Of a stretch of DNA of 64,000 nucleotides, positions 1 through 64,000 are shown piece by piece. Each line of letters begins with the position of its first letter. Position 1 is the first letter of the stretch. Below the pieces are notes generated by a model. It was not told where the DNA came from and did no database searches. It saw only the letters and a list, made by a program, of their open reading frames with translations. A program made the position numbers and the translations under genes. The stretch comes from Thiomicrorhabdus sp. Milos-T2 (GTDB lineage Bacteria > Pseudomonadota > Gammaproteobacteria > Thiomicrospirales > Thiomicrospiraceae): NCBI RefSeq assembly GCF_000702325.1, contig NZ_KL370891.1, forward strand, positions 890,917 to 954,916, in the 5' to 3' direction.

Positions 1-2143
1 GGGCGCGTCTGCGGCTATTATAGCTACGGCTATTGTAGCGACTACGACGTTGACCACCTTTACGACCACCTTTTTTCTCTTTTTCTTGAGAAGGTGTTGA
101 TTCGGAACCTTGTTTATTCTTAGACTTATCAGAGGTTGGTTGGTTATCTAACGCTACATTTTTTTGAGTGTCGTCATTAGTATTAGTCGTTTCATCACGG
201 TCACGACGATTACGGTTATTACGTCTTGGTTTACGAGATTTCTCTTGAGACTGAGTATTTTGTTGACGAGAAGAATCAGATTCCGAATCACGATTTTTTT
301 GATTATCATTACGAGAATCTTCATTACGATTACGGTTGTTTTTTCCACGACTATTACGGTTGTCGTTACGACCTTCGTTATTACGACGACGGCTATTATT
401 ACGATTACGGTTATTACTACGTGGACGAGGTTTAACCTCTTCTTCTGGTTCTTCTTGGCCAAATAAAGATTTCCAAACGCGAGCAAATAACCCAGGCTTT
501 TGTTCATCAGTGGTTTGTGAAGAAGGTGCTGAAGAGGGTGGTGGAGCGGTAGGCTGCAAGTTTTGTACTGCAGGTTCTTCTTTTACCGGTTTTTTAGTGG
601 GTTCTGCTTTTTGCTCAATTTCAGGTATAGCAACTTCTTTAATTTCGTAGCTAGCATTCTGAGGAGCTTCTTCCCCTGTTCGGGTACGCTCGATAACATA
701 TTGTGGTGTTTCTAAGTGTTCGTTAGGAACAATTAGGATATGCAGGTTATGGCGATCTTCTATTTTAATGATTTGGTTACGTTTTTCATTGAGTAAGAAG
801 GTAGCAACATCAACAGGTAATTGAACCGTTACACGGCGAGTATTCTCTTTCATACTTTCTTCTTCAAGTAATCGAAGAATGGAAAGACCTAGAGATTCAA
901 CACCACGGATAACACCTACACCATGACAACGCGGGCAAACGATTTGTGTAGATTCTTCAATAGAAGGGCGCAGTCTTTGGCGCGACATTTCAAGCAGTCC
1001 GAAGCGTGAAATCTTACCAATTTGTACACGAGCACGGTCTGTTTTAACCGCTTCACGCATTTTGTTTTCTACTTCACGCTGGTGACGATTTGAGTGCATA
1101 TCAATAAAGTCAATAACCACTAAACCACCAAGGTCACGTAAACGTAATTGACGTGCAATCTCACAAGCGGCTTCCATGTTAGTATTATAGGCAGTGTCTT
1201 CTATATCACTCCCTTTAGTGGCGCGGCTTGAATTGATATCAATAGCTGTTAAAGCTTCAGTAATATCAATAACAATAGAACCACCAGAAGGCAAGGTCAC
1301 TTCACGCTGATAAGCAGACTCAATTTGAGATTCAATTTGGAAACGTGTAAACAGCGGAATCGTATCTTGGTAAGGTTTTACCTTATATACCTGTTGTGGC
1401 ATAACGTGTTGAATAAAATCACGAGCTTTGTTGTAAACTTCCATGTTATCAATAATGATTTCACCAATATCTTGGCGAAGATAATCACGGATTGCTAGAA
1501 TAACAATATCGGATTCTTGATGGATAAGGAAGGGCGCTTCATTTTCTTTAGCGGCGGCTTGAATCGCATCCCAAAGCTGTATTAGATAGTTTACTCCCCA
1601 CTGTAATTCTTCAGTGTTCTTGCCTACTCCTGCTGTGCGGATGATTAATCCCATTCCTTCAGGCGTATCCAAATCACGTAGTGTATCTCTTATATCCGTT
1701 CGTTCATCGCCTTCAATGCGACGAGAGATTCCACCCGCTTTAGGATTGTTTGGCATCATTACCACATACGGTCCAGCTAGCGTAATTTGAGTTGTTAGCG
1801 CTGCCCCTTTATTGCCACGTTCTTCTTTTTGAACTTGAACAATAATTTCTTGGCCTTCTGTTAGTACATCTTTAATTGATGGACGGCCAGAGCCTTGTTG
1901 TTTTTCAGGAAAGTATTCTTCAGCGACTTCTTTAAACGGAAGAAATCCGTGACGTTCTGAGCCGTAATCAACAAAAGCAGCTTCTAAGCTAGGTTCGATT
2001 CGAGTAATCTTACCTTTGTAAACATTGGCTTTTTTCTTTTGGTGGGTGGGGGTTTCTACATCTAGGTCGTAAAGTGTTTGACCGTCAACTAGGGCAATAC
2101 GAGTCTCTTCAGCTTGAGTCGCATTAATGAGCATTCTTTTCAT
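1..2143 (-). CDS. rne: Ribonuclease E (3' end outside window)
   Basis: Endoribonuclease of mRNA decay and rRNA/tRNA maturation, and scaffold of the degradosome at the inner membrane. Reading from ATG at 2143, the frame stays open to base 1, giving about 714 codons. It opens [20 protein letters not shown], followed by an S1-type RNA-binding region, then the DNase I-like catalytic region with DFIDM (catalytic Asp pair; about 1095-1115). The Zn-link CPRCHG is encoded near 924-943. After about residue 430 it turns into a low-complexity tail very rich in Arg, Asn, Asp and Ser, typical of the unstructured RNA- and partner-binding half. The stop codon is not in the window. The gene diverges from rluC across an 870-bp gap, which fits the long autoregulatory leader known for rne. 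Confidence 0.96.
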
Positions 2144-2208
2144 GCTTTTCTCTTTATGGTTGAGCTGAACCATATTTTAAATAGACGAATGCAAACGAGA
2201 GCCTTATT

Positions 2209-2220
2209 ACCAGGCCTGGT
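2209..2220. repeat. ACCAGGCCTGGT palindrome (perfect)
   Basis: Perfect 12-bp palindrome in the rne leader region. It is a member of the dispersed family that both IS110 copies use as insertion target. Confidence 0.9.
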
Positions 2221-2501
2221 GAAAGTTATTAGGCGAGTTGTTACCAGAATTTTCTGTTTAAAGGTTAGTGTAAAATAAGCATCTATGCTGTTTCTAACCT
2301 GGTGTTGTACAAGTTTTTCTTGTTAGAGTGAATGCCGTATTGCATTTCACTATGGTGTCATTTTCTGGGGTAACATTGTTATCGAGCTAAACGGTGTTTT
2401 CTTATTTTTTATGTATTGCCGTTTTCTCTAGCCGTGAGGATTAATTAGTAATCCAATTTTTAAAATACTTTCAACCTGTTTTTTCTCGTATCGCTTACAA
2501 A

Positions 2502-2582
2502 GAGACCTTTTACGAGTTGGTTGTACGAAGAAAAATGGTTTTTACTACATTTTCTTCTTTCCAATCGAGCAAAGCTCTTAAA
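2502..2582. repeat. Degenerate short copy of the GAGACC inverted-repeat element
   Basis: Begins GAGACCTTTTACGAG and ends CGAGCAAAGCTCT, a worn version of the terminal repeats of the six full copies. The interior is short, with a recognisable GAAAAATGG stretch. It is probably a deletion derivative; chance resemblance is possible. Confidence 0.4.
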
Positions 2583-2939
2583 AAGTGTCTTAAGGCTTGA
2601 TTACTTTATTCAGTTTTTTGGCTGATATAAGCGTGATTAGGCATTGCACTTGTAAGTTTTGCTAGTACGTTAAGTTTAATTGGATTTTGTCTGCTTAAAC
2701 TAGCTTAGTACGGGTTGTGTATCGTCTTAAATTTAATATGTCTGGTTCAGAGTTTTTAATCAAATCAGTAGATATATTAATGAGTTTACTCAATTTAATC
2801 ATACTACTGGTTAAAAATTCCTGCACTTAATCGTGTGCTACGAGTACATCGCTTAAAAAATAAGCTATGCAAATATATCATTCATTTTGTGGCTATGCAA
2901 TGACAAGTTTGTGATATAGGGTTAAACTGTGCGCAAATT

Positions 2940-2967
2940 TTGTAAAATTGTTTTTTAAGTTTATAAC
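2940..2967 (+). promoter_or_regulatory. Putative sigma-70 promoter of rluC
   Basis: TTGTAA, a 16-nt spacer, then TATAAC, ending 45 bases before the rluC start. Both hexamers are imperfect but well spaced. Confidence 0.45.
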
Positions 2968-3012
2968 CTAATCGATAAAAATCCTCTCTATATTGAGTGT
3001 TTGGTAGAAAGT

Positions 3013-3954
3013 ATGAGTGCAAAAGTAAAGTTAGTTGATGTTGGAACTGAAGATGCCGGTCAGCGCTTAGACAATTTTTTAATGCGCCATTTACGAAAAG
3101 CACCAAAGACCTTGATTTATAGAATTATTCGTAAAGGAGAGGTTCGTGTTAATAAAGGACGAGCAAAAGCCAATACACGATTAGAATCTGGCGATGTCGT
3201 TCGCATACCTCCAGTTAGAGTTCCTGATAAAATTGAAATTAATGAATCTGATATTCCCCTATCGCAACAACAGCGTATTGAGAATAGTATTATTTATGAA
3301 GATAACGACTTAATCGTAGTGAATAAACCTTCAGGTGTTGCGGTTCATGGTGGCGGAGGTATTCAATGGGGTTTAATTGAGGTCGTTAGAGTTTTAAGAC
3401 CATTAGCAAAGCGCCTAGAATTGGTACACCGCATTGACAGAGATACCTCAGGCTGTTTATTAATAGCCAAAAAAGCATCCGTATTAAAGCATTTGCATGC
3501 TCAAATAAGAGCGGATCAGTTTGATAAACGTTATTTAGCTATCGTTATGGGGCAGTGGCCAAAAAACCTGCAAAAGATTGATTTACCTTTAAGAAAGGAT
3601 CACTTAAAAGATGGTGGTTGGCATGTAAATGTTGCTAAAGATGGCAAGCAAGCAATTAGCTATTTTAGAGTCGAAGAACATCTTAAAGGGGCGGATTTAG
3701 TTTCGGTTAAGCTTAAAACAGGAAGAACGCATCAAATAAGAGTGCATGCTTTAGCTAATGGGTGTGCATTGATGGGCGATGATAAGTATGGCAACCGAGA
3801 AGTAAATAAAAAATATCGTCCACTAGGTATGAAACGATTAGCGCTTCATGCGCAGTTTTTAGGTTTTACTCATCCGGTAACGGAAGAGAAAATGCTCTTT
3901 GAAGCTCCTTTGTGGCCAGACTTTACAAAAATTATTCAAACATTAAAGCTCTAA
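3013..3954 (+). CDS. rluC: 23S rRNA pseudouridine synthase C
   Basis: Converts three uridines of 23S rRNA (positions 955, 2504 and 2580 in E. coli numbering) to pseudouridine. The protein has an N-terminal S4 RNA-binding domain (about residues 15-65) and an RluA-type catalytic domain whose motif HRIDRDTSG places the catalytic Asp at residue 142. GRTHQIRVH and GDDKYG follow. I start at ATG 3013 (MSAKVKLVDV), because this aligns with the usual RluC N-terminus; a TTG at 3001 would add four residues. At 313 aa the length is normal. The HAD phosphatase follows within about 20 bases, the common rluC-gph-like pair. Confidence 0.95.
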   Translation: MSAKVKLVDVGTEDAGQRLDNFLMRHLRKAPKTLIYRIIRKGEVRVNKGRAKANTRLESGDVVRIPPVRVPDKIEINESDIPLSQQQRIENSIIYEDNDLIVVNKPSGVAVHGGGGIQWGLIEVVRVLRPLAKRLELVHRIDRDTSGCLLIAKKASVLKHLHAQIRADQFDKRYLAIVMGQWPKNLQKIDLPLRKDHLKDGGWHVNVAKDGKQAISYFRVEEHLKGADLVSVKLKTGRTHQIRVHALANGCALMGDDKYGNREVNKKYRPLGMKRLALHAQFLGFTHPVTEEKMLFEAPLWPDFTKIIQTLKL

Positions 3955-3976
3955 AGAAATTAAACGGAAAATGACC

Positions 3977-4666
3977 ATGCAAGAATTAAGTTCTTCGACA
4001 ACGCCAATAAATAAAAAGTATAAAGCCGTTATTTTTGATTGGGATGGAACCTTGATGAATTCTGAAGCTCGGATTGTAGATACCATTCAAAAAGCGGCCA
4101 AAAAGTTGGGTTTACCGGTACTTTCTTATGATGAATCTAAACAAATCATTGGATTAAGTTTAGAAAATGCAATTTTAGGGTTGTATCCAGAGTTAACGCA
4201 ATCACAAGCGGTAGCTATGTCAGAGGCATATTCAAAATGTTTTTTAGAAGAAAGTAGTGTGGAAATGGTGCCATTTGATGGTGCAGAAGCATTGTTGTTA
4301 AATTTAAAACAACAGGGGCTCAAACTTGCTATTGCCACTGGGAAAAGTCGTAAAGGTTTAAATGCTGTGCTGGATGAGACTGGCTTTGGTATTTATTTTG
4401 ATATAACTCGAACTCCAGTGGAGTCCGCGTCTAAACCTAATCCTTTAATGTTGACCCAAATTTTAGACGAGCTATCAATCGATGCTTCAGAGGTGATTAT
4501 GATTGGGGATACGACTTTTGATATGGAAATGGCTCTAAGTCTTAAAATGGATCGTTTAGCGTTAAGTCACGGGGTGCACCAAGCTGAAGTGTTGCAGTCA
4601 TATAACCCTGTCGCAATACTGGATTCATTGCATGAGTTAAATATATGGTTAATGCGACATGTTTGA
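3977..4666 (+). CDS. HAD-superfamily phosphatase, Gph/YrfG-like
   Basis: Haloacid-dehalogenase-type phosphohydrolase of the phosphoglycolate phosphatase/PGMB group. Motif I is DWDGTLMNSE with nucleophile Asp and acid/base Asp two residues later. Motif II is the Thr of ATGKSRKG, the Lys of motif III is SKPNP, and motif IV is MIGDTTFDMEMA. A helical cap domain lies between motifs I and II. The substrate cannot be read from sequence; neighbours of rluC with this architecture are often annotated as phosphoglycolate phosphatase. ATG 3971 sits almost on top of the GGAAA ribosome site, whereas ATG 3977 is correctly spaced, so I prefer 3977 (MQELSS). It is probably co-transcribed with rluC and ends at a strong terminator. 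Confidence 0.85.
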   Translation: MQELSSSTTPINKKYKAVIFDWDGTLMNSEARIVDTIQKAAKKLGLPVLSYDESKQIIGLSLENAILGLYPELTQSQAVAMSEAYSKCFLEESSVEMVPFDGAEALLLNLKQQGLKLAIATGKSRKGLNAVLDETGFGIYFDITRTPVESASKPNPLMLTQILDELSIDASEVIMIGDTTFDMEMALSLKMDRLALSHGVHQAEVLQSYNPVAILDSLHELNIWLMRHV

Positions 4667-4681
4667 TCGTTAGTCGTTATT

Positions 4682-4693
4682 ACCAGGCCTGGT
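4682..4693. repeat. ACCAGGCCTGGT palindrome (perfect)
   Basis: Perfect 12-bp copy between the HAD gene stop and the terminator. Confidence 0.9.
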
Positions 4694-4746
4694 GACTTTA
4701 TGAGAAGTTTTGTTCACGAGAAGATGTTTTGAAAAAAAGTAAATGT

Positions 4747-4776
4747 AAAGCCGCTTACTCAAAGCGGCTTTTTTTG
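4747..4776. terminator. Rho-independent terminator between convergent genes
   Basis: AAAGCCGC and GCGGCTTT form an 8-bp stem followed by a T run on the plus strand. The complementary A run on the other side may let it serve the maf/yceF transcript as well. Confidence 0.85.
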
Positions 4777-4802
4777 GTTTAAACGTTTTATGAAACTGAT
4801 AT

Positions 4803-5417
4803 TTAATTTGATATGGGTAATGGGTAGCCCATTTCATAAAAAATATCCGTTAACGCCATTAAAGGTAAACCTATTAAAGCGTTCGGGTCTCGGCTTTCTA
4901 TTTTGTTGAATAGAGTAACTCCCAATCCTTCAGATTTAAAACTACCTGCACAGTTGAGAGGTTCTTCAATCCTTAAGTAGTTTTGAATAACATCATCAGA
5001 TAATTCACGAAAGACAACTTTAGTTGTATCCAAATATTCAAAACGTTCATTGCTTGCTGTATTTAATACGACCAGGCCTGTATAGAAAATGATAGCGTTA
5101 TTGCTGAACTGCTTAAGTTGATTAACCGCATTTTCAAAAGTATGGGGTTTGCCGATAGGTTTATTGTTAAAAACTGCGCATTGGTCAGAAGTAATAATTA
5201 TATGGTTTGGGTATTTTTCTGAAAATACATCAGCTTTTCCCTGCGCCAGTCTTAAAACCATTTGCTGAGGAAGTTCATTTTTGAGAGGGGTTTCATCAAT
5301 ATTGGGTGCGTCTTGAATAAAGGGCAGGTGAAGTTTATCAAGCAAAAGCTTTCTAAAGGGAGAAGTTGAACCCAATACGATAGATGGAAGAGTTGCCTTG
5401 TTTTGCTTGCTAGTCAT
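4803..5417 (-). CDS. Maf-family nucleotide pyrophosphatase, YceF-like
   Basis: House-cleaning nucleoside-triphosphate pyrophosphatase. YceF of E. coli prefers m7GTP and is thought to keep modified nucleotides out of nucleic acids. Visible signatures are IVLGSTSPFRKLLLDKL at the N-terminus (the phosphate-binding S/R motif), DETP, the central TSDQ with the catalytic acidic residue, GKPHTFENA, and the C-terminal IESRDPNALIGLPL, characteristic of the YceF branch rather than Maf proper. At 204 aa the length is usual. It stands alone on the minus strand between rluC/HAD and yceD, the conserved gammaproteobacterial neighbourhood of yceF. It contains a 10/12 copy of the ACCAGGCCTGGT motif at 5071. 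Confidence 0.9.
   Translation of the reverse strand: MTSKQNKATLPSIVLGSTSPFRKLLLDKLHLPFIQDAPNIDETPLKNELPQQMVLRLAQGKADVFSEKYPNHIIITSDQCAVFNNKPIGKPHTFENAVNQLKQFSNNAIIFYTGLVVLNTASNERFEYLDTTKVVFRELSDDVIQNYLRIEEPLNCAGSFKSEGLGVTLFNKIESRDPNALIGLPLMALTDIFYEMGYPLPISN
5071..5080. repeat. ACCAGGCCTG, near-copy of the palindrome
   Basis: Ten of twelve bases of the family palindrome, inside the maf-like gene. Confidence 0.6.
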
Positions 5418-5457
5418 TAAATGCTCAATTATGAATTTTTAAATTTATTAGTTAACA

Positions 5458-5661
5458 GAGACCTTTGCACGAGAGTATGCACGAGTAAAAATGGTTCTAG
5501 GTGCCCCTTGAGGGTAAAAATTAACCCGATTTTTGTTGTACCCAAAGGGTACTTCCGTTGGGCGATAACTTGCGAATAGCTAGCTATTCCCTGCGTTTTC
5601 CGCCGCAATCAGGCAAATTTTCTCTCATTTTTCTTTCGCACCTATCTCGTGCAAAGGTCTC
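5458..5661 (-). repeat. GAGACC inverted-repeat element (MITE-like), copy A
   Basis: The ends GAGACCTTTGCACGAGA and TCTCGTGCAAAGGTCTC are a perfect 17-bp inverted repeat. The interior carries the palindrome GAATAGCTAGCTATTC and the flanks show a perfect 5-bp duplication TAACA. No ORF is present. Its orientation is opposite to copies B, C and F. It has an internal block, TTCTAGGTGCCCCTTGAGG, shared with B and D only. Confidence 0.92.
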
Positions 5662-5780
5662 TAACAGATTGTTTTTATTGTAGATATTTTATCAAATTTA
5701 TTTTGTTATCCCTTGAATGATAAAAAACTCTTAAGCTTTTAAAAAATATGCACTTTTTTTGCTTTTTTAGAGAGTTTTTT

Positions 5781-5809
5781 TTGACTTCAAAAGGTTATAC
5801 GAGTATGAT
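5781..5809 (+). promoter_or_regulatory. Strong sigma-70 promoter of yceD-rpmF
   Basis: TTGACT, a 17-nt spacer, then TATGAT. Transcription should begin about 5815-5817, one to three bases before the yceD ATG at 5818, so the message is predicted to be leaderless or nearly so. Confidence 0.8.
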
Positions 5810-5817
5810 TCGCGCCT

Positions 5818-6357
5818 ATGTTTAATAAGCTACCTGAATTAATTGACCCTATTTACTCGGTAAATCATAATAAACGATTTACCGGACGAGTCAACCAAAG
5901 CCGTTTAAAACGCGTGGTTGAGGCGGTTAATGAAGCCGATCGTGAGGTCGATGTTCAGATAGATTTCTTCTATGATAAAGTGCTCAGGTTTCCTGCCTTT
6001 ACCATGAAGATACAAACCAGTTTGAATTTGCAATGTCAGCGTTCTTTGAAAGCATTTGACTTGCCTGTAGATACTGAAATTAAAGGTGTCTTTACAGAAA
6101 CGCTGGCGTTAACACAAGATTTACCAACGGATGTTGAGGTTTACGAGCTTGAAAGTGAAAAGATTTCACTTCATGAGTTAGTAGAGGACGAATTGTTATT
6201 ATGTGTGCCATTGGCACCTGTTGATAGCACAAGTTCTGCACCGGATTATGATGGTGCAGCTAAGCAGACAAAAGTTGAAAATCAGCAAGGGCAAATCGTT
6301 GATGATGAGCCCGAAAAGCCGAACCCATTTGCAGTTTTGCAAGGGTTAAAAAAATAG
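5818..6357 (+). CDS. yceD: YceD/DUF177 family protein
   Basis: Conserved protein always found upstream of rpmF. In bacteria and plants the family is linked to 23S rRNA accumulation and processing. At 179 aa it matches the E. coli length and layout: an N-terminal DP..., a central region whose CQRSL is a partial version of the usual CxxC (second Cys replaced by Leu), LVEDELLLCVPLAP, and the C-terminal signature NPFAVLQGLKK. The ATG at 5818 aligns with the normal start. No Shine-Dalgarno is visible, and the -10 box ends only eight bases upstream, suggesting leaderless translation. It is followed 30 bases later by rpmF. Confidence 0.9.
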   Translation: MFNKLPELIDPIYSVNHNKRFTGRVNQSRLKRVVEAVNEADREVDVQIDFFYDKVLRFPAFTMKIQTSLNLQCQRSLKAFDLPVDTEIKGVFTETLALTQDLPTDVEVYELESEKISLHELVEDELLLCVPLAPVDSTSSAPDYDGAAKQTKVENQQGQIVDDEPEKPNPFAVLQGLKK

Positions 6358-6387
6358 ATTTAAAGATTATAAACTTAGGAGATTGCC

Positions 6388-6564
6388 ATGGCAGTTCAAA
6401 AAAGTCGTAAAACACCTTCAAGACGCGGAATGCGTCGTTCTCATGATTCACTAGATGCGCCAACGTTAACGGTTGATGAAACTACTGGTGAAGTACATCG
6501 TCGTCACCACGTAACGGCTGATGGTTACTATAAAGGTAAAAAAGTAGTTCAAGATAAGGCGTAA
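6388..6564 (+). CDS. rpmF: 50S ribosomal protein L32
   Basis: A 58-aa basic ribosomal protein of the large subunit. The N-terminal [20 protein letters not shown] is the L32 signature, and [17 protein letters not shown] follows. It lacks the four-Cys zinc ribbon seen in some L32 variants. A clear AGGAG ribosome site lies at 6377-6381. It sits between yceD and plsX as in E. coli. The plsX Shine-Dalgarno lies inside the last codons of rpmF, so translation of the two is probably linked. Confidence 0.97.
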
Positions 6565-6570
6565 TTTATC

Positions 6571-7623
6571 TTGGCTACTACTATTGCCATCGATGCTATG
6601 GGTGGTGACCACGGTTTAACGGTCACTGTCCCAGCCTCAATCGATGCACTTAACACTTTCTCTGACATTCATATCATTCTAGTTGGTCAGCAATCTCTTA
6701 TTGAGACTGAACTTGCTAAACATCAATACGATAGTTCTAGAATTTCCGTTCAACATGCTGAACAAGTTGTTGAAATGGATGACTTACCATCTAAAGCCTT
6801 AAGAAATAAACGCCAATCTTCAATGCGTATTGCCCTTAATTTAGTTAAGGATGATAAAGCACAAGCGTGCGTTAGTGCCGGTAATACGGGTGCATTAATG
6901 GCTGTGGCTAAGTTTGTTCTAAAGACCATTCCTGGAATAGATAGACCCGCTATTTGTACTTCTATGCCCACCATGAAAGGGCATGTACATGTCTTGGATT
7001 TAGGGGCTAATGTAGGTTGTACTGGTGAAAACCTTATGCAGTTTGCATTAATGGGTTCGGTGTTAACTAAAGCCGTTGATGACAATCCAAAGCCAAAAGT
7101 AGGCCTGCTGAATATTGGTGAAGAAGAGATTAAAGGTCACCAACGTATTAAAGATGCGCATAAACTGCTGGCTGATACCTCAATTAACTATATAGGTTAT
7201 GTTGAGGGTGATGATATTTACAAAGGCAATACTGACGTTGTAGCTTGTGATGGTTTTGATGGTAATATTGCTCTAAAAGCCAGTGAAGGTGTTGCGAAGA
7301 TGATTTCTTTCTACTTGAAAGAAGCCTTTACAAAAAATCTATTCACCAAATTTGTTGCATTAATGGCTTATCCTGTACTTAAGTCCTTTAAAAGCAAAGT
7401 TGATCCTAGAAATTACAACGGCGCGTCTCTTCTTGGTTTACGTAAAATCGTGATTAAAAGTCATGGTGGTGCTGACCAGTTCTCATTTTTAAATGCTATT
7501 TCTGAAGCCCGTTTAGAAATCGTCAAAAACGTACCTGAGTTAATTTCAGCCGAAGTTTCTGGACTGCTAAAACAGCAGCTTGATCAGCAAAAAGAAAATA
7601 CTGAATCTAAAGAAACCGCTTAA
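6571..7623 (+). CDS. plsX: Phosphate acyltransferase PlsX
   Basis: Makes acyl-phosphate from acyl-ACP for phospholipid synthesis, acting as a peripheral membrane enzyme. The sequence starts with TTG (read as Met) giving MATTIAIDAMGGDHG, the invariant PlsX N-terminus. No ATG precedes this motif in frame, so the TTG is required, served by TAAGG at 6555-6559 inside rpmF. Further signatures are SAGNTGALMA, DLGANVGC, GLLNIGEEEIKG, VACDGFDGNIALKASEG and the C-terminal GGADQFSFLNAI. At 350 aa the length is typical. The fab cluster follows in the standard order. Confidence 0.96.
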   Translation: MATTIAIDAMGGDHGLTVTVPASIDALNTFSDIHIILVGQQSLIETELAKHQYDSSRISVQHAEQVVEMDDLPSKALRNKRQSSMRIALNLVKDDKAQACVSAGNTGALMAVAKFVLKTIPGIDRPAICTSMPTMKGHVHVLDLGANVGCTGENLMQFALMGSVLTKAVDDNPKPKVGLLNIGEEEIKGHQRIKDAHKLLADTSINYIGYVEGDDIYKGNTDVVACDGFDGNIALKASEGVAKMISFYLKEAFTKNLFTKFVALMAYPVLKSFKSKVDPRNYNGASLLGLRKIVIKSHGGADQFSFLNAISEARLEIVKNVPELISAEVSGLLKQQLDQQKENTESKETA

Positions 7624-7708
7624 ACTCAAGCTTGTTTTGGTGGTTTAGATTTGTATTTTGTTGTAAGGTAATCAGTCAATTTAGACTTTCAATCAGATAA
7701 GAATAATT

Positions 7709-8686
7709 ATGAATCAAAAAATCTACAGCCGTATTATTGGTACGGGCGGGTACTTACCAGAAAAAATTCTTACGAATTTAGACCTAGAAAAAATGGTTGA
7801 AACAAGTGATGAGTGGATTCAAGAACGTACCGGTATTCAACAGCGCCATATTGCTGCCGAAGGTCAAACAACTTGTGATTTAGCTGAAGAGGCTTCTAAG
7901 CGAGCCATTGAAGCCGCTGGAATAGACCCTAGCTCTATTGATTTAATAGTCTTTGCCACGACGACTCCCGATAAAGTTTTCCCTAGTACAGCTTGTTTGT
8001 TACAACAACGTCTTAATATTAAAGGGTGTCCTGCATTTGACGTGCAAGCCGTTTGTGCGGGTTTTGTTTATGCATTAAGTGTCGCAGATCAGTTTGTTAA
8101 GACAGGTATGGCTAAACGTGCGTTAGTGGTTGGCTCAGAAACCTTATCTAGAATTACTGATTGGTCGGATCGCAATACCTGTGTTTTATTTGGAGATGGA
8201 TCTGGTGCTGTGATTATTGAAGCGTCTGAAAAACCAGGTATCTTATCAACTCATATTCATGCCGATGGTCAGTATGAAGAGCTACTTCACGTTCCATCTG
8301 GTGTTTCAAAGTTACCTACTACAGATTCAGTTGCAGAGCGTTCAATGCAGATGAAGGGTAATGAAGTCTTTAAAGTTGCCGTTAATACGCTTAGTCGTAT
8401 CGCTAAAGAGACGCTAGAAGCTAATGGTCTTGAAAAAGAAGATATTGATTGGTTAGTGCCTCACCAAGCGAACTTAAGAATTATTATGGGAACCGCTAAA
8501 AAGCTCAAGTTAACTGAAGAACAGACGGTCATAACGGTTGCTAAACACGCTAATACATCAAGTGCTTCTGTTCCATTAGCACTAGATGAGGCAATTCGTG
8601 ATGGTCGTATACAGCGCGGTCAAACTATATTATTAGAAGCCTTTGGTGGAGGATTTACTTGGGGCACTGCGCTTATTAAATATTAA
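7709..8686 (+). CDS. fabH: 3-oxoacyl-ACP synthase III (KAS III)
   Basis: Condenses acetyl-CoA with malonyl-ACP to start fatty-acid synthesis. The Cys-His-Asn triad is visible: Cys116 in [12 protein letters not shown], His in PHQANLRI and Asn in [14 protein letters not shown]. The N-terminal [16 protein letters not shown] and GGGFTWG near the end are standard FabH features. At 325 aa the length is normal. Downstream, the 8714-8749 hairpin may reduce readthrough to fabD. Confidence 0.96.
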
Positions 8687-8713
8687 AATAGACCAAGTTT
8701 AAAATAGACCTTT

Positions 8714-8749
8714 AAAAGAGTCGAAATAGTTAAATGTTACTCTTTTTTG
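8714..8749 (+). terminator. Possible weak terminator/attenuator after fabH
   Basis: AAAAGAGT pairs with ACTCTTTT across a long 17-nt loop and leads into a T run. The stem is AT-rich, so termination is probably partial. Confidence 0.4.
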
Positions 8750-8822
8750 TTCGTGTCTATCACCTTAAAAGGTTTCATTAAATTAATGCAAACTAAATTA
8801 AAATTTACAGGAATTTAAAAAT

Positions 8823-9746
8823 ATGTCATATGCATTCGTTTTTCCCGGTCAAGGTTCTCAATCTGTGGGAATGTTAGCTGAGTTAGCAGAATCTCATTCA
8901 CAAGTTCAAGAAGTGTTTACTGAGGCATCAGATACATTAGGATATGACCTTTGGGATGTTGTGCAAAATGATGTAGATGGTAAATTAAACCAAACTGATA
9001 TTACACAACCCGCTATGTTGGCTTCAGGTATTGCTGTTTATCGTACCTTAGCGGCACAAAAAAACCTTGAACCTGCTTTTATGACAGGGCACTCATTAGG
9101 GGAATATACCGCATTAGTTGCCAGTGGATGTATGACTTTAGCGCAGGGTATTGCTTTAGTTGCTGAGCGTGGTAAGTTTATGCAATCGGCAGTTCCAGCA
9201 GGCCAGGGGGCAATGGCTGCGGTTTTAGGTTTGGAAGATGAACAAGTTGTTGCTGTCTGTGAAAAAGCAGAAGGAATTGTTGAAGCGGTTAATTTTAACT
9301 CACCAGGCCAGGTTGTAATTGCGGGTAATAAAGCCGCGGTGGATGCAGTCATGGAGTTAGCAACAGAGGCAGGTGCTTCACGTGTTGTGCCTTTGCCAGT
9401 TAGTGTGCCTTCGCATTGCTCATTAATGAAACCTGCAGCAGATCGACTAGCTGAGTCATTATCGGGTATGGAACTTTCAATGCCTTCAGTTCCTGTGCTA
9501 CATAATGTAAACTTTAATCAAGCTCAGTCAGTAGACGAAATCAAGGAATTGTTAGTTCAGCAATTATATCGTCCTGTTCAGTGGGTTGAAACGGTAAATT
9601 CTATGAAAGCTCAAGGGGTTGAGTCTCTATATGAACTTGGTCCTGGTAAAGTGTTGATGGGATTAAATCGCAGAATTGATCGTAAGATGGGCATGAAAGC
9701 AGTATTTGACAATGCTTCTATAGAGAAAGCACTAGCAACTCTATAA
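8823..9746 (+). CDS. fabD: Malonyl-CoA:ACP transacylase
   Basis: Transfers malonyl from CoA to acyl carrier protein. FPGQGSQSVGM lies at the N-terminus. The nucleophile Ser91 is in GHSLGEYTAL, the catalytic His is in VPSHCSLM, and the substrate Arg is in LVAERGKFMQ. At 307 aa the length is typical. An AGGAA ribosome site lies eight bases before the ATG. It is part of the fabHDG-acpP-fabF cluster. Confidence 0.96.
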   Translation: MSYAFVFPGQGSQSVGMLAELAESHSQVQEVFTEASDTLGYDLWDVVQNDVDGKLNQTDITQPAMLASGIAVYRTLAAQKNLEPAFMTGHSLGEYTALVASGCMTLAQGIALVAERGKFMQSAVPAGQGAMAAVLGLEDEQVVAVCEKAEGIVEAVNFNSPGQVVIAGNKAAVDAVMELATEAGASRVVPLPVSVPSHCSLMKPAADRLAESLSGMELSMPSVPVLHNVNFNQAQSVDEIKELLVQQLYRPVQWVETVNSMKAQGVESLYELGPGKVLMGLNRRIDRKMGMKAVFDNASIEKALATL

Positions 9747-9847
9747 ACTGAGGCCTTTGCAAGAGTCAAAAAGCTCTCAAGATAATTATTTAGAATTCGT
9801 TTAATTTGCTTTTATATTAAAAGCGTGCATCAAACAAGGTGGGAAAA

Positions 9848-10588
9848 ATGTTGACAGGAAAAGTGGCTTTTGTAACAGGTGCAAGCCGAGGAATCGGTAA
9901 AGCCATTGCATTAGATTTGGCTGCAAACGGTGCGACCGTAATTGGTACCGCAACCTCAGATAAAGGTGCTGAAGCAATTTCAACATATCTTGCTGAAGCT
10001 GGTGCAACTGGGGCAGGTAGATGCCTTAATGTTACAGATGGTGAAGCAATTACGACGGTTTTAGCAGAAGTGAGTAAAACGTTTGGTGTGCCTACTATCT
10101 TGGTAAATAACGCGGGGATTACTCGTGATAATTTATTAATGAGAATGAAAGACGATGAATGGGATGATATTATCCAGACTAACTTAAGTTCTGTTTATCG
10201 TATGAGTAAAGCTTGTTTACGAGGCATGATGAAAGCGAAAGGTGGTCGTATTATTAATATTGCATCAGTGGTTGGTGTTATGGGTAATGCTGGACAAACT
10301 AATTATGCGGCAGCTAAAGCGGGAATTATTGGTTTTAGTAAATCATTAGCTCGTGAAGTGGGTGCTAGAAATATCACCGTTAATACCATTGCGCCAGGTT
10401 TCATTGATACAGACATGACAAAATCCTTACCAGAAGAGCAGAGAACGGCTCTTACTGCACAGATTCCACTACAAAGTTTGGGTCAACCAGAGGATATTGC
10501 TAAATCGGCTACCTTTTTAGCCGGAGAGGGTGGTGCATATATTACCGGACAAACGTTAAATGTTAACGGTGGTATGTATATGATTTAG
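9848..10588 (+). CDS. fabG: 3-oxoacyl-ACP reductase
   Basis: NADPH-dependent short-chain dehydrogenase that reduces 3-ketoacyl-ACP. The Rossmann motif is TGASRGIGKA, NNAGITRDNLLMRM is the FabG-type NNAG region, and the catalytic Ser-Tyr-Lys lie in NIASVVGVMGNAGQTNYAAAKAG. The C-terminus GGMYM is standard. I use ATG 9848 rather than GTG 9839, because the GTG lies inside the ribosome site AAGGTGGG; this gives 246 aa, the usual size. Confidence 0.95.
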   Translation: MLTGKVAFVTGASRGIGKAIALDLAANGATVIGTATSDKGAEAISTYLAEAGATGAGRCLNVTDGEAITTVLAEVSKTFGVPTILVNNAGITRDNLLMRMKDDEWDDIIQTNLSSVYRMSKACLRGMMKAKGGRIINIASVVGVMGNAGQTNYAAAKAGIIGFSKSLAREVGARNITVNTIAPGFIDTDMTKSLPEEQRTALTAQIPLQSLGQPEDIAKSATFLAGEGGAYITGQTLNVNGGMYMI

Positions 10589-10735
10589 CTCTTTAAAAAG
10601 AGTTATAAATCATAGGGTTATTTTTTTATAAAAAATATTGATGGATTGAAGTTCGCTAAAACAATAATAATGCTTGAAAATAATTCAAGATAAGGCGAAA
10701 ATACGTTCAAATTTTTAAAATGTTTATTTTTATCA

Positions 10736-10741
10736 TATAAA
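10736..10741 (+). promoter_or_regulatory. Possible -10 of an acpP promoter
   Basis: TATAAA lies 18 bases upstream of the acpP start within a very AT-rich 170-bp gap after fabG. No good -35 hexamer is present. A separate acpP promoter is common in other bacteria, so this is plausible but weak. Confidence 0.3.
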
Positions 10742-10758
10742 ACAAGTTGGAGAACTCC

Positions 10759-10992
10759 ATGAGCAGTATTGAAGATCGCGTAAAGAAAATCGTAGTTGAG
10801 CAATTAGGTGTAGAAGAAGATCAAGTAACAGCTGATGCTTCATTCGTAGATGATTTAGGTGCAGATTCTCTAGATACAGTTGAATTAGTAATGGCTCTAG
10901 AAGAAGAATTTGATTGTGAAATTCCTGATGAAGAAGCAGAAAAAATCTCTACTCTAGCTCAAGCGACTTCTTACGTAGAAGCTAACCTATAA
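10759..10992 (+). CDS. acpP: Acyl carrier protein
   Basis: Small acidic carrier that holds the growing acyl chain on a 4'-phosphopantetheine arm. The attachment Ser37 lies in [18 protein letters not shown], the invariant DSL motif. The 77-aa product starts [17 protein letters not shown]. The ATG at 10759 is preceded by GGAGA at 10749-10753; an in-frame TTG at 10747 would overlap that ribosome site, so I reject it. A strong terminator follows, as expected for this highly expressed gene. Confidence 0.97.
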
Positions 10993-11033
10993 GTTAGAAA
11001 TAAGTAATTGGCTGTAAAGTCAGATACTTCTCA

Positions 11034-11057
11034 AAAGCCGTTTTAACGGCTTTTTTT
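11034..11057 (+). terminator. Rho-independent terminator after acpP
   Basis: AAAGCCGTT and AACGGCTTT form a tight hairpin followed by seven T residues. Confidence 0.88.
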
Positions 11058-11074
11058 GTATTTAACGTTTGAGA

Positions 11075-11095
11075 TATACTTTCGTGCAAGGGTCT
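11075..11095. repeat. Solo end of the GAGACC element
   Basis: ATACTTTCGTGCAAGGGTCTC matches the right end of copy B except for one base. No other part of the element is present, so this is a remnant terminus between acpP and fabF. Confidence 0.6.
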
Positions 11096-11120
11096 CACTA
11101 AAGTTTAAGAGGGTGCTATT

Positions 11121-12359
11121 TTGTCTAAGCGTCGAGTGGTTATTACAGGTCTAGGTGTTCTTTCAGCAGTAGGATTAAATGTTGAAGAGAACTGGTCAAA
11201 TATTTTAGCGGGTAAAAGTGGAATCGATTTTCTTACTAAATTTGATACAGGCGCCTATTCAGTAAAGTTTGGCGGTGAGCTAAAAGGGTTTGATGTGTCA
11301 CAACACATTGTGCCAAAAGAAGCCAAAAAAATGGATCCTTTTATTCATTACGGTATTGCTGCGGGAGCTCAGGCGATTAAAGATTCTGGCCTAGAAATTA
11401 CCGAAGAAAATGCTGGCCGTATTGGGGTATCAATGGGTTCGGGTATTGGTGGTATTGGTTCAATTGAAAAGCAACATAATGCGATGCTTAAGGGTGGACC
11501 TCGACGAGTTTCGCCGTTCTTTGTTCCCAGCTCAATCATTAATATGACATCGGGTAACTTATCTATTATGTATGGTTTAAAAGGGCCTAATCTTGCCATT
11601 GGAACAGCCTGTGCAACCGGTACTCATAGTATTGGTGATGCTGCTCGTATGATTCAGTATGGTGATGTTGATGTGATGATTGCGGGAGGTTCTGAATTTG
11701 CGACCACTGAACTTGGTTTAGCAGGTTTTGCCGCAGCTAGAGCGTTATCTACTCGGAATGATGATCCTCAAACAGCTAGCCGTCCTTGGGATAAAGATCG
11801 TGATGGTTTTGTCTTGAGTGATGGTGCTGGTGCTTTAGTATTGGAAGAGTATGAACAAGCCAAAGCTCGTGGTGCTAATATTTATGCGGAAGTTTTAGGT
11901 TTTGGAATGAGTGGCGATGCTTATCACATGACCATGCCAGCGGCAGGTGGAGAAGGTGCAGGTCGTTGTATGGTAACGGCGTTAAATAACGCGCAGTTAG
12001 ATCCTACTAAAATAAACTATATTAATGCTCATGGTACATCAACACCCGCTGGAGACGTTTGTGAGACAGGAGCGGTTAAATCAGTATTTGGTGACCATGC
12101 ATATAATTTAACCATGAGTTCAACAAAATCAATGACAGGCCATGCTTTAGGTGCGGCGGGTGCAATGGAGGCAGTGTTTACTGCTTTAGCTATTAAAAAC
12201 CAAACCTTACCACCAACAATTAATCTAGAAAACCCTGAAGATGGTTGTGATTTAGATTATGTTGCCAGTGGTGCACGTGATGCTAAGATTGATTATGCTT
12301 TATCAAACTCGTTTGGCTTTGGTGGTACTAATGCAACCTTAGTGCTTGGTAAAGTTTGA
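11121..12359 (+). CDS. fabF: 3-oxoacyl-ACP synthase II (KAS II)
   Basis: Elongating condensing enzyme of fatty-acid synthesis. It starts with TTG after AGAGGG (eight-base spacing), giving [18 protein letters not shown], the usual N-terminus. The catalytic Cys164 is in [10 protein letters not shown], one His in [11 protein letters not shown] and the second in [13 protein letters not shown]. The C-terminal [14 protein letters not shown] is the glycine-rich active-site loop. At 412 aa the length is normal. It is separated from acpP by a terminator and a remnant repeat end, so it may need its own promoter. Confidence 0.96.
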
Positions 12360-12374
12360 TAGTACAGTCTATAA

Positions 12375-12569
12375 GAGACCTTTGCACCCAAGGGCATAAA
12401 CACGAGATAGGTGCGAAAGAAAAATGGGAGAAAATTTGCCTGATTGCGGCGGAAAACGCAGGGAATAGCTAGCTATTCGCAAGTTTTTCAACAAAAATCA
12501 GGGGAATTTTTACCCTCAAGGGGCACCTAGAACCATTTTTACTCGTGCATACTTTCGTGCAAAGGTCTC
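12375..12569 (+). repeat. GAGACC inverted-repeat element (MITE-like), copy B
   Basis: Starts GAGACCTTTGCACCC and ends TTTCGTGCAAAGGTCTC. It carries the central palindrome GAATAGCTAGCTATTC and the ACCCTCAAGGGGCACC block shared with A and D. The left terminus has a small insertion (CCCAAGGGCATAAA) that also occurs at the end of copy D. No clean target duplication is visible. It lies between fabF and pabB. Confidence 0.9.
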
Positions 12570-12669
12570 TAAAAGCCGAATTAGGCATGATTATTTGATT
12601 GTAAATCTTAGAACTCAAGTAAACTAATACGACTTGTTTATTTTTGAATTTAGGATAGAGATTAATTCA

Positions 12670-12747
12670 TGACTTTTTCGGCTAACCATCCCAACTATAC
12701 CTTTAAATACGGCAGCCAGTACTCAATCGTATGCAATCTCAGATAAT
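12670..12747 (+). CDS. Possible 25-aa upstream ORF overlapping pabB start
   Basis: ATG after GGATAGAGATTAATTC opens a short frame, MTFSANHPNYTFKYGSQYSI plus five residues, ending at TAA 16 bases inside pabB. pabB itself has no visible Shine-Dalgarno, so translational coupling is possible. The peptide has no run of Trp, Phe or other regulatory codons. It may be chance. Confidence 0.25.
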
Positions 12748-14188
12748 CAAAGTATTTAAACTCCCAGAGCTTCCAGGCCTGGTAGAACAGGATATCGATT
12801 TAACACAATTACATGAGTTAAATCCTGATCGTTATCCTTTTTTGCTTGAAAGTGTCGCCAAAGGTGGCTTGGGTGAGTTTGATATTTTGTTTGCTTATCC
12901 CCAGCAGAGTATGCAACTAGATAATCTTGCTGATGCACAGAGATTCATCAAGCAAGTTCAAACTGAGTTTAAATCACATATTAATCGCACAATCGATAAT
13001 CCAGCTAAACTGCCTTTTATCGGTGGCTGGTTTGCTTATTTTAGCTACGATTATGCACAAGTGGTTGAGCCCGTTCTAAATCTACCTCAATCTAAATTTC
13101 CTTTAGCTCATTTAACGCGTGTGCCAGCGGCTATTATTTTAGAACACGCTACGGGCAAGATGACTTTGATGGCAGAACCCGAATTTGCTGATGTCATTCC
13201 ACAAATTGAGGCGGATTTAACTAACGTTATTTTAGCTAATAGTAGCCAAACACCATCCAATCTTAAGGCTAATCAACAAGCTAATAGTCAACAAAAAGTT
13301 CAAGTCATTGATACACAAGAAGAGCCAGAAGCTAAATACTTAGCCGGCGTTGAAACTATCAAAGAGTATATTTTGGCGGGAGATGTTTTTCAGGTGAACT
13401 TATCTCGTCAATGGCAAGTTGAGCTTGCGCCTAACTCAGATTATTTATCAGTATACCGTGCATTAAAAAAATCTAATCCAGCGCCGTTTGCCTCTTTAGT
13501 TCATTTTAAAGATGGTGGGGCTGGTAATCATCACCAGGCCTGGCAGATTGTGAGTTCCTCTCCGGAGCGTTTAGTTAAATACCAAGCGCCTTGGGTAGAG
13601 ACTCGTCCTATTGCCGGTACACGTAAACGTGGTAATAATGAAGCAGCTGATAAAGCTTTAGTCACTGAGCTGATTGAACACCCAAAAGAACGTGCTGAGC
13701 ATATTATGCTAATTGATTTAGAGCGTAATGATTTAGGACGAATCTGCCAACCAGGTTCGGTTGAGGTAAATGAACTGATGGTGGTTGAAACCTATGAGCA
13801 TGTGCATCATATTGTTTCTAATGTAAGAGGTAAGTTACAGCCTGATCTTTCACCGTTAGATATTGTGCATGCCTTATTCCCTGGCGGGACAATTACTGGG
13901 TGTCCTAAAATTCGTTGTATGGAAATTGTGGCTGAGTTAGAACAAATGCCTCGTGAAGCTTACACAGGCTCTTTAGGCTATATCAATTTAGATGGTTCAT
14001 TGGATTTGAATATTCTGATTCGTACGATGATTCAATTTGAAGAACAGGGTAAACCCATTGTTCAATTTAGAGCTGGCGCAGGAATAGTGACTGATTCTAA
14101 AGCTAAAAATGAGCTTACTGAAACACGTCATAAAGCCAAAGGACTCATTAAGGCCTTTGATTTTAGCCAAAGCGATACCGAGTTTTAA
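12731..14188 (+). CDS. pabB: Aminodeoxychorismate synthase component I (anthranilate-synthase-like)
   Basis: Chorismate-utilising enzyme that makes 4-amino-4-deoxychorismate for folate. Signatures are DVFQVNLSRQW, SSSPERLV, IEHPKERAEHIMLIDLERND, VSNVRGKL and FPGGTITGCPKIRCMEI. The family assignment rests on homology and on the pabC-like gene that starts one base after its stop. The motif that separates PabB from TrpE reads RPIAGT here. E. coli PabB has Lys at the fourth position (PIKGT) and TrpE has Ala, so the catalytic-lysine route of PabB is absent or the enzyme is anthranilate-synthase-like. At 485 aa it is slightly long. It contains two copies of the palindrome family. Confidence 0.82.
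   Translation: MQSQIIKVFKLPELPGLVEQDIDLTQLHELNPDRYPFLLESVAKGGLGEFDILFAYPQQSMQLDNLADAQRFIKQVQTEFKSHINRTIDNPAKLPFIGGWFAYFSYDYAQVVEPVLNLPQSKFPLAHLTRVPAAIILEHATGKMTLMAEPEFADVIPQIEADLTNVILANSSQTPSNLKANQQANSQQKVQVIDTQEEPEAKYLAGVETIKEYILAGDVFQVNLSRQWQVELAPNSDYLSVYRALKKSNPAPFASLVHFKDGGAGNHHQAWQIVSSSPERLVKYQAPWVETRPIAGTRKRGNNEAADKALVTELIEHPKERAEHIMLIDLERNDLGRICQPGSVEVNELMVVETYEHVHHIVSNVRGKLQPDLSPLDIVHALFPGGTITGCPKIRCMEIVAELEQMPREAYTGSLGYINLDGSLDLNILIRTMIQFEEQGKPIVQFRAGAGIVTDSKAKNELTETRHKAKGLIKAFDFSQSDTEF
12773..12783. repeat. CCAGGCCTGGT, 11 of 12 of the palindrome
   Basis: Inside pabB, encoding part of LPGLV. Confidence 0.8.
13533..13544. repeat. ACCAGGCCTGGC, 11 of 12 of the palindrome
   Basis: Inside pabB, read as Gln-Ala-Trp. 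Confidence 0.8.
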
Positions 14189-14189
14189 A

Positions 14190-15101
14190 ATGTCAGGAGC
14201 GAAGTTAACAAACAAATTGATAAAATTGGATACTTGGGTCAATGGCGAGTCAGTCAAAAGTCTCTCAATTCATGATAGAGGTTTGCAATACGGTGATGGC
14301 TTTTTTACCACTATTTTGGTTCGTAACCAACAACTGCTGAATTGGCCAGCCCACTGGCGACGCATTGAAAAAAGTTCTCAAGCACTGTTTCTTCCAACCT
14401 TAGACAAAAGCTTGCTACAAAGCTGGATAAGAAGTGCCTTAAGCGAATATTTTCAAGCTAATAGTCAATCTGATTGTGTGCTTAAACTAATGGTAACCCG
14501 TGGAACAGGTGGTATGGGTTATCAAATGCCTGAAGAGATTCATCCAAACTGTATTTTTTTGATTAAACCCGCTCCCAATTTTATACAACAGGAATTTTTA
14601 GCAACCAACGAACCAATTGAAAGCATGGTGTCTATAAACCAAGCAAGCTCAAGTAGTCAACCAGGCCTGGTAGGTTTAAAAAGTCTAAATCGCTTAGAGA
14701 ATGTGTTAGCAAGAACAGAAGTGACACAACATGGGTTTGATGAAGGTATTATGCTCAATTGCTTAAATAATGCCGTTTGTGGAACACAATCCAATCTGTT
14801 TATTATTAAAGCAAAAAGCGTGTTTACTCCAAAGCTTGATGTAAGTGGAGTAGAGGGGACAACCCGTTATCAATTGCTATTTTTGTTAGAAACATTAGGC
14901 TATGATGTTCAGCAAGTTGATTTAAAAATAGAGGATATTCTGCAAGCGGATGAACTCTTCTTTAGTAATGCTGTTCGTGGTATTCAGCCGGTTAAAAGGT
15001 TGTTAGAGAGTCAATTTGAGTTGCAGCAAACTCAGAAAATACACCAGGCCTGGTTAAATTGGCAACAGCAAAATGCTACTCCTATTGCTCAATTAAAATA
15101 A
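14190..15101 (+). CDS. pabC: Aminodeoxychorismate lyase, PLP class IV
   Basis: Splits 4-amino-4-deoxychorismate to p-aminobenzoate and pyruvate. It is a fold-type IV PLP enzyme: WVNGESVKSLSIHDRGLQYGDGFFTT at the N-terminus, the PLP lysine in GLKSLNRLENVLAR, and DELFFSNAVRGIQPV near the end. The open frame extends upstream into pabB, but those residues do not resemble the family. ATG 14190, one base after the pabB stop, gives a normal 303-aa protein and fits translational coupling. mltG follows, the conserved pabC-yceG-tmk-holB order. It contains two perfect ACCAGGCCTGGT copies. Confidence 0.88.
   Translation: MSGAKLTNKLIKLDTWVNGESVKSLSIHDRGLQYGDGFFTTILVRNQQLLNWPAHWRRIEKSSQALFLPTLDKSLLQSWIRSALSEYFQANSQSDCVLKLMVTRGTGGMGYQMPEEIHPNCIFLIKPAPNFIQQEFLATNEPIESMVSINQASSSSQPGLVGLKSLNRLENVLARTEVTQHGFDEGIMLNCLNNAVCGTQSNLFIIKAKSVFTPKLDVSGVEGTTRYQLLFLLETLGYDVQQVDLKIEDILQADELFFSNAVRGIQPVKRLLESQFELQQTQKIHQAWLNWQQQNATPIAQLK
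14660..14671. repeat. ACCAGGCCTGGT palindrome (perfect)
   Basis: Inside pabC, read as Pro-Gly-Leu-Val. Confidence 0.9.
15043..15054. repeat. ACCAGGCCTGGT palindrome (perfect)
   Basis: Inside the 3' end of pabC, read as Gln-Ala-Trp. Confidence 0.9.
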
Positions 15102-15173
15102 TCCATTAAATTAATCAATTAAATTAATCGACTCTAGCAAGGGTCTCTAACAAACGAATTTCAATCTAATTTT

Positions 15174-16265
15174 ATGACAAACCAAACAGAACAAAATAAT
15201 AAAAAAGAACCAGACAAAAGCGCTAAACAATCTAAATTTGGTGTACTTAAATGGATGTTTATTTTTTTGTTGGTTGTTGTTTTAGGTAACTTAGCCTGGG
15301 CTTATAGTCAATATCATCAATTTATTTCCATGCCCATTGCGCACCAAAAAGCCCCAATCCAATTATCGATTGCTCCCGGCAGTTCGGTAACTAAGGTGGC
15401 TTATCAACTGCATCAACAAGGTTTTATGCAACACCCTAAGTGGTTTACTTGGTACGTTCGTTACCTAAATAAACAGCAAGTCATTAAAGCGGGTGAGTTT
15501 CAAATAGAACCTCATTGGACGGTTGGTGAGTTAATTAAAGGATTGGAGACCGCTAAAAATATACAGTACCCCGTTACGATTGTTGCTGGGCAAACGGTAC
15601 AACAAACCCTACAAATGATTCAAGCGTTACCTAAAATTCGCAAAGAGTTAAATATTGATGATGTGAAAAGCTTGCAGGCGCTATTTAATATAGACAAACC
15701 GATTAAATCAAAATATCCATACGCAACAATTGAAGGATGGTTACTTCCTGAAACCTATTATTATCAAGCCGGAGATAGTGATAAAAAGATTGTTTTAAGG
15801 GCTTATCAAGCATTACAAGACTCCTTAGACCAGGCCTGGCAAAAACGTCAGAAAGGTTTGCCATATAAAACGCCTTACCAAGCCTTAATTATGGCATCGA
15901 TTGTTGAAAAAGAGACGGGTTTTTCTGCAGAACGTCCGTTAATAGCGGGCGTGTTTGTGCGAAGAATGAAGATTGGTATGCGTTTGCAAACTGACCCAAC
16001 CGTTATTTATGGTATTGGGCAAAGTTATGATGGCAATATTCGCAAAAAAGATTTACTTAAAAAAACCGCTTACAATACCTATAAGATTGATGGCTTACCA
16101 CCAACTCCCATTGCATTACCCAGTGCAGAAGCGATTCAAGCCGCGCTAAACCCGACTAAAACAAAAGCGTTATACTTTGTGGCTAAAGGTGGCGGACAAC
16201 ATCATTTTTCTAAAACTTTAGTAGAACATAATAAAGCAGTAAGAAAGTATTTATTAAAAAAGTAA
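15174..16265 (+). CDS. mltG: Endolytic murein transglycosylase MltG/YceG
   Basis: Inner-membrane enzyme that cuts nascent glycan strands and is thought to set their length. A Lys-rich cytoplasmic tail is followed by one transmembrane helix (about residues 24-45, FGVLKWMFIFLLVVVLGNLA). The periplasmic LysM-like region precedes the catalytic YceG domain with IEGWLLPETYYY and ASIVEKETGF, whose Glu is catalytic. RMKIGMRLQTDPTVIYG and TYKIDGLPPTPIALP follow. At 363 aa the length is typical. tmk follows 45 bases later. A palindrome copy is at 15829. Confidence 0.95.
   Translation: MTNQTEQNNKKEPDKSAKQSKFGVLKWMFIFLLVVVLGNLAWAYSQYHQFISMPIAHQKAPIQLSIAPGSSVTKVAYQLHQQGFMQHPKWFTWYVRYLNKQQVIKAGEFQIEPHWTVGELIKGLETAKNIQYPVTIVAGQTVQQTLQMIQALPKIRKELNIDDVKSLQALFNIDKPIKSKYPYATIEGWLLPETYYYQAGDSDKKIVLRAYQALQDSLDQAWQKRQKGLPYKTPYQALIMASIVEKETGFSAERPLIAGVFVRRMKIGMRLQTDPTVIYGIGQSYDGNIRKKDLLKKTAYNTYKIDGLPPTPIALPSAEAIQAALNPTKTKALYFVAKGGGQHHFSKTLVEHNKAVRKYLLKK
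15829..15840. repeat. ACCAGGCCTGGC, 11 of 12 of the palindrome
   Basis: Inside mltG, read as Gln-Ala-Trp. Confidence 0.8.
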
Positions 16266-16310
16266 TTACTCTAAGAGCTTTTTGCTGTAAACGATTAATA
16301 AGGATTCACT

Positions 16311-16952
16311 ATGTCAGGCCAATTTATTACCCTAGAAGGTACCGAGGGTGCGGGTAAATCAACTAACTTGGAGTTTATTAAAGAGTGGTTGACTCGCCAA
16401 GGTATTGAGCACCTTGTGACACGTGAGCCTGGTGGTACTGAAATTGGTGAAGCCATTCGTGAAGTTTTACTCAATAAAGCCTATACCGCTATGCAAGCTG
16501 AAACCGAATTGTTGTTAATGTTTGCAGCTAGAGCACAACACCTTCAAGAAAAAATTATACCTGCATTACAGCAAGGTAAATGGGTAGTGTCAGATCGTTT
16601 TACGGATGCTACCTATGCTTATCAAGGCGCGGCTCGTGGAATGTCTTTTGAACGTATTGCTGAAATAGAGCACTGGGTTCAAAAAGGTTTTCAACCTAAT
16701 ACCACCTTTATTTTTGATTTGCCTATAGAGATTGGCATGGCACGAGTGGCCTCTCGTGGTGGAGAAATCGATCGTTTTGAACAAGAAAAACAAGAATTCT
16801 TTGAAAAAGTACGAGCGGCTTATCTGCAAAGAGCGTCATTAGCGCCGCAACGTTATCGTGTTTTAGATGCTAGCCAAAGTCTAGAAAAAGTACAGCAAGA
16901 TATAGTCTCCCGTTTAGAACTCATGCAACAAGCCGCGGAGCAAACGGCATGA
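16311..16952 (+). CDS. tmk: Thymidylate kinase
   Basis: Phosphorylates dTMP to dTDP. The P-loop GTEGAGKST is at residues 9-17, followed by REPGGTEIGE and the DRF motif in SDRFTDATYAYQGAARG. The LID region carries Arg residues (GMARVASRGGEIDRFEQE), as in the E. coli type enzyme. At 213 aa the length is normal. An AAGGA ribosome site precedes the ATG. The last four bases overlap holB, indicating coupled translation. Confidence 0.96.
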   Translation: MSGQFITLEGTEGAGKSTNLEFIKEWLTRQGIEHLVTREPGGTEIGEAIREVLLNKAYTAMQAETELLLMFAARAQHLQEKIIPALQQGKWVVSDRFTDATYAYQGAARGMSFERIAEIEHWVQKGFQPNTTFIFDLPIEIGMARVASRGGEIDRFEQEKQEFFEKVRAAYLQRASLAPQRYRVLDASQSLEKVQQDIVSRLELMQQAAEQTA

Positions 16953-17980
16953 ACCAATCAATGTCTGTGTATGAATCTTATCCGTGGTTAGCCCAACAGT
17001 GGCAGCAGTGGCAACAGCTGTCCGGACGTTTAGGTCATGCTTATTTGTTAGCGGGCCCGCAAGGTATTGGAATTAATGCCTTTGTTAAAGAGGTGGCACA
17101 AGCCGTATTATGTAAACAGCCACAAAATGGTCAAGCTTGTGGGCAATGTTCAAGTTGTCATCTATTTGCAACTCAACAGCATCCTGACTTTTTTGAATTA
17201 AGACGTTTAGAAGACAAAAAAGATATTTCAGTTGATCAAGTCAGAAGTTTAATCTACAAACTAAATGAAACCGCTCACCAAGGCGGTTATAAAGTGACTT
17301 GGGTCGAAGGTGTTGAGTACCTTAATCAATCTGCTTTTAATGCATTGTTAAAAAGTTTAGAGGAACCGGCTCCACAAACTTTATTTTTGTTAAGTACGCA
17401 TCAAATAGACCGTTTGCCGGCCACTATTAAAAGTCGCTGTCAGCAATTAAGTTTTACACCACCTGCGATGCAGGACGCCATTGGCTGGTTGCATAATCAA
17501 TATCCCCAAGGCGATGAAGTTTTAATAAAACGCGCTTTACGTTTAAATTGGGGAGCGCCACTGCTAGCTTTAGATTGGATTAAAGACGGCATGTTTGATG
17601 AAGATAGCCAGTGGAAAAACGATTTAAAACAGATTCAAAGTGGGGGTAAAACTGCTTCTCAAGCGGTTGCCGAATGGCTTAAATGGCAACAACCAGAAAG
17701 AGTTTTTGACTATTTTTACCAGTGGAGTGTTTCTGTGGTGCGTTCAGTCATGTATCAGTCACAAAACAAAGCCAATGAAATGAGTGTTTCTAATGGTCAG
17801 GTGCAAAATTGGTTACGTTTTCAACAAGCGGTATTAACCGCTAAACAAAACTGGTTAGCAAATGCCAATAAAGAGTTGGTAATAGAAAGTCTCTGTTTAG
17901 AGTGGTTAAGCATTCAACAAAGTGAAGAGCCTTTACAAACGGTTTTTCAATCGCATATTCAAAAAGGAGCTTTAGCATGA
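16949..17980 (+). CDS. holB: DNA polymerase III subunit delta'
   Basis: Clamp-loader subunit. The N-terminal AAA+ fold has a degenerate P-loop (AGPQGIGINAF, lacking GKT), as expected for the non-ATPase delta' subunit. Four cysteines (CKQPQNGQACGQCSSC) form the zinc module. The sensor-like SLEEPAPQTLFLLST and the SRC motif (IKSRCQQLSF) follow. At 343 aa it is near the usual length. It overlaps tmk and tatD by four bases on each side, so the three genes form a tight operon. Confidence 0.94.
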   Translation: MNQSMSVYESYPWLAQQWQQWQQLSGRLGHAYLLAGPQGIGINAFVKEVAQAVLCKQPQNGQACGQCSSCHLFATQQHPDFFELRRLEDKKDISVDQVRSLIYKLNETAHQGGYKVTWVEGVEYLNQSAFNALLKSLEEPAPQTLFLLSTHQIDRLPATIKSRCQQLSFTPPAMQDAIGWLHNQYPQGDEVLIKRALRLNWGAPLLALDWIKDGMFDEDSQWKNDLKQIQSGGKTASQAVAEWLKWQQPERVFDYFYQWSVSVVRSVMYQSQNKANEMSVSNGQVQNWLRFQQAVLTAKQNWLANANKELVIESLCLEWLSIQQSEEPLQTVFQSHIQKGALA

Positions 17981-18753
17981 TTGTGGATTCACACTGTCAT
18001 TTAAATATTTTGCCAGAAGAAAAGGTGGGTAACATTGATGAGGTGATTGCTAAAGCCCAAGAACTCGGAGTAGAGCGAATCTTATGTGTGGCGATTAACC
18101 CTAGTCAGTGGCATGAAGTGATCGGTTTAGCCGATAAATATGACTGTGTTTATGCTTCAATTGGCGTACATCCCTGTGAAGATAAGTCAGTGGTGGTAAC
18201 CGATGAACAAATTCTAGAAGCGGCTTCTCACCCAAAAGTCATTGCCATTGGTGAGGTGGGGTTAGACTATTTTCACTTTGAGGGTGAAGAAGATATGAGC
18301 TGGCAACATGAACGTTTTAAGCAGCATATTCGTATTGCCAAACAGTTAGATAAACCTCTAATTATTCATACTCGACACTCCACGCCAGACTGTTTAACGA
18401 TTCTTGAACAAGAGGGCGCGCAACAGACTGGTGGGATTATGCACTGCTTTGTAGAAGATTTAGCTACCGCCGAAAGAGCAATGGCAATAGGGTTTTATAT
18501 CTCTTTTTCAGGGATTGTGACCTTTAAAAATGCTAAAGAGCTAAAAGAGGTCGCAACAGCTATGCCGCTAGATAAAATGTTAGTAGAAACCGATTCTCCT
18601 TATCTTGCACCCATGCCATTTAGAGGTAAAACCAATCAACCGGGTTATACGCACTATGTGGTTCAAGAAATTGCAGATTTAAAAGCCTTACCTTTTGATA
18701 CGGTAGCTAATGCCACAACGGCTAACTTTAACCGTCTATTTAAACTAGACTAG
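17977..18753 (+). CDS. TatD-family metal-dependent hydrolase (YcfH-like)
   Basis: TIM-barrel amidohydrolase-fold DNase/deoxyribonuclease relative. Metal ligands are visible: DSHCHLN at the N-terminus, GEVGLDYF, IIHTRH, MHCF and ETDSPYLAP. At 258 aa it matches YcfH, which occupies the same place after holB in E. coli. The pilZ-type gene often found between holB and this gene is absent. Its start overlaps the holB stop (ATGA). Confidence 0.92.
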   Translation: MIVDSHCHLNILPEEKVGNIDEVIAKAQELGVERILCVAINPSQWHEVIGLADKYDCVYASIGVHPCEDKSVVVTDEQILEAASHPKVIAIGEVGLDYFHFEGEEDMSWQHERFKQHIRIAKQLDKPLIIHTRHSTPDCLTILEQEGAQQTGGIMHCFVEDLATAERAMAIGFYISFSGIVTFKNAKELKEVATAMPLDKMLVETDSPYLAPMPFRGKTNQPGYTHYVVQEIADLKALPFDTVANATTANFNRLFKLD

Positions 18754-18921
18754 CGTTAAAAACCAATCTGAGCCCTTTTGCACAGGTTTGGGTTTTAAAA
18801 ACGAGAAAAAAGTCTATCGGTTTGCAGAGGTTTCTCTTCTGCAAATAAAGGTATATTGCCAATTTTTATCGAATTTTGAACTTGTGTAAAATTCTTTCTT
18901 TCAATTATTTATTTCAACTAA
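18754..18921. other. Intergenic region before ABC exporter
   Basis: Contains an imperfect hairpin (AAAACCAATCTG pairing roughly with CAGGTTTGGGTTTT, 18759-18796) that may terminate the tmk-holB-tatD transcript. Nothing else is recognisable. Confidence 0.35.
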
Positions 18922-20757
18922 ATGAGCACGCTAATGAGAAATATGGCCGCTGAAAAACCTAAAAAAGTCAAGGTAACCGCTTTATCTGAACGATCTTATA
19001 CCTGGCAACGCATTTACGATTTGGTCGTGGAGCATAAGCCTGAGCTTATTAAGGCAAATATCATTGCTTTTTTTGCCATGTTGGCAACAGTACCTTTGCC
19101 TCTGCTGTTACCTATTCTAGTGGATGAGGTTTTACTCGATAAACCTGGTTTTATTGTTGGGTTTTTACAAAGTTTAGTTTCTTCTGACTGGTATGGCCCT
19201 GTTTACTATATTGTTGCCATTACCATTTTTACGATTATTTTAAGAGGCCTGGGCTTAGGCTTTGGTGTCTGGCAAATGCAGCAATTTACCGTGATTGCTA
19301 AAGATGTCACTTTTGGTATTCGTAAAGATTTACTCGCTAGAGTGCAAGGCGTTTCCATGGCGCAATATGCCTCAATAGGCAGTGGTAGTGTTTCGGCGAC
19401 TATGCTGACTGACGTTAATACCATTGACACCTTTTTAGGCACCACGGTTAGCAAACTTATTATTGCGATGTTTTCATTAGTGGGGGTGAGTGCGGTACTA
19501 TTTTGGTTAAATTGGGAATTGGCTGTTCTTATTTTGTTATTTAATCCGATTGTGGTTTATTTCACCATGATTATGGGTCGTAAAGTTAAAACGCTTAAAA
19601 AAGATGAAAACACTGCGGTAGATGCTTTTCAGCAGTCACTGACAGAAACATTGGATGCTCTTCAGCAGGTAAGAGCTGCCAATCAAGATACCACCTTTTT
19701 TGATAGAGTGCGTACCTATGCCTTCTCAATCAAAACCCATTCAGAAGCATTTACCTGGAAAAGTGATGCCGCTAGCCGATTCTCATTTATGATTTTCTTG
19801 GTTGGCTTTGATTTGTTCAGAGGGGCTGGGATGTTAATGGTGGTTTTTTCTGATCTTTCAATTGGGCAAATGATTGCCGTCTTTGGTTACCTATGGTACA
19901 TGATGGGCCCCGTGCAAGAATTGTTGGCTATTCAATACGGTTACAGCGCAGCCAGTGGCGCTTTACAGCGTATAAATGAGGTTTTAGATTTAAAACAAGA
20001 GCCAAGATATGAACAGAAAATAAATCCATTCAAAGAACAAAACTCAGTATCGGTTTCTGTAAAAGAGTTAGCGTTTCATTACCCTGAAAAAAATGAGGAT
20101 GTACTTAAGGGCTTGGATTTTAAAATAGAAGCAGGAGAAAAACTGGCTTTGGTGGGCGCCAGTGGCGGAGGTAAAACGACTTTGGTACAGTTACTGCTTG
20201 GTTTCTATGAAGCAACGGCTGGGGAGGTTTGTTATAACGATATTCCAATCACCGACATTGGTCAATCGGTCGTTAGAGCCAATGTTGCTACGGTTTTACA
20301 ACACCCGGCGCTGTTTAACCAAACAATACGTTTTAACTTAACTTTAGGGCAAGATTTACCGGATGAAATGTTATGGCAAGCGCTTAGTCAAGCACAACTT
20401 GCCGATACCATTCAGGCTTTGGATGAAAAATTAGACTCTATTGTTGGTAGAAACGGAATTAAGTTGTCAGGTGGGCAACGCCAGCGCTTAGCCATTGCAC
20501 GTATGATTTTGCAAGACCCTAAAGTGGTGATTATGGATGAAGCAACCTCGGCTCTAGATATGGAAACCGAAAGACGTTTATATGAAGATTTAGCGCCATT
20601 CCTCGAGAACCGCACAACGTTAATTGTTGCGCATCGTTTAAGTTCTATCCGCCAGGCAGATAGAATTATGGTGTTTGAAGACGGACATATTATCGAATCG
20701 GGTAGTCATGATGAATTAATGGCTCAAACAGGAACTTATCACAAACTGTATCGCTAA
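18922..20757 (+). CDS. ABC exporter, fused membrane and ATPase domains
   Basis: Type IV ABC exporter half-transporter that works as a dimer. Residues about 40-330 form six membrane helices. The ATPase domain follows with Walker A GASGGGKTT, signature LSGGQRQRLAIARM, Walker B VVIMDEATSALD and the H-loop VAHRLSS. No C39 peptidase domain is present at the N-terminus, so it is not a bacteriocin processor. The substrate is unknown; MsbA/multidrug-type exporters share this layout. At 611 aa the length is typical. No clear ribosome site precedes the start, and M5 is an alternative. Confidence 0.85.
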   Translation: MSTLMRNMAAEKPKKVKVTALSERSYTWQRIYDLVVEHKPELIKANIIAFFAMLATVPLPLLLPILVDEVLLDKPGFIVGFLQSLVSSDWYGPVYYIVAITIFTIILRGLGLGFGVWQMQQFTVIAKDVTFGIRKDLLARVQGVSMAQYASIGSGSVSATMLTDVNTIDTFLGTTVSKLIIAMFSLVGVSAVLFWLNWELAVLILLFNPIVVYFTMIMGRKVKTLKKDENTAVDAFQQSLTETLDALQQVRAANQDTTFFDRVRTYAFSIKTHSEAFTWKSDAASRFSFMIFLVGFDLFRGAGMLMVVFSDLSIGQMIAVFGYLWYMMGPVQELLAIQYGYSAASGALQRINEVLDLKQEPRYEQKINPFKEQNSVSVSVKELAFHYPEKNEDVLKGLDFKIEAGEKLALVGASGGGKTTLVQLLLGFYEATAGEVCYNDIPITDIGQSVVRANVATVLQHPALFNQTIRFNLTLGQDLPDEMLWQALSQAQLADTIQALDEKLDSIVGRNGIKLSGGQRQRLAIARMILQDPKVVIMDEATSALDMETERRLYEDLAPFLENRTTLIVAHRLSSIRQADRIMVFEDGHIIESGSHDELMAQTGTYHKLYR

Positions 20758-20791
20758 TAGAATTAGTAAAGCTCTAAAACTGGAGAATAAA

Positions 20792-21217
20792 ATGTTTACA
20801 CAAAAAAATGTACTAAAAGGCATAGGTTTTACCTGTCTCTTTATGACATCAGTCGCTTTTGCCGGCAAAGGGCCTTCAGTAAAGACTGTGGATGGTGCAT
20901 CCACGGTAACTGCTGAGCAAGCCAAAAAACTTTGGCAGCAGGGAGCATTATTTATTGATACCCGAAAAGATTCAGATTGGGAAGCGGGACGAGTGCCTGG
21001 TGCGATTCATATCAACGTAAAAAAACCAGAATTTAATAAATATAATATTTTGAATCATATCGGTTTAGATGATGCCGTTGTCTCTTACTGCAATGCTGAA
21101 AAATGTCACCGTGCTTCTGCAGGGGCTAAAAAACTTGTTGGATTTGGTTTTACTAAAGTTTATTACTATAGAGGTGGTTTTCCGTCATGGAAAAACGCTG
21201 GCTATCCATACGAGTAA
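20792..21217 (+). CDS. Periplasmic rhodanese-like protein
   Basis: Single rhodanese domain behind a Sec signal peptide (hydrophobic residues about 8-22, cleavage near AFA-GKG). The domain has FIDTRKDSDWEAGRVPGAIHI and the active-site loop YCNAEKCHRA, whose first Cys would carry the persulfide. The tail FTKVYYYRGGFPSWKNAGYP is characteristic. Such proteins handle sulfane sulfur or act in envelope thiol chemistry; the substrate is not known. A GGAGA ribosome site lies seven bases before ATG. The chemoreceptor gene follows 23 bases later. Confidence 0.85.
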   Translation: MFTQKNVLKGIGFTCLFMTSVAFAGKGPSVKTVDGASTVTAEQAKKLWQQGALFIDTRKDSDWEAGRVPGAIHINVKKPEFNKYNILNHIGLDDAVVSYCNAEKCHRASAGAKKLVGFGFTKVYYYRGGFPSWKNAGYPYE

Positions 21218-21240
21218 CACAAAAAGTAGAGTAGATTATT

Positions 21241-23559
21241 ATGTTTAAATCATTAAGAACCCGAGTTGAAATTTATACGGTTTTAACCATTCTCTTTACC
21301 GCGGCTATTTTAATAGGCGTTTTCTCGTATCAGTTGTATCAGTCAAAGCAACATTTGCTGGATGCGATGGCAAGTAAAGAGAATGCTATTTCTAAAACCG
21401 TTTTAGATAAAACTGTTTCACAAATGGAAAAAAACGTATTTGCGTTCACTCGCGATAAAAAATTATTTGCAGCGATTGAAGCTTCAGATAACCAAGCCAT
21501 TGCAGACAGAGTAGGGCCAACGGCAAACCGTTTAGAGGCAACTAAAACAGCGTCAAATGTTCGTGTATTAACTGTAGGCGGCAAGGTTTTATTCAGTAGA
21601 AATAAGAATGACGGTGGTTCTATTGATTTAGCTTTAGCAAAACAATCTGCTTCTGAACTTATTATTACGCGTGGTTTAGAGTCAGTGAATAATGAGCCAG
21701 AAATTCATTTTAGCTTCCCTTTAACTAAAAGAGGGCAAGCGTTTGCAGTGGTTGATTTGGTTATGGATTATGCCATGTTAGCTGAGAGTATCTCTAAAAT
21801 TGGCCAAAACCATGTTATGTTGTTTGATGTTAATGGAAAGTTGATTAGTCAGCAAGACCAACCGATAGTAACCGATTTTTTACAGTCGGGAGTTGATGTC
21901 TCTCAATATAGTTTAGATAGGTTTGCTTATAGTGATAAAAGCTATACTAGTGTTACTCAACCGCTTGAAGATGTTAGTGGTAATACCGTAGGTTATATTG
22001 CAACATTAACGGATGATACGGAAATACACGCCGCGCAAGATTTCTCTTTTATGTTAGGAACGATAGCGGTTGTTTTATGGATTCTTATTGCCTTTACGCT
22101 AACCAAAGTACAATTTTTAAGAGCCTTTAAGCCCTTGGAAAATATGAAAACAGTGGTAAATAATATTAGCCATAATGGGGACTTTAGTAAACGTATACCG
22201 GTTGTATCTCAAGATGAAGTGGGTGAAGCCGCAGAAGCCATTAATGAAATGGTAGATACCCTTCAAAAAGCTATTTCAGAGAGTAACTTAGTTATGAATG
22301 CGGTTGCGAGTGGTGATTTTTCTAAGCGTATTACTGGGCAGCATAAAGGTGATTTAGAAACGTTAAAAGAGGCGGTTAACCAATCAACCCAGTCAGTAGA
22401 GTTTATTATGAATGAGATTCTTTCACTCGTGAATGCACTTAGTGAAGGGGATTTCTCAGCCAAAATGGATGAGGGTGTGGAGCCACGAATTCGTAATCAA
22501 GTAGAAAGCTCTTTAGGAATGATGAGCGCTGTTATTTCTAATGTAAACGAAGTTTTAGAAAATATGGCAAAGGGTGATTATTCAACACGAGTGACGGCAG
22601 AAGCTAGTGGAGAACTTAAATTGATGGCAGATAGTGTTAACAGTCGAGTCGTTCAAACAGACCAAGCATTGGGTGAAATTTCTGATGTAGTTACGGCGCT
22701 TGCTGATGGTGATTTAAGTAAACGTGTTAACTCAAACTTTGCAGGTAAATTTGGCGAGGTCTCTAAATCACTTAATGGCTCAATTGATAATCTTGCCAAG
22801 TTAATTTCTGATACAACCTTTGGTGTTCACAACTTAACCAATAATGTTGAGCAAATTTACCAAGGTAGCCAGGACTTAAATGACCGCACTCAACGTCAAG
22901 CGGCTTCATTAGAAGAGACTACCGCAACCATGGATCAAATTATGTTTGCGGTAAAACAAACTACCGATAATGCACAATCAGCCAATCAACTTGCTACATC
23001 TGCTCGAAATCAAGCGGATGGGGGTGCAGAAGTGATGCGAAGCACGATTGAATCCATGGGTGATATTAAGGAAGCGAGTCATCGAATTGAAGAGATTATT
23101 AGCTTAATTGACAGTATTGCCTTCCAAACGAACTTATTGGCATTAAATGCGGCTGTTGAAGCCGCAAGAGCTGGAGAGCATGGGCGCGGGTTTGCCGTTG
23201 TAGCTGGCGAAGTGAGAAACTTAGCCGGTAAATCAGCTGATGCTGCTCGAGATATTAAAGGCTTAATTGAAAATGCGGTGAGTGCTGTTGATGAAGGAAC
23301 GGAAAGAGCGGAACGCTCTGATGAAGCCTTACAACATATTATCGAAAGTATTCGTAAAGTGAGTGATATTGTGGCGGACATCTCAAATGCCTCTGGAGAA
23401 CAAGCTCACTCAATTACCCAAGTAGGCCAGGCAATTGGTGAAATTGATACGGTTACACAACAAAATGCGGCACTGGTTGAAGAGAGTTCTGCAGCATCAG
23501 AAACGATGAAAACAGAAGCCTCAACGCTAGCCAGTTTAGTAAGTAAATTTAAGGTGTAA
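21241..23559 (+). CDS. Methyl-accepting chemotaxis protein with several HAMP units
   Basis: Inner-membrane chemoreceptor signalling to CheA. The first transmembrane helix covers about residues 8-30, a periplasmic sensor of about 235 residues follows (Cache-like by size), and the second helix is about 268-290. After the canonical HAMP there are at least two further HAMP-like segments (repeats of DGDLSKRV and GDFSAKM type between residues about 310 and 520). The signalling tip holds [20 protein letters not shown] and [14 protein letters not shown]. No C-terminal NWETF-type pentapeptide is present. The ligand is unknown. Confidence 0.9.
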
Positions 23560-23603
23560 GTGTCTTTAACGCCATGCTTTAGAAAGGTATTCTAAAACTA
23601 ATA

Positions 23604-23634
23604 AAAAACCGAGTTAAAACTCGGTTTTTTTTTT
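23604..23634 (+). terminator. Rho-independent terminator after the chemoreceptor
   Basis: AAAACCGAG and CTCGGTTTT with a four- to six-base loop and a run of about ten T residues. Confidence 0.88.
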
Positions 23635-23717
23635 GCGTTTATGATTAGTTATCTAGATAACTAACATTAAGTAAATTAAGTAAATAAGCTACCAGATACC
23701 GTGTTTGATTTTCATAG

Positions 23718-24668
23718 TCAAGCACCAATCTTATATTCTGGATCAAAGGGTTTACCACTCTTCAGAATAGCATAAACCAGATGAATTAATTTGCGCATTA
23801 CCGCGGCAACTATCTTCTTACCTGCAACCCCTCTTTTTCTCAGGTTGTCTGCAAAGGCTTTTAAGACAGGGTTGTATGCAATACTATTTACCGCAGGCAT
23901 GTAGAGACACTTCCTTAAATTCGCATTGCCCATTTTGGAAAGCGATGAGCGATTTAAACTACTACCCGATTGCTGTATTTGTGGAACAAGACCAGAGTAA
24001 CAGGCTAAGGCCTTTGCATTATCAAAACGATAAATGTCTTTGATATGAGTGATGAGTTCAATCGCTGTTTTTTCACCCAGTCCTTTAATGGACTTTAATA
24101 ATGCCATCTGCTTAGCCAATTCAACATCCTGTTGAACGCAGCCTTTCATTTGGGATTGAATCTTTTCAATCTGCTTTTCTAACTGTTTAATCTGAGCTAT
24201 TTGAATTTTCTGTACTTCAATTTCTGTCGAACTTTGCATTTGGTTTTTAATGCGGGTTTTTGTTTGAATTAACAAGGATTGAAGTGCTGAGAACTCTTGT
24301 AGCTTAGCGATAATCGGACTGTCAGGCTGCCAAGGTTTGAGTTTGTGTACTTCACAAAAATCTGCGATGAGCTTAGCATCTTCACTGTCGGTTTTAACAC
24401 GCTTTAGTTTGGATTGAGCATAATGTTTGATTTTAAATGGGTTGATCACATACACAGGGTATTCTTGTTCGTAAAGATGCAATGCGAGGCCTAAATAGTA
24501 TTTCCCGGTGGCTTCCATCGCGATGTGTGGAGAATCAAAAAGGCTCATCCATTTGATAAACTTTTTAAACCCCGCTGGGGTGTTATTAAAAGTGACACTT
24601 TGCTTTTGAGTTGAAACCGCTACGTCAAAGGTGTCTTTGCTGATGTCTATGCCGATGTATATTTTCAT
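23718..24668 (-). CDS. IS110-family transposase (copy 1)
   Basis: A 316-aa DEDD-type recombinase. The N-terminal RuvC-like domain shows YIGIDISKDTFDVA (Asp), AMEATGKYYLGL (Glu) and VKTDSEDAKLIADF (Asp pair). A coiled segment is present at about residues 150-185. The C-terminal Tnp_IS110 domain has ACYSGLVPQIQQSGSSLNRS, with the Ser region used for strand transfer in this family. It differs from the second copy by only two residues that I could see (Tyr/His in the KH.AQSK stretch and Ala/Ser in LK.FADN). It appears intact. Confidence 0.95.
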   Translation of the reverse strand: MKIYIGIDISKDTFDVAVSTQKQSVTFNNTPAGFKKFIKWMSLFDSPHIAMEATGKYYLGLALHLYEQEYPVYVINPFKIKHYAQSKLKRVKTDSEDAKLIADFCEVHKLKPWQPDSPIIAKLQEFSALQSLLIQTKTRIKNQMQSSTEIEVQKIQIAQIKQLEKQIEKIQSQMKGCVQQDVELAKQMALLKSIKGLGEKTAIELITHIKDIYRFDNAKALACYSGLVPQIQQSGSSLNRSSLSKMGNANLRKCLYMPAVNSIAYNPVLKAFADNLRKRGVAGKKIVAAVMRKLIHLVYAILKSGKPFDPEYKIGA

Positions 24669-24926
24669 GTTCGAAATACCTATTTTATGCTAGGATTTAA
24701 TTTCGTTTAGTAAGTTCACACTATGGCTATACTAACCTTATGAATACAGGCTAGGAGTCTTGTCCTGCCTAAGATACCGTTCAGTTTATAGTGTGTGGGG
24801 ATAAAGGTCTTAATCTGATAACCTGGATCACTCTGGGTGTCATTGGCCTGGTAGCAAGATCTCTTTATCCCTTTACTAAGCGTCCTTAATAAATTCTCCA
24901 CTTCTGGAGAACACTTTCAACATATA
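24669..24926 (-). ncRNA. Putative IS110 bridge RNA region, copy 1
   Basis: The 258-bp non-coding leader of the transposase is the place where IS110 elements of the IS621 type encode the bridge RNA. It contains TACCAGGCC-like and ACGGTATCTTA stretches that match the target and the joined element ends. The 61-aa frame here is treated as a shadow. Confidence 0.65.
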
Positions 24927-24964
24927 AGGCCTGGTAGCTTAAATTGTTGGCGTTAATTTACTTA

Positions 24965-25123
24965 GAGACCTTTGCATGAGATAGGTGCGAAAGAAAAATG
25001 AGAGAAAATTTGCCTGATTGCGGCGGAAAGCGCAGGGAATAGCTAGCTATTCACAAGGTTTTCAACAAAAATCAGGTGAATTTTATCCATTTTTACTCGC
25101 GCATACTCTCGTGCAAAGGTCTC
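24965..25123 (+). repeat. GAGACC inverted-repeat element (MITE-like), copy C
   Basis: A 159-bp copy with the central palindrome GAATAGCTAGCTATTC and a perfect 5-bp duplication ACTTA on both sides (24960-24964 and 25124-25128). It inserted into the folD stop codon: GCTAAGTAA before insertion, GCTAAGTGA after, so the protein is unchanged. Confidence 0.93.
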
Positions 25124-25985
25124 ACTTAGCTTTACAATCTAAGTGATAAGCGACCTGCATTGTGTTTTCTAATAAGGTCGCAATAGTCATTGGACCAACA
25201 CCACCTGGTACCGGTGTAATCCAGCTAGCGCGTTCTGCGGCCGTGTCATACTCAACGTCACCACAAAGTTTACCATCGTCCATACGGTTAATACCTACAT
25301 CAATCACAATAGCACCATCTTTAATCCATTCACCTTTTACCATGTTTGGAATACCTACGCCAACAACAACCAAATCAGCCTCAGAAACCTTTTGAGGTAA
25401 ATCTTTAGTTGCACTGTGGCAAACGGTTACAGTGGCACGTTCGTTTAACAGCTCAAGCATCATTGGAACACCAACAATATTTGATGCTCCCACCACAACC
25501 GCATTTAATCCACGTAAAGGTATACCGGTTTTAGCAAGCATCGTCATTACACCATGAGGAGTGCAAGGAGCTAATTGAGGCATACGTGTCGCTAGTCGAC
25601 CCACGTTATAAGGATGAAAACCATCCACATCTTTACAAGGGTGAATACGTTCAATAATCTCTTCTGGATCAATATGGTCAGGAACGGGTAGCTGAACAAT
25701 AATCCCATGAACATTCTCATCTGCATTCAATTTATCGATTAATGCCAAAACGTCCTCTTGAGAGGTTTCAGCAGGAAGGACTTCAGACACGTCATTAAAT
25801 CCGGCCTTTTGACAAGCTATCTTTTTATTACGCACATATACTTGAGACGCAGGGTCTTCACCCACCATAATTACAGCCAGGCCTGGTCGCTTGTTACCCA
25901 AAGCGACTTGCTTCTCAACTTCTTGTTGAATCGAATCACGTAATTCAGCCGCAATGGCTTTACCATCTAAAATTTTTGCAGACAT
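25122..25985 (-). CDS. folD: Methylenetetrahydrofolate dehydrogenase/cyclohydrolase
   Basis: Bifunctional one-carbon enzyme interconverting 5,10-methylene- and 10-formyl-tetrahydrofolate with [17 protein letters not shown] carries the catalytic Lys, [10 protein letters not shown] and [13 protein letters not shown] the substrate region, PCTPHGVM and [11 protein letters not shown] the cofactor-binding part, and [19 protein letters not shown] the C-terminal signature. I start at ATG 25985 (MSAKILDGK), which aligns with E. coli FolD; ATG 25997 adds four residues. The stop codon is completed by the inserted MITE copy C. Palindrome copy at 25877. Confidence 0.95.
25877..25887. repeat. CCAGGCCTGGT, 11 of 12 of the palindrome
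   Basis: Inside folD near its 5' end, in the PGLAVI codons. Confidence 0.8.
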
Positions 25986-26233
25986 AGTCTTAATCATCCC
26001 ATTACATAGTAAAAAATTTGAGGATTATAATAACCGATTTTGTCATATAATTTTTTTGGAATCATTTATAACTGATATATATAAACTAAATACTGGTTAA
26101 ACAATAAACCTAAATAAAGTTGAAAATTCTCACTTTAAAATAAGAATCAATAAGTTATCAAGCAATGCTTATTAAGCTAGAAACAAGCAGTAAATTAAAT
26201 TGTAAAAAAACAAAAAAATATTCATGTTTGTTG

Positions 26234-26262
26234 TTGACAGAATAGGGGGTCGTCTATACAAT
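26234..26262 (+). promoter_or_regulatory. Promoter of the tRNA operon
   Basis: Perfect TTGACA, a 17-nt spacer, then TACAAT, followed by a GC-rich ACGCCCC discriminator typical of stringently controlled stable-RNA promoters. It ends 13 bases before tRNA-Pro. Confidence 0.85.
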
Positions 26263-26275
26263 ACGCCCCATCTTA

Positions 26276-26352
26276 CGGAGTGTAGCGCAGCTTGGTAGCG
26301 CACCTGTTTTGGGTACAGGTGGTCGGGGGTTCAAATCCCTCCACTCCGACCA
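26276..26352 (+). tRNA. tRNA-Pro (anticodon TGG)
   Basis: A 77-nt cloverleaf. The acceptor CGGAGTG pairs with CACTCCG, the anticodon stem CCTGT/ACAGG has loop TTTGGGT, the T-arm is GGGGGTTCAAATCCC, and CCA is encoded. First of three tRNAs. Confidence 0.97.
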
Positions 26353-26413
26353 TATTCTTTTTGAACTGAAGATGGTCACCATCTTCAGTTCGATAGTCAA
26401 AAGGTTCGATAAC

Positions 26414-26490
26414 GCGCCCATAGCTCAACTGGATAGAGCATCGCCCTTCTAAGGCGAGGGTTTCAGGTTCGAGTCCTGATGGGCGCACCA
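26414..26490 (+). tRNA. tRNA-Arg (anticodon TCT)
   Basis: 77 nt. The acceptor GCGCCCA pairs with TGGGCGC, the anticodon loop is CTTCTAA, the T-arm is CAGGTTCGAGTCCTG, and CCA is encoded. Confidence 0.97.
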
Positions 26491-26520
26491 TATTTTTGGC
26501 GTGTTCATCACGCCATCTAT

Positions 26521-26597
26521 GGCGGATGTAGCTCAGTTGGTAGAGCCCAGGATTGTGATTCCTGTTGTCGCGGGTTCGATCCCCGTCATTCGCCCCA
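26521..26597 (+). tRNA. tRNA-His (anticodon GTG), island attachment gene
   Basis: 77 nt including the extra G at position -1. The acceptor GCGGATG pairs with CATTCGC, the discriminator base is C, and CCA is encoded; all are hallmarks of tRNA-His. The anticodon loop is TTGTGAT. Its 3' half is repeated at the far island end, so the insertion kept an intact tRNA here. Confidence 0.96.
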
Positions 26598-26601
26598 TTT
26601 T
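26549..26601 (+). repeat. attL: 53-bp direct repeat in tRNA-His
   Basis: From AGGATTGTGATTCC in the anticodon stem through the CCA and four T residues. It is identical over 53 bp to 58775-58827. Confidence 0.93.
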
Positions 26602-26837
26602 CCTTTATTATCAATAAGTTAGATGGTGCTCCAAATAATAAGAATTATTATTTAATCCTCTATTTCCTATTCCAAATTTAATCTAAATATTCCTTTTTAT
26701 TTTTCTAAACCAAGTTTAAAAAAACTTATATTTTTCCAATTCTTTTAATTATTTTTTTGGTCTCGTGCCCAAATCGTGCCAATGCGGTGCCAAACTATTA
26801 ATAATTGAACATCGCTTTAAATCAGTATTCAAAATAC
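26602..26837. other. AT-rich left end of the island
   Basis: No gene. It resembles, in diverged form, the chromosomal DNA to the right of attR (TTTTCCAA...CTTTTTGGTCT in both). It contains three 11-bp-spaced GTGCC repeats at 26764-26791. Confidence 0.5.
26764..26791 (+). promoter_or_regulatory. Candidate integrase arm-type sites, left end
   Basis: CGTGCC, CGTGCC and GGTGCC at 26764, 26775 and 26786, spaced exactly one helical turn (11 bp) apart, 163-190 bp inside attL. Confidence 0.45.
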
Positions 26838-27059
26838 TTAATCTGGGATGTGTTCAATAAGATCTTCAATAGAACATTCAAAATATGAGCAAAGCTTGTC
26901 TATATTTTCAATCGTAGTGTTAGTTGCTTTTTGATTAAGAATTTTGGATAGGGTAGTTCTACCAATTCCAGTCGCTTCTACAATTTCTTTAATAGATATC
27001 TTTTGTCCTCTTTCGAATTCTTTGGACTCAATAACTGTTTTTAATTTAAATCTAATCAT
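26838..27059 (-). CDS. XRE-family HTH regulator
   Basis: A 73-aa Cro/C1-type DNA-binding protein. A helix-turn-helix covers about residues 24-55 (ISIKEIVEATGIGRTTLSKI), followed by LCSYFECSIEDLIEHIP, typical of the short HTH_26 group. AAAGGA lies upstream of the ATG. It is divergent from the excisionase-like gene and shares a control region with a clear inverted repeat, so it probably represses itself and the integrase operon. It is most likely the switch that keeps the left-end recombination module silent. Confidence 0.85.
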   Translation of the reverse strand: MIRFKLKTVIESKEFERGQKISIKEIVEATGIGRTTLSKILNQKATNTTIENIDKLCSYFECSIEDLIEHIPD

Positions 27060-27127
27060 TTCTGATAGTCCTTTAAAAAGTTTATTTAAAAACTTGCATA
27101 AAAGAACTAAATGTGTAATATAGTAAA

Positions 27128-27153
27128 CAAATGTTTATTATATTGAACATTTG
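27128..27153. promoter_or_regulatory. Operator between XRE and excisionase-integrase operon
   Basis: CAAATGTT at 27128-27135 and AACATTTG at 27146-27153 form a perfect 8-bp inverted repeat with a 10-bp spacer, in the divergent promoter region. A likely XRE binding site. Confidence 0.65.
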
Positions 27154-27184
27154 GTTTTAATATTGTTAATTATATAGGTGATTT

Positions 27185-27415
27185 ATGAGTCTAACATATC
27201 TGACAACAACCGAGTTAGCGGTTCGTATTAAATATCATCCAAGGACTATTAGAGAATCTTTGGTTGATAACGTCTTATTAGAGGGGCAGCATTATATTCG
27301 TCCCTTTCATCAAAGAAAACTACTTTTTATTTGGGAGAATATCGAAAAGGATATGAAAGATTTAGAGGATACATTCGAGATACCAATGGCGAATGGAGGT
27401 GTTTGTTATGGCTAG
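27185..27415 (+). CDS. Small DNA-binding protein, excisionase-like
   Basis: A 76-aa protein with an N-terminal helix-turn-helix (TYLTTTELAVRIKYHPRTIR), followed by a basic wing, LLEGQHYIRPFHQRKLLFIW, seen in excisionase/AlpA-type or phage pyocin-activator-like factors. It is placed directly before the integrase, overlaps its start by eight bases and is the first gene of the operon, all of which fits a recombination directionality factor. The assignment is inferred from fold and context. Confidence 0.65.
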   Translation: MSLTYLTTTELAVRIKYHPRTIRESLVDNVLLEGQHYIRPFHQRKLLFIWENIEKDMKDLEDTFEIPMANGGVCYG

Positions 27416-28694
27416 TATAAGAGTAAGAGATGGACGTTTATTTTTTGACTTTAAGTATAGAAAGAAAAGATGCAGAGAACAAACTCTTCTAAACGATTCA
27501 CCGTCTAATAGGAAGAAGTTAGCCCAGGTTTTACGCAAGATTGAAGCTGAAATTACTTTGGGTACTTTTGAATATGCTATGTATTTTCCAAACAGCCCAA
27601 GAGTCGAAGAGTTTGAGGTAATTAATCGAGATATGCGTCGCAGATCTGGTAAAGGAACGCAGTTATTCAAAGAGTTTGTGTCTGTTTGGTATGAAGAAAT
27701 GAAAATTGGTTGGCGTGATAGCTATGATCAAACGGTCGTTAAAATCTTAAATGGCCGGTTAATGGAAGTTTTTGGTGAAAAGGAAGTCAGCGAAATCACT
27801 AAAGCAGACTTATTACAGTTTCGAGCACGTCTTGGGGAAGAATCGGGTAGAAACGGTAAAAAGATGTCGCCATCACATATCAATCGTCATATGTATTTAA
27901 TGAGAATGATATTAAGAGAAGCCGCTGACCGGTTTGATTTTAATACGCCTTTCAAAGGAATAAAAGCTTTAAGGAACAATAAGCCTGATATTCATCCATT
28001 TAATGTATCAGAGGTTAACTTGATTATTAATGGTGTTGACCCTTGGTACCGCTACTATTATACGGTTAGGTTCCTAACGGGTATGCGAACAGGGGAGATA
28101 GATGGACTTAAGTGGAAATATGTAGATTTTGACAATCGCATAATCAAAGTTCGTGAATCTTTAGTTAAAAACAAACAGACTTATACCAAGAATGATTTTT
28201 CACAACGTGATATTGAGATGTCTTCAACTGTTTACGAGGCTTTAAGAGAACAGTATCAACGTTCTGGACATTTGGACTACGTGTTTGTGAACTCAAGAGG
28301 AGACCACCTGAACTATCACAATGTGTCACGACGTATTTGGCATCCATTGTTGATTGAGTTGGGGTTAGAACGTCGTAACCCTTATCAAACTCGACATACC
28401 GCAGCGACTCTTTGGTTAGGAGCGGGTGAAAATCCCGCTTGGATTGCTAAACAAATGGGGCATTCAACCACTGAAATGCTGTTTAGAGTGTATGCACGCT
28501 ATGTACCAAATTTAACGCGTAAAGATGGTTCTGCTATGGAGCGATTGTTAACCAGTTCGGTTGAAGTGAATCATGATCCATTACCTGCCTCTAAGTACTT
28601 AGAAGAGATTGATGTTGAGAGTTTGGATCAAGATGATGATTTTTGGCAGCAGTTTGTTGATAGTGAAGGTGATGATCTAGGAGGTATCGCATGA
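27408..28694 (+). CDS. Tyrosine site-specific integrase with DUF3596-type arm domain
   Basis: A 428-aa integrase. The N-terminal arm-binding region (SIRVRDGRLFFDFKYRKKRCRE) is DUF3596-like, a core-binding SAM-like domain spans about residues 85-175, and the catalytic domain shows Arg in FLTGMRTGEIDGLKW, then YQTRHTAATLWLGAGENPAW, MGHSTTEM and the nucleophile Tyr in VYARYV. I choose ATG 27408 (MASIRV), seven bases after GGAGGT; the upstream ATG at 27393 overlaps that ribosome site. ATGA overlap with the next gene indicates an operon. Confidence 0.92.
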   Translation: MASIRVRDGRLFFDFKYRKKRCREQTLLNDSPSNRKKLAQVLRKIEAEITLGTFEYAMYFPNSPRVEEFEVINRDMRRRSGKGTQLFKEFVSVWYEEMKIGWRDSYDQTVVKILNGRLMEVFGEKEVSEITKADLLQFRARLGEESGRNGKKMSPSHINRHMYLMRMILREAADRFDFNTPFKGIKALRNNKPDIHPFNVSEVNLIINGVDPWYRYYYTVRFLTGMRTGEIDGLKWKYVDFDNRIIKVRESLVKNKQTYTKNDFSQRDIEMSSTVYEALREQYQRSGHLDYVFVNSRGDHLNYHNVSRRIWHPLLIELGLERRNPYQTRHTAATLWLGAGENPAWIAKQMGHSTTEMLFRVYARYVPNLTRKDGSAMERLLTSSVEVNHDPLPASKYLEEIDVESLDQDDDFWQQFVDSEGDDLGGIA

Positions 28695-29014
28695 TAAATC
28701 AAAATCAAACCAATCCTTTATTGGTAAGACAGCATCCTTGTATGAAAGGAACAGCCGGAATTTTTCCTGAATATGAGGTTGAAGACCCAAGAGTTGTTAG
28801 TCGTTTAGTCAATAATCTAATGTATTTATTTAATGTCCATGAGGGCGATTACCTGACTTTTGTTTTAGGTCATGGAGAGTGTTACACAAATAAACAAGCG
28901 ATGCAGCACTGGGTTTACGATCAGCTTGGCTCATCTGCAATAGGGCATGATGATGTTCTTGCTTTTTTATCTGGGCAGTTAAAAGAGCAGTTGATGATGG
29001 AGGTATGCCAATGA
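28691..29014 (+). CDS. Unknown protein of the integrase operon
   Basis: A 107-aa protein of no family I recognise. It is rather neutral, with HPCMKGTAGIFPEYEVEDPR near the start and two short helices predicted by eye. It overlaps the integrase stop and the next gene start by ATGA junctions, so it belongs to the same transcript. A role in integration, mobilisation or its control can be guessed from position only. Confidence 0.7.
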   Translation: MINQNQTNPLLVRQHPCMKGTAGIFPEYEVEDPRVVSRLVNNLMYLFNVHEGDYLTFVLGHGECYTNKQAMQHWVYDQLGSSAIGHDDVLAFLSGQLKEQLMMEVCQ

Positions 29015-29388
29015 ATCCTATTATGCTTTACAACCAACAAAAAAGACTACAAGTAGGTAATGGCAAACAGCTTATTGGCTATGCTGGTATCTTTGGACAA
29101 GATTTAGGCTGCACTGATTACGGTTGGTGTCAGGTTAGTCTAGTAGATCAACAGCACCTAACCCACTATATCCGCGTCGATAGCGAAGATTACGCTGAAA
29201 TCAATCAGCGATATGAAAGCCTAAACCTTCAAAATAATGAATCACTCTACCTATGGTTAGAGCAAGGTAATGATGGCTCAGTTCTGAACTGGCGACTGTT
29301 TAAAAGCACGTTAACGCTTGAACAACTCTATCCAATCTACCAGGCCTTATATGTTGAAAGTGTTCTCCAGAAGTGGAGAATTTATTAA
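29011..29388 (+). pseudogene. 5' half of an HD-domain gene split by IS110
   Basis: Starts by ATGA overlap at 29011, with GGAGGT six bases upstream. About 112 native residues (MNPIMLYNQQKRLQVGNGKQ onward) end at base 29347, where IS110 begins; the last 13 codons come from the IS. Removing the 1233-bp IS joins this frame exactly to the HD-domain frame at 30581, restoring one 315-aa protein. The N-terminal part is beta-rich (YGWCQVSLVD, SLYLWLEQGNDGSVLNWRLF) and could be an OB-like fold; that is inference. Confidence 0.85.
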
Positions 29389-29605
29389 GGACGCTTAGTA
29401 AAGGGATAAAGAGATCTTGCTACCAGGCCAATGACACCCAGAGTGATCCAGGTTATCAGATTAAGACCTTTATCCCCACACACTATAAACTGAACGGTAT
29501 CTTAGGCAGGACAAGACTCCTAGCCTGTATTCATAAGGTTAGTATAGCCATAGTGTGAACTTACTAAACGAAATTAAATCCTAGCATAAAATAGGTATTT
29601 CGAAC
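29348..29605 (+). ncRNA. Putative IS110 bridge RNA region, copy 2
   Basis: Non-coding leader with two informative stretches. CTACCAGGCC (29420-29429) repeats the left half of the insertion target, with CCAGG (29448-29452) as a candidate guide for the right half. ACGGTATCTTA (29494-29504) equals the sequence formed when the right and left element ends join, with CATAAG (29532-29537) a weaker partner. This is the arrangement of target- and donor-binding loops in bridge RNAs. Exact RNA ends are unknown. Confidence 0.68.
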
Positions 29606-30556
29606 ATGAAAATATACATCGGCATAGACATCAGCAAAGACACCTTTGACGTAGCGGTTTCAACTCAAAAGCAAAGTGTCACTTTTAATAACACCCCAGC
29701 GGGGTTTAAAAAGTTTATCAAATGGATGAGCCTTTTTGATTCTCCACACATCGCGATGGAAGCCACCGGGAAATACTATTTAGGCCTCGCATTGCATCTT
29801 TACGAACAAGAATACCCTGTGTATGTGATCAACCCATTTAAAATCAAACATCATGCACAATCCAAACTAAAGCGTGTTAAAACCGACAGTGAAGATGCTA
29901 AGCTCATCGCAGATTTTTGTGAAGTACACAAACTCAAACCTTGGCAGCCTGACAGTCCGATTATCGCTAAGCTACAAGAGTTCTCAGCACTTCAATCCTT
30001 GTTAATTCAAACAAAAACCCGCATTAAAAACCAAATGCAAAGTTCGACAGAAATTGAAGTACAGAAAATTCAAATAGCTCAGATTAAACAGTTAGAAAAG
30101 CAGATTGAAAAGATTCAATCCCAAATGAAAGGCTGCGTTCAACAGGATGTTGAATTGGCTAAGCAGATGGCATTATTAAAGTCCATTAAAGGACTGGGTG
30201 AAAAAACAGCGATTGAACTCATCACTCATATCAAAGACATTTATCGTTTTGATAATGCAAAGGCCTTAGCCTGTTACTCTGGTCTTGTTCCACAAATACA
30301 GCAATCGGGTAGTAGTTTAAATCGCTCATCGCTTTCAAAAATGGGCAATGCAAATTTAAGGAAGTGTCTCTACATGCCTGCGGTAAATAGTATTGCATAC
30401 AACCCTGTCTTAAAATCCTTTGCAGACAATCTGAGAAAAAGAGGGGTTGCAGGTAAGAAGATAGTTGCCGCGGTAATGCGCAAATTAATTCATCTGGTTT
30501 ATGCTATTCTGAAGAGTGGTAAACCCTTTGATCCAGAATATAAGATTGGTGCTTGA
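29606..30556 (+). CDS. IS110-family transposase (copy 2)
   Basis: A 316-aa intact DEDD recombinase, the same as the minus-strand copy except for His at KHHAQSK and Ser at LKSFADN. Motifs are GIDISKDTFDVA, AMEATGKYY, KTDSEDAKLIADF and GSSLNRSSLSKMGNANLR. It stands inside the split HD-domain gene and reads in the same direction, so its transcript can run on into the HD half. Confidence 0.95.
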   Translation: MKIYIGIDISKDTFDVAVSTQKQSVTFNNTPAGFKKFIKWMSLFDSPHIAMEATGKYYLGLALHLYEQEYPVYVINPFKIKHHAQSKLKRVKTDSEDAKLIADFCEVHKLKPWQPDSPIIAKLQEFSALQSLLIQTKTRIKNQMQSSTEIEVQKIQIAQIKQLEKQIEKIQSQMKGCVQQDVELAKQMALLKSIKGLGEKTAIELITHIKDIYRFDNAKALACYSGLVPQIQQSGSSLNRSSLSKMGNANLRKCLYMPAVNSIAYNPVLKSFADNLRKRGVAGKKIVAAVMRKLIHLVYAILKSGKPFDPEYKIGA

Positions 30557-31191
30557 CTATGAAAATCAAACACGGTATCTGTTATGACTTTGATTCGTTG
30601 TATCAGCTGTTTGAGTTGATTGAGACCTTAAGTGTTATTCCGTTGAGAATGTTTGCAAGAGAAGTGTTAATGGATAAACCATTGATGACGGCTTTTGTGA
30701 ATATTCCTGCCAGCAAACGTCATCACCATAGTTTTCCAGGAGGATTACTGATGCACTCGTTAGAGTGTGCCTTGATGACTCAGCAAACCGTTGGGTCACT
30801 TATTGATGTTTCAATCAAAGAGAAAGAAGTCGCCGTTACTGCGGCACTGTTTCATGATGTGGGAAAGGTTAAAACCCTTGGGTCAACTCAACACACATCA
30901 ACAGGGCGACTGATTGACCATGAACAATTTACACTCATGCTACTGGCTGATCCACTCAATACCTTGCAAGAGTATTGGAAAGAAGGGGCTGAAACCTTGC
31001 AATACTTATTAACTTGGACAGAAAAACAAGGTGTCTGTCGTTTTGTGTCTGGCAATGCCATTAAGATGACAGACCGGCTAAGTACCTCAGCGTCTTTAAG
31101 AAACATGGCGTTTAAGGATAAGCCAGATTATTTTCATTTTGCCGAACTCAGTATTGGCTCTAATAAACATTATCTCAATCGTTTGAATTAA
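30553..31191 (+). pseudogene. 3' half of the split gene: HD-domain phosphohydrolase
   Basis: Metal-dependent HD domain: HHHSFPGGLLMHSLECALMT gives the first His, and ALFHDVGKVKTL the HD pair. A distal Asp lies in TWTEKQGVCRFVSG or MTDRLS. The frame now begins TTG or ATG within the last bases of IS110 (MKIKHGI), so a shortened HD protein of about 210 residues may still be made. Native residues begin at 30581. HD proteins of this type accompany integrases and mobilisation genes in integrative elements, and OB-HD fusions act as 3'-5' exonucleases (YhaM); which applies is unknown. Confidence 0.8.
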
Positions 31192-31226
31192 ATCTTAAAT
31201 ACACCTTCCTCAACGTTGTTCAAAAG

Positions 31227-31254
31227 TTGACCGAATTTTGGAAAACGTTATATT
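31227..31254 (+). promoter_or_regulatory. Putative promoter of the 31.3-kb membrane gene
   Basis: TTGACC, 16-nt spacer, TATATT, ending 41 bases before the ATG at 31296. Confidence 0.55.
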
Positions 31255-31295
31255 CATTGAGAAAGGTGTTATTTAATTAATTAAAGGAGGGCTTT

Positions 31296-31682
31296 ATGGC
31301 TTATCAAAACAAAGTTGAAATGATGTGGGTTGAGCGTTTTATAAAATTACTCATAGCCGTTGTCATCATTGTGACATTCATTATGACAATTTACAGTGGC
31401 AAGCTATATTTCCAGGAACGCACACAAGTAAAAAATAACGTTGCAGTCTATTATCAAATTCCCCAAGAGAGTGTAGCAGGGCTTCAATGTTATAAAGGCT
31501 TGCTACATTATCCAAATCAAGGTAATTTTTCAGGCCTACTAAGCTTCTCTCCGGCTATTAGGTGTCATAAAGAGGAGCTTGAAGCATTAAAACAAAATAA
31601 ATATCAGACAGAGTTTTACCTTTCGGTGTTTATTTTTTTATTTTCAACTGGACTCGGCTGTTTATATAGAAAGTTAAACTAA
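31296..31682 (+). CDS. Small two-helix membrane protein, unknown
   Basis: A 128-aa protein. Helix 1 covers about residues 16-35 (IKLLIAVVIIVTFIMTIYSG) and helix 2 about 106-121 (YLSVFIFLFSTGLGCLY). A central loop of about 65 residues holds two Cys (LQCYKG, AIRCHKE) and would face the periplasm or exterior if both termini are cytoplasmic. AAAGGAGGG gives a very strong ribosome site. It has its own promoter and terminator. I do not recognise the family. Confidence 0.75.
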   Translation: MAYQNKVEMMWVERFIKLLIAVVIIVTFIMTIYSGKLYFQERTQVKNNVAVYYQIPQESVAGLQCYKGLLHYPNQGNFSGLLSFSPAIRCHKEELEALKQNKYQTEFYLSVFIFLFSTGLGCLYRKLN

Positions 31683-31709
31683 AAAATTGGAGTGGCTAAG
31701 CTATTCCAT

Positions 31710-31741
31710 ACCAGGTTTGTCATATCAGGCCTGGCTTTTTT
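31710..31741 (+). terminator. Terminator built on the palindrome motif
   Basis: CCAGG (31711) pairs with CCTGG (31730) and is followed by a T run. The downstream arm belongs to a CAGGCCTGG family motif (31726-31735). Confidence 0.55.
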
Positions 31742-31750
31742 AAATAAAAA

Positions 31751-32006
31751 GAGACCTTTGCACGAGAGTATGCACGAGTAAAAATGGTTCTAGGTGCCCC
31801 TTGAGGGTAAAAATTCACCCGATTTTTGTTGTACCCCAAGGGCACTTCCGTTGGGCGACAACTTGCGAATAGCTAGCTATTCCCTGCGTTTTCCGCCGCA
31901 AACGAAGAACTCGACGCCCGAAGGGGTAAGTCGAGAATCAGGCAAATTTTTCCTCATTTTTCTTTCGCACCTATCTCGTGTTTATGCCCTTGGGTGCAAA
32001 GGTCTC
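31751..32006 (-). repeat. GAGACC inverted-repeat element (MITE-like), copy D
   Basis: A 256-bp copy, the longest. It has the central palindrome and the TTCTAGGTGCCCC block, and an extra insert with its own small hairpin (CTCGAC...GTCGAG, about 31911-31936). No target duplication is visible, and its right end coincides with the broken 5' end of an IS1595 relic. Confidence 0.9.
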
Positions 32007-32363
32007 ACAAAGTAAGTTAATAGGGTTGTTTTTTGTGGGTACAACCGAACGAACCTTAGCCTCTCTTACCAGGGTAAACAAAACATCCGCAAGCTATTAT
32101 TTTCAGCGTTTAAGACAGTTGATCTATGACAATAGTGAACAACAAGAATTGCTTGAAGGTGAAGTTGAAGCAGATGAAAGTTACTTTGGCGGAAGACGTA
32201 AAGGTAAACGTGGCTAGGGGTTGGATGCAAAAGTTCGGGTGTTTGGTTTTTTAAAGCTTAATGGTAGGGTTTATACGGTAATCATACCTGATGCTAAAAC
32301 AAGTACTTTAATGCGAATCATCCGTCAAAAAGTAAAAACCGATAGCATCGTTTTGGAGTGGTA
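32007..32363 (+). pseudogene. IS1595-family transposase relic 1
   Basis: Fragment of an ISXO2/IS1595-type transposase: NKTSASYYFQRLRQLIYDNS, then VEADESYFGGRRKGKRG, an in-frame TAG, then KVRVFGFLK and VYTVIIPDAKT. It lacks the N-terminal zinc-ribbon part, which ends at MITE copy D, and the C-terminal third. It is closely related to the relic at 34759. Confidence 0.85.
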
Positions 32364-32584
32364 AAACATCAAATAAGGCGGAGTAGATTTACAGGTTAAA
32401 TTGCTCTGAAGATGTGGTCAAATTTACTTGACCACTTAACACTTTACTCCTAAACTTCTCTAAGCAATTTAGATATGCGTTTTTAATCGTACATTGTGGG
32501 CATTTAACCTGGAACTATAATTTTTGATTTGTTGGGTAGGACTGAATCCTCCAGTAAATTACAACGTAAGTTTAGTGGAATAAA
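32364..32584. other. Intergenic, no gene seen
   Basis: AT-rich DNA between the IS1595 relic and the 625-aa membrane protein gene. It contains no signal I can name. Confidence 0.4.
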
Positions 32585-34462
32585 GTGGTAAACCTAACTG
32601 AAAAAAGTCTTAATCCCTGCGCCAATCCAAAAACAAACTCATCAATTAAACATCGGTTTATTGAGGGGGTTATTGTCTTTGTAAGTTTGGCAACATTACT
32701 GTTTTTTCTGTATGTCATCGATTTAACCCTATTTGAGAATTGGGTGTTGTTATTAGTATTCTTATTTATCGCTTATTTGTCTTTTATTTCGATTAAACAA
32801 AACGCTTTATTTATTCGCCGAGCTATCTTGAATCATTCGCTAAACGAGGGCAGTTCAGTTAAATCTACCTTGTGGAGCAGCCGTTTAGTTTCGATAAAGG
32901 CAATGTTTTTATCAATAGGGGCCTCATTTATTATTTTGGGCTTATCGCATGAACTAACAGAAGATATGGGGTGGTTCCTGTTACTAGACTTATTTTTATT
33001 AGTTTTTATTAATTCCTATATTCGACATAAATATCAAGCACACTTTGTTAAGCAGAACCAAATTTTGAGCATGACTAATCTCACGTTTTGGATTAATTTA
33101 CTGATATTCTCTGCACTTTATAGCTGGCTTCAATTCAATGCTGCTCAGATTGATTACAGAGGCCAGTCTTTTGATGATTTCTTTGGGCAATTTACTTTAA
33201 TTGCCAGTCAGTCAGTCAGCCCATTTGCCGGTTATCCTTTAGCAGCCTATAGCTTAATCAATGAGTTTCCTCTTTTTTTAATTCAAAACAGTTTGCCAAA
33301 ATTTGGCCTGTCATCTGATGTTAAAGCACTTGCATGGTTGGTATTCTTTTTAATACAAGCTTTGCAGTTTTATGTCTTTTTTAAAGCATTTACAGGGTTG
33401 ATGCTTGTTATTCAGGCGCAAAACAACAAGGGTTGGACCATACTGGGTGAAGATGGCTTGCGTAAAGGGTTTTGGGGCACAATTGTTTTATTTTCAATAA
33501 TCACTCTTTTAATTATGTTTGTCGGGGTAAATAAAAATAATCAAGCAGACGAACTTGCTAATGTAGCAACGCATACCCTTGAGCTTTGCAGTGAACAAGA
33601 CACGTTAAACGAGCAAAGAGATGTTGAAGCTAAGGGTTTGCAGTTTTTAAATCAACAACAAGCCAATCTTGAAAGTTCTTTAGCACAAACCATTAATACC
33701 GAAATAGAGACTGGATTTAAATCGGTAGAAGGTGGCATAGATCGTTTTCTGGATTGGAACTACAGCGTAAAAGGCGGGTATCAAAAGTTATTTTATTGGG
33801 CATCTGGCGATTTAGATTCGATGGTTACTGAGAAAATAGGTGAGAGTTTTGGTAATACGTTGTCATTAAACCTTGAAACGAGTCATTTAAATATTACCAA
33901 CAAATATCAAAGTAAAATGAATTTGGTGCTAGAAAAACAAACTCAACTTTTAAAGCAAGAACTGCAAAAGAGTGAATGTTTTAACAACGAGTTAAAAACC
34001 ACATTAACAGATGAAATTACGCAATTAAATTATGCAGGCAGTGGTGCTGGCTTAACGGCGGTTGGTGGGTCTTTATTACTCATAAAATCAAAGATAGTAT
34101 TAAAGTTAGTGTCCAAAATGGGAACAAAAATTTCAGCTAAAGTATTTGCAAAACTTGGTACAAAAGCAACGACGGCGAGTGCTGCTGCGGTAGCGGGTGC
34201 AGCTTGTGGGCCATTTGCCCTCCTGTGTGGTGCAGCAATAGGCACGGCTGCATGGGTCGGAACCGACCTAGGGGTTGAATCTGCTGATGAATTTATGAAT
34301 CGTGACCAAGAAAAATTAGAATTAATGGCTTTAATGGAAAGTACCAAAAAAGAACTTAAACAAAAATTGATTAGTTATTTTTCTGCACAAATGGCAAAAG
34401 ATTTTAATAACTTAAAAGGTCGACAAGAAAAACTATTTATTCCATCACGCGATGGTATTTGA
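32585..34462 (+). CDS. Large membrane protein with C-terminal glycine/alanine hydrophobic hairpin, unknown
   Basis: A 625-aa protein starting with GTG. Six to seven hydrophobic helices lie between about residues 28 and 320 (EGVIVFVSLATLLFFLYVID, WVLLLVFLFIAYLSFISI, FLLLDLFLLVFINSYI and others). A soluble, coiled-coil-prone region of about 150 residues follows (QFLNQQQANLESSLAQTINT). The last part has a Gly/Ala-rich membrane hairpin (GLTAVGGSLLLI; SAAAVAGAACGPFALLCGAA). No family is recognised. The hairpin resembles, in style only, those of the two small proteins at 56.1-57.2 kb. Confidence 0.75.
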   Translation: MVNLTEKSLNPCANPKTNSSIKHRFIEGVIVFVSLATLLFFLYVIDLTLFENWVLLLVFLFIAYLSFISIKQNALFIRRAILNHSLNEGSSVKSTLWSSRLVSIKAMFLSIGASFIILGLSHELTEDMGWFLLLDLFLLVFINSYIRHKYQAHFVKQNQILSMTNLTFWINLLIFSALYSWLQFNAAQIDYRGQSFDDFFGQFTLIASQSVSPFAGYPLAAYSLINEFPLFLIQNSLPKFGLSSDVKALAWLVFFLIQALQFYVFFKAFTGLMLVIQAQNNKGWTILGEDGLRKGFWGTIVLFSIITLLIMFVGVNKNNQADELANVATHTLELCSEQDTLNEQRDVEAKGLQFLNQQQANLESSLAQTINTEIETGFKSVEGGIDRFLDWNYSVKGGYQKLFYWASGDLDSMVTEKIGESFGNTLSLNLETSHLNITNKYQSKMNLVLEKQTQLLKQELQKSECFNNELKTTLTDEITQLNYAGSGAGLTAVGGSLLLIKSKIVLKLVSKMGTKISAKVFAKLGTKATTASAAAVAGAACGPFALLCGAAIGTAAWVGTDLGVESADEFMNRDQEKLELMALMESTKKELKQKLISYFSAQMAKDFNNLKGRQEKLFIPSRDGI

Positions 34463-34473
34463 ATGTAAAAGTC

Positions 34474-34605
34474 ATGCTAAACGGACTGCTTTTTATTTTG
34501 ACCTTGTGTCTTGTCTGTTTAAGTTTAAGCTATGGATTTTTAGTCTATATCTTTTGTTATTCTTTAATGAAACCATTGGCTTTAGACCCCAAAACTCTTA
34601 ACTAG
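34474..34605 (+). CDS. Small single-helix membrane peptide (43 aa)
   Basis: MLNGLLFILTLCLVCLSLSY followed by GFLVYIFCYSLMKPLALDPKTLN, ending in TAG. It is almost wholly hydrophobic and lies 11 bases after the large membrane protein gene. The ribosome site is weak. It could be a real small partner or chance. Confidence 0.35.
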   Translation: MLNGLLFILTLCLVCLSLSYGFLVYIFCYSLMKPLALDPKTLN

Positions 34606-34718
34606 AGCAATGATAAAAGGTGTCACTAGTTGAGTTCATTCATTTACAGATTTGGGATGTCTTGGTGTGTTCTTCGGTAAGATTTAATAATCAAATTTTA
34701 TGTTTGATAATTTTTTTA

Positions 34719-35110
34719 GGGGCTGTCCTAGATAACTAAAATTATCTAAGATGACACTATGAGAAAAAGTAGACTGAGCTGGTACAAACAAAGCAAATTA
34801 ATAAAGTTGTTTGTTGCGGGAACAACTGCACGAATTGCAGCCTCACTTGCCGGGGTGAATAAAACATCTGCAAGCTATTATTTTCAACGTTTACGACAGT
34901 TAATCTATGATAATAGTTAACACCATGAATTGCTAGAAGGTGAAGTCGAAGCTGATGAAAGTTACTTTGGCGGAAGACGAAAAGGTAAACGTGGCTACGG
35001 ATTGGCTGCAAAAGTTCGGGTGTTTGGTTTTTTAAAGCGAAATGGCAAGGTTTATACTGTCATCATACCTGATGCTAAAACACACACTTTAATGTCAATA
35101 ATTTGTTAAA
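34719..35110 (+). pseudogene. IS1595-family element relic 2
   Basis: GGGGCTGTCCTAGATAAC looks like the left terminal repeat. From ATG 34759 the frame reads MRKSRLSWYKQSKLIKLFVA, then NKTSASYYFQRLRQLIYDNS, a TAA stop, VEADESYFGGRRKGKRGYGL and on to a stop near 35109. The C-terminus is missing. Dead. Confidence 0.85.
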
Positions 35111-35191
35111 AGGTAAAACCTGCCAGCTTTATTTTTGATGATTAGATACCTAATATCAAAACGAGAAACGCACTCGTTTTAAAGAGCAGTG

Positions 35192-36070
35192 TCAGATTAA
35201 GTTTAAACTTTTAAATTTCATAAACCCGCTATGGAAACTCAAATTTACTTTAGCATTTTTACCTCTTTTATTCTTGGTTATTACAAGCTCTAATGCTTTA
35301 TCATGAGATGAGTTTAAGGAAGGTAGTGGGTTGAAATCATGTATTTTAATTCCAAAGTCGACGAAATCTAGAACAGATTCGTAATGATATTCCCTAATAT
35401 ATGTATTCTGCTCAATAATCTCTTTTTGAAAGGTTTTAGAGTTTGATGAAAAAGCTAAAATAGGAATGTTAAGAGTCATTGCTAGCTCCTTTAATGCCTT
35501 CAGGCTTTTGGTGATTTGAGTGCTATATTTCTTGTTAAGGTGTAGATCATCAATAACAATTAAGTTAACGGAACTTTCTGTATCTTCATTTATTGAAAAA
35601 GTGTGGTCAAGTTCCAGAGATAAAGCTAATTCTTGGAGCGCTTTGAGTGATGTGGTTTTTCCAGGGTGAATTGTTACTTTCCAATTGTCACTAAACGTTT
35701 TTACGGCTTTGTTTAATTTAGGCCAATCTTCTTCTTTAATTCGACCTGCCCTTAGTCTATCAATATCAATCTCACTATTTAAAGCCATAATTTTAAGCAT
35801 GATTTCTTCATTTTTATCACCATTGCTTACAAATAGTGTAGATGCTCCTTGCATAGAAAAATTATGGAGTAGATTAACTGCCAAAGCTGTTTTCCCTGAT
35901 GCTGCAGCCCCTTGAAATAAAACAAGGTCTCCACCTTGAAGGTTCCATAGAGCTTCATCTAATGCATCAAAACCGGTATAAAAAGTGTTTTTATCTTTTT
36001 CTTCATTAAACCTTCGGTCCAAATCATTAACAAAATTTTCCAATAGTTGCTCAGTATTAAATGTGCTCAC
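35192..36070 (-). CDS. DnaB-like RecA-fold ATPase lacking the DnaB N-domain
   Basis: A 292-aa protein. Walker A is QGAAASGKT (residues 53-61) after TGFDALDEALWNLQGGDLVLF, and LRAGRIKEEDWPKLNKAV mirrors the DnaB stretch before the sensor helix. Walker B is NLIVIDDLHL. The C-terminal ELVITKNKRGKNAKVNLSFH corresponds to the DnaB DNA-contact end. So it is the helicase core alone, possibly a loader, a replicon helicase or a KaiC-like switch. It starts with GTG six bases after AAGGGA. A regulon operator sits 78 bp upstream. Its function is unproven. Confidence 0.72.
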   Translation of the reverse strand: MSTFNTEQLLENFVNDLDRRFNEEKDKNTFYTGFDALDEALWNLQGGDLVLFQGAAASGKTALAVNLLHNFSMQGASTLFVSNGDKNEEIMLKIMALNSEIDIDRLRAGRIKEEDWPKLNKAVKTFSDNWKVTIHPGKTTSLKALQELALSLELDHTFSINEDTESSVNLIVIDDLHLNKKYSTQITKSLKALKELAMTLNIPILAFSSNSKTFQKEIIEQNTYIREYHYESVLDFVDFGIKIHDFNPLPSLNSSHDKALELVITKNKRGKNAKVNLSFHSGFMKFKSLNLI

Positions 36071-36101
36071 TTTTTATCCCTTGATTATTTAAGCGTATTT
36101 G

Positions 36102-36164
36102 ATTTTAACAACTAGGTATATTTGAAAATATAGCAAAATAGGCGTTAGCGACAAGTGTTGTCGT
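36102..36164 (-). promoter_or_regulatory. Island regulon operator 1 with -10 (ATPase gene)
   Basis: GCGACAAGTGTTGTCGT at 36148-36164; 40 bases toward the gene stands TAAAAT (36107-36102, minus strand). The repeat arms CGACAA/TTGTCG are perfect. Confidence 0.75.
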
Positions 36165-36285
36165 TACTGCTCTTTTAATCATTTAATTAGTTATGCTAAA
36201 AGATAAAATGTGATTAGTGCTAAGGCCTGAAAACACTAGACACTTTTTATGGTAAAAATTACATTAACCGTAAAAAGGAATAACC

Positions 36286-36490
36286 ATGGCCAAAGGCATT
36301 TATTATTCAGAAGAGTGTAAATAAGAAGCAAGTAATTATGTTATTCATCATAACTTTCCTGTAGCCGAGGTCACAGAGTGATTCTGTATCTCATCTAAAA
36401 CTCTTTGGAAATAGGTTAAAACTTTTTCCAGCTTCTAAAAAAGACTTGATGAGGTTGCTTTTGAGCTGAATAATAGGCTAGAAGATACTT
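36286..36490 (+). pseudogene. IS3-family OrfA relic
   Basis: The reading MAKGIYYSEECK-stop-EASNYVIHHNFPVAEVTE-stop-FCISSKTLWK corresponds to the helix-turn-helix of IS3 OrfA (YSEEFK..A...V.E.G.SVAEVA..LGVS...L..W). Several stops are present. The rest of the gap to 36659 shows nothing I can name. Confidence 0.7.
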
Positions 36491-36659
36491 AGGGTTTAAA
36501 AAGCTATATCAAGAAATTAGCAAGATGCTGTGGTGACGGGTTGAATCCTCTGCAGGGTTCTTTGACAACGAGTCAAATAACGATAAGCTTTCATAAAAAC
36601 TCGTCAGAACAATTACTCCGTTCGTATTTTGTGTTCGGCTTTGTCGGTTCAACCTATTG

Positions 36660-37673
36660 TTATTCTTTCTGATTAATTGAGTAGAGTTTGCTAAGTGCTT
36701 GACTAGCATTAATAAATTCTTGTCGAAGGAAGGTCGGTTCTAACACTTCGATGTCTGCCCCAAAACCATTAAGCCACCATCTAAGTTGCTGTGTGTTATC
36801 AACTGATGCCGTTACTTCATATATTTCATCATCCAGTTTTAAAATCGATTGATTCTCTGATAATTTTACTTCTTCTAAATGGTTAGCAATCCACTTATTG
36901 GTTCTGATCTTTAAAACCATTTTTTTGTTTGAATCTTCAATTGGAAAATGAAACTGACCGCCATCTATATAGTCTTTTAAAGAAAAGCTACTTGTTTGAA
37001 TATTTGAGGTCTGCGTGTTTTCTGCCTTTATAAAACGATGCAGAGCAAATTGCCGAACATCTTGATATTTCCATAAAGTACCAACTAAATAAATTACCTG
37101 ATCCACAATTACAATACCCAAGGGGTTGATGGTGTAATCTCTAGGCTCCTCTAGTTTAGGTTGGTAGTGCGTTTTTATCTGTGTTTCTGAAAGAAGTGCC
37201 AAGTAAATCACTGAGAGAATTTCATTCTCTATTTTAGGAGCAATAAGTGGCTGAGACCGGTTAATGGTTGCAACCTTATCTGACCAACTTGATAGTTCAT
37301 TCTGTTTTAAATTACCAAGTAATTTGTCAGCATTTGAAAAGTAGGGTGAGAGTTCTGACAGCACACTCGGAGGCATAAATTTCTTAAGATGTGTTTTAAC
37401 CATCTGAAAGCTTAATGCAACGGTTGGTTCCATTTCAGGAAGTTCAAGCTTTTGAGCGTCTCTTCGCCAATACCAACCTGGAATGTCTTTATTGCCATCG
37501 TTTTCAATCGGGAATAAATTCGCCAAAGATTTGAGGTCTCGTTGTAATGAGCGACGATCTATAACAAAGCCTCGACCGCTAAGTTCTTCTAATAATGTAC
37601 TGACTGATTTTCTTGCAGGGGCTTTTGGTAGAAGTCGTAACGTTTGAATTTTTCGAAAACAGGCATCGTTCAT
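36660..37673 (-). CDS. WYL-domain transcriptional regulator
   Basis: A 337-aa regulator. An N-terminal winged helix (RKIQTLRLLPKAPARKSVST...IDRRSLQRDLKSL) is followed by the WYL domain at about residues 155-235 (HYQPKLEEPRDYTINPLGIV, IYLVGTLWKYQDVRQFALHR) and a WCX-like C-terminal part (LRWWLNGFGADIEVLEPTFL). Family members such as BrxR and CapW bind inverted repeats and control phage-defence operons. It diverges from the double-AAA gene, with operator 2 between them 32 bp from its own start. By position and family it is the best candidate to bind the five GCGACA repeats; autorepression would follow from operator overlap with its own promoter. Confidence 0.88.
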   Translation of the reverse strand: MNDACFRKIQTLRLLPKAPARKSVSTLLEELSGRGFVIDRRSLQRDLKSLANLFPIENDGNKDIPGWYWRRDAQKLELPEMEPTVALSFQMVKTHLKKFMPPSVLSELSPYFSNADKLLGNLKQNELSSWSDKVATINRSQPLIAPKIENEILSVIYLALLSETQIKTHYQPKLEEPRDYTINPLGIVIVDQVIYLVGTLWKYQDVRQFALHRFIKAENTQTSNIQTSSFSLKDYIDGGQFHFPIEDSNKKMVLKIRTNKWIANHLEEVKLSENQSILKLDDEIYEVTASVDNTQQLRWWLNGFGADIEVLEPTFLRQEFINASQALSKLYSINQKE

Positions 37674-37704
37674 TGCATTTTCTCATAGTTCATTAAATTT
37701 AGTG

Positions 37705-37768
37705 GCGACAACTAATGTCGCTTACTGTGTCATGTGTGGTTATTATTTGTCTTTGTTAAGCTTATACT
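37705..37768 (+). promoter_or_regulatory. Island regulon operator 2 with -10 (WYL / AAA intergenic)
   Basis: GCGACAACTAATGTCGC at 37705-37721, then 41 bases, then TATACT at 37763-37768 for the AAA gene. There is no good -35, as expected if an activator bound near -62 is needed. For the WYL gene the site overlaps the likely -35. Confidence 0.78.
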
Positions 37769-37809
37769 CATTTCTAAGAAAAGTAAATTGTAGTTGTAAG
37801 AGGTAAATT

Positions 37810-39939
37810 ATGAAAAAGTTGTTGGGTCAAAATAATAATCAGGTTGCTTGTTTTGATTACCCTGAGGATGAAGTGCTTGCGTTTTGGGCTGCTAAAATAC
37901 TCAGCTTTTCTCATGTTAAAAAGGGCCTATTAAAACCAGTCAAAAGGTTCCGAAATCATATTGACTTTGATGACATTGAAATCATTTTAAACCTCAACTT
38001 TGAAAAGGTGGATGAAGAGCTAAAAGGGCATTTGGTGGTTGAGTTTTGCAATCAATTTTTAAAAAATCATAAACAGTCTCAATTGGTTTTTCCATCGGCA
38101 TTCAATTGTAATCTTGAAGTCTTAGCTAAAACACTGGAACTGTCAAAAATTGATATTGCAGTCTTAAGATTTTTTACCATTTTTGAAGCCAATCGGTCGC
38201 TTAGAGATATTGCAAGTTTTCTCGGGGAGTTAAACCGTCGACAGCTCATTGAAACGCTAGCTTGGGTGTTGGATGAAAAGCAAAGTCAAATATCAGAGGC
38301 GCTTTCAATGAACTCTGTTTTGGCGCAAACTGGTTTGGTGAGAATAGATCGTAGTGGTGTGGATGAACTGAATCGCAAAGTAGATGTTATGTCGCGTGCG
38401 GTGGATTTTGTTATGACCCCCCAGGCAGATACTCAAGAGTTGCTTTACTCATTTTGTCAACTTAGTGGCTTACCATTGCTCTCATTGAAAGACTATCCGC
38501 ATTTAAGCGAAAACACAGCAGACATTGTTGATTACCTTAACCATAATCGACATAAAGGCATGAATATCTTGATTTATGGTCAGCCAGGAACAGGTAAAAC
38601 CCAATGGGTGAAATTGGTTGCACAACTTTTAAATAAAACCTTGTATGAAATTCGTTCAGAAGATGAAGACGGCGATATGGTCACAGCGCAAAAACGTGTT
38701 GGAATGTATCAACTGGCTCAAAGAGCCCTAAAACAACAGACTGAAGCGGTACTGTTGTTTGATGAGGTGGAAGATGTGTTTGTATCACACAATACAACTT
38801 TTTTTAAACGCGGTATACAAGGTAGTCAAAGCAAGTCTTGGTTAAATACTTTGTTGGAGGAAAACTCGGTTCCGGCTTTTTGGATCAGTAATCAAGTCGA
38901 TCAAATTGATTCGGCCTATTTGCGACGTTTTGATTTTGTGTTGGAAATAGAAACGCCACCAAGAAGTGTGCGTTTACAGATTATTGAAAAAACGTTTAAA
39001 AATTTAAATGTGAGTCAATCTTGGATGAAGGCTTTGGCAGAACATAAATGTATCACGCCAGCACTGATTACCCGGGTGGCTGAGGTAGTCATGAAAACAC
39101 CTACTTTGCAAAACGTAGAACAAGCCGTGCTTGAGTCAAAAATTATGGAACGAATCAATGCCAAACTGGAAGTTCAAGGAACAAAAGCGATTCAACCTCA
39201 AAAAGCCAATACTGTTGATTATTCGTTGGAGTTTCTAAACACCGAGATGGATTTAAACGACTTGGTAAGTGGCTTACAGCAAAACCCTACCGGTCGATTG
39301 TGTTTATATGGCTTGCCGGGCACCGGCAAAACTGCATTTGGGCACTATGTCGCACAGCAATTAGATCGACCTCTGATGGCTAAGCGTGCATCAGATTTAC
39401 TGTCACCCTATGTGGGAGAAGCAGAAATGAAAATTGCCAAAGCTTTTGCTGAGGCTAAAAAAGAAAACGCCGTTTTACAAATTGATGAGGCCGACAGCTT
39501 TCTTCAAAATAGAGAAAATGCTCAGCGCAGTTGGGAAGTGACTCAAGTCAACGAGCTTCTTACTCAGATGGAAAACTTTGAAGGTGTGCTGATTGCCTCA
39601 ACCAACTTAATGGATAATCTGGATTCTGCTGCTATGCGTCGATTTGATCTTAAACTCGAATTCAAACCGCTTGCACCGGAGCAAGCTTGGAAGTTGTTTT
39701 TGAAAAGTCTGCCGGCATCAGTATTGTTAAAAGATACGGCTGAATTCAAAAGCAAGATTAAAAACCTAAGTGTTTTAACGCCTGGAGACTTTGCGGTCAT
39801 AAACCGGAAAAATAGGCTTTCTGGCCAACAAATGACGATTGAAAAAATTTTCAAGGCGTTAGAAGAAGAGTGTAAATTCAAACCGAGCTACCAGCGTTAT
39901 CAGGGAATGGGGTTTATGTGTGATTTAGCTGCGTCTTGA
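37810..39939 (+). CDS. Protein with two AAA+ ATPase domains
   Basis: A 709-aa protein. About 200 N-terminal residues without a recognised fold are followed by AAA+ domain 1 (Walker A GQPGTGKT at residue 257, Walker B VLLFDEVEDVF, arginine-finger region LRRFDF) and AAA+ domain 2 (Walker A GLPGTGKT at about 501, Walker B VLQIDEADSFL, sensor IASTNL, MRRFDL). Both domains look catalytically complete and are of the classical FtsH/CDC48-like clade, so the protein is likely a hexameric remodeller or unfoldase. No protease domain is fused. RBS AAGAGGT. Controlled by operator 2. A defence or plasmid-like role is suggested by context. Confidence 0.8.
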   Translation: MKKLLGQNNNQVACFDYPEDEVLAFWAAKILSFSHVKKGLLKPVKRFRNHIDFDDIEIILNLNFEKVDEELKGHLVVEFCNQFLKNHKQSQLVFPSAFNCNLEVLAKTLELSKIDIAVLRFFTIFEANRSLRDIASFLGELNRRQLIETLAWVLDEKQSQISEALSMNSVLAQTGLVRIDRSGVDELNRKVDVMSRAVDFVMTPQADTQELLYSFCQLSGLPLLSLKDYPHLSENTADIVDYLNHNRHKGMNILIYGQPGTGKTQWVKLVAQLLNKTLYEIRSEDEDGDMVTAQKRVGMYQLAQRALKQQTEAVLLFDEVEDVFVSHNTTFFKRGIQGSQSKSWLNTLLEENSVPAFWISNQVDQIDSAYLRRFDFVLEIETPPRSVRLQIIEKTFKNLNVSQSWMKALAEHKCITPALITRVAEVVMKTPTLQNVEQAVLESKIMERINAKLEVQGTKAIQPQKANTVDYSLEFLNTEMDLNDLVSGLQQNPTGRLCLYGLPGTGKTAFGHYVAQQLDRPLMAKRASDLLSPYVGEAEMKIAKAFAEAKKENAVLQIDEADSFLQNRENAQRSWEVTQVNELLTQMENFEGVLIASTNLMDNLDSAAMRRFDLKLEFKPLAPEQAWKLFLKSLPASVLLKDTAEFKSKIKNLSVLTPGDFAVINRKNRLSGQQMTIEKIFKALEEECKFKPSYQRYQGMGFMCDLAAS

Positions 39940-40116
39940 GTGGCATGAAGATCGGTTTGAGTTAACGGTTAATGAAAGATTTTCTCACCAGTGATTTATA
40001 TGCACACCCATCCTAATTTTCGTGGTTGATAGCGCACCAAGCAAAATTTAATGTACTGCGCATTTTAGAACTTAGCATAGGGTTCAATTGAAGATATTGG
40101 GTTGCTTATATAAATT
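39940..40116. other. Intergenic, no gene seen
   Basis: Between the AAA gene and MITE copy E; no recognisable signal. Confidence 0.4.
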
Positions 40117-40275
40117 GAGACCTTTGCACGATAATATGAACGAGTAAAAATGGTTAAAATTCACCTGATTTTTGTTGGAAAACTTGCGAATAGCTAGCTA
40201 TTCCCTTGGTTTCCCGCCGCAATCAGGCAAATTCCCCCACATTTTTCATTCGCACCTATTTTGTGTAAAGTTCTC
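40117..40275 (-). repeat. GAGACC inverted-repeat element (MITE-like), copy E
   Basis: The most worn full copy (right end TGTAAAGTTCTC). The central palindrome GAATAGCTAGCTATTC is still perfect, and a 5-bp duplication AAATT flanks it. Confidence 0.88.
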
Positions 40276-40335
40276 AAATTATTATTTGTCACGGCATCTT
40301 TTCTTCAAAATCTTTCAATATAGAGGTGGTTTAAC

Positions 40336-41157
40336 ATGAAGTCTGAACATTATTATTCCGAAAATGAAATACCGTTAAAAAAATATTATGTTTATTTGCT
40401 GATCGATCCAAGGGACGATTCAGTTTTCTATGTTGGCAAAGGGCAGGGTGATAGAGCTTTACAGCACGCAAAGTTAGCAAAGGACAATTCTGAGAACGCA
40501 AAAGAGAGCCAAATTAAAGACATCCAATTAAAGGGGCTAACTGTAAAAGAATTAGTGATAGGGCGGTATGATTCCGAGTCTGAGGCTTTTGCTGTAGAGG
40601 CAACATTAATTAAATGGGTTTACGGCTTTAAAAACCTTACTAATTCGGTTCAAGGGCACCATTCTAAATCGATTCGATTTTTTGGAGACTACGAGCAAGT
40701 TGACAATATAGACATACCCGTCAAGAAATACACTAACGATGGTCAGTATACTGAGTCATATAAGAAACTCGTTGTAGAAAATAATGTCATTGAATCAGTT
40801 GAGGATTTACGAGATTATTTTATTCAAAGAACTCAAGGGTTGGAATTTTCCGCCGTGGACGATAAAGACCCCAGGTTTGTTCTGTTCAGATGGCTTCATA
40901 AAGGCTTAAGTATAGCCATTGCAAGACCGCCGACTAAAGCAAAGTTTTCAGTTATCTTATCCTCTCCACATGGCACAAAAGATGAAAAAGAACAAATTTT
41001 AAAAATATGTGAAGTTTCAAGTTTTAATTCAAAAAAATATGGAGATTATGCCCGGTATACACCGGATACAAAATCTGAAGACTATCAAGTTTTATTGGAA
41101 GGTTTCTTTGAGCAAAAGCGTGTGTTGGAAGATTTTTTTAGTGGTAAAAACCATTAA
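40336..41157 (+). CDS. GIY-YIG domain protein (LEM3-like)
   Basis: A 273-aa protein. The N-terminal domain YYVYLLIDPRDDSVFYVGKG with DRALQHAKLA is the GIY-YIG nuclease fold of the LEM3-like group, in which GIY reads VYL and YIG reads YVG. The conserved downstream Glu is probably in SEAFAVEATLIKWVYG, followed by LTNSVQGHH. The C-terminal 150 residues are unrecognised. GAGGTGG precedes the ATG. There is no regulon operator upstream; MITE copy E lies just before it. It is possibly a DNA-cutting effector of the neighbouring AAA protein. Confidence 0.75.
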   Translation: MKSEHYYSENEIPLKKYYVYLLIDPRDDSVFYVGKGQGDRALQHAKLAKDNSENAKESQIKDIQLKGLTVKELVIGRYDSESEAFAVEATLIKWVYGFKNLTNSVQGHHSKSIRFFGDYEQVDNIDIPVKKYTNDGQYTESYKKLVVENNVIESVEDLRDYFIQRTQGLEFSAVDDKDPRFVLFRWLHKGLSIAIARPPTKAKFSVILSSPHGTKDEKEQILKICEVSSFNSKKYGDYARYTPDTKSEDYQVLLEGFFEQKRVLEDFFSGKNH

Positions 41158-41225
41158 AAATAATAACTAGACAACAATCTGGTATTTATCAGGCCAAGTG
41201 CGAAATACTGAACCATAAGAAACAT

Positions 41226-41480
41226 TTGAATGCTGGTATCTATCTTTTTGATGACAGACTAGCGAATGGCGGTAATCGATTTAGTGGCGAGCTCTTAAAT
41301 ATCAAGCCAAGTAATGAGCAACCTTTCGGCTGTGATAACTGGAGTGATGTTCATGGTTATTTGCACCGTAATTTACAGTTAGAGCAATACAGCTATGATT
41401 ATAATGATCTTGTGTTGATCAGAGAAGCTTGGCTTGACTGCAATTCTTTAGGTGCTTGCAATCAAGGCCGTCTGGAATAA
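41226..41480 (+). CDS. Unknown small ORF or gene remnant
   Basis: 84 aa, MNAGIYLFDDRLANGGNRFS onward. The frame appears to continue a slightly longer coding-like stretch from about 41170 and has no good ribosome site, so it may be the end of a decayed gene. No family is recognised. Confidence 0.35.
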   Translation: MNAGIYLFDDRLANGGNRFSGELLNIKPSNEQPFGCDNWSDVHGYLHRNLQLEQYSYDYNDLVLIREAWLDCNSLGACNQGRLE

Positions 41481-41661
41481 ATATGACCATTACCTTGATA
41501 ACACGTGCATCAAATTCAAGGGATGCAGTCAGTAAGTGATATTGCAAAGGTAATTTAAAACATGATTGTAGAGCAATTTCCTACTGTGAAATAGCAATAT
41601 GCCTAGCATGTAACATGCATTCAGTCTATAGAGCGCAACCTTTCTTTTTGTAGCTCTAGTA

Positions 41662-41725
41662 GCGACAATTAATGTCGTTACCAAGTTAAATAAGGGTTAA
41701 TTATTGGTTATATTTAGATTATACT
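41662..41725 (+). promoter_or_regulatory. Island regulon operator 3 with -10
   Basis: GCGACAATTAATGTCGT at 41662-41678, 41 bases, then TATACT at 41720-41725; exactly the spacing of operator 2. The -35 region (TTAATT) is poor. Confidence 0.78.
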
Positions 41726-41746
41726 CATAGCAAAAAGGAGTTTGTT

Positions 41747-42388
41747 ATGAGTCATCAATCTGATAAGACGCAGTTTCCTAAAACCTTATTACAAAAACAG
41801 ATAGAAAGTGCTTTTCTAGCAGTGAATATAGAATTGATTGCACATCAACTTGGCTATAAGCTAGAAGCTTTCCAACATCGTCTTTCAAAGCATTTAAATA
41901 ATTCATTTCTAGGTCTAGATCAAAGTTCTTTTGATTTTAAATATTCCGGTGCAGAGTTTCTTAAAGCCTTAGCTACTGAATTGAAGATTGGTCAAAAAGT
42001 TGTGATTGATTCACTCGATTGTATTGATCGATTTCTTTCAAAGTGCCAGCAATCAAAGGTAAGTCTTTTTGTGGTGACAGACTTTGATATCAGCAAACGT
42101 CGTTTGCCAATTTTTGCGCTTGCATGTTTAGAACATAAGAGAAGGAAAACCTTTGGTTGCGATGAGTTTATTGATAACAAAACACAAATGTTAGATTATG
42201 TTTCGTTTTGGGTAATCGATCATTATCAGCATTACCAAGGAGTCCTTGATGAATGGGGAGAGATTCAATCTTACCTTTATACAAATGAAGACGGAGACCA
42301 TTTTCATTTTTCTCCGAAGGGATATTTTCATCAAATAAAAGAAGATGAAAAACTCCTCAAATTATCTAAAGCCAGTGTTTCAATCTAG
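41747..42388 (+). CDS. Unknown protein, regulon member
   Basis: 213 aa, no family recognised. The N-terminal half looks helical (LLQKQIESAFLAVNIELIAH). The middle holds KVSLFVVTDFDISKRRLPIF, which has the look of a beta strand plus acidic turn. The C-terminal end has VSFWVIDHYQHYQ and DGDHFHFSPKGYFHQ. AAGGAG precedes the ATG. It forms a pair with the next gene (11-bp gap) under operator 3. Confidence 0.72.
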   Translation: MSHQSDKTQFPKTLLQKQIESAFLAVNIELIAHQLGYKLEAFQHRLSKHLNNSFLGLDQSSFDFKYSGAEFLKALATELKIGQKVVIDSLDCIDRFLSKCQQSKVSLFVVTDFDISKRRLPIFALACLEHKRRKTFGCDEFIDNKTQMLDYVSFWVIDHYQHYQGVLDEWGEIQSYLYTNEDGDHFHFSPKGYFHQIKEDEKLLKLSKASVSI

Positions 42389-42399
42389 AAAGGTCAAAT

Positions 42400-42870
42400 A
42401 TGAAAACCAAAAGAATTATTCCAAATTATGCCCCTTGGATTCCATTGGATAAGCGCATTAGTTTCCCTCCAAGAAAACCCGAACTTCGTCGGCCTCTATT
42501 GTGGTTAGCACGGGAAGGTGATGAGCTATTTCTAGTAAATGAAACAGACGAGATATTGGATAGCGTTATTGTTCAGAAGGGTGGGTTTCAAACCGTTGAT
42601 GACGAAGCTTTTACCCTCTCTTCTGATGAATTTTATGACTATAAAAATGTTAATCCACATGATGCTGTAAAAGTTGATGAATATGATGGCCTTTACGATT
42701 TAGATTTCATGATTCAAGTGCATATAAAAGTCAAATCCAGAGGTTTAGGATGCCTTGAGATCACCTCGCCAGCAGAAAAAGGTGGGGTAAAAGAGACGGT
42801 TCTGATCTGGGATACAAACGAATCAGGAAAATATGTCAATGTTTCCAATTGTGAGGCGCTACCAGCTTGA
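42400..42870 (+). CDS. Unknown protein, second gene of the operator-3 unit
   Basis: 156 aa, beta-rich and acidic: LLWLAREGDELFLVNETDEI, then TVDDEAFTLSSDEFYDYKNV and VHIKVKSRGLGCLEITSP. No catalytic motif or membrane segment is seen. It is spaced 11 bases after the previous stop. The family is not recognised. Confidence 0.7.
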   Translation: MKTKRIIPNYAPWIPLDKRISFPPRKPELRRPLLWLAREGDELFLVNETDEILDSVIVQKGGFQTVDDEAFTLSSDEFYDYKNVNPHDAVKVDEYDGLYDLDFMIQVHIKVKSRGLGCLEITSPAEKGGVKETVLIWDTNESGKYVNVSNCEALPA

Positions 42871-43007
42871 GTTTTATCTTTACTTGGAAAAGAACCAAGA
42901 GCTAAATTGGCGAACGTTTATATTCCCAATAGGTTTCTACTAAAGAGATTTCATGGCGGTTTGAATATATATACCATTCATATCAATAATTTAGTCAAGG
43001 GACTCGA

Positions 43008-43232
43008 ATGCAAACGATTAAATACCTTAAGAACAGTTTTCATTATTTAGGTAGTGGCTCAGATATGGCACATCATTCCTTTGATGCCTTTTCGATAGAC
43101 GATAAAATTCATATTGTCTATTCACTGGGTATGAAAGAGCAATCCGTTGCGAAACGAAAGAAAAAAAATCTAAGGTTAAATCCCGATGCTTATTTATGGA
43201 CGCCTTTTGCTGCTTTTATTTACTCTGATTAA
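43008..43232 (+). CDS. Small unknown protein, intact copy of a duplicated gene
   Basis: 74 aa, MQTIKYLKNSFHYLGSGSDM through YLWTPFAAFIYSD. AAGGGACTCGA lies before the ATG. A diverged second copy with a frameshift lies at 46289-46514; both copies share the upstream AGGACTCGA and downstream sequence, so about 250 bp was duplicated. The conservation of the coding part suggests a real gene. Confidence 0.6.
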   Translation: MQTIKYLKNSFHYLGSGSDMAHHSFDAFSIDDKIHIVYSLGMKEQSVAKRKKKNLRLNPDAYLWTPFAAFIYSD

Positions 43233-43354
43233 TTGAATGTTAAAAACTTTAGACACACTTTTTAACGAAGTGTATAGATTTGAATGGTCATGAAAATTAA
43301 TGATGTCTAGTCGCGATGAAACGTTTATATGTTGTAGAGTAATGTCTTAAAACC

Positions 43355-43720
43355 AGAAGCTATGGCTTTAGTAACTGAACAAGGCTTCAGCGTCTCAGAA
43401 GCGGCCACCAAAAGGCTTAGTTTTCCACTTAGGTCATGTTCCGTAATATACCAATAAACACTTTAGAAAATGGCTGGAACAATACAAAATTAGAGCCAGT
43501 ATGAGCGATGTTGGTGCTTGTTTGGATAATGCCGTTGTTGAACGTTTTTTAGTCAGCCTAAAGCATTATTGGATGTTAAAAATTTATCAACCCACTCGCA
43601 AACACATGAAAAAAGATGTGGCAGAGTATAGAAATATTACAACTTGAATAAGTTTCATAATGCTAATGGTGACTTGTCACCAATAGAATATGAAAATTCT
43701 TTAGGAAAATTTCCTAATGG
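43355..43720 (+). pseudogene. IS3-family element relic (OrfA and OrfB pieces)
   Basis: KPEAMALVTEQGFSVSEAA is an OrfA helix-turn-helix; RASMSDVGACLDNAVVERFL with SLKHYWMLKIYQPTRK is the end of the DDE domain of OrfB (DNAVVERFF..LK.E). A shifted frame continues with the LSPIEYEN end. Internal deletion and frameshifts make it dead. Confidence 0.82.
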
Positions 43721-43808
43721 AATTGAGCAGAATATTAGGTTATTTGCAGCATAATTTAGACATTACGATTATTACTTGAATCCGCAATGTCTAAAATACG
43801 AAAGACAT

Positions 43809-44228
43809 TTAGCAATTATCTTCAATTTTTTGTTTCATTGAATCAGCAAGCTCATCATTTTTTAATACATTATTGACAAAGTAAATTATTGATTGTGCCT
43901 CATCACAGTCTTCAGCATTAATAATTTGAGTAATTAAGGTTTCGCAAGTTTCACCAAGAGTATCATCTTCCATAAGATTATTTTGTTTGATGAATTCTGC
44001 AAATGTTTCAAAATGGTAATAGGCTTCTCCAGCGATCATCATTCCAATCATAGTAGAAATAGCATCTGAACAGGTGTCAAAGTCAGCTTCTAATAAAGCT
44101 TCATAAACTTCAAGGTCACAAAAAATATCATCTTTTAGTGTTTCAAGATGTTCACCCTCTAAATAGTTATATTCTTCGATTTCATTCAGAATTTCTTTCC
44201 ATTCGCTATTTAGCTCCTGCATATCCAT
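43809..44228 (-). CDS. Very acidic small protein, possible DNA mimic
   Basis: A 139-aa protein with about 36 Asp/Glu, about 6 Lys and no Arg by my count, spread through the whole chain (LNEIEEYNYLEGEHLETLKD; NAEDCDEAQSIIYFVNNV). It looks all-helical. Such charge is seen in DNA-mimic anti-restriction proteins and in some regulators; no family is recognised. Operator 4 lies 150 bp upstream, and a second palindrome AGTGTAATTTACACT is in the predicted leader. The location beside McrBC and nuclease genes makes a modulator role plausible. Confidence 0.72.
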   Translation of the reverse strand: MDMQELNSEWKEILNEIEEYNYLEGEHLETLKDDIFCDLEVYEALLEADFDTCSDAISTMIGMMIAGEAYYHFETFAEFIKQNNLMEDDTLGETCETLITQIINAEDCDEAQSIIYFVNNVLKNDELADSMKQKIEDNC

Positions 44229-44283
44229 AGTGTTTTCCTTTAATTTTTATTTACGTAGTTTTTAAAATTCGCGCTTTCAAGTA

Positions 44284-44298
44284 AGTGTAATTTACACT
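44284..44298. promoter_or_regulatory. 15-bp palindrome AGTGTAATTTACACT
   Basis: Perfect inverted repeat (AGTGTAA/TTACACT) in the predicted 5' leader of the acidic-protein gene, about 56 bases before its start. It is followed upstream by two and a half tandem copies of ATTAATAATTAAA (44301-44336). Confidence 0.45.
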
Positions 44299-44330
44299 AA
44301 ATTAATAATTAAAATTAATAATTAAAATTA

Positions 44331-44394
44331 ATAATAACGCATGTCATTTAATTTGAAAAATAAAAGACACCATAATAGCGACGCTAATTGTCGC
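44331..44394 (-). promoter_or_regulatory. Island regulon operator 4 with -10
   Basis: On the minus strand, GCGACAATTAGCGTCGC (44394-44378), 41 bases, then TATTAT (44336-44331). One arm has a single mismatch. The AT-rich surroundings make the -10 less certain than at operators 2, 3 and 5. Confidence 0.62.
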
Positions 44395-44547
44395 AATTAA
44401 TATGTAATGACCCAGCGGATTTTGCATTTATTTACGATTGGACGAGAACAAAAAATGACGAAATTAACCTTTAATTCATATCTATGCTATGGATTAGAGT
44501 TGGAGTCAGCGCTATTGGCGGTCTGGCTGATTTTGGCTAGGAATTGA

Positions 44548-44740
44548 TGTATGTTCAACCTGGCCAACCTAAAGGGTTCATATTAACGGTTTAATCGAAG
44601 TGTTCTGTATGAATGGTTTAACAATACCTTTTAGAAAATATTTAACCATCACAAGAGTTAACCACAAATTTCTATTCGACGTGCATTAACGAAGAATCAA
44701 ATGCTGCTGCAATAGGTGGTGTAGCACCTTCATTTTATTG
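44548..44740 (+). pseudogene. IS3-family OrfB relic (second)
   Basis: Pieces QPGQPK, RFNRSVLYEWFNNTF and NEESNAAAIGGVAP in different frames match the C-terminal DDE region of IS3 transposases (PGKPQQNAYIERFNRTVRYEW...NHERPNMALGGVTP). Several stops and frameshifts. Confidence 0.65.
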
Positions 44741-44853
44741 GAGTAAAAAATAAAGTTATCTCTGATTTAATGACTTAATATTCACATAATATTTCTTTAT
44801 TCTCATGTCTTAAAAGTTAAGAGCGACCACTCAGAATAAATCCTTACTTGGTT

Positions 44854-44916
44854 GCGACAATAGTTGTCGTTATGTAGCTGGTTGAGAGTCTTGTTTTGTT
44901 TTTTATTATTTATAAT
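44854..44916 (+). promoter_or_regulatory. Island regulon operator 5 with -10
   Basis: GCGACAATAGTTGTCGT at 44854-44870, 40 bases, then a perfect TATAAT at 44911-44916, upstream of the 378-aa gene. Confidence 0.76.
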
Positions 44917-45010
44917 AAAGCCAACAAACACAAAAAAGAGCGAGTAGAACTGGATGTTTATCAAGGTATTTAAATCGGCTCATCTTAAATTCGAAATGGT
45001 GGTTTAGAGT

Positions 45011-46147
45011 TTGAAAAGATTAAAGTTTTTAGCCAAGAGATATGGTCATAAGGTCGCTGCGCAATACCTTTCTAATGAAACAAAAAGAAAACATCAATTA
45101 GAACAGAGAATCGTTAATAAGATAGCTGAACTAGACCCAACCAAAGGCAAACGATATACACAATGGTTATTGCGTGAATATATTGTCGGTGCATTTGACT
45201 TGAAAACCATTAACAAAAGTGAAGTCAGACAAAGGTTGGTGGATTTTGAACGATATAGCATCATGCTATCTTCAAAGGATATCGGTACCTATAACTGGCG
45301 TAAACTGATTAAAAAATTAGAACCTTACCAAAATGTTATGGGAGCAGAAACACTTTCTAATAGAGAGGTTCAAAGACTTTATAGACAACGTTTAGTTGAC
45401 ACTTTAGCTGTGCACATCTGGTATGAAAACAAAAAAATAAAAACCAAAGTGATTCAACTGCTTTCTGAAGAGGCGGCGATTTACTATGGCAAAGGAACTC
45501 GTTGGTGTGTGTCGGCTAAAAAGAACAATGCGTTTGATTACTACGCTAGCCTAGGCGATTTATTCTTTATTCAATTTAAGGGTAAGAAATTTTTGTTTCA
45601 AGTCTCTTTCTATTCTGACAAAGTCTCATTCTCTGTTGCCGATGCGAAGGATCAATTTCTTGTTTTTAGTGATAAAAGTGCAGGAATTTTCCCTTTTAGA
45701 AAAGAAGATATTGAGTTTGGACAAATAGTAGAAATATTGCTGGTTTGGTGTTCTTTAAAAAAAGGAATTTCGCTGCGTTTAAGTCGGGGGACTGTTTTTG
45801 AAGGTGAATCTATTAATGAAACACTAGTTAAAGGGTTAACTTTTAACTTTATTTTGAAAAATTCAAAGGTAACGGGTAGTACCTATAACAATGGGTTCTA
45901 CCTGCCAGATCGAAAACTAGATTTTATTCAAACTTTAGTGTCTATTAAACAAAGTTATCCAGACGAAATTAGGTATCGAATGCTCGCTCGCTTGTCATTC
46001 AACCCCCCCGAGTACTTATTTGAAGAGCTGGTTATTTGCTATCCATTTCTTATTTTTATTATGAACTATAAGAATAAACAAAAACTACAAGAGCTTGCTT
46101 CTGAGAGCAATGAGATAAACAGTTTTCTAGAAAATGAAGCTTACTAG
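45011..46147 (+). CDS. Unknown protein with GTRWC motif, regulon member
   Basis: 378 aa, TTG start after TTAGAG. The Lys/Arg-rich N-terminal half (MKRLKFLAKRYGHKVAAQYL) precedes a striking core AIYYGKGTRWCVSAKKNNAF then YYASLGDLFFIQ and FLFQVSFYSDKVSF. A GT.WC...N.F..Y......FI pattern of this kind is one I associate with uncharacterised phage proteins, but I cannot name a family. The C-terminal 150 residues are unrecognised. The end matches no nuclease motif. It is placed 141 bp after operator 5. Confidence 0.68.
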   Translation: MKRLKFLAKRYGHKVAAQYLSNETKRKHQLEQRIVNKIAELDPTKGKRYTQWLLREYIVGAFDLKTINKSEVRQRLVDFERYSIMLSSKDIGTYNWRKLIKKLEPYQNVMGAETLSNREVQRLYRQRLVDTLAVHIWYENKKIKTKVIQLLSEEAAIYYGKGTRWCVSAKKNNAFDYYASLGDLFFIQFKGKKFLFQVSFYSDKVSFSVADAKDQFLVFSDKSAGIFPFRKEDIEFGQIVEILLVWCSLKKGISLRLSRGTVFEGESINETLVKGLTFNFILKNSKVTGSTYNNGFYLPDRKLDFIQTLVSIKQSYPDEIRYRMLARLSFNPPEYLFEELVICYPFLIFIMNYKNKQKLQELASESNEINSFLENEAY

Positions 46148-46288
46148 ATAGACCAAAATAATTTTAAAAAATACTTATTCAACCAGTAAATTACATTATC
46201 ATTTGCAGTTCATAACTTGTATGATGATGTGTCTTTAACGTTTTTAGTATAGTAATTTTTTTTATCAAGAATTACTAAAAGGACTCGA

Positions 46289-46514
46289 ATGCAATCCATT
46301 AAATATTTAAAAAACAGCCCCGATTATTTGGGGGGCTGGATTAGATATGGCACACCATTCTTTTGATGCCTTTTCGATAGATGATGAAATTCATATTGTC
46401 TATTCATTGGGTATGAAAGAGCAATTAGTTGCGACTCAAAAGAAAGAAAAGTTAAGGTCAAATCCGGATGATTATTTATGGACGCCTTTTGCTGCTTTTA
46501 TATACTCTGATTAA
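46289..46514 (+). pseudogene. Frameshifted second copy of the 74-aa gene
   Basis: Matches 43008-43232 over its length (MQSIKYLKNS, then after the shift MAHHSFDAFSID and YLWTPFAAFIYSD). One extra base in a GGGGGG run near 46335 breaks the frame. Confidence 0.75.
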
Positions 46515-46574
46515 TCTGGTACTAAAAACTTTTAACACTCGAAGCTAGTTGTAAAATATTTAACAAGGGAATTT

Positions 46575-49217
46575 ATGATTGATTTTGTTTTAGTGCCAGA
46601 TGGATTGTCGGGAAGTTTTGTCAGAAATAAACTTGCTAAATCCCGTCTGAATGGAGTGAAAGTTGGAAACTTTTCTGCTCTATTAGAAACGCTTAAATCC
46701 TTGTGGGTTTTTGATGTTTCTGATAATGATTGGGATAAAAAGCTTCTAGAGAGCGCTCTAATGATGGATTCAGCCTTTTGGTCTCAATCCATCTCAGTAG
46801 ATGAACAGAGTGTTATTCATCATTTAGATAAAAGTCTAAAACATATGCTCTCTGCTCTTCCCCTAAATGCTTCTTTCTCAAAAATCAAAAAGCCAGAAAG
46901 CAAATCAGAAAGATACTTTAATGATCTCGTGGACTTGCATAAAAAGATGCAGCGTATCAGACCGTTGAATCAAGAGGTAGCCAAAAAATGGTTGAACCAG
47001 GTCAACGGACTTTCTTTAGATACAATTAATCTATATTTGAATACAGAGTTGTTTCAGTTTGATACTTGGCAGCACGAAGTAATTAATGAATTGTCAAAAA
47101 ATGCAGAAGAACTAACTCAAAATCAGTCACTTATTCTCGATGTTTTAGAAAACACTTCTAACGAATACGAGTCTAAATTTTCGCCGTTAAAAAATTCTCT
47201 TTTCACTTCTAAAGACCCTATTGATATCCCGAATGGGTTTAATGGTTTAAAACCTCGTGATGATTTAGAGGCCTGTGAAGTTGTCGCCTCGATGATTCAA
47301 AAGGCAATCAAAAATGACATCTCTTTTGATGAAATAGCCGTGGTTTATCCTTCTGGTACAAATTACCCTATTTGGTTAGCAAAAGTATTTCAACAAGCGG
47401 GTATTAGCGTATCAAACTTACCCAGTCAGCAAACAGTGTTCGATTGGCAAACTGCATTATTAAGAGACTTAGTGCTTTTACAGGCTCAAAACACGCCACC
47501 TATGGCAAGAATGAGTGTTTTAAGTAATCCGTTGATGCCTTGGAGAAACCATAAATCTCGTATTTCAATTATTGAAAATGAGTTAGATGATAATGTCCGT
47601 GCTGTTGCTAATGAAATTTCAGAAGGATTTATTGATTTATTAGAACAAAAAACAAAAGACTCTAATGAAACTATTCAATGGTTAACAGAGATTGCAAAAC
47701 ACTTCAAACCTTTAAATGAACTAGGGCTAACGAATGAAAGATTTAATGATAAGTTAAAGCAGTTAGAAAGCTGGTTTGAGCTTTATGCCAAAGATTCTTT
47801 TGTTGAGCAGTGTCAAAAATTGCTAAATCAGTTGCAAGCGCATTCGATCAACTTGTCCTCTGAAAAAAATCATTACCTTAACGCTGTAACCGTTTTAGCT
47901 TCAAATGAAGTCTTATTAAAACCTGTCAAGCATCTATTTATAATTGGCTTTAATCAGGGGCATTACTCGTCAAATGCCTCTGCATTAGCGAGTAAAACGG
48001 TTCTAAATAACCAGGCCTGGTCATTATTAGGCAAAAAGGTTGGGTTAGATTTGAACTCCTTTGAACAAAAGGTGGATTTCGATCAATATCAACTTAAAGA
48101 ATTACTTGGTAAGGCACAAGAGAGTTTAACAATTTTAGCCTCTCAGCAAGATTTTGAAGGAGGGCGGCTGCACCTAAGTGAAACCGCTCTAGATGTAGCA
48201 CTTTGTTTTATGCCGCCTGAAAAAGTGGATCCGGATTCTTTATTTGAGACATTACCAAAAGCTAATCACCCTTTACTTGAGTTTGCAGAAGTCATTATTC
48301 CTGAACACGCTTCTATCAATATTGAAGACCTAGATTTAAAGACTAATATATTGAATTTACATACTGATGAAGACGGCAATCAAAGGTCAGAATCACCCAG
48401 TAGTTTTGAAACCATGATGGTATCTCCTTTAGCCTGGTTATTGGATCGTCAGGGAATTAAAGACAAGGGGTGGAATGTTCAAGAATTAGATGTCATGCTT
48501 CAAGGAACAGTGGCGCATAAAGTATTTGAATTGTTTAAAGAGAAGCAAGATAAAGCGTTTTCAGACAGTCTATACAATCAACTTTTTCAACAAGCAGTGA
48601 CTAAAGAGGCATCGTTTTTATTAGAGTCAGAATGGCGTCTAGAGCTTGTTCAACTTAAACAACAAGTTAAGCCAGCGTTTGAAAAATTCATTAGATGGTC
48701 GTCACAAACTGGTTGGCGAATTGCTGAGGTAGAGCAACGGTTCTCAGGTGAAATTTGGGGAACCCCTGTTAAGGGGTTTGCCGATGCGATACTGAAAAAA
48801 GAGACAAGTGTATTGGTGCTTGATTATAAAAAATCAAAATCTAAAGATCGCCTAACCCGACTGAGCCGTGGGTTCGATTTACAGACCTATATCTATCGAG
48901 AGCTTTATCAACAGCAATATGGCCAAACTGAAATTCATAGTGGTTATTACAACTTAAATGATCAGGTTATGGTACTTGACCAGATTCAAGCCGTTGACTC
49001 AGATATTAAGGTTGTTGCACCTGATATTAGTATTGAAGAGCAATCTGTTAAAGCACGCAATCTAGTGCAAAATCGCCTATCACAACTCCAATCTGGGCAG
49101 GTAGAGCTTAATAGTAATCAAGACCAAGCTAATTGGGAAAAAGAAGGTATTAAGGCTTACGCTTTAAAAGACAACCCCGTTGTGACCCGTTTTATGAAAG
49201 TAGTTGAGGGCGAATAA
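46575..49217 (+). CDS. AddB-like nuclease with C-terminal PD-(D/E)XK domain
   Basis: An 880-aa protein. The first 600 residues resemble an inactivated helicase scaffold of the AddB/RexB type with no Walker A GKT. The C-terminal 270 residues form a RecB/Cas4-type nuclease: QGTVAHKVFELF (His), KGFADAILKK (Asp), LVLDYKKSK (Asp-x-Lys) and GFDLQTYIYREL (Gln/Tyr motif). No four-Cys iron-sulfur cluster is evident. AAGGGA lies before the ATG. The next gene begins two bases after its stop, and the two probably form a complex. Chromosomal addB is not normally in such a place, so this is likely an accessory pair. Confidence 0.82.
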   Translation: MIDFVLVPDGLSGSFVRNKLAKSRLNGVKVGNFSALLETLKSLWVFDVSDNDWDKKLLESALMMDSAFWSQSISVDEQSVIHHLDKSLKHMLSALPLNASFSKIKKPESKSERYFNDLVDLHKKMQRIRPLNQEVAKKWLNQVNGLSLDTINLYLNTELFQFDTWQHEVINELSKNAEELTQNQSLILDVLENTSNEYESKFSPLKNSLFTSKDPIDIPNGFNGLKPRDDLEACEVVASMIQKAIKNDISFDEIAVVYPSGTNYPIWLAKVFQQAGISVSNLPSQQTVFDWQTALLRDLVLLQAQNTPPMARMSVLSNPLMPWRNHKSRISIIENELDDNVRAVANEISEGFIDLLEQKTKDSNETIQWLTEIAKHFKPLNELGLTNERFNDKLKQLESWFELYAKDSFVEQCQKLLNQLQAHSINLSSEKNHYLNAVTVLASNEVLLKPVKHLFIIGFNQGHYSSNASALASKTVLNNQAWSLLGKKVGLDLNSFEQKVDFDQYQLKELLGKAQESLTILASQQDFEGGRLHLSETALDVALCFMPPEKVDPDSLFETLPKANHPLLEFAEVIIPEHASINIEDLDLKTNILNLHTDEDGNQRSESPSSFETMMVSPLAWLLDRQGIKDKGWNVQELDVMLQGTVAHKVFELFKEKQDKAFSDSLYNQLFQQAVTKEASFLLESEWRLELVQLKQQVKPAFEKFIRWSSQTGWRIAEVEQRFSGEIWGTPVKGFADAILKKETSVLVLDYKKSKSKDRLTRLSRGFDLQTYIYRELYQQQYGQTEIHSGYYNLNDQVMVLDQIQAVDSDIKVVAPDISIEEQSVKARNLVQNRLSQLQSGQVELNSNQDQANWEKEGIKAYALKDNPVVTRFMKVVEGE
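48010..48021. repeat. ACCAGGCCTGGT palindrome (perfect)
   Basis: Inside the AddB-like gene, read as Asn-Gln-Ala-Trp. It is within the island, showing the motif also occurs in acquired DNA. Confidence 0.9.
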
Positions 49218-49219
49218 GA

Positions 49220-52200
49220 ATGAAATATACCGATAGCATCGATAGCAACCCAGAAACACTTCCTAATCTAACCATGGTCAAAGCGGGTGCTGGAGCAGGC
49301 AAAACTTTCCGCATTCAGCAAGATTTAACACAGTGGATTAAAGACGGGTTGATTCGCCCAGATCGTATTTTAGCCGTGACCTTTACCCATGCCGCAGCCA
49401 ATGAAATGAAAGAGCGTATTCGTCAAAACCTAATAAAAGAGTCCATGCGTGATGAGGCGAATAAAGTTCAAAATGCCACTATTTCAACCATTCATGGTTT
49501 TGGTGTAGAAATTATTGAAAGCTTTGCTTATGAACAAGGTATTTCGCCAAAACCCAGACAGTTAACAGAAGCAGAACAGAACCAGTTAATTCGCAAGGCT
49601 CTTACGCAAGTTGAAGCGATTAACCCGCTTTTAAATAATTTAAAGCAATATGGTTATACGGGTAATTTTAATGGCAATGACTATACTGATGGTGCAAGCC
49701 AATTAAAAAATAGAATACTCAATGTCATTCGTAATCTGCGTTCTTTGGGTAAGGGCGGTGAAGCTGTATCAGCCCAATCCTCTATTGATTTATTAGAGGC
49801 TTCACAATTGGCTTTAAAAGACATCTATGGTTTAAATTTATCCAAAGCTGAAACATTAAATACTGCTTTGTGGTGTGCGATTAACTCAATACATGCTCAA
49901 TATCCAGACTTAGACGTCCTAGAGGAACAATGGGCTTCCAACTCAGCTACCCGAAGCTTTCTTTCAGCTTTAAGAGAGGCAACAGAAGAGAACATCAAAA
50001 CCGATTGGAAGCTTTGGACAAAATTACAAACGATTGCAACCGCTCCAAAAATATTTGGTAAAAAGCAAGAGCATGAGCACGCACATCTAGCTTTAGCCGT
50101 TTGGCAAGCTGCAGATAAGCTCTCAGTTCACCCAGGACCTCTTGATGATGCGTTAAAGCATGTGTCTGCTTTGTTAATTTCAGCAATTGAATCACTGTCT
50201 CTTTATCAAACATCAAAACAAAAAGCTGGCCTTATCGACTTTAACGATATGCTGCATTTAGCGGAACAAGTATTAAGTTCATCAGAGTTTTTAGCTGAGG
50301 CCAAATCGAATTACGATTGTTTAATCATTGATGAGTTTCAAGATACCAACCCACTGCAATTCTCTTTATTAAGACAATTTCAAAAAGCAGGCCTGCCAAC
50401 TCTTATTGTGGGTGATTTAAAGCAATCGATTATGGGATTTCAAGGCTCCGACTCTAGATTGTTCTCTAGCCTTTTATCTGAAGGACTAACAGATGAAAAC
50501 GTTTGTGTTGATGAACTTAACAATAACTGGCGTAGCACGCCCGAACTGATGCGTTTTATTAATGCAATTGGCAATCAACTTTACCAATCGCAATATCAAT
50601 CTTTAAGTGTTGTCGATGAAGCCAAATATCAATCAGAGCTTGCTCCTGTTCAGCAACTCCTATTTAACAAAGATAATTGGGGAGCTCAAAAGTCCAAGAA
50701 CAAAGCGAGCATTCAAGAAGAAGGGCAGTTTGCCTTAGCAAATCATATAAATGAGTTGTTGCAACAAGGTATACAAATAACAGATAAAAACACGAGGCAG
50801 AAAAGAGCGCTTAAACCTAGTGACATCGCAGTACTTTCTCCAAAGCATTCAAGATTGTCCTCTTTCTCAAAACAGTTGAAAAAACTGGGTATTCAAACCA
50901 AATTAACTCAGCCTGGTTTTCTCGAATCGGAATCGGTGCAATGGGTTTTGTGTGGACTGCAATTTGTTTCTAATCCCAAAAACCAATTCGCACTTTTAAA
51001 CCTAATTACCTCAGAGTATGCCCTTGTTCCATTGCAAGAAGCACTAAAAGAGTTTATTGAAAATAAGCATTTTAAACATCCCGTTGTCCAAGCTTTAAAA
51101 TCCGTATCAGCAGAGTTACGCCTAACGGATTTTAAAACAGCAGTTATCACTGTGATTGAGCTTTTAAATATTTGGGATAAAGTTCAAACTAGAACCGATG
51201 CAGCTCAACAGCGTGCAAATCTAATCAAACTCATTAGCTTGGCGGAAACCTTTGAGCAAGCCCAGCCAGAATCACTACAAGCGATGGGCATTTACGGTAA
51301 AAATCTAGAAACGTTTAACGTATGGTTAAAAGAAAGCATCAAAGACAACCAGTCAGACATGAACAATCAACCGCATATACAGCTAAACGCCGATGAAGCC
51401 GTTGTATTAAGTACATGGCACGCATCCAAAGGACTTGAGTGGCCGATTGTAATGGTCTTAGATGCCCATGATGATAAAAAACCTAAAGTGCCATCCATTG
51501 ATATGGCTTATTCAGCTGACGATGTCGATGGTATGCTCGAGAGTAGCTTTGTACGAATTTTAATGGATTTTGATGACAAAACCACTCAACAAAAAATGCT
51601 CGATGAATTAATGGCAGAGACTACTGACACCTTAAAAAACCTCACCTACGTAGCATTAACGAGAGCAAGAGAGCAGGTTATTTTACCTTGGTTTGATAAT
51701 GGCAAAGATAACTCTATGTTGTCACTCATTGCCCCATTATTTGAAACGGATAAATTTGAATATCAGTCCAAAAATATGGTGATGATTGTTGAGCCAGAGA
51801 TCATCGAAACAGAAGAAGAAAAACGCAGAGTGATTAAATTAGCTCAAAATAAACAGCCAAAGGCTATTTCAGCCACTATCTCACCTTCTCTTCATGAAAA
51901 TAGCTCAGTAACGGATACCATATTAAAAACAACGGTTGAATCCTATGGTTCAGGTATTGATTTGAAGGATTGGGATAAATTAATCGCCGCCAATGAAGTG
52001 GGTGATTTTATGCATCGATTTTTTGAGATATATTTCATGAACCCAGCGTTGTTAGAAAAAGGCTTTGAAACGCTGTCTAATGCATTGAATATAAATAAAA
52101 TAAAGCTTCAAATTGAGCCAATGTTACAAAGTTACCAGGCCTGGTTAAATGCAATTTTAAAGCCAATAAATATAAAGTGCGAAGTACCGATATTAGCCGT

Positions 52201-52423
52201 AAATGAACTTGGTCAAACAGTCAGTGGAAGCATTGATATGCTGATTGAAACCGAAACAGGGTTTTGGATTATTGACCACAAAACCGATAAAAAAACAGAT
52301 TTTACTAAACATTCAGAACAACTAAAAGCCTACGCTCAAGCGTTAGCTTTAGATAAACCGATTATTGGTATTGCTATTAATTGGGTGCGCACAGGCCAGT
52401 TTGAGATATTGGATATTAAATAA
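49220..52423 (+). CDS. AddA-like UvrD-type helicase/nuclease
   Basis: A 1067-aa protein. Walker A is KAGAGAGKTFRIQQDL (residues about 20-35), motif Ia AVTFTHAAANEMKERI, motif II LIIDEFQDTNPLQ, motif III GDLKQSIMGFQGSD, motif IV LNNNWRSTPEL, motif V STWHASKGLEWPIVM and motif VI TYVALTRAREQV. So it is a complete SF1A helicase. The C-terminal end has a PD-(D/E)XK nuclease: SGSIDMLIETETGFWIIDHK with KAYAQAL. The helicase-nuclease with an AddB-like partner forms an AddAB/RexAB-type end-processing machine. Confidence 0.85.
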   Translation: MKYTDSIDSNPETLPNLTMVKAGAGAGKTFRIQQDLTQWIKDGLIRPDRILAVTFTHAAANEMKERIRQNLIKESMRDEANKVQNATISTIHGFGVEIIESFAYEQGISPKPRQLTEAEQNQLIRKALTQVEAINPLLNNLKQYGYTGNFNGNDYTDGASQLKNRILNVIRNLRSLGKGGEAVSAQSSIDLLEASQLALKDIYGLNLSKAETLNTALWCAINSIHAQYPDLDVLEEQWASNSATRSFLSALREATEENIKTDWKLWTKLQTIATAPKIFGKKQEHEHAHLALAVWQAADKLSVHPGPLDDALKHVSALLISAIESLSLYQTSKQKAGLIDFNDMLHLAEQVLSSSEFLAEAKSNYDCLIIDEFQDTNPLQFSLLRQFQKAGLPTLIVGDLKQSIMGFQGSDSRLFSSLLSEGLTDENVCVDELNNNWRSTPELMRFINAIGNQLYQSQYQSLSVVDEAKYQSELAPVQQLLFNKDNWGAQKSKNKASIQEEGQFALANHINELLQQGIQITDKNTRQKRALKPSDIAVLSPKHSRLSSFSKQLKKLGIQTKLTQPGFLESESVQWVLCGLQFVSNPKNQFALLNLITSEYALVPLQEALKEFIENKHFKHPVVQALKSVSAELRLTDFKTAVITVIELLNIWDKVQTRTDAAQQRANLIKLISLAETFEQAQPESLQAMGIYGKNLETFNVWLKESIKDNQSDMNNQPHIQLNADEAVVLSTWHASKGLEWPIVMVLDAHDDKKPKVPSIDMAYSADDVDGMLESSFVRILMDFDDKTTQQKMLDELMAETTDTLKNLTYVALTRAREQVILPWFDNGKDNSMLSLIAPLFETDKFEYQSKNMVMIVEPEIIETEEEKRRVIKLAQNKQPKAISATISPSLHENSSVTDTILKTTVESYGSGIDLKDWDKLIAANEVGDFMHRFFEIYFMNPALLEKGFETLSNALNINKIKLQIEPMLQSYQAWLNAILKPINIKCEVPILAVNELGQTVSGSIDMLIETETGFWIIDHKTDKKTDFTKHSEQLKAYAQALALDKPIIGIAINWVRTGQFEILDIK
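52134..52145. repeat. ACCAGGCCTGGT palindrome (perfect)
   Basis: Inside the AddA-like gene, read as Tyr-Gln-Ala-Trp. Confidence 0.9.
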
Positions 52424-52506
52424 TGAAGTATTACGCTTTTTACTTTTCTCATAGTAATGATGAAAATTATGTATCAGCCAAATAGACATGTATCAAATGT
52501 TTGGTT

Positions 52507-52534
52507 ACCTACATGAATATGTAGTGGTCGTATA
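52507..52534 (+). promoter_or_regulatory. McrBC promoter region with 16-bp inverted repeat
   Basis: CTACAT-GAAT-ATGTAG (52507-52522) is a perfect inverted repeat that covers the expected -35 of a perfect TATAAT at 52529-52534. A regulator bound there would block or replace -35 contact. It is unlike the GCGACA operators. Confidence 0.55.
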
Positions 52535-52592
52535 ATAATAGTTTTATTTTTGCAAAAAAATGAATTGAAGACAGAACACACAAGAGACAGAT

Positions 52593-54272
52593 ATGAATCA
52601 AGATTTAAGAAAAGAACGGCTAGAAAACCTATATAAGCTGCTTATTATTGACAGAAAACCAAATCTGACAAGTTGGCATGACAGTTATAAAAAAATTGTA
52701 GAAAGAGTTAAAATAAGAGGAGATGCCATAAAGAATAACAAATCCCTAGATAGCTCAGAAGATTCAGATTTCTTGCATGACTTGATTTTTAATCGAAATA
52801 ATGGCGTTTCATCGTTACGTGCAACGCCATTTAGTGAGAAAAACTATCAAGCAGCTATCAACAATAAAGACTTTTTAAACCTTATTTCTAACATCATTCA
52901 AGCTCCAGATAAATCAGAAAATTACTCTAAATTATGTGACGGTTGGAAGAAGTTATTAAAAACGGATGATGGTAAGGAAGGAAATCAAAACTCCTCTGTG
53001 ATTAACAGAGTTTTTGCGGGCTGTTCTACCAATGTATCTTCAACCGTAAATCCTACCTATTTTAACGAAGTATATGCTTGGTTTATTAAAGAGAATTTAA
53101 TAGACAAGGATGAAAATGAGGGAAATTGGTTTTCTAAAAATATCAATCTAATGAACCAGCTTAAAGTTATTTTCAAGACAGAGTTAAGTGATGAGCAAAA
53201 TTTAGATTTTGATGAATATTGGCTTAGTATTTTTGTATGGTATCTATATGAAGAAATAGTAAACCCATTTTCACTTAAAAAACAGGTAATAAAATATGGT
53301 GCTCCGGGAACTGGTAAGACTTATTCAGTAAAAAAACAGACAAAACTGTTTTTCACTGTTTGGAAAGATGAGTTTGCACTTGACTCTAATTTTTACTTTG
53401 AAAATCAGATGAGTTTAGTTCAGTTTCATCCCTCTTTTAGTTACGAAGATTTTATTGAAGGACTGAGACCTGACACAGAAGGAAATCTATCATTACATAA
53501 TGGAATTTTTAAAGAGTTCTGTCAGAAAGCAGCTAAATGGGAAGTTGATTATTATAATTTACAAGAACCTAAATGTGTTGATGGGAAGCCTGTTGTTTTC
53601 GAAAATCTAACTATTGCCGACTTAGAAGGTTTGGGTTTAGATAAACAGCATTGGGAGTACATTATTTCAAACCCTTTAAAAAATAAAAAAGTGGTTGATG
53701 CTATCCCCCCGTTCTTCTTTGTTATTGATGAGATTAACAGGGCAGAATTATCAAGGGTATTTGGCGAGTTAATGTACTGTCTAGAGTATAGGGGTATAGA
53801 TGGAAAAGTTAAGACTCAATACTCAAATTTAAATGACTCCAAAACTGGAATGATAAAAGTAGGTGAGGAATACCAGTTTTTCATTCCTCATAATGTGTAT
53901 GTCATTGGCACCATGAATACTATTGATAGAAGTGTTGAAAGTTTTGATTTTGCATTGCGTCGGCGTTTTCGTTGGGAAGCCGTCAAACCAGATACCTCTG
54001 TACTTAGAGATAGTCTACCTAAGGCATGGAAGTCGTTAGCCGACAATCTTAAAGAATTGAATGAAAACATCACCATGCAACCATTGTTGGGAGAGGATTA
54101 CTGTATTGGTCATGCATATTTAATGAATCTTTCATACTCTAAAGAACATACCCTCAATCAAGTGAGAGAACTTATCTGGGAAGATTCAATTCTTCCTTTA
54201 ATTGAAGAATATCTAAGAGGTTCAGGTCAAAACGAATTGATTGCTAAGTTCAAGAAGGCTTTTGGGCTATGA
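52593..54272 (+). CDS. McrB-like AAA+ GTPase of type IV restriction
   Basis: A 559-aa motor and recognition subunit of an McrBC system, which cuts modified DNA. The first 230 residues (specificity part) are unlike E. coli McrB. The AAA+ domain has Walker A YGAPGTGKTYSV (residue about 236), then VQFHPSFSYEDFIEGLRP, Walker B FFFVIDEINRAELSRVFGEL, the McrB motif VIGTMNTIDRS and ALRRRFRWE (arginine finger). PLLGEDYCIGHAYLM is typical of the family end. ATGA overlap with mcrC. Which modification it recognises is not known. Confidence 0.9.
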   Translation: MNQDLRKERLENLYKLLIIDRKPNLTSWHDSYKKIVERVKIRGDAIKNNKSLDSSEDSDFLHDLIFNRNNGVSSLRATPFSEKNYQAAINNKDFLNLISNIIQAPDKSENYSKLCDGWKKLLKTDDGKEGNQNSSVINRVFAGCSTNVSSTVNPTYFNEVYAWFIKENLIDKDENEGNWFSKNINLMNQLKVIFKTELSDEQNLDFDEYWLSIFVWYLYEEIVNPFSLKKQVIKYGAPGTGKTYSVKKQTKLFFTVWKDEFALDSNFYFENQMSLVQFHPSFSYEDFIEGLRPDTEGNLSLHNGIFKEFCQKAAKWEVDYYNLQEPKCVDGKPVVFENLTIADLEGLGLDKQHWEYIISNPLKNKKVVDAIPPFFFVIDEINRAELSRVFGELMYCLEYRGIDGKVKTQYSNLNDSKTGMIKVGEEYQFFIPHNVYVIGTMNTIDRSVESFDFALRRRFRWEAVKPDTSVLRDSLPKAWKSLADNLKELNENITMQPLLGEDYCIGHAYLMNLSYSKEHTLNQVRELIWEDSILPLIEEYLRGSGQNELIAKFKKAFGL

Positions 54273-55696
54273 GGGAGGAGTGGTTATATAACTTCTTAAA
54301 AGATGGCGTCCTCTTAGATAACCAAAATTATAAAACGCTTGATGGGAGGCTTAAAAATAATCGGCTGGGTGAAATTGCTTTAAGAGAGCGTAAAAGTCGA
54401 GAGCGACACACAGAATTGAACAGTAATAATAAAAGTTTAGATTTTTTATATTGGGTGTCATTAAAGTTCGAAAGTCTTACTTCTCAAAAGCCGTCATATA
54501 ATTTTGTTTTGTTTTCTGATAAAGAATATGAGCACAATACAGACGAACCGCTAATTAAGTTATCAGGCAATAGTTGGAAAAACTTTAAGCTTGAGACAGG
54601 CAATCTTATTGGAATTGTATCAAGAGGACAGCACTCTTTAAAAATTAGTTCACGTTTCGGGGATCAGTTTCTTAAATTTATAATTGCTGATGCCGATGGC
54701 TTTCTAGAAGTCCTAGATTCAGGAGCTGAAAAACTTCTTGGTACTAATGAATGGTTAATTGCTTATTTGTGGAATATTAAATTAAAGCGTGCTTTTAGGT
54801 TAGGGCTACCTAAAATTTATGAGACCCAAAATGAAGTTATTTCAAAAGTGCGTGGCACTATAGATCCTCTGGATTATTCACTGAATAAAAAGCTTGGCAG
54901 GTATCAATGTTCATACCGAGAGCACAGTTATACAAATTCGGCTCTAACACTGTTCATTGAAGCTTACAAAGTGGTTTCTGAATTCAATTTTAGTCAAAAA
55001 AATAGAAGTATCTTTAACTCTTTAGTTACGGCCAATCAAGGGATAAAACGCACAAGGAGAGAGCTTCTGGATACTCATTACTTCAGCAATCCTTTTTATA
55101 AAGATTACAACGTTTTGATCGATCTTTCAAAACAGTTAATCCAACATGGCGGGGCTGATTTTGATTCTAATAGCGATTCAAGTGCCTTTTTGTTTGATGT
55201 TTCTATGTTATTCGAATACTTCATTCGAAAACGTCTTATCCGTGATGGTTATTCATTAATAAGTAAATTTCAAACAATACCAAAGATTGCCACAGGAGCA
55301 ATTGGTTATAAACGGGAACTTCAACCGGATATTGTTATTGAGCATGAAGGTGGAACATATGTGTTTGACGTCAAATACAAATCTTTTGACAAGGTTTACG
55401 GTGTTAAAAGAGAAGATTTATTTCAGCTGCACACCTACATTGGACAAGTGGGAAATAATTCAGACGTCAGAGGGTCTGGCTTTATTTACCCAATGAATGC
55501 TTCTAAATGGCCTGCTGAACTAGAAGAATCTCAGGGAATTATTTCTAGTGTAATAAAGCAAAAGGGCAAAGAAATTCCTTTTCATGTCATATTCCTTAAG
55601 ATTCCTGAGCAAAACACGCCTGACTTCAATGAAAGCATGAATGAGCAATGCAACATACTTCTTAAAGTGTTCAAAAAAAAGGTGGTTATGTCTTAA
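54269..55696 (+). CDS. McrC-like nuclease subunit
   Basis: A 475-aa partner that supplies DNA cleavage. PD-(D/E)XK residues are visible in LQPDIVIEHEGGTYVFDVKY (Asp, then Asp-x-Lys). Upstream GAEKLLGTNEWLIAYLWNIK and LPKIYETQNEVISKVRGTID are typical of the McrC N-terminal/helical region. Its start overlaps the McrB stop. The length is greater than E. coli McrC (about 350 aa), as in many homologues. Confidence 0.88.
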   Translation: MREEWLYNFLKDGVLLDNQNYKTLDGRLKNNRLGEIALRERKSRERHTELNSNNKSLDFLYWVSLKFESLTSQKPSYNFVLFSDKEYEHNTDEPLIKLSGNSWKNFKLETGNLIGIVSRGQHSLKISSRFGDQFLKFIIADADGFLEVLDSGAEKLLGTNEWLIAYLWNIKLKRAFRLGLPKIYETQNEVISKVRGTIDPLDYSLNKKLGRYQCSYREHSYTNSALTLFIEAYKVVSEFNFSQKNRSIFNSLVTANQGIKRTRRELLDTHYFSNPFYKDYNVLIDLSKQLIQHGGADFDSNSDSSAFLFDVSMLFEYFIRKRLIRDGYSLISKFQTIPKIATGAIGYKRELQPDIVIEHEGGTYVFDVKYKSFDKVYGVKREDLFQLHTYIGQVGNNSDVRGSGFIYPMNASKWPAELEESQGIISSVIKQKGKEIPFHVIFLKIPEQNTPDFNESMNEQCNILLKVFKKKVVMS

Positions 55697-55863
55697 AACA
55701 CTAGACACTGCATGGCTATATCATCTAGAGTAGAAGCTAAGGTTTTTAAAATATCTACCTAATGATTTAGATTGGACGGTGATTAAATGAACTGCTTTAA
55801 TTGGACAGGACACTTTAATAATGGACAATTGTCTTAATTATTGAGGAGTAATGATATGTCCTG
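55697..55863. other. Intergenic region after mcrC
   Basis: Contains the 10-bp palindrome GACAATTGTC (55824-55833) flanked by AT-rich imperfect arms, and repeated GGACA words. GAGGAG at 55843 precedes an ATG at 55851 that opens only a 19-codon frame. It may be the control region for the three genes that follow. Confidence 0.4.
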
Positions 55864-56070
55864 ATGGAATTGACCAGAACAGTTATTCTAGCCTATTTCA
55901 TAAACTGTAGATGGAATGCAAAAGTATTGAAAAATGGTTTGGTTGTTATAGCAATTTTTATTGTATTAGCAGCTTTCAACACACCTAAGCTATTCATAGG
56001 TATATTTTTTATACTAATTGGCTACGTATCAATGGTTGTTTTTTTAAATGTCCAAAATAACGTTAATTAA
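55864..56070 (+). CDS. Small membrane protein, unknown
   Basis: 68 aa with two hydrophobic helices (GLVVIAIFIVLAAF; LFIGIFFILIGYVSMVVF). It has no ribosome site of its own; the GAGGAG at 55843 serves a short out-of-frame ORF that overlaps it. It could be translationally coupled or may not be a gene. Confidence 0.4.
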   Translation: MELTRTVILAYFINCRWNAKVLKNGLVVIAIFIVLAAFNTPKLFIGIFFILIGYVSMVVFLNVQNNVN

Positions 56071-56091
56071 GATTGAAGGATAAGAATTTAA

Positions 56092-56574
56092 ATGAATGTT
56101 CATGAAGCAAAATTAGAATTAGCGATACTAGAGACCGACGTGGTGGAAACCAATAGGGCTGATTTTGTTACCTATTTAACTAACTCTGGAATACCTCAAG
56201 AGATTATCAACAGAGTGACACAGTTATGGGATGTTACTAAACGAATAGGCGAAGAGGTGGTTTCAATTGGAAAAATTATCATATTTAAGATTTGGGAGTT
56301 TCTGAAGGCAAATCCTCATTTAAGTGCAGGTATGGCGCTAGGAGCGTCAGTAAGTATATTAATACCTTTTGTAGGACCAATTCTAGCTCCCTTAGCCACA
56401 GCGGTTGGCGCCTTACTTGGTGTCCGTTTGGATAACTATAGTGACGGAAATGAAATGGCTAATAACATGACAGGTGTTGCTCATGAAGCTGTACTTTTAG
56501 CAAAAAAGTTTTTTGATTTATTTGTAGAAATTGTTGATGCTGTGAAGGTTTATCTAGATGCGCGAGAAGCTTAA
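56092..56574 (+). CDS. Unknown protein with central hydrophobic glycine-rich hairpin (first of pair)
   Basis: 160 aa, AAGGAT ribosome site. An amphipathic N-terminal half (IGEEVVSIGKIIIFKIWEFL) is followed by a Gly/Ala/Pro-rich hydrophobic segment at about residues 80-112 (LSAGMALGASVSILIPFVGP), then a helical tail. It overlaps the next gene by 17 bases, so the two are made together. The hairpin could insert in a membrane; function unknown. Confidence 0.68.
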   Translation: MNVHEAKLELAILETDVVETNRADFVTYLTNSGIPQEIINRVTQLWDVTKRIGEEVVSIGKIIIFKIWEFLKANPHLSAGMALGASVSILIPFVGPILAPLATAVGALLGVRLDNYSDGNEMANNMTGVAHEAVLLAKKFFDLFVEIVDAVKVYLDAREA

Positions 56575-57208
56575 AAAAATTCCAGCTAAATTCAAAAGTA
56601 TAAGAGAAAAGCCTAAGAACTTTGAAAAGCAACCAGTTACTTCGAATAAAAAAATAAAAAAAGAAGATTACTTAGCCGCGCTTGAAAGATTAAAAAAATC
56701 ACCAAAAGATCGAATTGGAACACTATCTGAAATAGGTATTACTTGGGCAGGGGCTACTGCAGGATTTGTTTCAGCAGGTGCTATCGCGAGTGCTGCTGGT
56801 GTATCCACTCTTCTTGGTTCCAGTACTTTGGCGGGTATTTTGGGTGGGGTTTTTGTGACCTCGACGCCAATTGGTTGGTTAATTGGAGGTGCGGTACTTG
56901 CCGGTGGAACCGCATATGGACTAACCAAACTACTTCGCAGTAGTGCCAAAGCTGATGAGGAAAAATTAAAAAATATCACCGCCATTGAAACAAAATTATC
57001 AGAATTAAATAAAACTCAAGAAAAGCATGACACGGAAAAGCAAATGACTCAATTAATAGAGTGTTTGCAAAGAGCTGTTGAGTTGGAGTTTTCTCAAGAA
57101 AAGTCTAATAAAATCTTGGTAAGTGTTTTTAACAGAAAGATGCGAGCTGAGAAAGCTATTGATCTGGTAATGAACTATGTAAATTCAATGTCTCATGAAA
57201 AAACATAA
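56558..57208 (+). CDS. Unknown protein with glycine-zipper membrane hairpin (second of pair)
   Basis: 216 aa. A very basic N-terminus (about 45 residues, many Lys) is followed by a long Gly/Ala/Ser hydrophobic block at about residues 60-125 (GATAGFVSAGAIASAAGVST; GGVFVTSTPIGWLIGGAVLA), then a coiled-coil-prone tail. A pattern of this type occurs in pore-forming or membrane-remodelling proteins. Lying next to McrBC, it might be a membrane effector, but this is inference. Confidence 0.68.
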   Translation: MREKLKKIPAKFKSIREKPKNFEKQPVTSNKKIKKEDYLAALERLKKSPKDRIGTLSEIGITWAGATAGFVSAGAIASAAGVSTLLGSSTLAGILGGVFVTSTPIGWLIGGAVLAGGTAYGLTKLLRSSAKADEEKLKNITAIETKLSELNKTQEKHDTEKQMTQLIECLQRAVELEFSQEKSNKILVSVFNRKMRAEKAIDLVMNYVNSMSHEKT

Positions 57209-57333
57209 TAAAAAAGGATTGTTTCTTAATATGTAAGGTTTACTAAGAAATAACATGTAGAAGTTCAGACTTAATCTGGCACCCCTCCGACTAATTTCAT
57301 ATAAGTTATTGGCTCAAGTTTATAGTTGAACTC

Positions 57334-58596
57334 TTATCTTTGAGCAAACTCATTAATAAAGCGATTTTGTAAATCAGGCTGTAAGTGGCCATAGTGTTTT
57401 TCAATCATATCAACACTTGTTGTCGCCAGCTTTGCGACACTCAGTAAGTTTGCTCCATTCATTATCAAATGACTGATAAAGTTATGTCTTAAAGTATAGT
57501 TTTCAAGTTCTTTTGGCAGTTCTCCTAACTCTATAAGTTTTTTCCAGGGTTTATATAAATTGTAGTAAGGCTTGTTTGTTTTAGGGTTCGCAAATACATA
57601 ACCATGTTTCGGTGATTTATGTTGTTTGTGCCATGTTAAAAGTAATTTTATGCATTCATCAGATAATGGAATGGTTGTAGGGTGTTCTTTTTTGTGTTTT
57701 GTTTTATTGATGACTTTTGTTAGGCTTTTGAAAGAAAAGTTAATCTCATCCCATTGCATGGTTAAGGCATCACCTGGTCGAAGGCCGGTATAGTACAAAA
57801 AGAGCATAATGGGCTTGACATAATCAACGTATTCTATTCCTGAAAGGTCATTAAGAAAACTTTTTCCATGAGCACGACTGTTTTGATTTTGCGTTCTTTT
57901 TAATTGCTGATATAGGTCTAAAGCTCTAAAAAATTGTTCTGTTTGAGTTTTATCTAGATAAGTGCGTTTTTGACGTAATACTCGCTCTTCTTCAGGAGTC
58001 GATTTTCTTAGGTTTAAAGAATATCCACTTAAAGGGTTTGAATCGAGTACACCTCCAATTTTGACTGCGTGGTTAAGCATAGCATTGAAATAAGCAAAAA
58101 CTTTCTTAATTGTTTTAGGGTGTAGCCCGCTAGCTTCTTTTTTAGTTTGCCAAATCTTGATGTGTCGTTTAGTTATAGTTTGCATGGGTTTTGTTAACAG
58201 CGGCCCAAAGTGATTAGATAAATCTGCTCGAATATTTTTACCATCCGCTTTTTTATTTAATTCAGCATCATAAATTTCTTTCAAATAATTCAATGCAGTG
58301 TTTTCTTTTACTTGGCGACGAGTTTGAATAGTTGTTGAAATATCTTCACCAGCTGCAATTCTACCTACGTATTCAAAAATTAACTTTCTAGCTTTTTCGA
58401 TAGTTAGGTCAGGAAATCGTCCCAATGAAATAGTCTTTCTACCACCAGTTGGTGATTCGTATCGATAGTATAAATAAAGACCATTTTTAAGATTTCTAGC
58501 GTGAAATCCTTTTTGTTCTGTATCGTTATATCGATCACCGTATTTTGAGTTATTGATGAATTTTTTTAATTCTGTTTTTGTAATCTTTTTTTTCAT
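57334..58596 (-). CDS. Tyrosine integrase with DUF4102-type arm domain (P4-like), right end
   Basis: The N-terminal arm-binding domain reads YGDRYNDTEQKGFHARNLKN then RKTISLGRFPDLTIEKARKL. The catalytic domain has Arg in LYYTGLRPGDALTMQW, the YTLRHNFISHLI box and the nucleophile Tyr in MIEKHYGHL. I start at ATG 58596 (MKKKITKTEL), with AAAGGA eight bases upstream; the frame extends to 58632 but without a ribosome site. Its promoter faces attR 180 bp away. The partner tRNA-His site fits integrases of this family. It is a different subfamily from the left-end integrase. Confidence 0.92.
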   Translation of the reverse strand: MKKKITKTELKKFINNSKYGDRYNDTEQKGFHARNLKNGLYLYYRYESPTGGRKTISLGRFPDLTIEKARKLIFEYVGRIAAGEDISTTIQTRRQVKENTALNYLKEIYDAELNKKADGKNIRADLSNHFGPLLTKPMQTITKRHIKIWQTKKEASGLHPKTIKKVFAYFNAMLNHAVKIGGVLDSNPLSGYSLNLRKSTPEEERVLRQKRTYLDKTQTEQFFRALDLYQQLKRTQNQNSRAHGKSFLNDLSGIEYVDYVKPIMLFLYYTGLRPGDALTMQWDEINFSFKSLTKVINKTKHKKEHPTTIPLSDECIKLLLTWHKQHKSPKHGYVFANPKTNKPYYNLYKPWKKLIELGELPKELENYTLRHNFISHLIMNGANLLSVAKLATTSVDMIEKHYGHLQPDLQNRFINEFAQR

Positions 58597-58614
58597 GTTA
58601 TTTATCCTTTTTCG

Positions 58615-58649
58615 CGGGGCATAAATTTTCATGCCCCGTATATGCCCCG
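58615..58649. promoter_or_regulatory. Candidate integrase arm-type sites, right end
   Basis: CGGGGCAT at 58615, and ATGCCCCG at 58631 and 58642 (11 bp apart), just upstream of the integrase start and inside attR. The first two could also form a hairpin. Confidence 0.45.
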
Positions 58650-58774
58650 AAATTGAATAAATTTTATAAAAGAATATTAAACCTTGTATATACTTTTATT
58701 TTTTAAGTTGCTGAAATATATAGAAATGATAAGAATTATAAAATTTCGTTAAAAACGGTTAAAAATGCTTTTTA

Positions 58775-58827
58775 AGGATTGTGATTCCTGTTGTCGCGGG
58801 TTCGATCCCCGTCATTCGCCCCATTTT
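58775..58827 (+). repeat. attR: 53-bp direct repeat of tRNA-His 3' part
   Basis: Identical to 26549-26601. It lacks the 5' half of the tRNA, so it is not a functional tRNA. Confidence 0.93.
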
Positions 58828-59083
58828 TCTTTACTATTCAGCAGTTTAGTCCTTTTTTAAATAATAAAATTTATTATCTAATTCTTCATTTCTATTTAAA
58901 AATTATCAAAAAAATCTTTTCTATTTTCCAAGTCTTGAAAGTTTTCTTTTTGGTCTAGTGATTAAATGGTACTAATGTACTTTTAAATCCTTCATGCTTT
59001 AGCGCATCTTTAAATTCATAGTCAATTTCTGAAACAGAGATAGGTTAAATATGAAATTTAATTTATGATTAAAGTTTGTCTAT
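58828..59083. other. Chromosomal DNA right of attR
   Basis: AT-rich with no gene. Shows diverged similarity to the first ~180 bp inside attL. Confidence 0.45.
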
Positions 59084-59242
59084 GAGACCTTTGCACGAGA
59101 TAGGTGCGAAAGAAAAATGAGGGAAAATTTGCCTGATTGCGGCGGAAAACGCAGGGAATAGCTAGCTATTCGCAAGTTTTTCAACAAAAATCAGGTGAAT
59201 TTTAACCATTTTTACTCGCGCATACTCTCATGCAAAGGTCTC
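59084..59242 (+). repeat. GAGACC inverted-repeat element (MITE-like), copy F
   Basis: A 159-bp copy very like copy C, flanked by a perfect 5-bp duplication TCTAT, with the central palindrome intact. It lies outside the island, before the OYE gene end. Confidence 0.92.
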
Positions 59243-59457
59243 TCTATATTGTTAATTTCAATATTCGTTGCTTAAGATTAAAATTCAATTTAATGACTTA
59301 GTCGGATAGGTTCATCACTCTATTAGCTCATCGATAAAGTTAAGCCTGTCTTGAATATAGGTTTGATTTGTCAGATTCTTAGTTGTGGCTTCCAGTATTA
59401 AATGAAGGGGGAAGTTATCAATTAATTAGGAAGCCGGTTTAGATTTTTATTGCAAGC

Positions 59458-60555
59458 TTATGAATTCATAAAAGGATAGTCAGTGTAACCTTTTGCGCCA
59501 GGAGTGTAGAAGGTGTCTGGATCAGCTACGTTTAATTCGGCGCCAGCTTGAAAGCGTTCTGGTAAATCTGGATTTGCAAGGAAAGGGACTCCAAAGGCAA
59601 CAGCCGCTAAGCCATCTTTGGCAATGGCATCTTCTGCTTCTTGAGCATCGTAACCCATATTACAGATAATATTACCTTTATAAGCGTGTAAGACCGGGCT
59701 AAGAATGTCTTGGTTTTGTACACCAAAAAAGTCACTACGCATTACATGCAGGTAGGCTAGGTTATATTCATTTAACTTTTCTGCAAGCCATGCGGTTAAT
59801 GCAACAGGATCGCTATCTTGCATGCTGTTGAAACTGTTTAAAGGTGAGATTCTTACCCCAATTCGACCACTTTCCCAAACGTCTAACGTAGCTTCGATGA
59901 CTTCTATTAGTAAACGTGCTCGATTTGCAATAGAGCCTCCGTATTCATCAGAACGTTGATTACTTCCGTCACGTAAAAATTGATCAAGTAGATAACCATT
60001 TGCTCCGTGAATTTCTACTCCATCAAAACCAGCTAGTTTTGCATTGATTGCGGCCTGTTTGAAACCTTCAATAATTTGTGGAATTTCATCTAACTCTAAG
60101 GCATGAGGGACGGTATAGGCCAGTTTTCCTTCTGGGGTATGCACTTCTTCGCCTTCAATAGCAATGGCGCTAGCTGACACAGGTTGTTTGCCATTATTTA
60201 AAGCTGGGTGACAAGTACGTCCACCGTGCCAAATTTGTAAAAATATTTGTCCACCTTTTGCATGAACCGCATCAGTTACTGTTTTCCAACCGTTAATTTG
60301 TGCTTGGGAATAAATACCGGGTTCAGCATAAAAAGATGAGCAACCTTCCATAGCCATAGTGGCTTCAGCAATGATTAAGCCTGCGGAAGCTCTTTGGGCA
60401 TAATGTTCGGCCATTAAGGCATTAGGAACATGGTCTTGCTCTGTTCTGGCTCGAGTTAATGGAGCCATAATCACTCTATTTGGCAGGGTAATCGCACCAA
60501 GTTTTAGAGGTGTAAAAAGCTTTGGAAATAGTTGAGTTGTGGCTTGGCTTGGCAT
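59458..60555 (-). CDS. Old yellow enzyme family NADH:flavin oxidoreductase (NemA-like)
   Basis: FMN-dependent ene-reductase/oxidoreductase acting on activated alkenes, maleimides or nitro compounds. It is a TIM barrel: LFTPLKLGAITLPNRVIMAP at the N-terminus, LQIWHGGRTCHP, GFDGVEIHGANGYLLDQFL (His/Asn substrate pair in EIHGANGY), QRSDEYGGSIANRARLLIEV and VAFGVPFLANPDLPERF. At 365 aa it is standard for the NemA branch. AAGGA precedes the ATG. It is divergent from the bicupin gene. The physiological substrate is unknown. Confidence 0.92.
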   Translation of the reverse strand: MPSQATTQLFPKLFTPLKLGAITLPNRVIMAPLTRARTEQDHVPNALMAEHYAQRASAGLIIAEATMAMEGCSSFYAEPGIYSQAQINGWKTVTDAVHAKGGQIFLQIWHGGRTCHPALNNGKQPVSASAIAIEGEEVHTPEGKLAYTVPHALELDEIPQIIEGFKQAAINAKLAGFDGVEIHGANGYLLDQFLRDGSNQRSDEYGGSIANRARLLIEVIEATLDVWESGRIGVRISPLNSFNSMQDSDPVALTAWLAEKLNEYNLAYLHVMRSDFFGVQNQDILSPVLHAYKGNIICNMGYDAQEAEDAIAKDGLAAVAFGVPFLANPDLPERFQAGAELNVADPDTFYTPGAKGYTDYPFMNS

Positions 60556-60785
60556 AATGAATCCTTGTTAAATATAATATATATTGGATCGAAATTGGGT
60601 TTAATCTTTAGAGAATTTAGCTTTTTATACATTTATGGACTCTTAAAAAGGTCTCTTTTAGTCATGATTCTCTTTTTAAAAGTGTTATGAAAATATTACT
60701 TTTACATTATATGATTTGAATAATTATTGTATAGTATTTGTCTAGATTATTAGCTGAATTTTGTAACTTAGTATAGGAGGTTGGT

Positions 60786-61439
60786 GTGACCGATTCAATC
60801 AATATGGATTTAAGTCAGCGGGTATTTATAGACTCAGAAGCCATGGATTGGCTAGGTAGTAGGGCTGATGGGGTGTTGCGCAAACCTTTAGAACGAGAGT
60901 TTTCTGAACATGGCAGAACAACTAGCATTGTGCAATTCATGCCGGGTTCAGAATTTCCTGAGCACACTCATCCTTTAGGTGAAGAAATACTGGTTCTAGA
61001 AGGCGTATTTTCTGATGAGCGTGGAGATTATCCTGCAGGAACCTACATTCGTAATCCACCTAATTCTAAACATTCGCCGTTTTCAAAAAAAGGCTGCGTT
61101 TTGTTTGTAAAACTAGATCAATTTGACCCTATGGATACGGAGACGGTTATCATCGATACAACAACTTCTCCCATGCAACCGGGTATCGGTGGTTTAAAAG
61201 TTCTATCATTACACCAACATGGAACGGAAGGTAGTGCTTTGGTTTTTTGGCCAAAAGGTGAACGTTTTCAACCTCATAAACATTGGGGAGGAGAAGAAAT
61301 CTTAGTTTTACAGGGGACTTTTCAAGACGAACATGGAACATACCCAAAAGGCAGCTGGTTAAGAAGTCCGCATCTAAGTGAACATTTTCCATTTGCAGAA
61401 GAAGAAACGCTTATCTACGTGAAAACAGGGCATTTATAA
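60786..61439 (+). CDS. ChrR-like bicupin protein
   Basis: 217 aa with two cupin repeats: FPEHTHPLGEEILVLEGVFS and FQPHKHWGGEEILVLQGTFQ, each with the H.H...GEE metal-binding pattern and a G-P-H/N-S (NPPNSKH; SPHLSEH) second box. It resembles the cupin half of ChrR anti-sigma proteins but lacks the zinc-binding anti-sigma domain. GTG start with perfect AGGAGG six bases upstream. It may sense or handle oxidants; the divergent ene-reductase gene is a possible partner. Confidence 0.85.
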   Translation: MTDSINMDLSQRVFIDSEAMDWLGSRADGVLRKPLEREFSEHGRTTSIVQFMPGSEFPEHTHPLGEEILVLEGVFSDERGDYPAGTYIRNPPNSKHSPFSKKGCVLFVKLDQFDPMDTETVIIDTTTSPMQPGIGGLKVLSLHQHGTEGSALVFWPKGERFQPHKHWGGEEILVLQGTFQDEHGTYPKGSWLRSPHLSEHFPFAEEETLIYVKTGHL

Positions 61440-61625
61440 ACTTGAGAATAGGTAAGCTTTAGAATAGGTTTTCAAGTGGCGATAAAGCCACAAATGCTAT
61501 GATAAAAACATCTCATTCGGCGCCCAAAAAGATACCTGAAAAAGCAGATACAGCAAAGTTTTTACATTTCATTTACAGTCTGTTTTGCTATAGATATACA
61601 ATCATTATTTTACGGATAACCCTTC

Positions 61626-62972
61626 ATGCACCTTAAGCAGATTGCCCCAACAAGATATGATATTTGGTTTTTACCTTTAGGTGGAACTGGCGAGATTGGC
61701 ATGAACATGAACCTATATGGACATGCAGGGGAGTGGTTAATGGTTGATTGTGGTATTGGCTTTGACTCAGAAAATGGTCGTAATAGTTATATTGCCGATG
61801 CAGAGTTTATTGAAAAACAAGCATCAAGTTTACAGGCTCTTGTTATAACGCATGCGCATGAAGATCATATTGGAGCAATTATTGAGTTATGGCCAAAATT
61901 AAAAGTACCTATTTTCGCGACGCCATTTGCGATAGAGATGATTTTTAATAAGTTAAGTAAAGAACCCTGGTTGGCTCAAGTTCCTTTACATATTGTTAAC
62001 TTTAATCAATCTTACCAGCTCGGTAGTTTTTCCGTTACCTGGTTGCCTTTACCTCATTCTATTCCTGAATCTAGCGCCTTATTAATTGAAACCGATATTG
62101 GTAATATTTTGCACACTGGTGACTGGAAAAAAGACTCTAACCCAGTGTTAGGCTTACCATTTGATAAGGCAATTTTTTCAGCACTAAAAAAATTGCCCAT
62201 TGATGTCCTTGTAGCCGATTCAACGAACGCAACGAAACTAGGCCAAAGTGTTTCAGAAAGTAGCGTCTACCCCGATCTGTTAAAAACTATCCAAGCGCAA
62301 ACAGGCAGGGTAGTTGTAACCTGTTTTAGTAGTAACGTGGCTCGATTTGTGACTTTGGTAAGAATTGCTCATAAATTAAAGAAACGTTGTGCTGTGTTTG
62401 GACGCTCTTTAGAAAATATGGTTTCTATTGCTAGACGTCTAGGTTATTGGCCAGAAGAGTTAGAATTGGTTGATCCAAAGCATATTGGTTATTTGCCAAG
62501 AGAGGAGGTCATGGTGATTGCCACAGGCTCCCAAGCTGAGCCTCGGTCAGCCACTCAAAAGTTAGCATTAGGCTACCACCCTTGGCTTTTTTTAGAACCT
62601 GGCGACAGCATCATTTACAGTGCCATTAAAATCCCTCCCAATAGAAAAGCGATTGATGAGCAAATTATGCATTTTAAGAACCAGGAAGTAAATGTGATTC
62701 ATGCTGATGATTCCAAACAAAATGGTTTAGTATTGCATGCTTCTGGACATCCTTGTCAGCAAGATTTGCTAACGTTTTATGGGTTGATGAATCCCAAAAT
62801 GTTAATACCTACTCACGGAGAAAATGAGCATTTAAGTGCCCATAAAAATTTGGCTGAAAAGGCAGGAATAGAAAAGGTTTTAGCAGGAGAAAATGGGGAT
62901 TTATTTAAAATAAAACCATTTGCGAAGAAACTCGATCATTGGGTAGCGGTAAATAAAATACAAGTAGGCTAA
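61626..62972 (+). CDS. RNase J-family metallo-beta-lactamase
   Basis: 448 aa. The N-terminal part IWFLPLGGTGEIGMNMNLYG and VITHAHEDHIGAIIELWPKL (HxHxDH zinc motif), LHTGDWKKDSNP and LHASGHPCQQDL mark the beta-CASP/RNase J type. It lacks the C-terminal domain of RNase J (usually about 550 aa). In a gammaproteobacterium that also has RNase E this is unusual, though not unique. It could process RNA or another phosphodiester. GGATAA lies upstream of ATG. Confidence 0.85.
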   Translation: MHLKQIAPTRYDIWFLPLGGTGEIGMNMNLYGHAGEWLMVDCGIGFDSENGRNSYIADAEFIEKQASSLQALVITHAHEDHIGAIIELWPKLKVPIFATPFAIEMIFNKLSKEPWLAQVPLHIVNFNQSYQLGSFSVTWLPLPHSIPESSALLIETDIGNILHTGDWKKDSNPVLGLPFDKAIFSALKKLPIDVLVADSTNATKLGQSVSESSVYPDLLKTIQAQTGRVVVTCFSSNVARFVTLVRIAHKLKKRCAVFGRSLENMVSIARRLGYWPEELELVDPKHIGYLPREEVMVIATGSQAEPRSATQKLALGYHPWLFLEPGDSIIYSAIKIPPNRKAIDEQIMHFKNQEVNVIHADDSKQNGLVLHASGHPCQQDLLTFYGLMNPKMLIPTHGENEHLSAHKNLAEKAGIEKVLAGENGDLFKIKPFAKKLDHWVAVNKIQVG

Positions 62973-63035
62973 CGAGCCAATTTTATCTAAAATTTGTGTG
63001 AATTAGTATAAAGACTAAAGACTAAAGGTGAACCA

Positions 63036-63449
63036 ATGTTGAGATTACAAACTTACTTTTTAGGTTGTTTTTTGTTGCTAAGCTCATTGAGTGTGAGTGC
63101 TAATTTAACGACGGCAATAGAGGCTTATGCGTCTAAAGACTATCAAACAGCCTACAAACTATTTTTACCGTTGGCTAAGGCAGGAGACCGTTACGCACAA
63201 TATGGTTTAGCTAAAATGTACCAAAACGGGAATACCGGAGATGTAAGTTACCTAAATGCCTTTAAATGGTATCAAAAAGCAGCTAAACAAGATTACGGAA
63301 TTGCCCAAAATAATTTAGGTTTGTTGTATTTAAACGGACAGGGTACCGAAAAGAATCAACGTCTGGCTAAACATTGGTTTAGCGCCGCGTGCGAAAACCG
63401 TTGTTCAAAAGGCTGTAAAAACCTAGAACTATTAGAATTTGAGAAATAA
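63036..63449 (+). CDS. Secreted Sel1-repeat protein
   Basis: 137 aa with a signal peptide (hydrophobic about 7-20, cleavage near VSA-NLT). Three short Sel1/TPR-like helix pairs follow: TAYKLFLPLAKAGDRYAQYG, NAFKWYQKAAKQDYGIAQNN and QRLAKHWFSAACENRCSKGC. The three Cys near the end may bridge in the periplasm. A protein-protein adaptor by family; partner unknown. AAAGGTGA ribosome site. Confidence 0.85.
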   Translation: MLRLQTYFLGCFLLLSSLSVSANLTTAIEAYASKDYQTAYKLFLPLAKAGDRYAQYGLAKMYQNGNTGDVSYLNAFKWYQKAAKQDYGIAQNNLGLLYLNGQGTEKNQRLAKHWFSAACENRCSKGCKNLELLEFEK

Positions 63450-63511
63450 TGATTAAGTCATGACTGAAAAATTAATTAAAGCCTATTGGGTCTTAAAATG
63501 AGCTTAAAAAC

Positions 63512-64000
63512 TCAATTTTCTTTTATTAATATAAATTCGTAATAAGGTTTTAGCTGGCCTTCAAATGCATAGTTAAAGTCATAATGGTTTGGTTTTGAAG
63601 CGGTTTGAGGCTTTGCTGGCCTGATAGAGCTAATCGGCCTAATCGGGGTTTGCTTTGCAAGGCGAGCATTAACGGAATTTAATTCAATACTTTCTTCAAC
63701 AATCATTGGATAATAGCCGTCTAAAAATTTACGCATATAAGGCCCACGCTGAAGAGAAAAGTGGTTATCCATTAACTTTAAGGTTTGGCTTTCTCCTTTA
63801 ATACAGATTTGAGCTCCTCTTTTGACATTCATTAAAACAACTCTGTTATCAAGTGCGGTAGCCTTTTCGATATCTTGGTATGAAAGGATTTTTAAGTTGC
63901 GAGTATGCTTAGGGTTATAGGACACTTCTATTTTAGGGACAGGATCAAGTTGGTAGTGGCATTGAGAAAATTCTAGCCAACCAGTCTTCAAGCTTTGTGA
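63512..64000 (-). CDS. Unknown protein, 5' end beyond window
   Basis: Frame open from the window edge to the stop at 63512. An internal TTG at 63991 (LKTGWLEFSQCHYQLDPVPK) is a possible start, but the frame continues upstream, so the true start may lie outside. No family is recognised; the middle is beta-rich (NRVVLMNVKRGAQICIKGES), and the C-terminal part has a Pro/Arg/Ser linker (IRPISSIRPAKP). Confidence 0.6.
   Translation of the reverse strand, partial: SQSLKTGWLEFSQCHYQLDPVPKIEVSYNPKHTRNLKILSYQDIEKATALDNRVVLMNVKRGAQICIKGESQTLKLMDNHFSLQRGPYMRKFLDGYYPMIVEESIELNSVNARLAKQTPIRPISSIRPAKPQTASKPNHYDFNYAFEGQLKPYYEFILIKEN

What the first reader, a model, noticed from the sequence alone, without database searches (positions are those of the whole stretch)
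36102..44916. Island-wide regulon: five GCGACA-N5-TGTCGY inverted repeats at fixed distance from -10 boxes
Operators at 36148-36164, 37705-37721, 41662-41678, 44378-44394 and 44854-44870 stand upstream of five different transcription units (DnaB-like ATPase, double-AAA, 213-aa/156-aa pair, acidic protein, GTRWC protein) on both strands. In each case a -10-like hexamer (TAAAAT, TATACT, TATACT, TATTAT, TATAAT) begins 40-41 nt after the operator, and -35 boxes are poor. This centres the site near -61/-62, the class I activator position. The WYL gene lies beside operator 2 and its own promoter overlaps that site. Together this suggests one WYL-controlled system spread over about 9 kb, with genes of unknown function as co-members. 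The regulated set, rather than each gene, may be the undescribed system.
Basis: partly seen in the sequence, partly recalled or inferred. Interest (0 to 1): 0.9.

Follow-up and report, generated by a model that had tools for sequence, protein, structure and literature searches.

The report
Island-wide operator of a WYL activator
Five scattered genes or gene pairs on one bacterial genomic island carry the same switch sequence at the same distance from their promoters, and comparison with relatives suggests that a single DNA-binding protein of the island turns them on together, probably as part of a stress or anti-phage response.

Summary
In detail: five GCGACA-N5-TGTCGY-type operators (one with a mismatch), each with a -10-like hexamer 40 or 41 nt downstream. 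In the 2.66-Mb genome the exact pattern occurs only in this island. Islands of relatives repeat operator and spacing, also when both sides of every site are scored blindly.

The operator follows one WYL family: 25 exact sites in 43 WYL regions, at most 2 for any of 89 permuted half-sites. In more distant relatives the -10 box starts 9-10 nt after it, about three helical turns closer; on the WYL tree the 40-nt design is concentrated in one clade. The operator shares its CGAC-N7-GTCG core with the published consensus of DriD, a WYL activator, and DriD is the nearest solved fold.

Best reading: a DriD-like WYL activator, acting near -61.5 (class I position), drives a regulon with a conserved core (WYL, double-AAA ATPase, sometimes a 213-aa family) and exchangeable cargo. 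Binding, activation, signal and anti-phage function are inferred, not shown.

The parts
36148..36164 (-). operator 1 (ACGACAACACTTGTCGC read on the minus strand)
   Evidence: stands before the DnaB-like gene on the minus strand
36102..36107 (-). -10-like hexamer TAAAAT, 40 nt after operator 1
35192..36070 (-). 292-aa DnaB_C-like ATPase (target 1)
   Evidence: Pfam DnaB_C 3.3e-28; no match at 1e-30 in 61 other genomes of the order
36660..37673 (-). WYL regulator (wHTH-WYL-WCX, 337 aa)
   Evidence: WYL 2.4e-12, WCX 8.2e-11; model m105f37cb2787 nearest DriD and PafBC
37705..37721 (+). operator 2, perfect palindrome, between the divergent WYL and double-AAA genes
37763..37768 (+). -10-like hexamer TATACT, 41 nt after operator 2
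37810..39939 (+). double-AAA ATPase, 709 aa (target 2)
   Evidence: AAA 3.7e-45; phrog_10401 6.7e-110; recurrent WYL partner
41662..41678 (+). operator 3
41720..41725 (+). -10-like hexamer TATACT, 41 nt after operator 3
41747..42388 (+). 213-aa protein (target 3); family found in 6 of 369 class genomes, all 6 with the WYL family
42400..42870 (+). 156-aa protein, second gene of the pair
   Evidence: no Pfam, PADLOC, PHROG or NCBIfam match at 0.01
44378..44394 (-). operator 4 (GCGACAATTAGCGTCGC on the minus strand, one mismatch)
44331..44336 (-). -10-like hexamer TATTAT, 41 nt after operator 4
43809..44228 (-). 139-aa acidic protein (target 4)
   Evidence: only weak matches
44854..44870 (+). operator 5
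44911..44916 (+). -10-like hexamer TATAAT, 40 nt after operator 5
45011..46147 (+). 378-aa protein with a GTRWC motif (target 5; start codon uncertain, TTG)
   Evidence: distant partial matches only: two PHROGs of unknown function, 11 Pseudomonas phage records of about 285 kb, a 59-residue match in the G015 WYL region

Best explanation
The WYL protein (36660-37673) is a DriD-like transcription activator. A dimer binds GCGACA-N5-TGTCGC (core CGAC-N7-GTCG), centred near -61.5 upstream of sigma-70 promoters that have a fair -10 box and only a residual -35 (TT), and recruits RNA polymerase from the class I position, probably through the alpha C-terminal domain. Through five such sites it would switch on the island's double-AAA ATPase, the 213/156-aa pair, the acidic protein, the GTRWC protein and the DnaB-like ATPase together. 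The signal is probably single-stranded DNA or another damaged nucleic acid sensed by the WYL domain, and the regulon is probably anti-phage or damage-related. Shown by sequence: operators, spacing, their conservation, and association with the WYL family and the AAA partner. Inferred: binding by this WYL protein, activation, class I contact, ligand, function.
For: Exact sites only in the island. Related islands carry the operator in multiple copies. -10 peak at 40/41 with both sides of each site scored: 5 of 10 sides in the window (elsewhere up to 3 of 10); 18 of 48 in eight related islands, where no offset outside 38-42 exceeds 0.08. Automated target rule, window plus seven islands: 19 of 31 target sides against 3 of 25 others, Fisher p 2.6e-4; without the window 14 of 25 against 3 of 21, p 0.005. 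Operator tied to WYL genes: 25 exact sites in 43 WYL regions against at most 2 for 89 permuted half-sites; in the order, 11 of 14 exact sites lie in six genomes with the close WYL clade, 10 of them in the fetched islands. Spacing follows the WYL tree. Core CGAC-N7-GTCG shared with the DriD consensus ATACGAC(X)7GTCGTAT (PMC12340889, passages). Predicted WYL fold nearest DriD (2e-15) and PafBC (3e-13), ahead of CapW and BrxR. Recognition-helix/half-site trend. The WYL family is present in 12 of 21 AAA-bearing class genomes, P 2e-10.
Against: No binding or expression data. Of 31 hand-chosen target sides in relatives four fail (G023 11471 and 46222; G055 958935 and G057 10815 on the WYL side, boxes one nt off) and others are weak; under the automated rule 12 of 31 fail. 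The half-site/helix trend has two exceptions (G005, G011), L060 carries both types, and one-mismatch sites were inspected in only 13 chosen regions. In the window the WYL gene itself cannot follow the 40-nt rule. A few far loci score a box at 39-41 and a few near loci one at 9-11. One of 14 exact sites lies outside an island and three in genomes without a close WYL relative. The model has pTM 0.53 and TM-scores near 0.4, so the fold ranking rests on local domains. The -10 and -35 matrices used recalled E. coli-like frequencies.
Confidence: 0.76

Rival explanations
1. The WYL protein is a BrxR/CapW-like repressor that keeps the island silent until infection; the operators are repression sites.
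For: Passages of PMC10693628 say that the WYL regulators identified in phage defence are repressors, and BrxR represses (PMC9122601, passages). Operator 2 overlaps or abuts any promoter of the WYL gene itself, so autorepression is plausible. BrxR sites also have a 5-bp spacer.
Against: All five sites lie well upstream of the -10, near -61.5, with fixed spacing and poor -35 boxes. The BrxR site lies downstream of its predicted -10. In distant relatives the operator replaces the -35, as in DriD. The fold is nearer DriD and PafBC.
Confidence: 0.12
2. Another regulator binds the operators; the WYL gene is a bystander.
For: No binding test exists. Three of 14 exact sites in the order lie in genomes without a WYL relative at E <= 1e-25. 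Two of six plasmid WYL loci looked at (Methylomonas, Pantoea) have no site at <=1 mismatch.
Against: The operator recurs next to WYL genes in several gammaproteobacterial loci, a Burkholderiales MAG and three Burkholderiales plasmids. Its core equals that of a proven WYL operator, DriD's. Half-site base 4 follows the recognition-helix residue in most loci.
Confidence: 0.07
3. The repeated promoters are copies of one mobile promoter cassette and the shared spacing reflects recent duplication, not selection.
For: G023 has two WYL genes and two double-AAA genes (one split), with near-identical promoter flanks at two pairs of sites.
Against: The 40-41 nt between operator and -10 differ among the window's five sites and among relatives apart from weak preferences.
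Confidence: 0.03

Closest known systems
DriD of Caulobacter (WYL activator, ssDNA-sensing)
   Same: wHTH-WYL-WCX; operator core CGAC-N7-GTCG (stated consensus ATACGAC(X)7GTCGTAT); sites at constant distance from -10 with poor -35; nearest PDB fold. PMC12340889: passages and part 1 of the discussion seen. Aligned by hand, the -10 position starts 10 nt after the 17-bp frame in three of three printed promoters, as in the distant loci here.
   Different: DriD sites overlap the -35; here they are near -61.5. Only one printed promoter (driD) is close to the full palindrome (2 mismatches, 14 of 5000 shuffles as good); didA has 4, bapE 6 in the aligned frame.
PafBC and SiwR of mycobacteria (WYL activators of damage responses)
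   Same: WYL activators; PafBC is a close fold match
   Different: Their sites lie near -24/-26, downstream of -35; not island regulons of this kind in the passages seen
BrxR/CapW family (WYL regulators of BREX and CBASS)
   Same: WYL proteins of defence islands; BrxR binds inverted repeats with a 5-bp spacer
   Different: Repressors; the BrxR site is downstream of the predicted -10; weaker fold match
RptR (repressor of a phage-defence island)
   Same: One regulator over a defence island (PMC12255303, start of abstract and passages)
   Different: A repressor, named apart from the WYL repressors in the passages seen
CRP-type class I activation
   Same: Upstream activator site with weak -35 (type I range -41 to -81 given; -61.5 for CRP recalled)
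   Different: Unrelated protein family
IetA (AAA ATPase of IetAS)
   Same: AAA domains of the double-AAA protein match
   Different: Score 136 against NCBIfam cut-off 510; two AAA domains plus an N-terminal region

Membership tests
WYL transcription factors (wHTH-WYL-WCX) | WYL and WCX domains behind an N-terminal winged helix | tested here: met
   Pfam WYL 2.4e-12 and WCX 8.2e-11; three N-terminal helices and a strand pair in the model
DriD-type activators | operator core CGAC-N7-GTCG | tested here: met
   intact in five of five sites, read from the sequences; consensus
DriD-type activators | operator overlapping the -35 at constant distance from -10 | tested here: not met
   sites centred near -61.5 in the window; met instead by distant relatives
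DriD-type activators | activation by ssDNA bound in the WYL domain | not testable with these tools
   H212 and R213 are invariant in 11 of 11 rows of two alignments; that they contact ligand is recalled
BrxR/CapW repressors | operator downstream of or overlapping the -10 | tested here: not met
Class I activators | upstream site near -61.5 with weak -35 | tested here: met
   sequence only
Class I activators | contact with the RNA polymerase alpha C-terminal domain | not testable with these tools
   none
IetA anti-phage ATPase | whole-protein match above the curated cut-off | tested here: not met
   136 bits against 510
Known anti-phage system (PADLOC) | the regulated genes match a catalogued system as a whole | tested here: not met
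   ten proteins between 35192 and 54272 scanned (GIY-YIG at 40336 not given): AAA to IetA models in part, helicase to GajB, WYL to generic WYL models, others weak or none

The most novel reading that the evidence does not exclude
A family of WYL activators uses one operator in two promoter designs: over the -35 (as in DriD, probably ancestral) and, in one clade, about 30 bp or three helical turns further upstream in the class I position. In that clade the operator works as an address label by which a mobile island recruits unrelated defence or repair genes into one inducible regulon around a conserved WYL / double-AAA core. This would be an island-wide WYL activator regulon, where the WYL regulators described in defence repress.
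Probability: 0.5. Interest if true: 0.8.

Novelty: new variant of a known kind. Interest (0 to 1): 0.68.

Why it matters
How bacterial defence islands are switched on is poorly known, and the WYL regulators characterised there are described as repressors. A readable operator with strict geometry lets unknown genes be assigned to one inducible programme from sequence alone, gives a direct way to find new co-members (the 213-aa family is one), and offers a natural pair of promoter designs for testing how a WYL activator was rebuilt from a -35-overlapping to a class I mode.

Tried and rejected
Viral contigs: scans with the WYL alignment, the double-AAA, the 378-aa and the 213-aa proteins gave no confirmed relative. 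The 213-aa protein gave no plasmid match and only two weak PDB matches (E 0.075 and 0.24); the WYL protein had no PDB sequence match. Idea that the GTRWC protein is a divergent PcfJ: a PcfJ-like protein lies beside an operator in G053, with clustered relatives in G054 and G055, but neither BLASTP nor profile comparison relates it to the GTRWC protein; dropped. A strict recognition-helix code was rejected because of exceptions G005 and G011. Literature searches for this operator, a class I WYL activator or a WYL/double-AAA/DUF2779 module showed no report in their listings; most subscription papers and bioRxiv are not covered. Target sides were chosen by hand; repeat the test without that choice. 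The first logo script printed no columns and was repeated. The second structure job and two of three fold searches were not used.
Full report
What is there. They stand before a 292-aa DnaB_C-like ATPase, a 709-aa double-AAA ATPase, a 213-aa/156-aa pair, a 139-aa acidic protein and a 378-aa protein. The WYL gene is divergent from the double-AAA gene, with operator 2 between them. The exact degenerate pattern occurs nowhere else in the 2.66-Mb genome; one other place matches the symmetric form with one mismatch.

Relatives. The WYL protein has relatives at E <= 1e-25 in 15 of 62 genomes of the order, the window's own included. I fetched up to 20 kb on each side of those, as far as the contigs go. 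Close relatives (53-61% identity; G023 twice, G054, G055, G006, G057, G016, G053) have one or more operators at <=1 mismatch in these regions, up to eight in G023, one of which lies inside a 456-aa reading frame. The two 48%-identical relatives (G027, G008) lack GCGACA sites at <=1 mismatch there but have one GCGTCA-type site each with a box at 41 nt.

Spacing test. With hand-chosen target sides, the 40/41 window is the best offset in the window's five promoters and in 31 sides from relatives, while 26 non-target sides show no peak there. Without any choice, scoring both sides of every site at <=1 mismatch: 5 of 10 sides in the window and 18 of 48 in eight related islands have a -10-like hexamer at 40/41, against 0.03 on average over offsets in the relatives. 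With an automated rule for a downstream start codon (45-250 nt): 19 of 31 against 3 of 25; without the window 14 of 25 against 3 of 21. Failures include G023 11471 and 46222, G055 958935 on the WYL side and G057 10815 on the WYL side. Aligned at -10, 26 promoters show the operator, the -10, TT at -35/-34 and weaker preferences at -52, -43 and +2/+3.

A wider family. The same palindrome lies near more distant WYL relatives: three loci of 30-34% identity in genome contigs, several of the 26 of 369 class genomes with WYL matches at E <= 1e-60 (identities not given), and four of six plasmid loci. A motif-free search for perfect 6-bp inverted repeats in the 250 nt upstream of 47 WYL genes returned GCGACA-N5-TGTCGC in 9; in the lists shown no other half-site recurred. 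In 43 WYL regions (1.08 Mb) it occurs 25 times exactly; the next best of the other 89 permutations of the half-site occurs twice. Not every WYL region has it: 11 of 42 tree rows gave no -10 call in either design, and seven of those had no site at <=1 mismatch.

Two designs. In the distant loci the -10 starts 9-10 nt after the operator: 18 of 30 sides of exact sites, against 0.06 on average over all offsets. That places the operator over the -35, centred near -31. The difference from the window's design is about 30 bp, close to three helical turns. On the WYL tree (42 rows, quick method) the 40-nt design dominates one clade of 13 rows (SH-aLRT 100 for 12 of them, 82 with G143), and the 10-nt design dominates the rest; contrary single calls exist (a box at 39-41 in G087, G206, G196 and L063, where G206 has no other; a box at 9-11 in G023, G054, G057 and L060).

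Link to DriD. The DriD paper gives the consensus ATACGAC(X)7GTCGTAT, bound through arginine contacts to its guanines, and says that DriD sites overlap the -35 at the same distance from -10 in the promoters aligned (PMC12340889, passages). The core CGAC-N7-GTCG is that of the operator here, intact in all five sites. In the three printed promoters, aligned by hand, the hexamers CAAGGT, CAATCT and CAAGCC start 10 nt after the 17-bp frame, as in the distant loci; the frames have 4, 2 and 6 mismatches to the full palindrome, and only the driD one is clearly better than chance (14 of 5000 shuffles). So the distant loci look DriD-like, and the window's clade has moved the site upstream.

Is the WYL protein the binder? 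Evidence is indirect. The operator follows the WYL family rather than the genomes: 11 of 14 exact sites in the 62 genomes of the order lie in six genomes with close WYL relatives, 10 in the fetched islands, while the reversed-pattern control gives 6 scattered sites. Residue 42 of the recognition helix is S or T in all 16 loci with exact GCGACA palindromes (of 41 regions listed), and M, N, Q or K in seven loci with GCGTCA or mixed sites (exact or one mismatch; G166 also has a GCGACA-type site); G005 (T) and G011 (S) break the rule, and L060 (S) has one of each. One-mismatch sites were looked at in 13 chosen regions only.

Core and cargo. The double-AAA gene occurs in 6 of 62 genomes of the order, all six with the close WYL clade. 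In the class sample it occurs in 21 of 369 genomes, 12 of which have the WYL family (hypergeometric P 2e-10; 1e-8 without G000 and G053); only the best three candidates per genome were scored. Of 24 distant double-AAA loci, 8 have a site at <=1 mismatch (11 at <=2) in up to 1.5 kb upstream, mostly with a box near 10 nt; one of the 11, G143, has a GCGTCA-type site with a box at 40; 13 have none. The 213-aa family occurs in 6 of 369 genomes, all six with the WYL family (P 7e-8; 1e-5 without G000 and G053), with an operator close upstream in five of six (one at two mismatches). A metallophosphoesterase follows in three of them, one by Pfam and two by eye. DUF2779 proteins recur (two by Pfam, others by clustering or annotation). 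Other genes beside operators, or in the gene runs behind them, include a SLOG/YspA protein with Sir2 and UPF0227, Sir2, GmrSD, Sel1 repeats, a sigma-70 region 4 protein and a PcfJ-like protein. Neighbours such as BREX-2 genes, McrBC, Mrr and GmrSD point to defence islands, but no anti-phage test exists.

Activator or repressor? Position, spacing, poor -35, the DriD-like operator and fold all favour activation. The model (pLDDT 77.5, pTM 0.53) matches DriD best, then PafBC, then CapW and BrxR. PafBC and SiwR act from -24/-26; BrxR represses from downstream of its -10. Passages of one paper say that defence WYL regulators are repressors and genotoxic-stress ones activators (PMC10693628). A class I WYL activator over an island was not found in my searches.

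Verdict. A real, conserved, island-wide operator; most likely a DriD-like WYL activator regulon in a class I design, with a conserved core and exchangeable cargo. New variant of a known kind.

Noticed in passing
46575-55696: AddB-like PD-(D/E)XK protein and AddA/UvrD-like helicase, followed by McrB- and McrC-like genes; no operator at <=2 mismatches between 44871 and 55696.
   Followed up: partly
57334-58632: Phage-type integrase at the far end of the island, with a two-mismatch operator-like site inside the gene at 57410.
   Followed up: no
29606-30556: IS110-family transposase on the other side of the regulated genes.
   Followed up: no
36286-36600 and 43280-43750: By eye, stretches that look like broken transposase remnants lie between the regulated units.
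   Followed up: no
L023-L025 (G023): Two WYL genes about 32 kb apart, each near a double-AAA gene and operators, one AAA copy split, suggesting duplication of the module.
   Followed up: partly
L032 and L063: Tandem operators 60 bp apart (G006) and 33 bp apart (a gammaproteobacterial MAG).
   Followed up: no
L025:5917-6183: An 88-aa protein with sigma-70 region 4, matching the C-terminal part of a PADLOC MzaA model, lies beside an operator.
   Followed up: no
45011-46147: The GTRWC protein matches a stretch of about 150 residues in 11 Pseudomonas phage records of about 285 kb (30-32% identity), no other genome in a class sample of 369 at 1e-8, and 59 residues of a small frame about 1 kb from the WYL gene in G015.
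   Followed up: partly
L060: A Methyloprofundus MAG contig carries a 56%-identical WYL gene with a one-mismatch operator, in a different named genus from the other close relatives, which hints at transfer or mis-binning.
   Followed up: no
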